The notes beneath the pieces were generated by a model. That model had not been told where the DNA came from, made no database searches, and was given only the letters and a program-made list of their open reading frames with translations. Both the position numbers and the translations under genes were made by a program. From positions 7,511,503 to 7,575,502 of the forward strand of contig NC_045143.1 of the NCBI RefSeq assembly GCF_008831285.2: DNA of 64,000 nucleotides, in the 5' to 3' direction. Within the stretch, counting starts at the first letter, position 1; every line of letters starts with the position of its first letter. This document shows positions 1 to 64,000 of this stretch, piece by piece. This stretch comes from Nymphaea colorata. Lineage: Eukaryota; Streptophyta; Magnoliopsida; Nymphaeales; Nymphaeaceae.

Positions 1-1189
1 ATGTCATTTCATGGTTAGGTCCTATAATAGGTGCGATGGAGGACTACAAACTACACTACAAAGCACTTACAATGAAAAGCTTGCTGAATTCTATATCAAC
101 AGCTGTAAAGTCGTTGTCATATAAGATAGATACTTGAACTGCAATTAGTTTTAGTAGCAAAAACTTGCAGCACGCTTTGGCATTACTTTAAAAGAACAAA
201 TTACTTCAAAATTCAAACCATGAATTAGTATAATTTATAATCGGCACCAGGGTCTAAATTTAATTTCAGAAAAATAAAATCAATTTGTGCATTGTTGTTA
301 ATTAACTTCTTATTGGCAAGCACACAGACTTTTTCTACCTATATGCATGCAAATATGTACGTCACCTTTTCCCCAATTTAAACATATATCAAAGAAAAGT
401 ATGTCACCTTAAGGGGCGGAGCCAGGGGGCGGCAGGGGCCTGCCCCCTACCACCCCCTTCCCCACACAAAAGAAAAAAAAAAAAAAAACTTACATGTAAA
501 GTTTTTCAAATTTTATTTATCCTCTATAAAAATTTTGAAAAATTATATTTCCACTCTTGTTAAAATTTTAAAACTATAATTCAACCTTCTCATGAAAACT
601 TTCTGGTTCAGCCGCCTGGTCACCTTGATGCTTATATCTGAGTTTTTCTAAAAATGTTCATTGGGTTGGTAAAGTAGGCAGGTGGGTAAAGGCTAGATTG
701 CCAAATCCAACCAATGTTCGGAAATTAATTGGTAAGGTTCAAAGGGTAAAAGAAATGTCAATTTTTAGAAGATTTTGCTTTCACAACAACTTTATAGACA
801 TTTTTCGGTTGGAAATTTAGACCTCTTTTAGCGATAAGTTGGTAAGTATGTGGATATATCACTAACATTTTGCCCGGCCTCACCGTTTCTAGTGTCAGAA
901 ACTCCAACCTAATCTCCCGAGCAAACCATCAATAAAAGTATTGCAAAACAAGGAAGTAAAAATTGGAAGGCATGAAACAAAAGGCTAACAAGCAACACTT
1001 ATGTAGCTATCTTCATCATATGCCTAATTTCAAGAGTAAAGAAGGCGCAAGGTTTTACTATAGAGACAATATAGATCCTCGCTTAAGTCAAGACCTAAGA
1101 GAATAAGCACAAATATGGCAGCAAGAGTAACATACGTTACTGCATAGATTTAAGATGACAAGAAAAGATGAACTGATGATCAGACCAAG
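1..1189. other. Gene-free stretch with a GGGGCGGA-headed repeat
   Basis: No coding region or RNA gene could be supported here; the sequence is AT-rich. At about 412-610 there is a G/C-rich head (GGGGCGGAGCCAGG), then a run of A and an AT-rich tail. The same kind of head occurs at about 20,252 and, in reverse, in intron 1 of all three GDSL genes, so it looks like a dispersed repeat of unidentified family. Confidence 0.5.
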
Positions 1190-2302
1190 AACCCTTCACG
1201 TGCTTTGGTAGTAAAAACTAGATTCCTGATATGCTTTATGTAATTTTCTCAAATCACCATAGGAAGGGGGTTTCTTTGAATATATAATGTTTGAATATAT
1301 AATGTTGATTTACAAACAGCTCTCAACTTTGCAATTACTGTGACACTCCAAAAGTTTAGTTATGTATCTAAAATTGTGAAGAATTTTGAAGGACTGAAAA
1401 AGGAGATCCGTAAATGACTGCAAGTTCTTATGGTTCTTAGCTGAGCTAGGTGTGTGGGAGTGGGTAGAGTCATTACTGCTATTACTGTTATATCATAAGA
1501 AGACAACATTGAGGAAATGAATCTTTCTTTTTTGATTGGGTTCTCCATCAGGCTATATCTGATCTGCATCTTGAATAGAATATCGCCCGCTCCTTATATC
1601 CTGACGTCCCAGCCCTTACGATCTTGATCTTTCAAGAAATTGCCTTCATTCAGTCTTTTTCATGACGTGCAATATTGTTTACCAGAAACAAGGGTCGTAA
1701 TATGATTACCATTATATACGTCGACGATCAACTCACCATAGAAGGAACCAACGAACAAGGTATCACTTGTTAATAATTATTGTATACTCCCTTCTCAGCT
1801 CTCAATCAAAGATCTGCATTGATGCCACGTGAATGTGCGGGAGCAGTACTGAAAAAGTAGAATTGTATCCCACAATATCTTTTGTTTTATAAGCCTCTTC
1901 CTTATACACAACAATCATGTGTGATAACTTTTCCAATTCACAAAATATTTCACACGATCCTTCCCCATCAATTTTTTAATATCAAACAGGAAATATCGAC
2001 CAAATCGTGCAGGATTGAATGGTGTTTTGGAAATGCAAACGTGTTACATAAGTAAGACATGAGGCTCTCAATCAGTTGGCTGAAAGCATATCCAAACAAA
2101 GTGCAATTCCAATCCAAATAAGTCTGTTTGGAAGAAAAGAAGGACAAAAGATGTAAGCCAAATTATTCCACTCTAATGAGTTTGTATAAAAGAGGAGAAT
2201 AACCACAAAGTGAGACAAGAATCACATTGACAACAATTAGAGTAGATCTTTCACATTCTTCTTATCCATTGCTAGATGAAGGCGCCTCCAGTTCGGAACC
2301 TC
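1190..2302. other. 3' flank of GDSL copy 1, shared with copy 2
   Basis: No gene is seen. Blocks here match the 3' flank of GDSL copy 2 (about 8461-9361): the stretches around 1437-1620 and 1780-2290 have close counterparts near 8478-8650 and 8810-9300. Shorter matches to 1190-1380 lie at about 6122-6300. This shows that the GDSL duplication carried more than 1 kb of downstream DNA. Confidence 0.6.
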
Positions 2303-4119
2303 TCAGTGTTCATGAACATGTAACGATGAAACCTCTCTAACCATCACTGAGGTGTTAAGGTTGGCAAGCGCTTCAACGTTGAAGGGATAGGCTTCACTTT
2401 GCAGCCCAGATGAATATGCTTTTGTTGCCAGATGCATGCAAAGCTTTTCCGTGGGGTGGAAGCCATCGTAATAGGCGTAGATGCTCCTATCTGGGCATGG
2501 TTCAGTTCCTTCAGCACAGAGTCTCCCTTCAGATGATTCCGATAAGAAGCAGCAACTTGCATTGAGCTCCATTAATCCTAGCAGAAATAGGAAAATTTTT
2601 GGTATAGACAAAATGTAAATGAGTATATTCTTTATATTTATCTGGAACAATGCGAACCATAAGCAGTTGGATGGTTGATCATCTCACTGATGATTCCGGA
2701 CGCGTTAATATAAACAAAAGCGAATCCAGGCAAGTCCTCACTTAGATTTTTTAGTGCAGTTCCAAGTTTGCTGTTGAACAAAGACGATGCCTCGTTTAAT
2801 ACATGCACACATGACCCATTGTTGTGATTTTCAAAGAATGGATTACAACCAGTTTGCAGGATATTGAATACCACAAATTTCCGGGCCCCAAAGTCATATG
2901 CTCTCTGCAGAACAGGAAACAAAATGCAAGCTAACAACAAAGACAAGGAAACCGGCAATAGAAATGATCAGTGCTTACTAAGGCAATTCTGAGAGAAAAT
3001 CCAGTTTTAGTTAAACAAATTTATGCTGATGTTTAATCAAAACCTTGCTGGCAATTGTGCAGATAGTTAAGAATAAACAATGATTTCATGAACTTGTCTA
3101 GCATGCCTCAAGCTTCATTTGAGAGAGAGAGTACCATGAGTTGGTTGGTGTAATTTCGGATTAGCACTTCTGTTAGTCTCTCCAGGTCACACTCTACAGG
3201 CACGCCTGATAAAGTGCAGCTCGCCATGTAATCAACCCCACCAATGCAGAATGAGAATATACTCTGCGAGAGGTAGGAAGACAGCGCAAGGCTCCCATTC
3301 AATTGAGTTTTCAGATCCGGCAATGTTGTTTCGCGGAAATTTGCAATTTGGTGGCTCAAAGATGTGACATTTGACTGCAAAGGGTTTTCAAATTTTGTTA
3401 ATGTACGAATCCTGCAACATATATATATATATATGTTGGTGGTCTTTTCCCCTTCTCAGTTGCAAACCTTCTTGTTTAAACGTGACAGGCGATATTAGGA
3501 ATTAGATATTGAACTCCATCAAAAAAAGCGGGGATTTCATCTTCACGTGGCCTCCAACAGCCATTTGACGAATGACATAAAAAATTAATTTGAAAATTTT
3601 TTAACATGGGCGAACCCCAACGTTTCAAATTTTTACAAGTGCTAAACAAAATCTTTGAAAAACCAAAACTTGAAGGGGGGCCATAGCCCCCTACTGGCCC
3701 TCCTTCCATCCGCCCCTACCGTCAGCCCCCTGAAAACTGCTAGAAACAAGACCAGATTTTCTTACAGTTTGATCAGTAGAGTCAAGGATGCCTGCGCCAA
3801 CTGAGGCGTAGTTTACTCCAGCGAGAATGGAGCTCCCCCTGGTGTGAGGGTCGTAGAAAACCGGCAGTAAATCAGGCAGGCCTAACAACTGCCCCAGTAT
3901 GTCCGCCGAGGTTCTTCCATTTGTGCACCTGCCCGTAGAGCCCGAGGAGAAATCCACCCCATATGGAAAATAGTTGCATTTGACTGTTGTCTCCAAAAAG
4001 TCATTGTTCCCAGCATCAACCAGCGAATCCCCAAAAATGAACATAGCTTTGACATTGTTTTCAGTAATGGCTGCCGATAAACGGGAGAAAAGGATCAAGA
4101 AGGAGAAGAGAATGAACAT
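2303..4119 (-). CDS. GDSL esterase/lipase, copy 1 (block III Asn replaced)
   Basis: A plant GDSL esterase/lipase of the SGNH hydrolase family. These are usually secreted enzymes that hydrolyse acyl esters of lipids or cell-wall compounds. The exons are 4119-3766, 3374-3135, 2904-2658 and 2577-2303; they join in frame to 371 residues, the usual family length. A hydrophobic signal peptide (MFILFSFLILFSRLSAA) is followed by block I FGDSLVDAGNN with nucleophile Ser32 and block V YYDGFHPTE with Asp318 and His321. Block III reads CIGGVDYM, so the oxyanion-hole Asn (residue 165) is Val; copy 2 has Asn there. I start at 4119 because the frame upstream of this Met differs between copies. The exon 3 donor is GTTCGC, weaker than GTATGC in the other copies. 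Intron 1 holds a G/C-rich repeat. The fold is clear; activity is doubtful. Confidence 0.85.
3595..3725 (-). repeat. GGGGCGGA-headed repeat inside GDSL intron 1
   Basis: On the minus strand a G/C-rich head (GGGGCGGATGGAAGG) is followed by an AT-rich tail. Matching blocks sit at the same place in intron 1 of copy 2 (about 10,668-10,795) and copy 3 (about 19,100-19,235), so the insertion predates the gene triplication. The family is not identified. Confidence 0.5.
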
Positions 4120-4701
4120 GCTAGCTGTAGCTGCTGTTGGACTGGGGACAGGGAGAGCGGACAAGTAGAGGGCAGTTGGTTGGAGTTTCTCTGCAAGCAG
4201 GGTGCACGAGGCAGATCTTGGCATTGTGTTCTTAAGCCCTTTATTGAAGCGCAAGCTGTGGAGGGGTACTGCTTCTGCCAAACCATTTCGTCTGTTGATC
4301 ACGCAAGAAGGTTAGTTGGAAATTAATTAAGTGAGATCTTGGGCCACTATAAAGCGCCTGCATTACCTTTCATTTTGACAGAATAATGTATTTTTATGCA
4401 ATAAATATACACTCAATGAAAAAAGGAAAAAAAAATTGAGGAATTTAAAAAAAAAATGTTTACATTTACTAACTTCCTTTTTATCCTTTTAAAAAATTTT
4501 TTTATTCTTTCAAATATTTTGATCAGTCTACAATTTTTTGGTGCAACGTCCACATAACTCGATCGACTTACTTTTTAAAGCGTGTTTGAATGACACCCTC
4601 CCAGGCCTTCCCTCATTCTAAAAACTGATTAAAAAAAATCAAGTTTTAGTAAAACCTAATCTCCATAAACGAGTCTTGCCAAATCATTTAAAGTTTATAT
4701 C

Positions 4702-5411
4702 TGTCACGGGCCTTATTTGGCCCGCGTGGCGCCCAAGGTTTCCCCAAAGCCTTCGGTCAGCCGACTCTTTCTTTGAGTTAGCGGAAGCGTTCATCAATCT
4801 TTTGGAATTGTGGACTAGACGATGAGTGCAAAGCACTCGGCACACCATCACCCAGGTTTATCCCATAGTAGACCATCGGCAAGTCGTAGCCATGAGGTCC
4901 TGTCAGAACGTCGTCATTCCTCCAAGTGTCTATCTATTTACATACGAAATCTGGGTGGGGGTAGACTTCCCTTGGGAAGAAGTCCCCAACCAAAGCCAGT
5001 TGACGACTATATGTCATTAAGTAAGGCAGTCGACTATCGCCCTACTCGACGATGAGCATTCACTTGTTCACCCCCGCATGACTCTACGCGGTTGTGGAAC
5101 ACAGCATATGCGTTCACTGGGGGAATTGTCCTTAACCCACGTGCACCCTCTTGTGCATCTAAACACTACGCATGAGGAACCCAATTGATTACTCAACAAT
5201 GGACTTGCATTTCCAAAGGGACCACTGACCTTGATGCATTTATACACTTTGTTGCTGCACCACCGCGTTGTATATTCCACGTGCATTGTTTTCTACTTGA
5301 CTCGGCGTTCGATTGAATCTCACTTGCTTTCTGAGCTATGCTTAAGCTGGCCAAGCAACATATCCTTCTACTGGCTTGGCCGGGCCAGACATAGTCGGCG
5401 GGCAACAATGT
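4702..5411 (-). mobile_element. LTR-element remnant, TRIM-like
   Basis: The stretch starts with TGTCACGGG and its first 200 bases resemble the reverse complement of the LTR-like segment at 42,192-42,414, including TTATTTGGCCCGCG near the end and a shared block around 4770-4850. Near 5390 it has a GACATAGTCGG motif, also found at about 42,660. No coding capacity is visible. I read it as an old broken remnant of a small non-autonomous LTR retrotransposon; the right border is approximate. Confidence 0.4.
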
Positions 5412-7190
5412 CAGTATACCTATTTTAATTTAAAAAACTCACTTACTTTTAATCAAATAGGTCGCCACAAACTTACGGCCACATGTGAAGGGTGGCCTGT
5501 TGCTTAGAGGAGAATCATGAGGGGTTTTGAGGTGGAAACATGGATCAAATACAAGCCCTGCCATCTTATAGCCCTAATCTTTTCCCTAATCAGGTAACTT
5601 TACTTTGTATTATAATATTTTGAAGCCTTGTCAACTTTTTAAGGGAAAATTAGTTTCGTTTTTAAATTTTTTTTTTTTTTTTGCTTATAACTCAAAAAAA
5701 ACTATCTTTTCATTAAGGAATCTCTTTTAACTAACAAAAAAAAAAAAGTTAGGGACGTACTAGTTTGTTCAGCATCAACCTTTATCATTAGCGTACCATA
5801 ACTAGTTGGGCTGGCAGGTCAGTGAGGGCTAATCCTTAGTTTGATTCACTCAGCGGCGCCATGTTACAGCACATGTTCAGGGAAAAAAGGGGAATGTGCA
5901 TTTCTAAGCATTTTGCTTTAATTTTGCCTTAGTTTGGAAAGGGAAAATTTTATATATTTTTAGCTATGCTTCTCTAAGTAACGTTAGTGTGTTAATTTCG
6001 ATTCTTGTTCACCAACCCTTGTAAGTAGTATAGCTTTAAGTATTAAGAATTAAAGTTAAAATAGTTAGAACAAGAGACGGTTACAAAGAGTGAAACTTCC
6101 AAAAAGAATCAATTACATTTCAACCCTTCACGCGGTTTGGTATTAAAAACTAGATTCGTGATTTGCTTTATGTCAATTTCTGAAATCATTCTTTAAATAT
6201 ATAATGCTGATTTAGCTTTCAACTTTGTGGTTACTGTAACCCCTTAAAAGTTTAGCTATGTATCTAAAATTGTGAAGCATTTTTCAAGACTTAAAAAGCA
6301 GATTCGAAAGTATGAGTAAGGCAAAATAAATTTTATTTCTTCATTTATTTTCAAAAATATGTTTGTTATGTTGCTTTGTTCATTATTTATGCTTGAGATG
6401 ATGTTCATAAATAGATTAATTTTCTTTAATTGAGTAAATGCACATGTTAAAATACATCTTCATGTCCTTCTCATGTTTGATTTCTTTCTTAATCTCTCGT
6501 TTAGGGACTCCAATGAGTACTTTATTACGTTGCATGATTTTCTGTCATGCCAAGAGTGAAAGAAATATATTCTCTTGTAACAAATGAAATAGTAATTTTT
6601 TTATGTTCATACATAAAAATATGTGGAATCATGTTTTTCGAAAGATTTTCAAAAGCAATAACCCTCTTTAATGAAACCTTGAAGACTTAGCATACGCTTT
6701 TTAAGACTCCAAATTCCTCCTCGGCTTACATAGAAAAATTGAAGCCAGATATTTTCAAGTTATTTCTTGATTTTAACTCTCATGAAGACATATAAGTATA
6801 TACATATTATATATGTATACACATGACTATCTCTTTTTGTCCTCTTTTTCTAATTTAACACATTCTTTTACAAATCCTCATACACGTGTGTGTATATATA
6901 TATATTTCTTTTAAATCTTTTGCTTTTGTGATTTTCAAAATCACTTTTTCTTTCTCTATATTCCTCTCGGATTAAAGTCTTTTGTCGTTTCCAATCTCTT
7001 GAATATTTTTCTCTCAAGATCTTTTCATTTGCCACTTCACTAAGACCAAAATTCAAATAACAACCCAATATTGAAATCATACTTGATAGTCTGCAACTTA
7101 ATTTCATTTTCAAAAACTTTTCTCTTTTTAATAAAAATATTTATGACAATTATATAATAATATACTTAGATGAATCATATGGTAGGAATG
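5412..7190. other. Gene-free stretch between GDSL copies 1 and 2
   Basis: No gene is supported. The part from about 5800 to 6300 resembles the 5' flank of GDSL copies 2 and 3 (about 11,830-12,060 and 20,020-20,240), so it is a remnant of the repeated GDSL unit. The rest is AT-rich. Confidence 0.5.
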
Positions 7191-8568
7191 AATTATTCGC
7201 TTCTAATTACGTATAACCAATGCATTCATACATCCATATATACTTAACATCACAAATTATCACAAACACATGTCTAAAAGAACTTAAACAAGATGATATG
7301 GAGTTCTAGTTAGGTAGTAACTAAATCATAGCAAAATTTCAAACCTACTTAAATTCTTAAGAAAACACCAAATTGACTTCAAAAAGTGACCTCCAAAGGT
7401 TTCCAAATGATATTTATAAAGACTTGTCAATTCAAAATTTCTCAAATCAAAATGTTTTACAATATCAAATGATTCTTTAAAACTTTCTCAAAATCGTAAA
7501 ACATCAAATCTTCAATATTTTCTCAAACAATACACCGCATTTAGAAGGAAAAAAATGTTTAAGCAAAAATGAAATGCCTTAAAAATAAGCATAGCTTGAA
7601 TTGGTTACTCTGGTAAAGGCACTGGGAACGGTCAATCCTCGTACCAACGGGCGAATTCCTTTCTCTATCATTTCAAAATAAAATATCATTTTTCTGAAGC
7701 ACTCCCAAAACCAAAAACGAAAATAGAATTTTGGGGATGCAAACAATCGGTAAGTGGCTATAGGTTGTCCTGGTTCTTAACTGAGCTAGGTGTGGAAGTG
7801 GGTCGATTCATTACTATTATATCATAAGAAGACAACATGAATTGAGGAAATGAACCTTTCCTTTTTTATTGGTAGGAATGAATTATTCGCTTGTAATTAT
7901 GTATGGCCAATGCATTCATACATCCACATGTACTTAACATCACAAATGATCACAAACACATATTTAAAAGAACTTAAACAAGATGATATAGAGTTCTAGA
8001 TAGATAGTAACTAAATCATAGCAAAATTTCAAACCTACTTAAATTCTTAAGAGAACACCAAATTGACTTAAAAAGGTGATCTCCAAAGGTTTCCAAATGA
8101 TATTTATAAAGACTTGTCAATTCAAAATTTCTCAAATCAAAATGTTTTACAATATCAAATGATTCTTCAAAATTTCTCAAAATCTTGAAACATCAAATCT
8201 TCAATATTTTCTCAAATAGTACACCGCATTTAAAAGGAAAAAAATATTTAAGCAAAAATGAAATGCATCAAAAATAAGCATAGCCCTTGAATTTGTTACC
8301 CCTGATAAAGGCACTGGAAACGGTCAATCCTCATACCAACGGGCGAATTCCTTTCTCTATCATTTCAAAACAAAACCTCAGAAAATCATTTTTCTGAAGC
8401 ACTCCCGAAACAAAAAAATGAAAATAGATTTTTTGGAATGCAAACAATGGGTAAGTGGCTATAGGTTGTCCTCGTTCTTAGCTGAGCTAGGTGTGGAAGT
8501 GGGTTGATTCATTACTATTATATCATAAGAAGACAACATGAGGAAATGAACCTTTCCTTTTTTATTGG
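7191..8568. repeat. Tandem duplication, two units of about 0.7 kb
   Basis: Unit 1 is 7191-7870 and unit 2 is 7871-8568. Both begin GGTAGGAATGAATTATTCGC and run parallel with few differences to a shared TTTTTATTGG end. The lone copy downstream of GDSL copy 1 has the same TTGGGTTCTCC context that follows unit 2, so unit 1 is the extra one. No coding region is visible. Confidence 0.85.
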
Positions 8569-9361
8569 GTTCTCCATTAGACGATATCTGATTTGGATCT
8601 TGAATAGAATATCGCCCGCTCCTTATACCCTGACGGCCCAGCCCTTATGATCTTGATCTTTCAATGGACTGGATATTTGGCGCCAGTAGTCATCTCCCAA
8701 AGAAATTGCTTCATTCAGTCTTTTACATGACATGCAATATTGTTTACTAGACACAAGGGTAGTAATATGATTACCATATATTTAATTTATATAATCAACT
8801 TACCATAGCAGGAACCGACAAACAAGGTGTCACTTGTTAATAATTTTTTGCATACTCGCTTCTCAATCAAAGATCTGCTTTGATGCCACGTGAATATGCG
8901 GGAGCAGTACTGAAAAAGTAGAGTTGTATCCCACAATGTTTTTTGTTTTGCAAGCGTCTTCCTTATATACAACAATCATGTGAGATAAGTTTTCCAATTG
9001 ACAAAATATTTCACAAGATCCTTCCCTGTCCATTTTTTAATATCAAAGAGCAAATATCCACCAAATCGTGCATGATTGAATGGTGTTTTGGAATTGCAAA
9101 CGTCTTACATAAGTAGGACATGAGGCTCTCAATCAGTTGGCTGGAAACATATCCAAACAAAGTGCATGTCCAATCCAAACAAGTCTGTTTGGAAGAAAAG
9201 AAGGATGAAAGATGTAAGCTAAATTATTCCACTCTAACGAGTTTGTTAAAAAGAGAAGAATAACGACAAAGTGATGCAAGAATCACATTGACAACAATTA
9301 GAATAGATCTTCCACATTCTTCTTATCCATTGCAAGTTGAAGGCGCCTCCGATTCTGAACC

Positions 9362-10503
9362 TCAGTGTTCATGAACATGTAACGATGAAACCTCTCTAAG
9401 CACCACTGAGGTGTTAAGGTTGGCAAGCACTTCAACGTTGAAGGGATAGGCTTCACTATGCAGCTCAGATGAATATGCTTTTGTTGCCAGTTGCATGTAA
9501 AGCTGTTCTGTGGGGTGTAAGCCATCGTAATAGGCGTAGATGCTCCTATCTGGGCACGGTTCAGTTCCTTCAGCACAGAATGCCCCTTCAGATGATTCCG
9601 ATACCAAGCAGCAACTTGCATTGAGCTTCTTTAATCCTAGCAGAAATAGGAAATTTTTTGTTTAGACATAATGCAAATGAGTAATATACTTTTTATTGAT
9701 GTGGAACAAAGCATACCATAAGTAGTTGGATGGTTGATCATCTCACTGATTATTCCAGAGGCGTTAATATAAACAAAAGCGAATCCAGGCAAGTTCTCAC
9801 TTAGATTTTTTAGTGCAGGTCCAAGTTTGTTGTTGAACAAAGCCGAAGCCTCGTTTAATACATGCACACACCACCCATTGTTGTGATTTTCATAATATGG
9901 AATACAACCTGTCTGCAGGATATTAAATACCACAAATTTCCGGGCCCCAAAGTCATATGCTCTCTGCAGAACAGGAAATAAAAAGCAAGCTAACAACAAA
10001 GACAAGGAAACGGCAAAAGTGTTATTAAGGCAGTTCTGATTGAAAATCCAATTTTAGTTTTTTCCTTTTGGCTCATAGTGACTAGCAAGATAAACAAATT
10101 TATGCTGATGTTTAATCAAAACCTTTGCTGGCAATAGTGCAGATCGTTAAAAATAAACAATGATTTCATGAACTTGTCTAGCCTGCCTCAAGCTTCATTT
10201 GAGAGAGTGAGAGAGAGAGAGTACCACGAGCTGGTTGGTGTAATTTCGAATGAGCACTTCTGTTAGTCTCTGCAAGTCACACTCTATAGGTACGCCTGAT
10301 AACGTGCAGCTCGCCATGTAATCATTCCCACCAATGCAGAATAAGAATATACTCTGTGAGAGGTAGGAAGACAGCGCAAGGCTCCCATGCAATTGAATTT
10401 TCAGATCCGGCAATGTTGTTTCGCCGAAGTTTACAATTTGGTTGCTCAAAGATGTGACATTTCCCTGCAAAGGATTTTCAAATTTTGCTAATGTACGAAT
10501 CCT

Positions 10504-10541
<38 letters not shown>

Positions 10542-11175
10542 CTCTTCGGCATAAGTTGGCAGTGGAGTCATAGTTTCAATATTAGATTTTGAACTCCGTC
10601 AAAAAAGCTTCACGTGGCCTCCACAGCCATTCGACCAGCAAAATAAAATTTAATTTGAAGATTTTTTAACATGGGCCAACCCCAACGTTTCAAATTCTTA
10701 CAAGTGCTAAACAAAATCTTTTAAAAGCCAAAACTTGAAGGGACGACATAGCCCCCCACTGGCCTTCCTTCCATCCGCCCCTACCGTCAGCCCCCTGAAA
10801 ACTGCTAGAAACAAGACTTACACTTTGATCAGTAGAATCAAGGATGCCGGCACCACCTGAGGCATAGTTTACTCCGGCGAGAATGGAGCTCCCTCTGGTG
10901 TGAGGGTCGTAGAAAACCGGCAGTAAATGAGGCAGTCCTAACAACTGCCCCAGTATGTCTGCCGAGGTTCTTCCATTTGTGCACCTGCCCGTAGAGCCCG
11001 AGGAGAAATCCACCCCATATGGAAAATAGTTGCATTTGACTGTTGTCTCCAAAAAGTCATTGTTCCCAGCATCAACCAGCGAATCCCCAAAAATGAACAT
11101 AGCTTTGACATTGTTTTCAGTAATGGCTCCCGATAATCGGGAGAAAAGGATCAAGAAGGAGAAGAGAATGAACAT
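9362..11175 (-). CDS. GDSL esterase/lipase, copy 2 (intact)
   Basis: The best-preserved of three tandem GDSL hydrolases, presumably secreted and acting on ester bonds. Exons 11175-10822, 10464-10225, 9963-9717 and 9636-9362 have exactly the lengths of copy 1 (354, 240, 247 and 275 nt) and join in frame to 371 residues. All catalytic blocks are present: signal peptide, FGDSLVDAGNN (Ser32), NYASGGAGIL, CIGGNDYM with the oxyanion Asn at 165, and YYDGLHPTEQL with Asp318/His321. Donors are GTAAGT, GTACTC and GTATGC; acceptors end in TTGCAG, CTGCAG and TGCTAG. The start at 11175 is the Met directly before the signal peptide. Intron 1 carries an (AT)n run at about 10,506-10,539. Substrate unknown. 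Confidence 0.9.
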
Positions 11176-11342
11176 GCTAGCTGTAGCTGCTGTTGGACTG
11201 GGGACAGGGAGAGCGGACAAGTAGAGGGCAGTTGGTTGGAGTTTCTCTGCAAGCAGGGTGCACGAGGCAGATCTTGGCATTGTGTTCTTAAGCCCTTTAT
11301 TGAAGCGCAAGCTGTGGAGGGGTACTGCTTCTGCCAAACCAT

Positions 11343-12178
11343 TTTGTCTGTTGATCTCGCAAGAAGGTTAGTTGGAAATTAATGAAGTGGCAGCATTACC
11401 TTTGATTTTGACAAAATAGTCGAGTTGCATGCAATAAATATACATTCGATCAAAAAAGAAAAAAAAAAGTTGTGGTATTTTAAAAATTTTTACAAAAAAT
11501 TATACATTTCAGTAACTTCCTTTTTATCCTTTTAAAAATCTCTTTTATTTATTTTTTCAAATATTTTGATCAGTGTACAATTTTTTGGAGAAACTTCCAC
11601 CTCACTCTCGATCAAAATCAAAAGCGTGTTTGAATGACACCCTGGGAGGCCCTCCCTCAGTTCTAAAAACTAATTAAAAAAAAATCAAGTTTTAATAAAA
11701 CCTAATCTCTTGAAATGAGTCTTTCCAAATCATTTAAAGTTTATGTCAGTATATTTATTTTAATTTAGAAAACTCACTTTCTTTTGATTTATTTTAATTT
11801 AGAAAACTCACTTTCTTTTAATCAAAAAGCCTAGCATAACTAGTTGGACTGGGAGGTCAATAAAGGCATAGTCGTTAGTTTGATTGGTGCAGCGTGCCGT
11901 GTTACATCTTAATATTTTTATTTGACTTTCATGGAAAAAAAAGGTGTATGCGCATTTCTAGGCTTGCTTTAATTTCGTCTATAGTTTTAAATGAGAAAAT
12001 TTTGTATACCTTGTTCAGCAGTCCTTGTAAGTAGTTAAAATGGTCAGAACAAGAAACTTCCTAAAAGAATCAATTACATTTCTCATCATCTCTTCCACCA
12101 ATTATTTCCGTTATAAACTCTTGCTGTCAGGCGCAGAGATCATCAATATCGATATCATCAATAAGATAACATTTATTA
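11343..12178. other. 5' flank of GDSL copy 2
   Basis: No gene is seen. The sequence resembles the 5' flanks of copy 1 (about 4310-4700 and 5400-6060) and copy 3 (about 19,770-20,240). No convincing TATA box could be fixed for the GDSL genes. Confidence 0.5.
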
Positions 12179-12469
12179 TCATTCAGACAACTTGTTCCGA
12201 AATTTACTGGTTTGAGGGTCAAAGAAAACAGGCATTAAATGAGGCAGGCCCAGTAACAGTCCCAGTAGGTCAGCTGACCTTCTTCCATTGGTGCACCAAC
12301 CATTGGGAAATCTACCCCCATATAGAAAGTAGTTGCATTTGTATGTTGTCTCCAAAAGATCGTTGTTCCCAGCATCAACGAGGGAATCCCAGAAAATGAA
12401 CATAGCTTTGACGTTGCTTTCGGTAATGGCTGTCGACAATCTCGAGAAAAGGATGAAGAGAATGAACAT
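12179..12469 (-). pseudogene. GDSL exon-1 relic A
   Basis: A lone exon-1-like piece, read on the minus strand from the Met at 12469. It has the signal peptide and AMFIFWDSLVDAGNN, so the block I Gly before Asp is Trp. It then follows the family through TNGRRSADLLG and FFDPQT before leaving the family sequence and stopping at 12179. Relative to the intact copies it lacks a few residues after CNYFLYG and the last third of exon 1. No exons 2-4 follow. Relic B at about 20,480 shares the same deletion, so both come from one older broken copy that was carried along in the segmental duplication. Confidence 0.85.
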
Positions 12470-12823
12470 TGCTAGCTGTAGCTGATGGAAAGGGGACAAG
12501 GAGAGCGGTGAAGTAGAGGGCAGTTGGTTGGAGTTTCTCTGCAACGAGGGTGCATGAGGCAGTTCTTGGCTTTCTGATCTTCAGTTCTTTTAAAGAAGCA
12601 GATCTGTTTTTTTGATAAATGATTTGGATTTTTTTTTTCTTTCTTTCTTTTTATTAACCAACAAAACGCAAAAATGACCACTTTTTTGTTCTTTTTTTTT
12701 TCATTGGTATCCCTCCATTCAAACAAACAGGGAGTTATTATATATAAAGTTATAAACTCTTATGATGTTATATATTTTTTTTTGTGGGGACACTCACTTT
12801 TAATTATTTTGGGGCACTTAGAT

Positions 12824-12937
12824 ATATAACAATTAAATATTTTCAAACATTAACATATATATTAAACTAATTTTGTAAGGATATAACAATTAAATATTTT
12901 CAAACATTAACATATATATTAAACTAATTTTGTAAGG
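12824..12937. repeat. Perfect 57-bp tandem repeat, two units
   Basis: Units 12824-12880 and 12881-12937 are identical (each starts ATATAACAATTAAATATTTT). The unit is absent from the matching place in the right duplicate (about 21,060-21,180), so it arose after the segmental duplication. Confidence 0.9.
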
Positions 12938-13572
12938 TTGAAAGGCTGTAGTTTGAGCCAAAGGTCCACAACCTTCAAACTACCACAAGCCCTCAACAGC
13001 CAGGGGCGAAGGGGCGTCCGTCAACGCTCGCCAACCAGTGAAGGTCTGGACGTGGTCGCCGCTACCGGCGAGATAGTTTGACAGGCGACAGCTCATTCTG
13101 AAAATTCATGTTTGCTCTGTCATCAGTGCTGGAGCAGTGACCTCAAAGAAAAAGTATCAAATTTCTCCGTCGGTTTTGATTCATTTTGTGCTCGAAGAGT
13201 CTTCAGATTTTTAGAACGAGTTTTAGTTAAAAATGGTTGAGAAGTCGATTGGACTTTCATCAAAATCACTGCCATCTGTGATGGAAGTGTTCTTCCTTTC
13301 TTTGTTCTTTTTTTTTTTCTTTTGTGGTAATTCATGATTCTTGATGCAAAGTGCGGGTTTCGAGCTCGATTGGATTGGGGCTAGTTTAGGGGCATGTTCA
13401 GAATGAATTTGAATCCAGAATCAAAAGAAAAACAACAGTCGACCAGCTTTTGGGGGCAACGCTGAACACTGTTACTGCCGGTTGATTTTTCTGAAAATCC
13501 TTACAATACTTGAAATCTTCAGCACTAAATCGGTCGATTCTTGGTCGGTTTTGCTTCCCTCAGATATCTGAA

Positions 13573-13706
13573 GGGCGCATTTGATAGCCGTGGATCTCAG
13601 ATCTAACCCCGGATCTACCTGAGAGATCCACAGTGTTAACAAGCGCTGATTTTAGCATCCGTGGATTTCAAATCTAAGAAGAGCTTATTTTCAAACGCCC
13701 CAGAGC
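13573..13706. mobile_element. Candidate MITE with short inverted ends
   Basis: The left end GGGCGCATTTGA and the right end TTTTCAAACGCCC are imperfect inverted ends. The inside has repeated GGATCT/AGATCT and a CCGTGGAT that recurs as ATCCGTGGAT near the right end. The second copy at about 21,820-21,953 lies in the duplicated spacer, so it is not independent. A loosely similar element may lie at about 44,637-44,862. No clear target-site duplication was found. Confidence 0.35.
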
Positions 13707-14162
13707 GTTCCACTTTCACTTCAATTGGACAGCATCGTTAAGCAGTAGGATTTGTTGTTCGAATTCTAACAAAGGCCGGACAATTTGTATTCGGAGGACA
13801 GTTTATAGGAAGTCTGTGATCAACCCTGCATTAACCTTTTGAAAATTCTACAGAACATGCTCAGGCGTTGATGGAATAATAAAAGCAACCCATAAGTTGG
13901 AATCGAACAGGGCAGTTAAATGAAAGAAGACCAAACGTAAGTGCACGCTGTGGTTATACCCGAACTTGAACATGTTTTTGTGAAAAGTACTAAAATTTTT
14001 TTAAGTCCAGTTTTTTATTTTTTTCATCCTACACAGCTGACTTGGCCATTTATTTCGCCAATCATGGAGGTCTTAATCAACTCCAGTAATGTATCTTAAT
14101 TTGAACACCTTTGAGAAGCCTTGTATATTGATGCCATGGAGCCTTTCACATGAGTGTCTGGC

Positions 14163-14201
<39 letters not shown>

Positions 14202-14299
14202 GGAGAGAGGAAAAAAAGAAGAGATGGAGGACAAGAACCAATCCACTTGGGCTTCACAATGGCATCCTTGAACTCAAGATCTATCACTTAGTTTGTGTG

Positions 14300-14306
<7 letters not shown>

Positions 14307-14367
<61 letters not shown>
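14307..14367. repeat. (AT)n microsatellite
   Basis: An uninterrupted AT run of about 61 bp; the matching run in the right duplicate is at 22,611-22,658. Open frames of Tyr-Ile repeats across it are artefacts. Confidence 0.95.
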
Positions 14368-14370
<3 letters not shown>

Positions 14371-15619
14371 AGAGAGATTGAGAGAAAGAGAGTCTATATT
14401 TATTACCAATGGCATTACTTGTTGTTGACTTTAAAGAAGGATTTAGGCTTTAAAGAGAATAACATAGCTGGTCAAGCTGCTGGCATATTGGAACCTTATC
14501 GATATCAAGATGTTATCTGTCCAAAAGATTGGGGCAGTTACTGTCCCATGAATATGAATATGTCTTTAAAGATTAAGGTAGATTCATACAATATTGTGTT
14601 ACCATGGTTTATGAATCTATTACAATCTTTGAGACAACACCAATTTGTTACTATTGTCAAACATAGTCTAAATTTACCCAATCTCGTTGGTGTTATTCCC
14701 CTTATTGCTTGTGGGAGTAGAACCCATCCTAAGCTGAAAGTACACGACTCCACCCAAACACCAAAGCACCTTGGACAAGATGGTCATGGAACTTGGGAGG
14801 CTTTGGCTTTCTTTTGCAAGCCATGGATTGTAATTTTTTCACTCACTAAGACAAAAAAGTTTAGCAGTCTATCATGCTATGGACAAAATTATCATCTTTG
14901 CAAATGCAAATTTCAGCTAGGGTCTTAACTTAAATTATTCAACTCTTGACGCAAGACCACAAATTATTACGTTTAATTCTGACAGTTGTGATCAGCTACG
15001 TCGAAGTGAGACGGTCACTGAACCAAGCGTACAAAACCCGCGCACTCGTTATTGACCTCACTACAAAGACATAATGGTTCCAATTTTATCAGATGTCTCC
15101 GAAGAGACGATATATAAGTGGCATCTTTAAGAACTTGACAATGTAACATTTTTGAAAATTTGAAACTTTTAAAATCTCAAATTCAATTCCGAAAAATGTT
15201 GCCTTGCATGAACTTTTTCGTTTTGATAATGCAGGTCAGATCGAGATGGTTTCGAAAGAATTTTGATTTTGCAAATATAACTATGCAAATTTTGTGCAAC
15301 AAACAACTTAAGATGACAAATTTATCACAATGATAGATAAAAACAATCGAGTAAGATGGATGAACCATCACCTGTCTTGACATCAATGCTATGAGTCGTA
15401 TGAGATCTCTTATATATGACACAAAGGTCATCCGTCCTTGCACTACATTTCCAGGTCACGGTGCAAATTATCACTAATTGCAACAGAAGGTATTGTAAAG
15501 GAGAAGATTCAGATAATCAGAACAGCCGAAAAACTTCGATCAGGTTATCCACATTGCCGTTGATGCTATGTAACACTCCAACAGCCTGTAAGAACGTTTG
15601 ATCGAATGACAAGGAATGT

Positions 15620-18099
15620 CTAGGAAGCTTTATCCATCAGTTGAATTGATGCCAAAATGTTTGATTTACTAGTTTCAACAATGCAGCCATTCATAACCAT
15701 CTCTTCAAGCATGAAATGAGCCTTCTCCAAGTGAAACATAATAGCAAGTTTACACTATAGTACAGCAAAAAGAAATTAGTGGAACTTCAGAGTACTTGCA
15801 GTATGGGCCAGAGAGATCTCTGCTTAGACATGACACATTAGAAGAAAGTTAGAACCTTACAACATTTCAAAAGTGCTGGTCCATAGTTTCCACAAGTAGG
15901 TGAATAAATTCAAGAATTGCTAGTTCATTCTGCAAAAGTGAAAATGGATAACCAACTTATAAGTCTGAGTTCTTTAATAGATGCAAAGGAGCTACTAGAT
16001 ATAGATGATATTAAATGGAAATAAGCTAATAATCAAAATAGCAAAGCAAGCCATTAGTCACCCACTATTTATGAATTAACTTTACTATATACTGGTCCAA
16101 ACTTTACAAGACACCATTCAGTTCTAGTTCAGGTAAATGTGCTTGGCAACATCAAGCATCTAAGGTTCAGTCTTTACTGGATGCTACAGCCTAAGCTCGT
16201 TCCAGGAGTGAACTGAGCTCATGCTTCACACAGCGGGTGGCTCAAGCACCCTTACCCTGAAGGACCTGAGCTTGAGCACCATGAAGCCTTTCGTAGCTAA
16301 TTCCTGCAAAACAATTCAGCTAATTTATTTTATGAACTGACAACTCTTTGGCTAACTTAATATTCATAGGCAATTGAAAACAGTATAGTTTATTGGCTTT
16401 CAGTACAAGCATCAATGCCAGATGTTGATCCTGGAGATAGACGGCCACCACCTAAAGGGACTGTTCCCACCAACATTATAGAAGGAGATCAGTTATATGA
16501 GGTGCACAAGAACATAGCTTGACCCATCTAGTCCCATGGCTTCCTAGACTATGGATTCAACACATGTATCAATACAGAGATCTATGGTTATTGACGTTCC
16601 AAGTTGGATGGCTTTCTCTAGATTAACCACCAAACATGCTTGAAACTTATTAACAATTGGGGACATATTTTCTCAAGTAACTGGTTTTGCATAAAGAGTT
16701 TCTCCATCATGAGTCAACTATGTTGGACATCTTGCCTAATCATGAGTTGTGACCAATATAAAACGGTCCATATTATTAGGTGCTGAATGTTTTGCTATAA
16801 GGATAAAGATTTAGTAAGACTTTAGTCCGCAAGTATCTTCTCTAGCAAGGTTGCAAAGCAGTTACCCCATTCAGAAGGAGAAAACTCTAAAAATGCTTGG
16901 TGGGCATGCATGTTGAGGAATGTAGAAGTTTAATGCACATTATTAAATGCTGGATTCGTTCATAACTATAGGTTTAGACTCGTTGAAAAATTGGGAGTGT
17001 AGAGAAACAAAAAGATTTTAAGGACAAACATCTCCCTTCTCAAACAATTTTGTCTGTGTCAATTCTGTGTATGAATATTTTCTGCGAGTACCTGAAATCA
17101 CAATCATTCAATCATCAGCAATATTGCTTCAAGTTGATGCATGAAGAGGCCAAAATCAACTGTGTTGTTGAACTAACAAGTATTCATCGGTTAGGTGAAG
17201 TTCATCCTTGGTGTGGTTGATGTCTAGATTACAGAAGACATGAACAGTTGCAGTTGTATGAAGAAACATTCATTTCCCATCATGGAAGAATCGGAATGCA
17301 CTGCCAAGCACTTACAGAGTCCTGGAAATGTGGCGGCCTTAAATGAAACATAGGAAAAGGAGAAAAGAAAAAGGACATTTAGGTTTGTTAATATACACGT
17401 TAGTCATTTTTTACTACAGTCCAGGAGATGTAAGATCAGATTGGCTTCTATGACCTTTAGTTACATGCCAAAAATTGCTAATAAAATTGACTGCTATTCT
17501 AGGGGAGAAATTTTGGATAGATAAACCCCCCAGATTGGAACATCTGGTCCAGAATGACAATTAATTTCATGTGCAAATGAAATGGTAGGTCTTTGCCGAA
17601 CTCCAGCTTCAAACAGACTAAAGTATTCTGTTGTTAATTTAACCTTATCCCTGAAAAGAGTCATAGATATTGTAATGTTGAGCAGGGACAGAAAAAGCAC
17701 ATAGATGAAAAACAATAAAACAAATTGGATGGTAGATCATCCACAAGTAAAAGATGGCATGTATAGTAACCTACAGTCTGGACATTTCAAAATATATGCT
17801 GTAGTAGCAGGTATGGCATGAAAGGAGAAAGAATCAGCTAGCAGGAATCTGACAACTTACCCAATAAAACATATGCAAAGTAAAAAGTTTCTTCATGAAT
17901 AACAATAAACATATTGTATTGAGACACACTCTTCAAAGACTTGGAGCATGTGAATTGAAGACCAGGAAGACCATGCAAAGAGAAAGAATGGAGACATTAT
18001 TCACCTTGCCTGCTTCGTGTTTGGGATTGTACGTACAATATAAACAAATGGATAAGATATTATTTACTATATTTAGCATAAAATTTAAGCACATAACAT
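15620..18099 (-). pseudogene. AP-4 sigma partial copy (exons 3-4 only)
   Basis: A truncated duplicate of the AP-4 sigma gene at 24,075-28,074. It keeps exon 4 (15,754-15,620), exon 3 (15,929-15,861), the intron between them and most of intron 2, then stops at about 18,096-18,099, where it joins the 3' end of GDSL copy 3. Exons 1 and 2 are absent. Exon 3 contains an in-frame TGA (GGG in the intact gene), and exon 4 starts CKLAIMF where the intact copy reads CELDIMF. It cannot make a working sigma subunit. The junction shares the four bases ACAT with both parents, which suggests a microhomology-driven unequal exchange. Confidence 0.9.
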
Positions 18100-18103
18100 C
18101 TTC

Positions 18104-19625
18104 TTATACATTGCTAGTTGAAGGCGCCTCCGGTTCTGAACCTCGGTGTTCATGAACATGTAATGATGAAACCTCTCTAAGCATCACTGAGGTGTTAAGG
18201 TTGGCAAGCACTTCAACGTTGAAGGGATAGGCTTCACTATGCAGCTCAGATGAATATGCTTTTGTTGCCAGGTGCATGTAAAGCTTTTCTGTGGGGTGGA
18301 AGCCATCGTAATAGGCGTAGATGCTCCTATCTGGGCATGGCTCAGTTCCTTCAGCACAGAATGCCCTTTCAGATGATTCCGATAAGAAGCAGCAACTTGC
18401 ATTGAGCTCCTTCAATCCTAGCAGAAATAGGAAAATTTTTTGTTTAGACAATGTAAATGAGTAATATATTCTTTATAGTGATGTGGAACACAGCATACCA
18501 TAAGTAGTTGGATGGTTGATCATCTCACTGATGATTCCAGAGGCGTTAATATAGACAAAAGCGAACCCAGGCAAGTCCTCACTTAGATTTTTTAGTGCAG
18601 GCCCAAGTTTGTTGTTGAACAAAGCCGATGCCTCGTTTAATACGTGCACACATGACCCATTGTTGTGATTTTCATAGTATGGATTACAACCTGTCTGCAG
18701 GATATTAAATACCACAAATTTTCGGGCCCCAAAGTCATATGCTCTCTGCAGAACAGGAAAGAGAAAGCAAGCTAACAAACAAGAAAACCGGCAAAAGAAA
18801 TGACCAGTGGTTATTAAGGCAATTCTGATAGAAAATCCAATTTTAGTTTTTCCCTTTTGGCTCATAGTGACTAGCAAGATAAACAAATTCATGCTGATGT
18901 TTAGTCAAAACCTTTGCATTTTGTTAATACACGAATCCTGACAGGCGATAGCTAGGATAGTACTTCCTCGTATACACTTAAGTTGGCAGTGGACTCATAG
19001 TTTCAGTATTAGATATTGCACTTCATAAAAAAAGCGAGGATTTCATCTTCACGTGGCCTCCAACAGCCATTCGACCAGTAACATAAAAATTTAATTTCAA
19101 TTTTTTTTAACATGGGCTAACCCTAACGTTTCAAATTTTTACAAGTGCTCGACAAAATCTTTTAAAAGCCAAAACTTGAAGGGGGGACATAGCCCCCTAC
19201 TGGCCCTCCTTCCATCCGCCCCTACTGTCAGCCCCCTGAAAAGTGCTAGAAAGAAGACCAGATTTTCTTACACTTTGCTGAGTAGAATCAAGGATGCCGG
19301 CACCAAGTGAGGCATAGTTTACTCCGGCGAGAATGGAGCTCCCTTTGGTGTGAGGGTCGTAGAAAACCGGCAGTAAATGAGGCAAGCCTAACAACTGCCC
19401 CAGTATGTCCGCCGAGGTTCTTCCATTTCTGCACCTACCCGTAGAGCCCGAGGAGAAATCCACCCCATATGGAAAATAGTTGCATTTGTATGGTGTCTCC
19501 AAAAAATCACTGTTCCCAGCATCAACCAGCGAATCCCCAAAAATGAACATAGCTTTGACATTGTTTTCAGCAATGGCAGCCGAGAATCGGGTGAAAAGGA
19601 TGAAGAAGGAGAAGAGTATGAACAT
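18104..19625 (-). CDS. GDSL esterase/lipase, copy 3 (lacks the block III exon)
   Basis: The third tandem GDSL paralog. Exon 1 (19625-19272), exon 3 (18745-18499) and exon 4 (18417-18104) are present with good splice signals, but exon 2 is gone: the introns are fused at about 18,917 with roughly 340 bp lost relative to copy 2. Because exon 2 is 240 nt and both its borders are in phase 0, exon 1 can splice to exon 3 without a frame change, giving 304 residues. Block I FGDSLVDAGNS and block V YYDGFHPTEKL remain, but block III with the oxyanion Asn is missing. The usual TGA stop reads CGA here, adding 13 residues that end in APSTSNV. It is probably not an active hydrolase; it could be transcribed or be a recent pseudogene. 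Confidence 0.75.
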
Positions 19626-20251
19626 GCTAGCTATAGCTGTTGAAAATTGGGACAGAGAAAGCGGTGAAGTAAAAGGTGCATGAGGCAGATCTTGGCTTTC
19701 TGATCTTAAGCCTTTTAGAGAAGCGCAAGCTGAGGAGGCAAACCGTCTCGTCTGTTGAACATGCAAGAAGGTTGGTTGGAAGGTTTTGAGGCACTATGAA
19801 GTGGCGGCATTACCTTTTATTTTGACGAAATGATCGAGTTAAAAAAAAGTAGAGGTCTTTTCAAACAAAAAATCATAAAAAAAATATACATTTTAATAAC
19901 TTCCTTTTTAACCTATTAAAAATCTCTTTTTTTATTTTTTCAAATTTTTTGGAGAAACGTTCGCTGTTTGAATGACACCCTTTCTCCTAATCAAGAAGCC
20001 TAACATTGCATTCCTTAGTTCGATTGGCACAGCACTGCTGTGTTACATGATACATCTTAATATTTCTGTCGACGTTCAGGGGAAAAAGGGGAATGCGCAT
20101 TTCTAGGCTTGCTTTAATTCTGTCAATAGTTTGAAAAAGGAAAATTTTATATACTTTTAGCTATACTTTAAGAAGACCCTTGTTCAACAATCTTTGTAAG
20201 TAGTGTAGTTTAAGTACCAAGAATTGAAGTTAAAATAATTAGAACTAGGGG

Positions 20252-20340
20252 CGAAGCCAGGATTTTTCACAAGTGCGGGTCAAATGAGGACTGGGTTTTG
20301 TGGATTGGATTTGAGTAGGGCCAAACTGAACTTATATTCA
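20252..20340 (+). repeat. GGGGCGAAGCCAGG-headed repeat
   Basis: A short insertion-like block (GGGGCGAAGCCAGGATTTTT) lies between GDSL copy 3 and relic B. It is absent from the left unit of the duplication and resembles the head at about 412 and the repeat in GDSL intron 1. Borders are approximate. Confidence 0.4.
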
Positions 20341-20479
20341 ACAAATATGAGACAAAAAAAAATTCAATTTTTACACTACTAAATTTCAAGAGACAATTAC
20401 AAAGAGTGAAACTTCCAAGAAGAATCAATTACATTTCTCATCATCTCTTCCACCAATTACTTCCATTATAAACTCTTGA

Positions 20480-20786
20480 TTTATTGTCATTCAGACAACT
20501 TGTTGGGAAATTTACTGGTTTGAGGGTCATAGAAAACCAGCAGTAAATGAGGCAGGCCCAGTAACAGTCCCAGTAGTTCAGCTGACCTTCTTCCATTGGT
20601 GCACCAACCATTGGGAAATCTACCCCCATATAGAAAGTAGTTGCATTTTTATGTTGTCTCCAAAAGATCGTTGTTCCCAGCATCAACGAGCGAATCCCCG
20701 AAAATGAACATAGCTTTGACGTTGCTTTCGGTAATGGCTACCGACAATCTGGAAAAAAGGATGAAGGAGGAGAAGGGCATGAACAT
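20480..20786 (-). pseudogene. GDSL exon-1 relic B
   Basis: The right-hand duplicate of relic A. From the Met at 20786 it reads a signal peptide and AMFIFGDSLVDAGNNDLLETT, then meets TAA where relic A has Tyr. The remaining homology continues in the same frame to about 20,480 and shares relic A's deletion after the CNYFLYG position. Here block I still reads FGDS. No exons 2-4 are present. Confidence 0.85.
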
Positions 20787-20861
20787 TGCTAGCTGTAGCT
20801 GTTCGAATCGGGACAAGAAGAGCGGTGAAGTAGAGGGCAGTTGGTTGGAGTTTCTATGCAA

Positions 20862-22407
20862 CGAGGGTGCATGAGGCAGTTCTTGGCTTTTTGATCTTCA
20901 GTTCTTTTAAAGAAGCAGATCTGTTTTCTTGATAAATAATTTGGGTTTTTCTTTTCTTTTTTTCCTTTTAATTAACCAACCAAACCCAAAAAAGTTTTTG
21001 TTCCTTTTTTTTTCATTCGTTTCCTCCATTCAAAACAGGGAGTTAGTATAAACTCCTATGATGTTATATATTTTGCTATTTGTTGTTATAGACAAAGGAA
21101 AATTTATAAAGGACCATTAGCAGAATGTGAAGCACTCATGCAGTACCTTTAATTTTTTTGGGACGGTTACATGTATTTGAGCCAAATACAAGTAGGTCCA
21201 CAACCTTCAACTATCACAAGCCCTCAACAACCAGGGGCAAAGGGGTGTCGACCGCCTGTCAACCCTCGCCAACCGGCGAAGGTCTGGACGCCGTCGCCGC
21301 TACCGGCGAGATAGTTTGACGGGCGACAGCCCATTCCGGAAATTCATATTTGCTTTGTCATCGGTGCTGGAGCAGTGATCTCAAAGCAAAAGTATCAAAT
21401 TTTTCCGTCGGTTTTGATTCATTTTGTGCTCGAAGAGTCTTGAGATTTTTAGAACGAGTTTTAGTTAAAAATGGTTGAGAAGTCGACTGGATTTTCATCA
21501 AAATCACTGCGATCTGTGATGGAAGTGTTCTTCCTTTCTTTTTATTTTTTTTCTTTTGTGGTAATTCATGATTCTTGATGCAAAGGGAGGGCTTCGAGTT
21601 CGACTGGACTGGGGCTTTTTCTTGAAAACAGTTTAGGGGCATGTTCAGAATGAATTTGAATCCAGAATCAAAAGTAAAACAACAGTCGACCAGCTTTTGG
21701 GGGCAACGCTGAACACTGTTACTGCCGGTTGATTTTTCTGAAAATCCTTACAATACTTGAAATCTTCGGCACTAAATCGGTCGCTTCTTGGTCGGTTTTG
21801 CTTCCCTTAGATATCTGAAGGGCGCATTTGATAGCCGTGGATCTCAGATCTAACCCCGGATCTACCTGAGAGATCCAGTGTTAACAAGCGCTGATTTTAG
21901 CATCCGTGGATTTCAAATCTAACAAGAGCTTATTTTCAAACGCCCCACAGTGTTCCACTTTCACTTCAATTGGACAGCATCGTTAAGCAGCAGTAGGATT
22001 TGCTGTTGGAATTCTAACAAAGGCCGGAAAATTTGTATTCGGAGGACAGTTTATAGGAAGTCTGTGATCAACACTGCATCAACCCTTTGAAAATTCTACA
22101 GAACATGCTCAGGCGTTAATGGAATAATAAAAGCAACGCATAAGTTGGACCCAAATGGGCAGTTAAATGAAAGAAGACCAAACGTAAGTGCACGCTGTGG
22201 TTATGCCCAAACTTGAGCTTGTTTTTGTGAAAAATACTAAAAAAATTTTAAGTCCAGTTTTTTATTATTTTCATCCTACACAACTGACTTGGCCATTTAT
22301 TTCGCCAATCATGGAGGTCTTAATCAACTAATGCATCTTAATTTGAACCCCTTTGAGAAGCCTTGTATATTGATGCCCTGGAGCCTTTCACATGAGTGCC
22401 TGGCCAC

Positions 22408-22454
<47 letters not shown>

Positions 22455-22605
22455 AAGAGGAAGAAAAAAGAAGAGATGGAGGACAACAACCAATCCACTT
22501 GGGCTTCACAATGGCATCCTTAATCCCAAGATCAACACTCCTTAATACCAATAGCTCCTACAACACACCACCCAACGCAAACAATTGTGCTATCCATCAT
22601 TTGGG

Positions 22606-22661
<56 letters not shown>

Positions 22662-24074
22662 AGAGAGAGAGAGTGTGTCTAAATTTATTACCAATGGCAT
22701 TACTTGTTGACTTTGAAGAAGGATTTAGGCTTCAAAGAGAATAACATAGCTGGTCAAGCTGGTGGCACATTAAAACATTATCGATATCAAGATGTTATCA
22801 GCCCCAAAGAATGGGGCAGTTACTGTCCGATGAATATGAATATGTCTATGAATATTGGAGCAGATTCATAAAATATTGTGTTACCATGTTTCATGAACCT
22901 ATCACAATCTTTGGGATAACAACAATTTGTTACTATTGCCAAACAATCTAAATTTACCCAATCTGGTTGGTGCTATTCCCCCTATGCATTGTAGAAGTAG
23001 AACCCATCCTCAGCAGGAAGGTACAAGGACTCCACCCAAACACCAAAGCACCTTGGACTGGATGGTCATCGAACTGGGAACGCTGGGAAGGCTTTGGCTT
23101 TCTTTTCCAAGCGATGGATTGTAATTTTTTCACTCACTAAGAAAAGAAGGTTTAGCAGTCTATCATGCTATATACAAAATTATCATATTTGCAAATGCAC
23201 ATTTCAGCTAGGGTCGTAAGCAAAATTATTCAACTCTTGACGCAAAACCACAAATAATTACGTTTACTTCTGACAGTTGTGATAAGTTACATCGAAGGGA
23301 GACGGTCACTGAACCAAGCGTACAGAACCCGCGCACTCGATATGGACCTCACTACAAAGACATTACCATAATCACCACTCAACTCAGTTGCTTTATACAG
23401 TACATTCTCGGTTTTTTTTTTCTTTTAAAAAACATGAATACTTAACGTCTGGAGTACAGAGTTTGGAATCTATAATCAATAGTTGAGCGAATTTATTCTG
23501 ATATCTAAGTGGGAATGGGATCCTTATTGTTCCAATTTTATCAGATGTCTCCGAAGAGACAATATCTAAGTGGCATGTTTAAGAACTTGACAATCTGACA
23601 TTTTTGAAAATTTGAAACTTCTAAAATCTCAGATTCTCTTCTGAAAAATGTTCGCCTTGCATGAACTTTTTTGTTTTGATAATGAAGGTCAGATGGAGAT
23701 GGTTTCGAAAGAATTTTGATTTCTCAAATATAACTATGCAAATTTTGTGCAACATAGAACTTAAGATGATAAATTTATCACAATGATAGACAAAAACAAT
23801 CAAGCCAGATGGATGAACCATTACCTGCCTTGACATCCAAGCTATGAGTTGCAGTAAAGATCTCTTATATATGACAAAAAAGTCATCCGTCCTCGCACTA
23901 TATTTCCAGGTCACGGTGCAAATTGTCACTAATTGCAACAGAAGGTATTGTAAAGGAGAAGATTCAGATAATCAGAAGAGCCGAAAAACTTCGATCAGGT
24001 TATCCACAATGCCTTTGATGCCATGTAACACTCCAACAGACTGTAAGATCGTTTGATCAAATGACAAGGAATGT
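20862..24074. other. Spacer, right copy of the tandem segmental duplication
   Basis: No gene could be supported. It is collinear with 12,545-15,619, including the candidate MITE at about 21,820-21,953, (AT)n/(GA)n runs at about 22,407-22,460 and 22,611-22,676, and 3' flank sequence of AP-4 sigma. An insertion of about 160 bp near 23,365-23,530 is not present in the left copy. Confidence 0.5.
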
Positions 24075-27000
24075 CTAGGAAGCTTTATCCATCAGTTGAA
24101 TTGGTGCCAAAATGTTTGATTTACTAGTCTCAACAATGCAGCCATTCATAACCATCTCTTCAAGCATGAAATGAGCCTTCTCCAAGTGAAACATAATATC
24201 CAGTTCACACTACAGTACAGCAAAAAGAAATTAGTGGAACTTCAGAGTACCTGCAGTATGGGCCAGAGAGAACTCTGCTAAGACATGACCCCTTAGAAGA
24301 AAGTTGGAACCTTACAACATTCCCAAAGTGCTGGTCCATAGTTTCCACAAGTAGGTGAATAAATTCTAGAATTGCTAGTTCATTCTGCAAAAGTGAAAAT
24401 GAATAACAAACTTATAAGTCACCAGATGAATTCTTTAATAGATGCAAAGGAGCTATTAGATTCCTATAGATGATATTAACTGGAAATAAGCTAATAATCA
24501 AAATAGCAGAGCAAGACATTAGTCACCCACTATTTATGAATTAACTTTACTATATACTGGTCCAAACTTTACATGACACCATTCAGTTCTAGTTCAGGTA
24601 AATGTGTTTGGCAGCATCAAGCATCTAAGGTTCAGTCCTTACTGGATGCTACTGCCCAAGCTCGTTCCAGGAGCGAACTGAGCTGATGCTTCACACAGCG
24701 GGTGGCTCAAGCACCCTTACCCTGAAGGACCTGAGCTTGACCACCATGAAGCCTTTCGTAGCTAATTCCTGCAAAACAATCCAGCTAATTTATTTTATGA
24801 ACTGACAACTCTTTGGCTAACTTAATATTCATAGGCAATTGAAAACAGTATAGATTATTGGCTTTCAGTACAAGCATCAAGTCCAGATGTTGATCCTGGA
24901 GATAGACGGCCACCACCTAAAGGGACTGTTCCAACCAACATTATAGAAACAGATCAGTTATATGAGGTGCACAAGAACATGGTTTGACCCTTCTAGTCCC
25001 ATGGCTTCCTAGACTATGGATTCAACAAATGCATCAATACAGAGATCAATGCTTCTTGACAATCCATGTTGGATGGCTTTCTCTAGATTAACCACCAAAC
25101 ATGCTTGAAAACTTATTAACAATTGGGGGCATATTTTCTCAAGTAACTGGTTTTGCATAAAGAGTTTATCCATCATGAGTCAACTACGTTGGATATCTTG
25201 CTTAATCATGAGTTGTGACAAATATAAAACGGTCCATATTATTAGGTGCTGAATGTTTTGCTTTAAGGATAAAAATTTAGTAAGACTTTAGTCCGCAAGT
25301 ATCTTCTCTAGCAAGGTTGCAAAGCAGTTACCTCATTCAGAAGGAGAAAAACTCCCAAAAATGCTTGGTGGGCGCATGCATGCTGAGGAGAGAAGTTTAA
25401 TGCACATTATTAAATGCTGGATTCATTCATAACTATAGGTTTGGACTCTTTCAAGCATTGGGAGTGTAGAGAAACAAAAGGACTTTAAGAACAAACATCC
25501 CCCTTCTCAAACAATTTTTATTTGTGTCGATTCTGTGTATGAAAATCTTCTGCAAGTGCCTGAAATTACTATCATTCAATCATTAGCAATATTGCCTCAA
25601 ATTGATGCATGAAGGGGCCAAAATCAACTGTGTTGTTGAACTAACAAGTATTCATCGGTTAGGTGAAGTTCATCCTTGGACTAGTTGATAACTAGATTAC
25701 AGAAGATATGAACAGCTGCAGTTGTATGAAGAAACATTCAAATCCCATCATGGAAGAACCGGAATGGACTGCCAAGCACTTACAGAGTATTGGAAATGTG
25801 GCGGCCTTAAATAAAACACAGGAAAAGGGGAAAGTAAAAGGACATTCAGGTTTTGATAATGTACACGTTAGTCATTTTTTACTACAGTCAAGGAGATGTA
25901 AGATCAGATTGACTTCTATGACCTTTAGTTACATGCCAAAAATTGTTAATAAAATTGGCTGCTATTCTAGGGGAGAAATTTTGGAGACATAAACCCCCCA
26001 GATTGGAACATCTGGTCCAGAATGACAATTAGTTTCATGTGCAAATGAAATGGTAGGTCTTTGCCGATCTCCAGATTCAAACAGATTAAAGTATTCTGTT
26101 GTTAATTTAAGCTTATCCCTGAAAAGAGTCATAGATATTGTAATGTTGAGCAGGGACAGAAAAAGCACATAGATGAAAAAGAATAAAGCAAATTGGACGG
26201 TAGATCAACCACAAGTAAAAGATGGCTTGTATAGTGACTTACAGTTTGGACATTTCAAAATATATGCTGTAGAAGTAGGTATGGCATGAAAGGAGAAAGA
26301 ATCAGCTAGCATGTATCTGACAACTTACCCGATAAAACACATGCAAAGTAAAAAGTTTCTTTCTGAATAACAATAAACATATTGTATTGGGACATACACT
26401 TTAAAGACTTGAAGCATATGAATTGAAGACCCGGAAGACCATGCAAAAGAGAAAGAATGGAGACATTATTCACCTTGCCTGCTTCGTGTTTGGGATTGTA
26501 CTTACAGTATAAACAAATGGATAAGATAGTATTTACTATATTTAGCATAAAATTCAAGCACATAACATAACACGCCTCACCTCATCATTATCTACTCCAA
26601 CCATGAAGAAGAGTGATGCATAGCGCTTGTATACAATTTTATAATTTCGGTGCTCAACAAATGAACACTGCATTTAGAGGAAATAGATTATCAGAAAAGC
26701 ACTTAGAGATGTATCAGTACCTTATGCACACATGAAATGCAACACCACTTCTTATGGAAAAAAGATAGTCCTGATTGCCCAGGTATGCTTAAATTTCAAG
26801 AAAGAAGCAAGACAATTAACAACAACCTCTACAATCACAACCAAGAATGTGCAATACACCAACCAAAGCCATACGTAGATCTGAAGAATGAAATAAACAA
26901 GGAAGGATAAGCTATAAGCCTATAGCGAATATGTAAGCATGATTAAGTAGAAACTACACTGCTGAAGGACACAAAATTTAGATCGGATCAAAATTTATGG

Positions 27001-28074
27001 GACTCTGTTGACGTTTGACCTACAAGTTGAATGAATTGATCTAGTAACCTGGCCACGACTCAGTATAGGTTGCATTACAAATCCTAAAGGAATAGCTGAT
27101 CAGACAGGCACCTGAATCCGATTACAAGTAAAATATCAGATGTGGAATTTCATCCTATATATCATCAGATTCTAAGTTTGTTTAACCAAATATCCAATTG
27201 AACAAATTTAAATCCCAAGAGATAATCCGATTCGATTTACATCCCTACTTGGCGTTGATCTGGATGTGACGACAAAAATCTGAAGGTAGACTTCCGGGCA
27301 ATACGAAGACACAGATTAATGAGCTTGGCCCCTTCTAGTAAAGGAATATAAACAGACTGCAACTTCATAACTGTACCGCAACACTAGTTAACCTCCCAAG
27401 AGATAAATGAATTAGGATGTACCCTTGCTTGTTTGACAGAGCATAGAACACCCGATCAAAGAGAACACCCAATTCATTGAAATGAAAATCAATTTACATT
27501 CTAGAGAAACTACTCACAACAAATATTCTAATATTCCATTTTAACCAATCACTACGCCATCTTATAGAAGGTAGAAAAACAAACGAATAGTTTTCTAGAC
27601 CAACAAAACACGCGTAACAATTATTTACCTAAACTCGTAACTGAGAAGAGGACAATGAGTAGCAGCAGAGTCCTATGCAAAGAGAACCCTTACGTTAAAA
27701 CCAGCACGTTCACTGTTGGCAGCAAACCATTTTAACGCCATAGAGATGTAATTTTCAGAATTCCACAAAGATTTGCAGCTAACGAAGTATAAATAACGAA
27801 TAACTAAACAGAATTTCAATCACCCAAAAAAAATAAGGAAAGAAAAAAAAAAAACTAGCATTGAAACGTCAGTTGGAGAAGAAGCAAGGTTCCAGAAAAA
27901 AAACCAATACCGAGAGAGAGAAGACGCTCTTGCCTGTTGGTCGGTGCGGGTGAGGCATTTCCTGACGATCTCTCCCTCGAGAACCCTCCTCTCCTCTAGG
28001 GTGAGGTACTCATAATACTGGGCTAGCCGAGTCTGCCCTTGCTTGTTCACCAGCAGGACGAACTGGATCCCCAT
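24075..28074 (-). CDS. AP4S: AP-4 complex subunit sigma
   Basis: The small subunit of the AP-4 adaptor complex, which works at the trans-Golgi network in sorting cargo, in plants including vacuolar proteins. Exons 28074-27934, 26667-26581, 24384-24316 and 24209-24075 give 47+29+23+44 = 143 residues, the same length as the Arabidopsis protein as I recall it. It starts [19 protein letters not shown]; exon 2 holds [19 protein letters not shown]; exon 3 [17 protein letters not shown]; exon 4 ends QLMDKAS. The whole protein is one longin-type adaptin sigma domain. Intron 1 (1266 bp) begins CAG/GCAAGA, a GC donor, with no nearby GT that would fit the family. Introns 2-3 are GT-AG. A truncated copy lies at 15,620-18,099. 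Confidence 0.95.
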
Positions 28075-28080
28075 CCCCCT

Positions 28081-28125
28081 CGCCTCTTTCTTTTCCTTCT
28101 TTCTTTTTCTTCTTCTTCTTCTTCT
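28081..28125 (-). repeat. GAA-rich tract in the AP-4 sigma 5' leader
   Basis: Just upstream of the ATG, the minus strand carries a GAA/AAG-rich tract (CTT repeats on the plus strand). It is probably in the 5' leader or core promoter, where such tracts are common in plants. Confidence 0.5.
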
Positions 28126-30549
28126 TCAGTATCACTCTCGCCCGGCGCTAAATTTTAAGGCGAATCTGTCCACGGTCAACAAACTTCATGGAAATTTCCT
28201 TGAAGAAGAAGAAAAGTCGACAAGCAACTGCAATAGAGAATTTGTTCTTTCTCAAGAATTCAGCATATACGCATGATTTTCTCGAGATTCGTTAAGGGTT
28301 TCCGAAAATCCGAGTATTGTGAGACAATCGTTGAAATTTGTGAACGCTGAAATTTATGAAGGCGAGTCAACCCTTTGGCCAAGCCTACAATGCTTTGCCT
28401 TTTCAACAGAAATACAGGAATCAGACTCTCGTTGGTCAAGACATCACCATATCCAACAACCGAGACCTACCACGACCCAGTTCGGACTCGGATCCAAATT
28501 CAAATCCAGAAAAATTATCATCCACCGCTGTCCCAACTACCTAATCCCAATCAAATTAATGAAGAAACAAAGATGAATTTCAGCTAAAGAATAAACTTGA
28601 TTCAAAGTACCCAACTACCCAATCCCAATCAACTTCCAAAATTGATTTAAAGCTTACCACCTGTAAGGGTTTATTCAAAGTAATTTTCTTTTAGTTTTTG
28701 CAGTCTTGTTCAAAGATGTTGGAGCTTGACCATGAATTGTCACAAAAATTGTGTTCATAAGTTGCCTCCAAAAGCTCTTCATGGGCTGCCTTCAAAAGGT
28801 GCTTTTAAGAGATACCTCTAAGAGATGTGTCTGCCATTGGGCCTAGAAGGGGAAACCAAGGAGTCTATAAACATTCCATCGATAGTCGATTAGGCATACG
28901 CTAACTCCTAAAACCTTTCTCTATCTCCCTCTTGTGTTGCAGGTTTTCAGTTGCATCTTTGATGTTGTGTTGAGCTCCTAGAAGAGCCACTTGGCATTAA
29001 GAACAAGGTACGAGTGTTTCATGATTCTGCTCTAAAATTGGGGTAGATTCATAAAACACTTGAACAAGTGTCTCATGAATCTATCCCAATTTTGAGGTAG
29101 ATTCATGAAACACTCACATGTTGTTCGCAATGTCCAAACAACCCAAAAGGAACATTAAATTCCGTTTAGATGATCAATCAAAGTAGTGAGTTAATAAAAG
29201 GCTTGTTTGAGAAGTCTCATCCATCTGCTGTACATGTTACTAGTAAGTACACTCTATTACCGCTGCTGTTATTTTTCTCTCCCTCTCTTAAAGATATAGA
29301 CTTAGTGCATCAATGGAATGAAGCCTGACTGCATTTTTCTGTTAAAAGATCATTTTTGCAAGCGTGCCAAGATCAAATTAAACAATTTGATCAAGTGCTA
29401 GCATATGCCTTGTCAAATTACATGCATGATTGGTTCTTTCTAGCATAAATCTCTATATGCTCCTCTACTGCCTGTTACTTGTCTAGAACAGATGACATTT
29501 TACGTCGTGTGAACAAATGAGAGGTCGTCTACCCCAAGTGGCAGATGTGTGAGACTGCCATTGCATGTTACTCCGCTATTGCCTTTGAGCAGCATATATA
29601 CACGCAATTTGGGTATTCACGAGTTTAAGCAAGTAAATCACTTAGTGCATGCTAGCATGTAATTTCATAATTTTGATAAGAGCATGATCAAATGTGTGAT
29701 TTTTTTTTTTTTTTTTTGATGATATGCCTTCATAATGGTTATGAGCATGATGGAACATATATATAATACTATATCACACTATGCCATATAGCATATATGA
29801 TATTATATCCAGCATGAATTAGCAGAGTTGAAAATCAGCACAAAGAATAGACACAAAAAAAACCGAAACAATAATAGAGAGAACATAGAACAGACAACGA
29901 AAATGGGAAAGAGAAATTGTCTGTTCTTTTCTTGTTTTTTGGTTTCATGGCCAAAGAAGAAGAAAAAAGAGACAAAACTGGACCCGTATACGTGAAGGAG
30001 TCAGCTAGCCCATCGAAAATGCAGTTTATGTGTGAAAAAAGATCAACCTTGGCTTTGAAGAAGGATTTTTGTTGGAATCTGAATATTATTGTACCATGTT
30101 CACAACTTCACATAGTCGTTACATTTGGATTCTTTCATGTTGTAAATCCATATTGGTTTCTTTTTCATGTTGTTGCGATTGGGACCATGTTGAAATATGA
30201 CATATCCATTTTTAATTTGGTTTTGGATATAATCGTTTAAGACCCACAATGTGTTCATTTTGATATGGTAAATGATCAAATCATTCACATGATTTGGAAG
30301 CAATATTGTATATGGAACAACTATAAGGGTATTATATGATGATGGGGAAAATGATAAAGTGTACAAATGGAGAAAATCCGCCTATGGTCTAAAGCATTCT
30401 TCTTGATGAGTGTAGTTTGCCTTTCATAAAACTATAACAAGATTGGGAAAATGTTGCCCATCAATTAGACCATTGTCACAATAGCGGAGCTATATAGATG
30501 TCTTACAATTATTTACTTATTTATATATGTTGTACCTCATAAGAAATGA
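28126..30549. other. Gene-poor stretch upstream of AP-4 sigma
   Basis: No recognisable gene is seen. Short open frames at 28,319-28,587 (plus) and 29,917-30,240 (plus) have no family match I can name and no supporting splice structure. The foldback at 29,012-29,115 is listed separately. Confidence 0.5.
29012..29115. repeat. 104-bp foldback (inverted repeat, loop of about 2 nt)
   Basis: The two arms of 52 nt start GAGTGTTTCATGA on each strand and meet at CTTGAACAAG. I count about nine mismatches between arms, some of which could be G-U pairs in RNA. The inner block (GGTAGATTCATA...ATGAATCTAT...CAATTTT) resembles 14,577-14,634 and about 22,857-22,915, so this is a small dispersed foldback or MITE family. 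Confidence 0.8.
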
Positions 30550-30790
30550 AAATTCCTACAACAGTGCCTCTTAACAAAAAAAAATTCTGGCTCTGCCACT
30601 GCATTGTCATATATATTTGGAAAAGTGAATTTATTTGGACAAGTGAGAGCTTATCTAGCATGCTACATTTATATGTTAATAATATATTGCTGAAAGGAAA
30701 TGTTGATGAAATGATAACTAAGACTAAAGCTTGGTTTAATGCCAAGTTCACATGTAAACTGTACATTGTGCTGATGCTGTTGAAAGTCTG
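30550..30790 (+). mobile_element. Ty1/copia reverse-transcriptase fossil
   Basis: A short translated stretch on the plus strand (LHLYVNNILLKGN, then MITKTKAW) has the layout of the copia reverse-transcriptase palm region, where a catalytic loop is followed by a KTKAWL-type helix. Only this fragment is recognisable; no LTRs, integrase or RNase H were found around it. It is old and broken. Confidence 0.6.
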
Positions 30791-31251
30791 ATGTCCTTGA
30801 TATTATGTACAAAGTCATATATGGTTGTGTTCTGGATCTAGTTACTTGCTTCCAAAGTAATACAGCTTGGCTACATTGGCAAGTAAAGAAAATATTTTTT
30901 TATATGTTTAAAAAATCACTGAAGACTTGACCTTTATAAAATATGTTACAGATACGAGTCTTCATTATTTCTAACTCCTAAAGGTTCCTTGAAGCAAACC
31001 CCTTAAGAAGACACACACCATTTTCGGTTTTCTCTCTGTCTCTCTCTTGCATAGTTGATGTTGTGCTTAGATCATGAAAGGGACCAGAGGTTGCAGCAAT
31101 ACAATGTGCACTTTTCAATCTTGTTTCATAGACATATTTGTAAGACACGGATCTGTCTGTAGGCCTGATTCCATGAAACAGAGAAAGTAACTTCCAGTGT
31201 TGCAAACAAATCTATAGCACTGCTTATTCGGTCAATTGACCCCAGAAAATG

Positions 31252-31254
<3 letters not shown>

Positions 31255-31305
<51 letters not shown>
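31255..31305. repeat. (AT)n microsatellite
   Basis: An AT run of about 51 bp in a gene-free stretch. Confidence 0.95.
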
Positions 31306-31309
<4 letters not shown>

Positions 31310-32164
31310 AAAAATATATAATTAAAAATTTTGAAATATTTATGATAGTACTTTTAAAACAAGGCCAAAGCTGCATTTGACTGGAACTTTGGAAAACCGT
31401 TCAAGTTGTCATGGTACAGAACGGAAAATTTTTAGCTGAATTTTTTCTTTGTAAATTGATGGCGACCTCCATGGGATGAAAACTTTCAATCGAGAAGGCG
31501 CACCGGAAAACTTTCACGGGCTATCATACACCTCCTAAATGAGAGGAAGTAAACGTAAGCAGGCCAATCTCAGCCGGCAATCAGGCTTTAGTCCAGGCCT
31601 CTTAACGAGACGTATTACTACGGCCATTCATTTACATTGCAGCATATGATTGTTAGTATAAGGCTGACGGCATATCTGGTTAGAATAAGGCTCTGGTTCC
31701 TGTAAAATTGGTTCCTATAAAATTTTTAAGTTTTTAAAGGCTACCAATATAAAAATTACTTGAAATATCAATGTAAAAATAAGATGGTTTCCTCCCCCCA
31801 CTTTTATCTTACCTACTCTGAAAATTATGAGCAGTTACATTACGGGACGGAGGCAGGTGTGAACTAAGTGTTTGAATTGTCTACACAGACCGCAACAAAC
31901 TTCTTATTTTTATGTTGATATTTTTTAGTGATTTTTCTCATTTACATTTAGTGCCCTTCCTTTTAGTCGCCATGATCATAGTTTATGGTAAATTTAACCA
32001 GAAGTGAGAACATAGGCAACTACAGTCCTGGTGAAGAACATTACATTTCTTCTTTTCCCAAGTTGAAGTTTCGGAAACACTGTACATGGATCCCAAACAT
32101 CTGCCTCTTCAACAATGAAGAAAATGATATGAGCGAAGCGTACGTTCTTACAAAATATGAATGA

Positions 32165-32298
32165 CTCAAGGCGTTTTTTTAAAAAAACGCCTTGAGGCAT
32201 GGGTGTGAGGCGCATGCATCCCTGAAGCGTGCGCCTCAAGTGCTTGAGGCGTACGCCTCCATATGTGGCACGTTGAGTGCTTGAGGCATACGCCTCAA
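32165..32298. repeat. Perfect 32-bp palindrome and GAGGC/GCCTC palindrome cluster
   Basis: 32165-32196 is a perfect palindrome with no loop: CTCAAGGCGTTTTTTT followed by its exact complement. Beyond it lie GAGGCGTACGCCTC (32246-32259, perfect) and TTGAGGCATACGCCTCAA (32281-32298, one central mismatch pair). The repeated GAGGC/GCCTC words suggest a small satellite-like or foldback element. It lies just upstream of the TMEM19-like fragment. Confidence 0.85.
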
Positions 32299-32447
32299 TG
32301 ACACATTAATTGAAAATGAAATTTAATTGAAAATTAATTAGAAAAAAAGAGAGCTGACAAGAAAATGGCGGGAGGTCGTCTGCTCCTATGCTAAATCCAT
32401 CACCAGGGTCTGTTGCAACTTGCAGAGGAGGAACGAGGACAGAGGGG

Positions 32448-32820
32448 ATGGAGGGATTAGCGATCAGAGGAGCCATAGCTGTCGTGCTCTCCTTGTTGGT
32501 AGCTATCAGGGCGTTCAAGCATGGGTCCTTAAGCAAATCAGGCGCGTTCATGGGGTTTCTCGTGTTGTCGATCCACATAGCGGCGAGTTACAGGTGAGAC
32601 CGTGAGAAAGCGTCTTCTGCTTCTTCTGGTTGTATTCCTCCTTTGTTCTTAGTTATACTTTTTGGGGTCTCGTTTTTGTCAAGAATTGAAGTATTTCTAC
32701 CTTTGGTTTCTTGTTTCATAAGATTTGGGGCAATTATACTGGTGTTCTTCTTCATTTCTTCCAAGTTGACGAAGATGGGAGGGCTGATGACTCATTCAAA
32801 GTGGGAGGGCAGAGTAATTG
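32448..32820 (+). pseudogene. TMEM19/PGR-like (DUF92) gene fragment, exons 1-2
   Basis: The only recognisable host gene on the plus strand. Exon 1 (32448-32593) starts MEGLAIRGAIAVVLSLLVAI and ends IHIAASYR with donor GTGAGA. Exon 2 (32723-32820) begins FGAIILVFFFISSKLTKM and ends at GTATAC. This matches the N-terminus of plant TMEM19-type multi-pass membrane proteins (DUF92; PGR in Arabidopsis). After SSKLTKMG the family sequence resumes in another frame as ADDSFKVGGQSNW, as if about 13 bp were lost. The remaining exons were not found up to 34,000, so this looks like a broken 5' fragment of a gene of about 280-290 residues. Confidence 0.7.
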
Positions 32821-32829
32821 GTATACCCC

Positions 32830-34018
32830 TCGTCTCTTTTCGATTTTTATGCTTTCTTGTTCTTGTTCTTGTTCTTGATCTGTTTTCCTCTTTTTAGTAT
32901 GTTGGCCTACTTTAAATACGTGTGAGAGAATGAGAATGTGCTGGCTGGCCTTGCCGGGTATAGTTAGCTCTAGCTGAAGCTTATAGTACTTCATAATTAC
33001 ATATTTATGGTACAATTCTGCATAAGGTTTAGACCAGGGGATAAGGTGAAAGAAGATTTCATGGATGGTTTCTGAATCCGCCCAGTGACCACATGGTGAT
33101 ATCCTTAGTGGGGAAAGAAAGGCATCGGATAAAGGCCCAATACGCCTTATATTTCTGTATGAAGATCTTCATTGTGTGATATCCTTTCTGTATGATCTCA
33201 AAAGGAGTATGTTAAAGCCTGAATCAGACTTCTGAAAATTTGCTCTGTCCATCATCTTATATTGAATGATAACAAGGGCCAGTGGTTAAGGAATTCAACT
33301 ATCCTGGTCTTTCTGGCACGGCAGATGTTCCTGCATTGTCAATCAACCACAATATTTATGCCATTGTATTTATTTGGATTTACAAATCCTTTTTTGTGGT
33401 TTGCATATATTGTGTAATGTTCTTTTTCAGTTTTGTTGTTGTTTTTATAAATATTATATAATTCACAAATTTACCTGTGAAGCTTACGCTTCAATTAAGG
33501 TCTCGCCTCACTTTCTCACCTTTTACAACATTGGATCTGAGTCTCAAGCTAAATTATGGAGATCTTCTGTTTCCGTCAGCTTCCTCCTAGTCCTCATCTA
33601 AGCTGTCAAACAAAATTTCTCGTAAAAAGTTTTCTGTACGACATGCAAGATTCAAACTCTTTAGTATGGGAGAAAATGATTCAGTTTTTTAAGGAGGCAA
33701 CTTCATTTATTCTTCTCTCTTATTATTATAATAGACAATTATCACGACGACAAAACTGAGACCACAAAATAACGAGAAACCTGGAAGGATTTCCCCTACA
33801 TCTAATATTTTGTTGTAGAAAGTATTATTTGCCACCGCACTGCTACAGGCAACCCTGAGATCACCAGGGGAGCGCATGGCCGTTTTACAAAACGAGAAAG
33901 ATATACCCGCAGAAGAACATGTAAGACAACAGAATACTCGCTGTATATTCTCTCAGCTGCCATCTCTCTGAAAAAACAAGAGCGAGCTAAGCACAAAACT
34001 CTGCAATTTCTTCTTGAT
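32830..34018. other. Gene-free stretch between the TMEM19 fragment and PFK 1
   Basis: No later TMEM19 exons and no other gene are visible. The right end contains the 3' untranslated region of the phosphofructokinase gene. Confidence 0.5.
33706..33711 (-). terminator. Candidate poly(A) signal of PFK gene 1
   Basis: AATAAA on the minus strand, about 310 bp past the stop codon. The spacing is plausible, but plant poly(A) signals are loose. Confidence 0.3.
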
Positions 34019-37000
34019 TCATTTCGTTGCTTGAGCAGATGACGTGCCGTTTGCGGTCACGGGCTTGCTGCTCTTCGGCCCAACTGGCGGCTTCGGTGCA
34101 CAAGATTCTGGTTTAGCATGGGCCTTGTGGTCGCCATTCTCGCACACGCCGCAGGATTCTTCTTTGCTCTCCGCCTTAATGTCGCAGTTCTTACAGAAGA
34201 AGCTCGGTTGGTTTGTGGAGGAGAGCAGCCTCGCCCACATTCGGTCGGTTATACAAACTTGATTTCGTGTCTCGATCACACGCTGCAATAGGAACCGAGT
34301 CCAGATGTTAGCTTCTCGGAACATCAGGCATTTGTGGTGAAAGTACTTACACGATGCTCATCATAGTGAGCTCTTTAGATTGAAATTGCTCCAAAACCAG
34401 GACATCATGAAGATTAATCATGTGGTTGGTTGCTTCTGATCTTATCAATGAGCATAAGTCAGAAGTATTATCATCTTCCATGATTCTATCCTAACTGGGC
34501 TAAATAGTTGTTGTGCTATATAACAGAATATATCAACATCTCTTCCATCAATTAGTCAATAATACCATTGAGTTAGTGAGAATGACATAACTCAAAAAGT
34601 AGTTGTTACAAGATGGGACAACTAATAAACAGATCGTATCATGTGTGGGCCTTGGGCATCCCATAATTATGGAGATAGAACATAATTGACAAAAGTTGTC
34701 ATCGATAATCGAACTATATTGAATGCTGGAAGTAACAGACTAAAAGCAATACCATTGATGCAAGTGAGCTATTATCAAATTTAGTATTTGTTAACTATCA
34801 TAACTCTATCACTTACTGGAATAGGTATATATGCGTGTCTGCCATTTACAGGCCCGACGGTGAAGCCTGTGTATCCGGCCATGGCACCATGAAGAGCACT
34901 GTGAGCAAGGAGGGTGCAGTAGACGTTGTCTGACGCATTGCTGGGGATGGCACGAATCATGTACGTGGGGTCTGAGTAGAAAGCAAAGAAATGCAGTTAA
35001 TGAGGACAGTTTTACATATCTCAACCTTAGTTTGCGGGAAGAGCAGAAATTTCACACACCTATGTACTTGAGGTTCAGTACAATCTTCTTCCTGCTAAAA
35101 TGTTCCTGCACAAAATTTGTAATAAATTCAGATGTCTATTAACCGTCATAACAAAGCACATAATATTTCTCGAGTCATAAAAAAGCACATATTTGAAAAG
35201 GAAGATTTAATATGGTTTTCCACCATGGAAGGCCACCATCGACTTTGAGTCGATAGTGCTATAACATTTCATATATATAGACTTTAATTATAATGAATGA
35301 TAAGGATTTCTCCTAAAATCAAGGAGAAGTTAGACGAGGATTTAATTTTATTTCTAAATTATATGAATCACTCCCTCCGTTGAATGGAATTTTGTGTGCC
35401 ATTTTGAATGACACAAATGCACCTTTACCGCCGTGGCGCAGAAACCAACCGTCTGTTTAATTAAACCATGACCTTTTGGATTTTATCCAGAAAGAAAGAA
35501 AGAGAATTTAGGAGTGCAATTCTGCAGAATCGGATGATGTCAAAACTGGAACATACCTTGATCTTCTGAGACAACCACAAGCCAACATCAAGAAGTTGAG
35601 CATTTCCAGATGCATCTTTTTGCTCCGTGGACAGCGTGCTTTCACGCAAAAGCTTCTGCCCTGCCCCTTCGGCCACGACAATAACCATGTGGCCCTGCTC
35701 TTTGAGACGGTGCTCCATGTAATCAAACAGGCCACCCTTACCCTCCAAGTAGAAGGGGCACTCAGGGATTAGGCAACAGTCCTGGAGAACAAAAGGGAGC
35801 GAGCTTGTAAAAACTGAACCAACTATCAAAAAGACACACTCAAAGCCAATGTTTCCTAATTGAAGAACTAAAAGCAAATGCCACAAACTGGAGCGTCGAA
35901 AGAACGTATTGGGAACCCTCAGACATACCACATCTCTGCTGGCCAGTGTGGCGTACATGGAAATAAAACCTGCAGCATCAAGATTATGATAAATTCAGAA
36001 CAGACACCAGCAATATAGTCGGAATACTTGGTGAAAACTCTTTGATCTGCCTGGAAATTGGAGATAAGATTCATGTGGGTATACTACTCTAGAGTGATTT
36101 CTATATATGCCAATGGACCTATCGTCATTTTTAAGGACTTAAATGCTGACGATATGAAATCAATAACATTAAGTATACCGCTTTGGCGACCCATCAGCTT
36201 CACAAATCCGACACCGTTTTCACCACTTTCAGCTTCTACATGTGCTGCGTTAATGGCTCTTTGGGCCTCTTCCACCGCAGTGTCAAACCCAAAAGATTTG
36301 TCGATAATCTGAAAAGAAAGAGAGAGAAGATGAGGTGTTAGAAGCAGCATCCCCCTGTATCATGTAAATCATGCAGAACGGAAAGATTGACATTGATGAC
36401 TCATAACTCAAAGGAGAAAATTACCGCAATGTCATTATCGATAGTTTTTGGAATACCAACAACAGAAATCTTCAGTCCACGACTCTTGATCTCCTGCGGA
36501 ATAAGATATCGAAGCATTTGAATATGTATGTCAATCAAAAAATATTAAGATTCTCATACAATATGCATCACTCGATTACCTCATAAATATCAAGAGCACC
36601 TTTTTGGGTACCATCCCCTCCAATTATATACACCTGAAATAAAATGATGATCAGGAAGAACGGAAAAAAAAGAGCTCTGAAGCAATAAAGCAATGGCAAT
36701 TGTTAGGACCTGAAATTTAATTAAAGATTAAAAGAACCGGTTCAGTTGTTTCACTAACCTGGTTAATTCCTCTGTCCTGAATGCTATCAACTATCCTCTT
36801 GGTAATCTGCCCACCTCGCGACGTGCCGAGTATGGTGCCACCGCGCTTATGAATGTCGTTAACCACTTTGGGCGTCAACGTTATGGTGTTGCGGCTGTAG
36901 AAGCCCTTGTAGCCTCCCTATAGATTGAAGCAACACATACTGTGAGGATATGAACGGCCATGAAGACAACCCACAGACCAACTTCAAGTAGAAAGATTAA

Positions 37001-38861
37001 CAGGACTTCAGGACCAGAAATTTGCATCAAATTTACCTCGATTCCGAACACTCTAGTGACGCCATACATGTGGTAGAGGCCGCACACCAATTCCCTGACG
37101 ACCGTGTTAAGGCCTGGGCAGAGGCCACCACATGTCACAATACAGGCACTGACCTCATCTGGGTGGAAGTAGACCTGAAACAAACAAAACAGCCGTGTAA
37201 GAACCTATCTGCAAATTCATCTGCAAACGAAAGAACTGCAGTCAGGCACGGTTCCTCGATTATTTTCTTCTTTCAGCAGAGTGAGGCGTCTGGAATTGTT
37301 TGTGATCGAGAAGTCCCCTGTCTACTGCATTTGCTGGATTAGAGTGTACCAGCCCACTACAAGGAAGAAACAAAGAAGGGGACCATACCTTCTCCCGGGG
37401 CCCTGCTCGTCGAAAATGAGTTCCCCTTGGGCTACTTTCATGAATTACAATCTACACTCAATAACACATCAATCTCTCAGTATTTTGACGATTTTGATCA
37501 TACCAATATGTAAAACACATCCATAAACGCCAAAATTGGGACCATCTTTGGAGTACCTTTTGGGTGACGGTATCATCAGAGTTAACAAAATACTGCCTGC
37601 AAGAACAATAGAGCAGAGGTACTTGTGAATTTATACAAGCATAAATGATTTAGAAAGTTTGGGACTTCAAGGGGATCAAGTTGCAGAACAGAATTGTGGG
37701 CCAATGAAAATTTTAGAAACTCTTGAGAGGATTCTTACTTTACAGCCGCATATGCCGGATTGAACTGCAAAGGGTTCGTATAAGTCTGCAGAGAGCATCC
37801 ATAGCAACGAATCCATCAGTTATGACTACATACATCAATCGAGAAAGAAGGTGGGAAAATTAAAACACTGAGTGGTACAGATTCTTTCCCTCGTGAAAAG
37901 AAGAAAGAGGAACAAACAAGAAGGAGCTCAACAGGAAGACTGTCAACCTTATCTTCGTATTGTAACATGGGGAAATTTAGAAATTGAAGATGTTTAAAGG
38001 TAAAAGAACAATCGACGGCAAAAGGGACTCCTTGAACACAGGTTTAGGGAACTTTCAGAAGTCATTAAGAAATATAATGGAAAAGGACAAGAACTTACAG
38101 AAGCAGCTAGACAAATTTCAAAGTAAAACGGGGGAATATTAGAAACCAGAAAGGTAAAAAACGGACAAAGAAGGTCACAGAGACGCCAAAAAAATGAACA
38201 GTGAGATCCAGAGATGGAAGTAGAGTTCGTTCAGGAGAAAGGACAGCGCAGCCACTCGAAAGAGTGGGGAGATAGAAAGAGAGACGGGGAGCATTAAAGC
38301 AAAGATATAGGTAAGGAAAACGGAAAGAAGAGAACTCCCTGAGCCAAGCAGAAACAGGACAAATGGAACCTCAACAAAACACAGACTTGAAGCAGGGAAT
38401 CAGGGAAGGACACGAAATTTTAACAACTTGAGATAAATCAACGCGAAACGCGAACTTTTTTAACACAAAAGGACAGTTCGAAAAGAAATAGTACGGATCA
38501 TAATGAAACGGACAAAGAACAACAAGGAGCCGAAGCCAGAGCACGGAACAACTGAAAGGACCAGAGGTCCAGAAGCCAGAGCACGGAACAACTGAAAGGA
38601 CCAGAAGCCAGAGCATTGAGTGGAAGATAATCTAAGACATGAAACAACTGGAAAACACAGAAGAAAGAAGTACAGGCGGAGGCGACACGAGCCGGTCAGG
38701 GAATCACGGGGATATGAAGATCAAAGAAGAAAGACGGGGAACAAGAAGTAGAAAGAACTCACAGGGAGATCAACTTCGCGGATGTAATCGGACAAGTGAG
38801 GGACGTCCTCGAGGACGTAGCCGTTCTCTCCGGTGACGACCTTCGGCTTGTAACGATCCAT
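34019..38861 (-). CDS. ATP-dependent 6-phosphofructokinase, canonical copy
   Basis: Phosphorylates fructose 6-phosphate to fructose 1,6-bisphosphate with ATP, in the cytosol (no transit peptide is visible). There are fourteen exons: 38861-38763, 37785-37739, 37596-37557, 37451-37389, 37174-37037, 36917-36759, 36633-36580, 36493-36425, 36308-36179, 35969-35929, 35781-35557, 35105-35060, 34971-34817 and 34282-34019. They join in frame to 509 residues, close to plant PFK3/6/7-type enzymes. Motifs: GGLCPGLN (99-106), TSRGG (161-165), GGDGT (187-191), PKTIDND (215-221), MGR (262-264) and YMIRA with Arg377. The conserved end SSTNQPSF is followed by an extra tail of about 59 residues with Cys452, 455, 466, 469 and 483. 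All introns are GT-AG. A second, altered copy follows upstream at 49,277-56,409. Confidence 0.95.
38532..38620. repeat. 40-bp tandem repeat in PFK 1 intron 1
   Basis: GAAGCCAGAGCACGGAACAA and what follows occurs at 38532-38571 and again from 38572, and the first 13 bases return a third time at 38604. The units are nearly identical, so the repeat is young. Confidence 0.75.
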
Positions 38862-39053
38862 TCAGACTTCCAACGACCGCCTGCCACTCCTTTCCTAACT
38901 CGTAAAAGCTTCGATTCGGATCCCCCGAGCTTGTCCTGCAGAGCCCTCTCACTCTGAGCAGAGGAGTGTGAGAGGAAGAGGAGGAGGGGCCGACGGCGTC
39001 CACTCAGCACGAGTTTAGGCGATGACCGGACACGAAGAGGGAAGAGGGTTGGC

Positions 39054-39062
39054 GTTTATATG
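39054..39062 (-). promoter_or_regulatory. Candidate TATA box of PFK gene 1
   Basis: CATATAAACG on the minus strand, about 195 bp upstream of the ATG. A GA/CT-rich tract at about 39,190-39,330 lies further upstream. Both are typical of plant promoters, but the start of transcription is inferred. Confidence 0.45.
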
Positions 39063-39334
39063 CAAGAGAGAGGGCTGGTAGCCATCGTCAGTCATCGTCG
39101 TGATGATCACGACGGGATCTCAGGCCACCACTGGTTGACCACCGCCAACAATACCAGGAGCCCATAGAAACCGCCCCCAATTACTCCTCGACCGGAGAGA
39201 GAGGAGAGAAGGGAGGGAGTTCTGGAGACAGGGTAGGAGCTGTCGCCATCGGAGAGGCGGAGAAGACAATCTCTCCCTCAGAGAAGAACTGCGGAGAGAG
39301 AGGGAGAGAAAAGGAGAGGGAGGTGGGGCTCCCC

Positions 39335-42191
39335 CATTTCGTCATTTCGTGTGCTTGCGGCACATTAAAATATTCGTAAAAATGGGGCGCCATCAAATAG
39401 TCCACTTTTGGCCGTAGCTTCCAGTCATGCCATTGGGCGTCCGAATTCTACGGAAGATAAATTCCCGGCAAACGGATCTGAGGCCGAGATCCGAACTCGA
39501 ATTTAGTTCGATCAAATCCAAGTAAGGTCCGACCGCGTAGGACTACGTTCTGGATCTCATGCGGTTCCGTAACCTTCTTCTGAGTTCTGACCTGGGCGGC
39601 TTTCGGGTCCAACAAATATGATCCACTTGAGTCCAATCCAATCCAGATCCAACCCGCTAAGATCCGTAGATACGACAAAGCAAAAAGGAGAAAAGAATAT
39701 TACAAGGAATCTACCTCTCCTCTATCAACTACAAAACTTGAGTGCACGTATCGGTCAATATGTATCGTATCGGTGGTGGCAAGTCAAAACGAGCCGTAAA
39801 AACTCCGAAACGTTCCTTTCCTACGGAGGGCAATATGGGCCTGCATGAGCCAAATCGATGGTTGGGAAAGGACGTTGAAAATAAGAAGGCAATGAAACGC
39901 CGTCACTGTTTGCATCATCAAGGAAAACGATTCCTTTGGAAAACAAACGTTTCCCTCATGAACAGACCCTGCATCCTTAGGATGATTGCAAGATGGACTT
40001 GTTTTCTCGGTTGTTCAGTTTTTTGTGGAAGTCATTTTCTTAGTCATGGCTTTGAAAATATGTCAGTTAAGATTGGAACTGTGATTTGATTCCCCATCAA
40101 ACACGCACTCGTTGAAAGCTTAGACTGGATGAACTAAATGGAACCAGATTTAGTCAGTCATCAGATAACTTCGACCCATTCAAGAGAGCTTAAAACCTAA
40201 TCTAAGTCTATATTTTCGAATATTTGAACAGAAAAAAAAAACAAAGATCCAAGGCTGAAGTGGACAAGTTTCGGGTCGTTAACTAGAATGAACCGATCCG
40301 AGATTTCCGCGTTTGTTGGAATTCGGCAAACCCGGGGTGTAAAACCTGGATGGCATTCCTGAAATTTTACGGAAAGTGGAAGGCCATTTTCGGATGACCG
40401 GGAAGCTCCTCGGAGGGTTCCCATGGTCGTCGGCTGCATGAAAGACCTAAATACCCTCAATCATTTCCAAATGACGCCCCCCGCGCCCCCAATATCTCCG
40501 CTCAAGGATTCCGGATCCCTGACGCGAGACAACTACCAGTCCCTCCTGGTCCTGGAAGCTTTTGGGGTCCTGGGAAAAGTTTCCAACGGATGGGGGTACT
40601 TTAGTCATTTAGATTAATTTCCAAAATGCTTTCTTCAAAGCAGGTCGATAATTGTTACTAAGGGCATTCCTTAACCATCTAAGCGAGCGTCTTTATTCAG
40701 AATGTAGAGGCTCTTTATGTAATTTCACAAGCCGCACGTGAAGGCAAGCAGAACCGTTGAAAAGAATCGGGAAAAAACTGAAAAGGGAAAAGGGCGGGTG
40801 CCTGTCCTGCCACATTTTTCTAACTTTAAAATTTTATACTTAAAAAATGACTTATATTGAGAAACTTCATTCTATCATTTATAAATTCAATTTATTGTTA
40901 TTTTAATATATAGGTTATTTTTTAAGTGCCAGTGGTCCTAGAAAATTTTTTCCAAATTTTGAAAAATTTATTTAAATTTTTTTTAAAATTTCAAAAACTG
41001 ACTATCTATCATTTAATTTTTTTTTAAAAATTTCAAAACAAAAACTGACCGTCTACCTACCAAAAACTGACCATTAACCAAATTGTTAGAACAAACCCCC
41101 CAAAAACTACTATTGCAAGCTCGACTCAACTTTTTATTAAATGACTCCATGTAGTCAGCCGACCGATGGAGCTTTACAGCACTTTCTTGAGGGATGCCAC
41201 CTCATATCAGATCCGACCTATTTATGCTGTTTGGCTTAGCCCTTTTTGAGCGGACCAGATCCAGAGATCAACGTCGCAACTGGATTCCAATCCAAAATCC
41301 AAAACTGAACCATAATTCGAGCGTTTAGTTTTGATTACCACATAAACCTGGTTTCCTTCCTGCTTCGCGTGGGATGCACCCATCTCCATATTAAAACTAA
41401 GTGAATTAATTAATATCTTCGACTTCATTTTTTAAAATCGTTTGACCTGCCAAAAACTCATTAAATATTTGCCAATATACATTATTTTTATTACATTATT
41501 TAATAACAATATATATTTTCTGTCGCACCTTTTATTATTAGATACATGAATAAAATATTACAGAATATACACTACATAGACTTTGAATATTCGGAGACCA
41601 GAAACCTGCAAACTGCCATAAAATGAAGGGGGAGTTGAAAAAAAAAAAAAAAAAAGTTCGGTGAGCAAACTGCCGTTGACATTTATTGAGCCAACTTTGG
41701 AATATTGTGTGCTTCTTGCCACCTTTCTGACCCCGTCAAGAAGAAAGAAGAAAAAGAAAAAGAAAGAAACATGGTTTTGACAAATTTTGGGCTGATGTCA
41801 AGAAAGAATTTTGTTAAAAAGTTGAGCCATTTAGTTTTTTCTTTTGATGAACAGTCAAAGACTGTATAAAACTAATTAATGTAAAAGCGAAACCGCAAGT
41901 TGAACAACACTCCACGGATGAAGAGTTTGATGGCTTAACTTAAATCTGATGTGATTTAGCCTCCTTTGCATCACCTGTTCCATCAGAGATCTCTTTTATT
42001 AATTGGAATGTTTGATAGGTTATGGGGCAGGAGATTCATCATTGTTTATGATTTAGGAAAATTTCAGTTTAGTAGATACTTTTGACTATAATTTCCAAAC
42101 ACGGTTATCATGTTTTTTCTATTTTAGAATGCTGACCATTACAAGGTCCATGTATAATATGTTATTTGAAAAAAAAAACATGGGCATTAAT
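39335..42191. other. Gene-free stretch between the two PFK genes
   Basis: No coding region is supported. Short G/C-richer blocks at 39,400-39,660 and 40,280-40,620 have no recognised product. The rest is AT-rich with A/T runs. Confidence 0.5.
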
Positions 42192-42680
42192 TGTCACGGG
42201 CTGACTTTTCAAGCTTTATTTGGCCAGCGCAGTGCCGAGAGTTTTCTTGTGGGATAATCCTAAGTGATGGTATGCCGAACACTTCTCGTTTAGTTCATAA
42301 TTTCAAAAGATTGATGAAAGCTTCCACTACATAAAGATTGAGTTTAGACTCAAGGCTTGGAAAACCCTCGGTGCCGCGCGGGCCAAATAAAGCTTAAAAA
42401 GTCAGCTCATGACAAAGTGGTATCAGAGCCATCAAATGATACCAGTTGTCATAGGCTGATAACTTCAGTCTGTGCGGCACAACAAACACCTTATGTCGTA
42501 GCCTTAAACTATCGAAAGGGGCACAGAGATCATTTGGAAAACAAAGAGTGTACGAAGAACACTGAGTATGAATAAAAAAAACTTGTAATGTATTTTTCTT
42601 GAAAAGTCTCTACAACAAGAATAAGTTCAACTTGCTTACATAAGCTTGGCCGTACTAGACATAGTCGGTCCCTAACATTA
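42192..42680 (+). mobile_element. LTR-retrotransposon remnant with primer-binding site, TRIM-like
   Basis: An LTR-like segment, 42192-42414, runs from TGTCACGGGCTGAC to GCTCATGACA. Three bases later comes TGGTATCAGAGCC (42418-42430), the usual primer-binding site complementary to initiator tRNA-Met. The LTR ends are themselves inverted repeats of about 35 bp. No second LTR was identified with confidence and no coding region is seen, so it is a broken remnant or a small non-autonomous element; the right border is approximate. The segment at 4702 is a relative. Confidence 0.6.
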
Positions 42681-42689
42681 ACAATAAAC

Positions 42690-49276
<6,587 letters not shown>

Positions 49277-52200
49277 TCACACACGGAAGCTTGGCTGATT
49301 TGTGGAGGAAAGTAGTCTTGCCCACATCCGGTCTGCCAGGCAAACTTGACGTTGCTTCTCAGTCAGAGTCTGGAATCAAGTTAACCGCTAGATGTTAGGC
49401 TGTTAGCCTCAATGAGCTGATAGTCGACACCAATGTCAAATTCAAAACGAAAATTACAAGCAGAATCTAAAAGAAAAAAATAAACTAAGAACCACATACA
49501 TGTTGGAAAAAAAGAAAAAACAATAAGAGCAAGTTCTATTACTTAAATGAGAAAAAAATTAAATGTTTATTTTGACACTGAATTTGTGGTAATTAAACAC
49601 ATAACCTGAGCGCTCAAGAACTTGTTAAATCATTTCAACCTGATCCAAGATGTAATATGACGAGGGTGATGACAAGTGAAATGGTCATTTATAACAGACA
49701 AAAAGGTGGTTGAGAAAATCTCTGCCAAATCAATATCATCAGTATGGTATACCTATAAGACCCAATGAATCTACGAGAAAATATCATCTTGAACTAATTC
49801 TGAGCAGTTGGTTGGGTCTTGATCGAGCCAATCACATGGCAGAATTTTTTGTGAAATGCTTCAAATTAAACTCAACGTGATGTTCTTGATATCCTTCTTG
49901 CCAAAAAGTTAGTGATGCTGAAACCTTGCACTTTACTGTTACGAAACATCCACAGTTTCAAAGGATGGCGAAATCTTGCCTCCATTTAGAGCTCAAGAAT
50001 TCAGGAAGGTCACATTCCAATTTCATGGATGTATACGTTCTTAAATGCAGAACAATGTCACACTACTTTCCATAATTTCTGGTAACTAAAGAGAGAGGTA
50101 GGCCCCCTTTGCATGTGATAGGACAGGAGGGTCCCTTTCTCATTATGGCGAATGTAGTAGGTAGTAGACAGTGTGGGGTCCCACTAGTGCATGGCGGATC
50201 TAGCAGATGATAGAGGGAGTGGAGCCCTTCTGTATCATCATGTTCAAGATGCTTTTAACAGTAATCAACAGTTAATTTGGTTGGGGGTTGGTAGGTAAGC
50301 CATGTTTTTTGAGAGAGAAGGGAAAAAAATGTAAAAATTAAAGATACGATAGCATTAGCTTCAAGGGGTATAGTATAGCTGGTCCAACAAGGAGAGGGGT
50401 ATAGTATAGCTGGTCCAGCAAAGAGTGTAGAAAGAATGTGTCGTCAGTTTGATTCCTATAGTTGCTATACTTTTGTGCCATATAGGGTGAGAACACCATA
50501 CCAAAGTTGATGGTACACTGGGATACCAGCCTGCAGCATTGGACCTTGGGGGCTGGTTTGAAGGGTACAAGTCTTTGATAGCGGGTAGAACAGAGATATG
50601 ACTATAGGTCCAAATGGCAAGCTAAACCAAGCAGACATATCTAGTTTGTCTACTATAGAAAGGAAATATAGAAAGGAAATCACATTTTTGCACCTTTTAT
50701 AGTTTTCTTGGCAAGTATCAAGAGGGAATATCCTGGCACATATACTGCTTATATAATTCACAAATACGTAAATTGACATGTGAATATATGAAAATGGAAT
50801 GCAATACCATTTATTGGTATAAAACTTGCAGGGCTACGCCCAATGAATGAGAAACAGGTGGGCATTATTTTTGCCATTTGGATCTTCCATTAAAGTTAGA
50901 AACTTGAACATTCTCTTGACCAAAAAAAATAAGAAAAACAATTTTTCTGGGCGGTTGATCATTCGTTACTTAAGAATCTAAACGTTTGTAATTAATAAAG
51001 ATAATGATCGATTAAATTAAAATTATGATATTGACTTACATGGATGGGTATATGCGCATGCTTTCCATTAACAGGCCCAACTGCAAAGCCTGTGTATCCG
51101 GCCATGGCTCCATGGATGGCACTGTGAGCTAAGAGCGTACAGTACACATTGTCTGCGGCATTGCTCGGAATGGCACCAATCATATAAGTTGGATCTGCAA
51201 AGAGTGGTATACTGCATATTTATTCATCTTTCAAATAGTTCAAACTTGAGATGTAGTGTGACTTTCTTAGATCACGAACCTATGTATTTGAGGTTTAGCA
51301 CAATCTTTTTCTTTGCAAAATGTTCCTGCAAGTGGCAAAAATCATGAACGAGCATGCCCATGTTATGACCCTTAAGCCAGCTTAACTGCCCTTCTCTGAA
51401 AGATCAGTGATTCTTTTGAAAAAGCTTGCACACTATTTTTTATATTCCGGTGTCTTTTATATACTTCCTCCATCCCCTCCCTCAACCGAGAAAAAAGGTA
51501 ACTACAATCATGAATTTTTAGCTTCAATTTCTGCAGATCTTAATCATCTTTTTGCGCACCTTGATCTTGTCATTCAACCAGCTACCAACATCAGAGAAGC
51601 TTGCAGGCACAAGTCCCTGCCCAGCACCTTCAGCAACCACCATGACCATGTGGCCGTCCTGCCTCAGTCTCTGCTCCATAAACTCAAACAGACCGCCCTT
51701 CCCTTCCAGGTAGAAGGGAGACTCGGGAATTAAGCAGCAGTCCTATCAGTGATTGAAAAGTGTCAAACAGCACTACTAGATAGCTGAAACTAAAGTACAT
51801 ACACAACTGGAGACTAGAGCGTTACTCTGCTGGCATATATTTTCCAGAATTTTGCGGTTCTACCACGAGGTTTTACAAGGAATAAATATAATGCCAAGAG
51901 AAACACTACTATATCTGAAAATTGGTCTCTTCTTAAAAGCATTTCATTTATATTCACATTCAACTCATAAGAATAGATTTTGGTTTCGTTTTAATCATAG
52001 TAGCTTATATATCTTTTGTACTTCATATTCCAAAATTTCCTGAAAACTGTTATGCTTTATGAACTATGTACGTGGAGAAGCCTAGCAGGGTCCCTGATTT
52101 AGGAAAAGTGGAAGCACATATAAGGGATAGAATTTTAAAGCATGTTACCACGTCTCTGCTGGCCAGAGTAGCATACATGGCAATGAATCCTGCAAAATCA

Positions 52201-55200
52201 ATGCATAACATTGAACAGTCAGTTTCTGCACATAGGCATCGTCAGGAGGCAGACAGACTATAAATATATGCTGTTTTCTGGCAGAACCTCCATTAAGATC
52301 GACTTCAAAGGGAAGCCAATGTCTCCCTCATTCAATGTATACAAATTGTTAGGCATCAAAAGGGAAAGAATTTGCATAATGAATTAATTAAGGCAATGAG
52401 CAGTAGAATGGTACCACTGTTGCGGCCCATCAGCTTCACAAGGCCCACACCGTTCTCCCCACTTTCGGCCTCAACATGTGCTGCTCTAATGGCCTTCTGA
52501 GCCTCTTGGATTGCAGAGTCGAAACCAAACGACTTATCAATTACCTGAAAAAATATAACAAAAGATTGCGTCCTAGGCCACGGGGTTATATCCTTACAGG
52601 GATACAATTATCATATATATCTTGACTCTGGACTTCTTTTTCTTGTATTAGAAATTATTGAAAAATAAAAGTCTAATAGAAACTAAGAAAAAAATTTTAC
52701 CCCAATGTCATTATCAATGGTGCCCGGAATCCCAACAACTGAAACGTTAAGGCCTCGCTTTTCAATCTCCTGCATGTACATTACAAGTTAAAGCGGAAAA
52801 CTCAGCACTTAGAACTCATACAACAAAAAGGCAAGGCTGGTTAGGGACCCAATCTCCTGACCCATGGTCATTGCCTCATTGGATGACCCCAAAACTATGT
52901 TTAGAGACTTTGCATTAGCATTTAAGCTAGTTTGCATCTTAGCTTTAGCATTGCAACTAACTTGTATTTGAAGCAGTACTCAAGTACTATATCCCCAATT
53001 TCAAGAAAATGCCAATCACAAAAATTGCCTATTTCTTAATATTTGTCATGAATGAAGCGCTCTAAGAATGACATTCAGCCATACGTAGTGATCATAATAA
53101 AATTCCAGCACTCTGTCACTGAACCAGATAACGATGACCACTAGGGAGAGCACATAGATATATAAGCCTCAGAATTATAAGAAATTACCTCATAAATAGA
53201 AGCGGCGTCTCTCATTGCACCAGGTCCTCCAATTACATACAACTGCATGGGAGAACATAATAATATTAAAAAGAAAGGCAGTTTGTAGTTCACTACTACA
53301 AAAAAAAAAAAAAGTGTTGCAGGAAGTAAAAAGGAGAAGGAAATACACAAACTAAAACTGCTCCATCCACCCGACTAGGGGATCATTGGCATGTGATGTT
53401 AAACGCTGAAGAAGGTGAGGAATTCAATACTCAAAGTCTCAAACCACACCTGATCTTAGCATAACGACGCCTAATTGCCGAACACGCCAAACAACAAAGA
53501 AAGAGAAGAAGCCAAAGAAGGCACTCCCAATGGAGGGAGTGTTTCTCACTGACCTGGTTGATTCCCTGCTGCTGAATGCACTCAACTATGGCCTTGTTGT
53601 CGGCTGCCTCATGCCCTGTCCCAAGGATGGATCCGCCACACTTATGAATGTCATTCACTTTCTGGGGAGTCAGAGTGATGGCGGTGCCGGGGCACTGGAA
53701 ACCCTTATACCCTCCCTAAGTAATTAAAAGCAGAACTTCGTTCAAACGCTGATCATAAATCAAATCGTCATCAAACAGTAACGTTCTTTCTGCATCACTA
53801 ACGGTGGATCTCCACTCGTTCAATCTTACAAACAATTTGAGAGTACATTTAAAAAATCGAACCGAATTGCATCGATACGTTAAAAATTGACAAAATGTCA
53901 AATCCCTAGAGAAGGACGTCCATCGGCACCAGTAACTAGAATGTGTAGATAGCATATAAGGCGATTGACGCAGAAATTGAATCATGGGGAGTGACGTTCA
54001 CCTGGATGCCGATGACTTTGGCGACCGCATACATGTGGTGAAGGCCGCACACCAATTCCCTGATGACAGTGTTGATGCCAGGGCAAAGGCTACCGCATGT
54101 GACGATGCACGCACCCACCTTCCCGCCCTCGAAATACACCTGCACATGCATTTGCCTCATCCACGTAAATATTTTTGAACAGTGTTATCCGTCACTATAT
54201 CCATCCACGTAAATAATGTTTCAAGAATGTTACCGGTCACTATATCCGAGAATGGTTTGACAGGGAGTTGGTAGGCGACCAGTTGAACTTTCAAAATATT
54301 AACTTTTTATGTCCTAAAAAAAATACCGAAAGCAATCTACTACAAAACGAGAGGAAGCTTCGGCTATATCATCTGTCGTTATATCATTGTATGCCATACA
54401 ACAACAATAAATTAATGATTATTATGACCAACTCTGTGCAAGACAAAGCAAGCATAGCTGTGGCCCAATTTAACAGACTAGAAAAGAGTCTATGTGATTA
54501 ATATCCAGATTTTGATTGAAGGAAGGAGAAGGCGCACATGTCAGTAAATATACTATTATTGACGCCATTCTCATGCACAAAAAAAAAAAAAGAGAGAAAG
54601 ACGGCACGAAAAAGTAGTGCCCGTGATTAATTAGCTCGTCAAAGTACATGCACCAGGTGTTTCAATGAGCGCTGATTGATCGAACCAATTGAGAGACATG
54701 GCAAATTTACGTGGGAAAATTTTATTTAATCTGAAATGGTAAAGAGATCCAGTACCGATGCTAGTTGGGTTCGATTATCGTATGCATGTTCTTGTCTCAA
54801 ATTGGATTCAAGTTCAACATCTTACTTGGATCTATAAAAGCCTGGCCTCATTACATGTAGATGTCAAATATTATGCTGGTTAGATCGATTTGATTTCAGA
54901 AGCATGATTTAAATCTAAAAATTTGAGTTCAATTAAGTCCAATTCCATCAAGTCTAGATTCGATATGAATCCAGTCATTATATGTAATTGCCTAATCTTA
55001 TGCTACTTAGATCCAAATTTTACTCTAAAAAATATGATCTAAATCTAACTTTGAATTTAGTTGAGTCCAATTCCTTGGAGGCTGCATATGCCCCCGAATT
55101 CAAACATTTTACATCCCGTTGATCAATGGACCCAATTAAAAAATTTAAAAAAGTTATATCCACCCTCATGAAAATTATTTTTAAAGCATCATCCAAAGTA

Positions 55201-56409
55201 ACTCATTGCCTCAGAACCTTATGTTCTTCGAACCCATGTTTTCAAAGGATATGCTCAATAAAACACTAAGTTATTTCAAAAAATATATAACGCGATTATA
55301 TTTAGCACTAGACTACTAAATTTAGAAATAACATTAGTGATGGCGTTATGTTTCTGAAACAAGAAATTAATATCATTACGCATTCACTTTTAAAACGTTG
55401 TTCTCAATAATATCAGCATGATTTTTGTCAAACGCCTTCAAAGAAAACCTTCATTAATGACTCCAACGTGTACAAAGCACACCGCAGGCGTTATATGAGC
55501 CTTACGAACGTCGTTTTATCATTCATCTTTTCAACGTTATCCTCAGAATCCAGTTCCAGTCGAGCAAACACAGCCCTTCTCATGGGAATCAATCAAACAT
55601 GGTGAAAGAAAACTTGAGAATATTGAAGACCAACAAAGAGTAGAATGGCTGTGTGTTGCACATATACCTTTTCCCGAGGCCCAGCACGTCTAAAATGCTT
55701 GCCCCTTGGCTTGCTCTCTTCAACAACAATCTACAACACCCAACCACGCCATTCTTTGTCAAAAAATATTAATTCGTCATCTTGATCACCACTCACGTGT
55801 ATCAATTTTTTTTTATCGTCTCCTGCATACCGTTTGAATGACGGAATCTTCGGGATGAACGAAATAATTCCTGCAAAATTAAACGAAAGCGTGGAATCGA
55901 TCATGCGACGTAAATGAAACAAAGATGTTTTGCATGAGCTCTAGGAAATTATAAGAAATTTTAGCAATTTTCTGGAAACAGTTTCAAGCTGCGCAGTCTA
56001 GCTTCTTACCTGACAACCGCATAAGCTGAATTGAACTCCAAAGGATTGGTGAAAGCCTAGCGAATTGAAGGCCAACGCAGAAGAAGAACAAAAGAAAACA
56101 CGTCGGTTAAGAGTCGTTCCACAGTATGCCCATTAAGGTAAAGCGGAGAAAAAGAGTATGATTCACTCAGAATCATCAGGTGAGGGAGCAGAAAATTCCG
56201 GTTTGGCAGAAAGAAGAGGAAGAGAAATGGGAGGAAGAGCTCACGGGGAGATGGGGAATGTAATGGGAGAGGTGAGGGACGTCCTCGAGGAGGTACCCAT
56301 CTTCCCCTGTGATTATCATCGCCTCCCGTTTCATGCATCTGCCCATTCCGACGCCCCTTGCCTCGTCGTCTATCGTACTTCCTCTCTCTGCTGACATCGC
56401 TTTTACCAT
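49277..56409 (-). CDS. Phosphofructokinase-like protein with altered active site
   Basis: A tandem paralog of the PFK at 34,019. The same 14-exon plan closes in frame: 56409-56245, 56056-56010, 55870-55831, 55730-55668, 54139-54002, 53715-53554, 53242-53189, 52769-52701, 52544-52415, 52189-52149, 51742-51560, 51325-51280, 51194-51040 and 49369-49277. The length is 461 residues from the first Met, or 457 from 56397; a Met at 56334 aligns best with the paralog's start. Key sites differ: GGLCPG is GSLCPG, TSRGG is TGHEA (184-188), GGDGT is GGPGA (210-214), PKTIDND is PGTIDND (238-244) and YMIRA is YMIGA (Gly386). Fourteen residues after AEGAGQ are missing, and the protein ends at [10 protein letters not shown]. 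Open frames suggest selection or youth; catalysis is doubtful. It could be a regulatory subunit or a decaying copy. Confidence 0.9.
50364..50425. repeat. 31-bp tandem repeat in PFK 2 intron 13
   Basis: Two units, 50364-50394 and 50395-50425, each starting AGGGGTATAGTATAGCTGGT and differing at about three bases. Confidence 0.85.
54873..55077. repeat. Degenerate tandem repeat in PFK 2 intron 4
   Basis: Two blocks of about 130 bp spacing share TTATGCTRSTTAGATC near their start and AGTCCAATTCC near their end, with clear divergence between. Intron 4 (54,140-55,667) is one of the two longest of this gene. Confidence 0.55.
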
Positions 56410-56492
56410 GAAGGCTGCCCTTCTGCCTATGATTCCTTCCCTGGATCTAAAGACGCAGAGACGAAGAGAGAGAAGATGGACATCGTGGGAAT

Positions 56493-56494
<2 letters not shown>

Positions 56495-56545
<51 letters not shown>
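56495..56545. repeat. (CT)n microsatellite in the PFK 2 leader or promoter
   Basis: A CT run of about 51 bp on the plus strand, read as GA on the coding strand, 86-136 bp upstream of the first ATG. GA tracts at this place are common in plant promoters and 5' leaders. Confidence 0.9.
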
Positions 56546-56549
<4 letters not shown>

Positions 56550-56610
56550 TGGCACCTGAGAAGGACGTGAAAACGGGGACGACCCGGCGCTCATGGTTTC
56601 GACGTGCATT

Positions 56611-56934
56611 CTAATATGTCAACTCTCGACAATGCAGAGAGAGGTTTTTTTTTTTCCTTTTTCCATGTAGACTTTGCTTTCGGGCCGGTTCCAGTTTTAG
56701 GGAATTCAATTGAATCGAAATCCAATATAATGCTATATGGAGTACGCATGGTGACCCCAATAACCATTACGTCCTAATATGTCAACTCTCGACAACATAG
56801 AGAGAGAGAATCAGGTTTTTTTTTCCCTTTTTTCTATACAGAATTTGCTTTTGGGCCGGTTCTAGTTTTAGATAATTCAATTGAATTGAAATCCAAAATA
56901 ATCCTATATGGTGTGGGCATGGTGACCTCAATAA
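56611..56934. repeat. Tandem duplication upstream of PFK 2, units of about 155 bp
   Basis: Unit 1 (56611-56763) and unit 2 (56774-56934) both run from CTAATATGTCAACTCTCGAC to an ACCYCAATAA end, with scattered differences. The PFK 2 promoter region thus contains a doubled segment. Confidence 0.85.
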
Positions 56935-57734
56935 AAGTTAGTCAAAAATAAATAATCGACATCGTCAGTTGATTATCATGGGTAAGACTTTTTTACACGT
57001 AAAAGGTAAGATTGTAGCATTCAAGCTGACAAGTATATTGTTCCCTACTCAAATCTCATGCAAACTATGACCTGAGAGTTGGGAGAATGAAAGGGTCTTT
57101 GAGCCTCTTGTAAAGTAGGTTGTTAACCTTACGCTTACCTGAAAGAAATATCATTCTTTTTTGTCTAGTCAACCTTATATTTCAGAATTGGTTCTTCTTT
57201 TTATGTGTATTTCAGGAAGCTGCCTAAAATCTATCCAATATCTTATCTTAGCTTATAGTCGAGCATGTATATTCATGGTCATTGAGTCCAATGTCGATGA
57301 TGAAGCACATGATGTTCTAATTGAGACAGGCAATAATGATCACCGTAATGGAGCTTTCATATATGGCTCTACAATTGACAATTGTGAACTCATATATGGT
57401 CTCATTCAAAAGTCTACATTTCTATCTCTTTTTAGAAAAGATAAGAAAAAATTGCTAATATTTGAATAGCCATGTCTTAAAAAAAAAATTCGAACCTTTT
57501 AATAAAATTACTCAGTAGTACGCATTGTTACCGTAAACTCAAATTAAAATGCTTATTGGTCCTATACACCACTTTCCCACTCTCTATCTCTCTGTTCTCT
57601 TTTGTGGTCATACAAATTGAATTAAGAGAAGGTATCTCAATTAACTAAGTCATTTGGGATATTCCTTATAAAAAAAAGCAACGGGTACATTATTTTAGCA
57701 ATCAAATCTCAAAACAAAAACATGAATGTAACAA

Positions 57735-57786
<52 letters not shown>

Positions 57787-58498
57787 AAATTTTGTGCATA
57801 AATCTGCATCAACTTAAATAATTAGTGATAAAGGCAAGTTCGGGCCAGTTATTTGAGGTGCCTGGATTAGTCCCAGATTTTAGAGAGCAGGTTGTCTAGG
57901 AGCTGTCAATTACTCAAGTCTAGTCGCACTATTGATAAACAAATTGCATTTTATAAATCGTTTCATTAACCGTTCAATGCATTGGACATGTTCTTTTATT
58001 AAGAAAATGATGTCCGTGAACTTTAGCTGAATAATATTTGGTCAATAAGGCGCACAAAGTGGCTGTCGCCAAGTATTATTTTCTCCAGTGACATTGACAC
58101 CCCCTCGACACCTCTTCAAATTTTTATGTCCATCACGATCAAATTGTTACAAGACAGACATGAATAAAAGAGACAAGTTGAACACTTGGGTTTCTTCTCC
58201 AAGATCAAGATGACAAAATATCAGTATTCAAACTCAGAAACCACATGGTTCATATGAATCTGAATAAGGAACCAAATAGTTGCACAAAAATGCAGTGCAA
58301 GTGCAGTCACTTCCGCGAGGGTTACAAATTTTAAAGAAAAAAATGATGGATCACCAATTTATTGATCCAAAAAGGGACTTACATGCTTTCATAACGTACC
58401 GTAACTTATTTTACCAGCAGTAGATGCCGAGGACAAAGGAAATAGAATTACAGGCCTCCAGAAGTTGCATTACCACCAAAATCAAGTCCTACATTTTA
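56935..58498. other. Gene-free stretch between PFK 2 and alpha-MPP
   Basis: No gene is supported. An open stretch at 57,161-57,469 (plus) has no recognised family. An (AT)n run lies at 57,737-57,784. The right end holds the 3' untranslated region of the peptidase gene. Confidence 0.5.
58358..58363 (-). terminator. Candidate poly(A) signal of alpha-MPP
   Basis: AATAAA on the minus strand, about 136 bp past the stop codon at 58,499. Confidence 0.4.
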
Positions 58499-61400
58499 CT
58501 AAGCCCGGAATTTGCTGCTTACTGAGTCATATTTAGGGACGTTGATGACTGCAAAACAAGTTCACCCAATCAAAATGCAGTAATGAACAAATTGTTATGC
58601 ACAAAAAAACAAAGAAATGTTTCTAGTTCAGGAATTACCATCTCCCCATGAAGCCATTGTCAAGGGAGACGAGATGATTTTCTCAGCAAGTGTGGATATA
58701 TCTTTGAGAGTTACTGCATCAACAGTCTCCAGGAAATGCCCTACAGGTTTCCTGCAACAAACCCATGATAGTAACATCAGAAACTTCTACAGGGTCATCA
58801 AGTTTTTATTAGTAAATATGTAATTTCCCTAACTTAACATTTGATAACTCAATTATCAATGGAAAAAGGAAAATAAGAGAACACAAACACACATTTGATG
58901 GCTCAATAAACCCAGTACCTGAGTGAACATGATCCGAGTTGATGAGGAATTTTAAAATGGAGAGTAAGCTAAGTCACATGGGTACTTCACTAAGGTCCAC
59001 GTACTCGTGTCGCCGTACTCGTACCCAAAATGGGTACTTTGACACTTGGGTACCTATAGATCCAAACTGTTTAATTTTTCTTTGATTTAATTTTTTCCAC
59101 CTTACTTTTTATTCTATTCTTTGGATGTGAAAATTCGATTGATGTTCATATTTGACTAAAGGGCTGCTTGGTTGTCCATATGTTTAAAGTTTTTCATAGG
59201 TTTCTTAAACACACTGCTGCAAGAGCCATTGATATATATTTTCTATGTTATTTATTTGTTTATGTTGATGTATATTCTTTATTTTGATACATATTTTCTA
59301 AGTATTTCTTATTGTTTATATATATATACGGCCGTACCCCCGCACCCAAGTTTTTTGAAAATGCTCAGTACCCGTACCCGCACCGGCACCCGTACCTATG
59401 TGACATAGGGAGTAAGACTAAAAAATTTCCACAAAAAGTTAAGCAAGCAACAAAGAAGGATGCTCTGTGCACACGAGCTCATTCTTGCAGTGAAGTGTCC
59501 ATAGTCCAAAGTCAAGCCAGCACATCAGAATTTTCATTTGTGCGATGATCAGTTCCCACTGTCTAAAGGCCCTAAGCAAAGTGTGACTTTCATGATTACC
59601 TAGAATAATTTCACATGGAACGCAAACAAAGGCCACAAGGATTTATACATGCATATGACATCCGATAGAAAATCTCAGTAGCCATTCTTGTAGATTCTCT
59701 ATTTGTTCAAAGTAACTTCAAACAGTAAAGGCTCGCAATCAGACACTTTGAAAGATGTTCTAGAAATAAAATATGGCTGCATAACTTAAGCATGCCAAAA
59801 ATAGTCAATACCAAAACAAACGGGGCAGTAAGAAGACAATAAACATGTCAAAAGGAAGATAGAACAAGCATCTCACCTTTCCCCATAAGTCAAGATCTGA
59901 CGACCTATATCTTCAGCAGCCACCACCTATAAAGCAAGGTACATATCTAAATGTAAGTGCATCTTAATTAGCATGTACCAAGGAGTTCTATTAGTACAAT
60001 ATATACCCTTGATTCGAGGTTCATCAAAACTGCAGACTTTGTGGAAGTTTTGGCCCGATCAAGCTGCTTCTGATCAACTATAAAAGAAGAAAAAACATAG
60101 CAGAAATAATTATAATGACTACGCCTGAAATTAACAGTTCCATGAGAAATCTAACAAACCTTCTCCAGGGGTTGCTATTGATAACAGCTCTCTTGCAGCT
60201 AAATCAACGGCCTTCGATACAAAGTCCGAAGTCTAATAAGAGACACAGGTTAAAAACAAATCAGACTGGAAATATAAAAACTCCTAGAAATCAAGCAAAT
60301 ACAAATCGCTTGGAAGAGAAAGAAAGCCAGATGCTTTCACAAATCTATTGTAGAAAACAAAACAGTGCATTTATAATTTCTACACAAACAGAATCACAGT
60401 GAGCAGCAACTTCACAACCTTAGGCTTTGCAGTATCAGCATGAGCATAAAACTAAATGGTCAACATTAGCATCAGAAAGACACAATAAAGGCTACATGCA
60501 TTCCTCTCAAACAAGAGAAAGGCAAACTGTTCAGAAAATATTCAGGCAATTTTATTTGGTATTTTCTTCAGAAAGAACATTAATACCAGATAAAGCTTGG
60601 GCTACATCATCATAACTCAGAGACATGCATATAAGAATCAAGAACCATTTCTTTGACAAAAAGAGAACAGTATATGGTTAGACAGAAGCAAAAGCAGTAG
60701 AACCTAGAAAGGACAAAGATAAAATACCATTTACAAAATGGTCTTGAAATTCATGAATACACTGAACTTCTTTGAAGCATTATGAACCTTCCTGTATAAT
60801 CACCTATAAGTAACCTGAAGTGCTTTAAAACAGTGAAAGCACCCACATTGCATGGGCATGGCTGTGGAGACAGTCAACAGGTGTCCACTGCGATCAGTGC
60901 ACTTCTTGTCCACATTTTTTGGTGCATACCAACTTGCAGTAAGGGCGAGTTGGGTGCAACCAAACTCTGACAAGTCTAAAATTATCTCACTATATATTAA
61001 AAAAAAAAACTTGATTGGAATTTGATAGAACCCCTTTTTGAGAATTTCAGCCCATCAGTTGTTGCCTCCGATCTGCTTAAAGATCACCCAGCCATTGGTG
61101 ACTGAAAATCAGCTCCCCCCTCTCCGATAGAACCATGATCACTTCTCTCTAGTAGAATGTGATGTCTCAGGTCTCTAGTGCTTCACATCGATGTGACCAC
61201 CTTGCTCTCTCTCTCTCTCTGTGGCACTCAGGTCAACAACAAAATGTGTTATCTCAGGTAGCACTTACCACCTTCCCACCACTGGCGACCTCCTACATCT
61301 CCCTTTGATGCTCTCTACTCGACAACCTCTCTTTCTGTCTCTCTCTCTTCACAACCACCACTCTCAGATGCTCTGTGTGGTAGGCCATGTTGTCTTAGGT

Positions 61401-61731
61401 CAGCTTCACTTCATCGATGACCTCTTCTCTCTCACTCTCTTGTGCTCTGTCTACCTAACGACCTGTCTCCCCCCGACCACCTCTTCCTTCTGGGCACTCC
61501 TTTCACTTTGTTTTTATTGTTTTATATGTTTAATTTGGTCAAGCATAAGCTGGAAATCACTGAAAGCTTTCTGTCTAACATTTGATATTGTTGCATACCT
61601 GTGCTTGGTCTGACTTGCATAAAACCCATAAGTTTGATTTCTGATCAACATAATCAATATGGAGCACTCACTTTTCTTTAATTTGTTCTGCTCCTAGTTG
61701 TAGATGATGCTAGCCTGCTTCACACAACTGG

Positions 61732-61767
<36 letters not shown>

Positions 61768-64000
61768 CATTGGGTGTGTATATATATATGTCAGTTGCTC
61801 TGCGTATAAATGTTTATTTAACAGCTTATATAAGTTAATAAATTATATGGTTATAAATACTTGTACTGTTATATAGTTTGGGGTTTCTTGAAGAGATTAA
61901 GGTTACCTAAACATGAGCTTTCTCCAGCAATGTTTAACAATTCACTGTTAAACTTTTTCTCAAATGAGATCTGCTGGAATTTTCAACATTGTGCCTTCTT
62001 TTGTGGCAAATGAATGACACTTCGCAATTACTATTCATGCATTAGAACCTTTTTGTGCCTCTAGTACATTATACATATTTACTTTGTAACTAATCTTTAT
62101 CTGTTTAACTGCTTTTGGATCTTGATTGCTAATATTATTTGCCAATGAATGATTGTTTAATAATTATTAACTAATCTGTTCTAGCTAAATTATTTCTGAT
62201 CTATATATGGTCTGACAGGGCCTGGTGTTGTGTAGGCAATTACACACACTGGGGCATCTTGTGACAATGTCTTCTCATTTTTGGCTCATTCATCATATCA
62301 ATGCACCCGCCGCTTAAGCAATTATGGACGAATTCTTCTTGCAACTTCTGAACAAGCTGAACAGAATATGCAATGATGTGTCTCACACCTATGCTGTCTA
62401 GAACTCAAAAACGCTACCAAGGATGAAACTCCTTTTTGAGAAGCATATTTAGGATGAAGTTGCCCTCATGTAAGAGTTTGATGCATAAAGGCAAACATCA
62501 TCATTCCATAGAATTTTTTTCCCAACTTTCTCATGGAACCACAACTAAGAATGCTGATGAGATAATATTTGAAACATTAGCAATTACTGGAAATACAATA
62601 AATGTACTATAATACTATTGTAGTGAAATAAAATAAAAGGAAAAGAAAAACAAGAGATTATGAGAAACATCAGAAGAAAATGAAAAGACATTCTTCAGTA
62701 GGTCACCAAAATAAATTCTTAAATGACCATAAATGAACCATGATCATAACAAACAGAGACGGCATGTTGGAGACTTTATTCACATATTCAAAGCAATTGT
62801 CATGAGCCAAATCACTTACCGTGGTTGCATGAATACCAAAAATACCAGTGTGATTGTAAATGCTGTTGAATGCAGAAAATGACTGAATTTGCTGGAACTC
62901 ATTCAAGATCCGTAGATCTGTAGGCGGCACATAAAATGAGATAATCATTTTATATGAAAAAACTAATGGAAAAAGAACCAACGCATGCTTATGGTAATTC
63001 AGCCACCCATTTCTCCAGTAGGTATTAAAAACAAAAAATATTAAAGGATGCAAAAAATGGAACTTACAAAGACGAGAGTACATCCCCTTCCCAGGACCTC
63101 CAGCAGAGAAAGAACCACCACCTCCCATAAGCATCTACATGAATGACAACAAACTCATTAACACTTTGAAGTTTGAACTCATTAATCCTCATAATATGAT
63201 GCAAGAAGGCAGTAACATGACCACTAAAAGTTTTAAACATACAGAAAGATCTTGAAATGGCAAGCACATGACACTACACCTGGAGCACTGTTAGTGTGAT
63301 GGCATCCTTCTCCTTATGCCAGCCACCAGGAACTTCAAAAGCAAGAGCAACATGGGTGTTCTGGGATACACATTGCATTCAGAATATATAAACTAGGTCA
63401 CAGAACATGAAATTTTTTTATACCAATCATCTAAATAGATTACTCATACCGCAGAATCTGCCTGGCAACGAAAATCACCTCCAACATACACCGACTTTGG
63501 AGCCTCAGGTGGAGGAACATTTGGCAAGTCTGACAAAAGAGGTTCTGCAACTGCAAGCAACTCCTGGTGCTCCACACCAGATGCTGCCAACACCATCCGT
63601 GGAGCAGTATAATTTTTCTAATTTCCAATATACTAGATATCAATCCATGATTTAAGGACAATCATATAAGAAAGCATAGCAGCAAAAGGAAACTACAGTG
63701 ATTAAAATAATGAAGCAGCTTACAGAAACAAATTCTTCTAAGATCGAACTGTCCAAGCTGTTTATTGCAGACTCAGGTGCCAACAGAGGGTTTGCCAAAG
63801 CACCAGAATAGCCAGCTGAGTGAATTGCCTCCAACAGCAAACCCTGTGGATTCTTAGAGATTTCTGCAATCTCTGCCTTAACCTTCTGCAACTGCAGTGT
63901 GAGATAAAATACCAAATTACTTCAACGGCTGATGGAAGTTACACATATGGTTCAACAAGATCATATTCAGGATATCTACCTGTTCATTAACCTCCCAGTC
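58499..64000 (-). CDS. Mitochondrial-processing peptidase subunit alpha, 3' part
   Basis: Alpha-MPP, which recognises and holds presequences of imported mitochondrial proteins; in plants it is also a core subunit of the cytochrome bc1 complex. Eleven exons are visible: 64000-63980 (continues outside), 63891-63724, 63617-63450, 63360-63280, 63134-63068, 62917-62820, 60232-60160, 60077-60007, 59926-59877, 58751-58639 and 58548-58499. They join in frame to 319 residues up to the stop. Recognised parts are EAIHSAGYSGALANPLLAPE, ENYTAP-type KNYTAPRMVLAASGVEH, the Gly-rich substrate loop GGGGSFSAGGPGKGMYS and AAEDIGRQILTYGERKP. The end reads YDSVSSKFRA. The 2.6-kb intron at 60,233-62,819 has no gene. 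The N-terminal half and transit peptide lie outside the window. Confidence 0.95.
58969..59408. mobile_element. Non-autonomous DNA transposon in an alpha-MPP intron
   Basis: The 17-bp inverted ends are CTAAGTCACATGGGTAC (left) and the complement of CTATGTCACATAGGTAC (right), 15 of 17 alike. Next to them lies a likely 8-bp target-site duplication, AGAGTAAG (58961-58968) and GGAGTAAG (59409-59416), with one difference. Inside are several GTACCCGTACCC-type words and no transposase. An 8-bp duplication would suit the hAT group, but the ends are not typical enough to be sure. Confidence 0.65.
61737..61790. repeat. (AT)n microsatellite in an alpha-MPP intron
   Basis: Two neighbouring TATATA runs within the 2.6-kb intron. 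CT-rich text at about 61,207-61,440 in the same intron is low-complexity and not a gene. Confidence 0.8.

Follow-up and report, generated by a model that had tools for sequence, protein, structure and literature searches.

A tandem phosphofructokinase of Nymphaea colorata with a putatively erased phosphate-donor site, tentatively a maintained non-catalytic subunit

In the water lily Nymphaea colorata, a 64,000-nucleotide stretch of contig NC_045143.1 (positions 7,511,503 to 7,575,502; hereafter the window, from whose first letter all coordinates are counted) holds two tandem genes for phosphofructokinase (PFK), a main control point of glycolysis. One of them, here called the copy, combines an open reading frame with an altered active site, which raises the question of whether it is an enzyme, a decaying gene or a protein kept for another job. 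The two genes, together with the parts of the copy, are as follows.

34019..38861, minus strand: the neighbour, a canonical PFK_A gene of 14 exons that encodes 509 aa with the usual motifs (exon model, motifs, Pfam)
49277..56334, minus strand: the copy, a tandem PFK_A gene of 14 exons that encodes 436 aa (GT-AG exon model, open frame; Pfam PF00365, 186 bits, E 1.2e-54)
56334-56245, 56056-56010, 55870-55831, 55730-55668, 54139-54002, 53715-53554, 53242-53189, minus strand: copy exons 1-7
52769-52701, 52544-52415, 52189-52149, 51742-51560, 51325-51280, 51194-51040, 49369-49277, minus strand: copy exons 8-14
56335..56409, minus strand: possible N-terminal extension of 25 residues, from an in-frame ATG at 56409

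The copy is read from 56334 to 49277, beginning at the ATG that aligns with that of the neighbour. As the original prediction held, its 14 exons join in frame through usable splice sites (GT-AG in 13 of 13 introns, no internal stops); the frame is indeed open, but the given length of 457 codons was slightly off, the product having 436 aa from this ATG and 461 aa from 56409, the outermost of more in-frame ATGs in the open frame 5' of 56334. In the neighbour, a stop stands immediately ahead of the aligned ATG. The protein of the copy stops shortly past the conserved core, the long C-terminal tail being absent, and a Pfam search of it returned no domain besides PFK. Nothing within the 64-kb window matched Rfam at gathering scores, and a promoter scan at the 5' end of the copy, made with a bacterial consensus, stayed near chance level. 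Assembly error is an unlikely source of the copy's changes, because the frame stays open despite their number and despite an in-frame deletion.

Judged by sequence, the copy is by descent a plant ATP-PFK of the PFK_A subgroup. It has 312 identical residues among 435 aligned with the neighbour, and in a comparison with three canonical PFK_A paralogues and the PFK_B gene of the same genome (PFK_C, the C10 gene, being left out), its identity over 402 shared columns is 72.6% to the neighbour, 73.9% to C1, 66.9% to C12 and 55.5% to the PFK_B gene. Exons 2-14 of the PFK_A structure are present also at C1 and C12, and GC3 is 0.554 in the copy vs 0.559 in the neighbour. In IQ-TREE codon and protein trees of five sequences the copy falls only weakly beside the distant C3 gene, with supports all of 38-47, and a codon model of four sequences favours a grouping of copy and neighbour (RELL support 0.86). 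A collinearity comparison, which asked whether the neighbour and C1 are whole-genome-duplication partners, set the window against the C1 (three stretches of ~10 kb), C12 and C3 loci and found one weak match outside the PFK genes (C1, E 5.6e-6). The copy thus resembles plant PFK_A of the AtPFK1/3/4/6/7 type in its 14 exons, as in the neighbour, in its 67-74% identity to the paralogues and in PF00365, and differs in its donor site, its sugar-phosphate Arg, the deletion of the DASGN loop and the missing tail.

The five motif differences from the neighbour that had been predicted are all present in the copy, and are listed here with the deletion.

54077..54094, minus strand: GSLCPG (neighbour GGLCPG), Gly -> Ser at the E. 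coli Gly11 equivalent
53605..53619, minus strand: TGHEA (neighbour TSRGG), Arg -> His at the E. coli Arg72 equivalent
53207..53230, minus strand: GGPGAMRD (neighbour GGDGTQKG), with Asp103 -> Pro, Thr (Ser105) -> Ala and adenine-cleft Gly108 -> Asp
52707..52727, minus strand: PGTIDND (neighbour PKTIDND), equivalents of catalytic Asp127 and Asp129 kept
51598..51599 (approximate, alignment-dependent), minus strand: 14-codon in-frame deletion in exon 11, removing the DASGN loop
51172..51186, minus strand: YMIGA (neighbour YMIRA), Arg -> Gly at the E. coli Arg252 equivalent

The Gly11 equivalent adjoins the transferred phosphate, and the Arg252 equivalent lies on the fructose 6-phosphate (F6P) side. 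Changes beyond the earlier five comprise Gly194Asp in the adenine cleft with Thr191Ala beside it (neighbour numbering), as well as the loss of the conserved DASGN loop with its 14-residue deletion. Among 65 relatives (64 bacterial PFKs and T. brucei PFK), the columns of Arg72 and Arg252, which hold His and Gly in the copy, are Arg in 65 of 65. Retained are TIDND, the Thr125 equivalent, LMGR, AEG with its Glu equivalent, and the Tyr of YMI. When the neighbour's protein was compared with the translated window, no hidden alternative exon 7 bearing GGDGT came up, the copy having a single exon 7 match. The Gly of PGTIDND is that of E. coli ATP-PFK and, as had been argued, is by itself no loss, in agreement with a review according to which P(G/K)TIDxD does not determine donor type (PMC12203962).

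At the 46 alignment columns that are invariant among the 65 relatives, the copy departs nine times, compared with once in the neighbour and in C3 and twice each in C1 and C12; looser thresholds narrow the contrast, the copy departing at 13 of 81 columns vs 5 for the neighbour at 95% conservation, and at 24 of 112 vs 13 at 90%. Invariant columns still present in the copy number 43, of which 37 are unchanged and one shows a Ser -> Thr change common to the plant PFKs compared. The five substitutions at invariant columns that the neighbour lacks all fall in the 12 of these 43 that we take, from work on the E. coli enzyme, to be ligand contacts (p = 8e-4, for a class set after the changes had been seen). 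With the Arg of YMIRA and the DASGN loop lost, the damage reaches beyond the ATP contacts.

Three donor patterns have been described, GGDGSxxG for ATP, GGDGSxxI for ADP and GG(D/E)D(S/T) for PPi (PMC11609450). Normal PFK_A genes of the same genome carry GGDGTxxG; GGPGAMRD matches none of the published three, and readings of the copy as an ordinary ATP-PFK, an ADP-PFK or, from GGPGA, a PPi-PFK were each rejected for lack of fit. The original expectation that ordinary catalysis is unlikely is strongly supported, the donor site appearing broken at several independent positions, and to judge from the residues, phosphate-donor binding and ordinary phosphotransfer have very probably been lost. An ordinary active ATP-PFK that tolerates these changes would draw on the E. 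coli-type Gly in PGTIDND, but is highly improbable given that changes affect four of five invariant donor-side columns as well as the DASGN loop and the position of Arg252, and that one Gln -> Glu change is reported to abolish AtPFK3 activity (PMC7998735). Also improbable is an altered enzyme that uses the kept catalytic Asp pair with another donor, another substrate or another reaction on fructose phosphates. Equivalents of Asp127, Asp129, Thr125, LMGR and the AEG Glu are retained, the PFK_C-type gene of the same genome has the donor motif GGNGTHAGA, so that plant PFKs can vary at the first Asp, and the adenine-cleft column is Gly in just 47 of 65 relatives; however, the Gly11, Arg72, Asp103, Ser/Thr105 and Gly108 equivalents have changed all together, and the resulting motif lies outside the three published patterns (PMC11609450).

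Selection on the copy was assessed by codon-model dN/dS (omega) on sequences of the same genome under three topologies. The copy branch has dN 0.143, dS 0.82 and omega 0.175, with omega 0.076 elsewhere (2dlnL 12.0), and omega = 1 on this branch is rejected under each topology (2dlnL 50.7 for the best, no less than 31 for any of the three). The branch check that had been proposed thus rejects neutrality when made with same-genome sequences, a short recent neutral phase being still compatible with it. Within the ATP lobe (residues 130-223, a boundary set after the changes had been seen), copy-branch omega is 0.312 and the background 0.059; outside it, values of 0.139 vs 0.081 (p = 0.037) hint at a mild general relaxation, and on the copy branch lobe and rest differ (p = 2e-4). 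Copy-specific changes at conserved positions number 26/75 in the lobe and 26/221 elsewhere (Fisher p = 3e-5), a roughly 3x denser load of substitutions, and the same test on neighbour-specific changes gives 3/52 and 11/206. An altered enzyme would accord with the fastest change sitting in the ATP lobe, but the lobe omega of 0.31 is not >1. The copy is probably maintained by selection as a folded protein.

The copy seems to be more than a plain pseudogene. Its 14 exons and 13 introns show no disabling stop, no frameshift and no lesion at a splice site. In neutral simulations started from its own sequence (2000 runs in each of seven neutral phases spanning 0.02 to 0.82 substitutions per site), five or more changed invariant residues, a threshold taken from the data, arose without any stop or splice hit with a probability of <=0.007, or <=6e-4 with an assumed frameshift rate. 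A recent plain pseudogene, active until lately and now drifting before any stop or frameshift, would agree with the slightly raised omega outside the lobe, with a branch dN ~3x the neighbour's (0.143 vs 0.048), and with the early protein end and lost DASGN loop. It is nevertheless unlikely in view of those probabilities; moreover, drift would spread changes evenly rather than concentrate them in the lobe, and nine broken PFK fragments in the genome, all from one event, bear lesions already at about 4-5% exon divergence. Between the alternatives first put forward, omega, lobe-focused relaxation, absence of lesions and low neutral probabilities favour a retained non-catalytic role and disfavour recent decay.

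Because the ATP site looks destroyed while the remaining protein is preserved, the job of the copy is probably not the usual reaction. The chances are about even that selection has retained it as a non-catalytic PFK, most likely as part of mixed oligomers with active PFKs. Its PFK scaffold appears to be kept, along with most of the half-site for the sugar phosphate (TIDND, LMGR, AEG and the Tyr of YMI). It may assemble with active subunits of the PFK_A type, for instance the neighbour, and in such a mixed oligomer would alter their activity or regulation, a partner and mechanism that we infer with slightly less than even confidence. In trypanosome PFKs, F6P binding is reported only with ATP present (PMC7383607), which means that the loss of ATP binding may cost a subunit its F6P binding too. 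A role outside PFK tetramers, for example in sugar-phosphate sensing or gene regulation, would fit the same constraint pattern, and for plant hexokinase 1 a double part, as enzyme and as glucose sensor, has been described (PMC13345567); yet such a role is doubtful for a protein in which Pfam finds the PFK domain alone and whose conserved scaffold belongs to an enzyme family known as oligomers.

Within mixed oligomers, the copy would play for ATP-PFK the part that PFP alpha plays in plant PFP, where this PFK-family paralogue is described as regulatory, not catalytic, in a heterotetramer (PMC6920184; PMC3653104; the abstract of the former swaps the subunit labels). The likeness is one of description, since PFP depends on PPi and forms its own branch, whereas the copy is a changed PFK_A tandem gene. 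For AtPFK2 (PFK_B), one paper reports no detected activity and leaves true inactivity open (PMC7998735), and another reports activity that is merely lower (PMC12294930); its relative at the C3 locus has Met-Arg after the donor motif, as does the copy, but keeps GGDGT, TSRGG, PKTVDND and YMIRA intact. Rice OsPFK07, which is expressed at a very low level, is likewise predicted to be non-functional (PMC3653104), though on account of 120 residues missing from its C-terminus and not of active-site changes. In an unrelated enzyme, tryptophan synthase, the TSB-like pseudoenzyme of eudicots is described as activating its partner allosterically (PMC12727527), an example of a metabolic enzyme subunit whose non-catalytic paralogue has kept allosteric control. 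Among the matches listed from open-licence PMC, by titles and abstract openings, none described a plant ATP-PFK paralogue that combines a destroyed donor site with constraint on the remainder.

We tentatively put forward that the copy serves plant cytosolic ATP-PFK as a dedicated regulatory subunit, non-catalytic yet maintained by selection, and derives from a tandem PFK_A gene whose donor site was erased in water lilies. The obvious candidate partner is the neighbour in the same window, and if the copy does modulate active PFK, a wetland plant would have converted an enzyme into a subunit and thereby gained an extra level of control over glycolysis.

The altered phosphofructokinase gene (the copy) and its canonical neighbour are both carried on the minus strand.

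49277..56334, minus strand: tandem PFK_A gene with an altered active site, ATG at 56334 to stop at 49277, 14 exons, 436 aa when joined in frame (the copy)
34019..38861, minus strand: canonical PFK_A gene, 14 exons, 509 aa, motifs of a normal PFK_A protein (the neighbour)

All 13 introns of the copy are GT-AG, and 312 of 435 aligned residues are identical to the neighbour. The open frame of the original prediction stands; its length of 457 codons is close but slightly off, since the frame gives 436 aa from 56334 or, from the outermost of the further in-frame ATGs upstream (56409), 461 aa. A perfect (CT)25 repeat, GA on the coding strand, lies at 56496-56545, approximately 160-210 bases upstream of the copy's aligned ATG. 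Several minus-strand ORFs at 2303-19793 carry FIFGDSLVDAGN-type motifs and apparently form a tandem cluster of what we take to be the GDSL esterase/lipase family.

The copy was aligned, exon 1 excluded, with the neighbour, two canonical PFK_A loci elsewhere in the genome (C1 and C12), a two-exon PFK_B-type gene (C3), residues 85-448 of Trypanosoma brucei PFK and bacterial relatives; the PFK_C-type gene of contig C10 lay outside the alignment. The bacterial set began with 80 loci, of which 75 served as input and 64 were kept (seven removed for stops within the matched span, four for length), with L076-L080, at 33-35% identity, excluded. At the 46 columns invariant in 65 sequences (64 bacterial plus T. 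brucei), the copy departs nine times, the neighbour once, C1 and C12 twice each and C3 once. With the threshold lowered to 95% conservation, 13 of 81 columns differ in the copy and 5 in the neighbour; with 90%, the figures out of 112 are 24 and 13. One of the nine departures, Ser to Thr at neighbour residue 373, is common to the aligned plant PFKs, and three are residues in a deleted DASGN loop. The other five, in neighbour numbering, are Gly100Ser, Arg163His, Asp189Pro, Lys216Gly and Arg377Gly (E. coli Gly11, Arg72, Asp103, Gly124 and Arg252), the invariance of Lys216 being partly built in because the bacterial search patterns include PKTIDN. Functional roles for the Gly11, Arg72, Asp103 and Arg252 positions are presumed from E. 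coli PFK work. The copy also differs at columns conserved at 91-98% (Pro88Gly, Ser162Gly, Gly164Glu, Thr191Ala and Thr233Ser), and it has Asp in place of Gly194 (E. coli Gly108), the second of the adenine-cleft glycines; 47 of the 65 relatives carry Gly at this column and 16 carry Ala.

A 2024 study describes the donor motifs as GGDGSxxG for ATP, GGDGSxxI for ADP and GG(D/E)D(S/T) for PPi, with the adenine cleft formed by Gly104 and Gly108 (PMC11609450). Normal PFK_A genes in this genome read GGDGTxxG; the copy's GGPGAMRD matches none of the three. According to a review, Asn at the presumed Gly108 position (a position equated by this analysis) excludes adenine from a PPi enzyme, and P(G/K)TIDxD alone is insufficient to fix the donor, in line with the earlier view that PGTIDND by itself is no loss (PMC12203962). 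The copy keeps Asp127, described as the base (PMC12203962), together with Asp129, Thr125, LMGR, Glu222 and Tyr at the His249 column, and the sugar-phosphate half is therefore mostly kept, the Arg252 position excepted. With GGPGAMRD outside all three published donor motifs and invariant residues changed, ordinary catalysis is very unlikely on sequence grounds, as had been predicted. The gene on C10 (L092, 15522000-15531900), which we take to be PFK_C type of the AtPFK5 class, reads GGNGTHAGA, with the donor-site Asp replaced by Asn. AtPFK5 is reported to be active (PMC7998735), and thus neither the donor consensus nor its Asp is absolutely fixed among plant PFKs. Another PFK-like coding stretch (L091, contig C617:62000-71000) is intronless, with in-frame TAA and TAG, a frame change, 50% GC and changed motifs (GGNDTIK and LKAINKD), and is either a foreign contig or a pseudogene.

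The neighbour is most likely the sister of the copy, the topology uniting them having lnL -4071.3 vs -4079.6 and -4082.2 (RELL 0.86); IQ-TREE with the distant C3 gene included gave no well-supported sister. Identity to the neighbour is 85.6% for C1 and 72.6% for the copy. A whole-genome duplication has been reported at Ks about 0.9 and dated to 117-98 Ma (PMC7015852), and the copy's synonymous divergence is therefore of similar order.

The original prediction left a choice between a retained non-catalytic role and recent decay, and proposed branch dN/dS as a check, which was run here on paralogues in the genome. Pairwise dN is 0.19 and dS 1.09-1.37 (four methods). In a purpose-written codon model of the neighbour, copy, C1 and C12 (405 codons), the copy branch of the best topology has dN 0.143, dS 0.82 and omega 0.175, vs 0.076 for the others (2dlnL 12.0), and fixing its omega at 1 costs 2dlnL 50.7; the other two topologies give 11.5 and 31.4, and 10.5 and 54.6, for these tests. 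Within the ATP lobe (residues 130-223, a boundary set after the changes were known), copy omega is 0.312 (background 0.059), and elsewhere 0.139 (background 0.081; lobe vs rest p = 2e-4, copy-rest vs background p = 0.037). Copy-only changes where the three canonical paralogues agree number 26/75 in the lobe and 26/221 elsewhere (Fisher p = 3e-5); equivalent counts are 3/52 vs 11/206 for the neighbour, 1/50 vs 7/202 for C1 and 7/56 vs 24/219 for C12. All five invariant-column substitutions fall within 12 columns, presumed from E. coli work to be ligand contacts, of the 43 present (p = 8e-4), or, without Lys216, four of four within 11 of 42 (p about 0.003). Neutral simulations that took the coding sequence of the copy as their starting point (2000 runs x seven neutral phases) produced at least five changed invariant residues with no stop and no altered splice dinucleotide at a highest frequency of 0.007 (at 0.03 substitutions per site); once frameshifts were assumed to arise at 0.08 per substitution, the frequency was <=6e-4. 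Retention is favoured over plain decay by this constraint, the lobe-focused change and the simulations.

Broken PFK fragments served as a within-genome control. Nine (L095-L103; contigs C7, C182 and C778) match C1 exons 8-14 with exon divergence of 3.9-5.1%, and a search covering exons 2-14 detected none of exons 2-7 in these fragments. Exon 9 is frameshifted or missing in every one, and several have stops or altered splice dinucleotides as scored. They have a nearly identical, unrelated left flank, most including downstream sequence, and therefore represent one event rather than nine independent cases; this points to a single rearrangement whose product was then multiplied, perhaps through a mobile element. 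A tenth piece (L104) matches one exon only.

The altered-site tandem PFK is real, and its original interpretation is largely supported by the altered donor site and the constraint on the rest. The copy has an intact frame under constraint, with damage concentrated on the donor side. Among the papers listed by a literature search, with subscription papers mostly outside its reach, there was no report of this gene. Its protein would be expected to fold and probably lacks normal ATP binding; the copy may persist because a PFK scaffold is useful, for which assembly with PFK subunits would be the most economical use. The nearest precedent for such a non-catalytic subunit is plant PFP, described as a heterotetramer of regulatory alpha and catalytic beta subunits (PMC6920184; labels swapped in its abstract), and TSB-like is reported as a plant precedent for a non-catalytic paralogue that activates (PMC12727527). 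It counts against this reading that F6P binding by trypanosome PFKs was reportedly detected only in the presence of ATP (PMC7383607), so that the copy may work via contacts rather than ligand binding.
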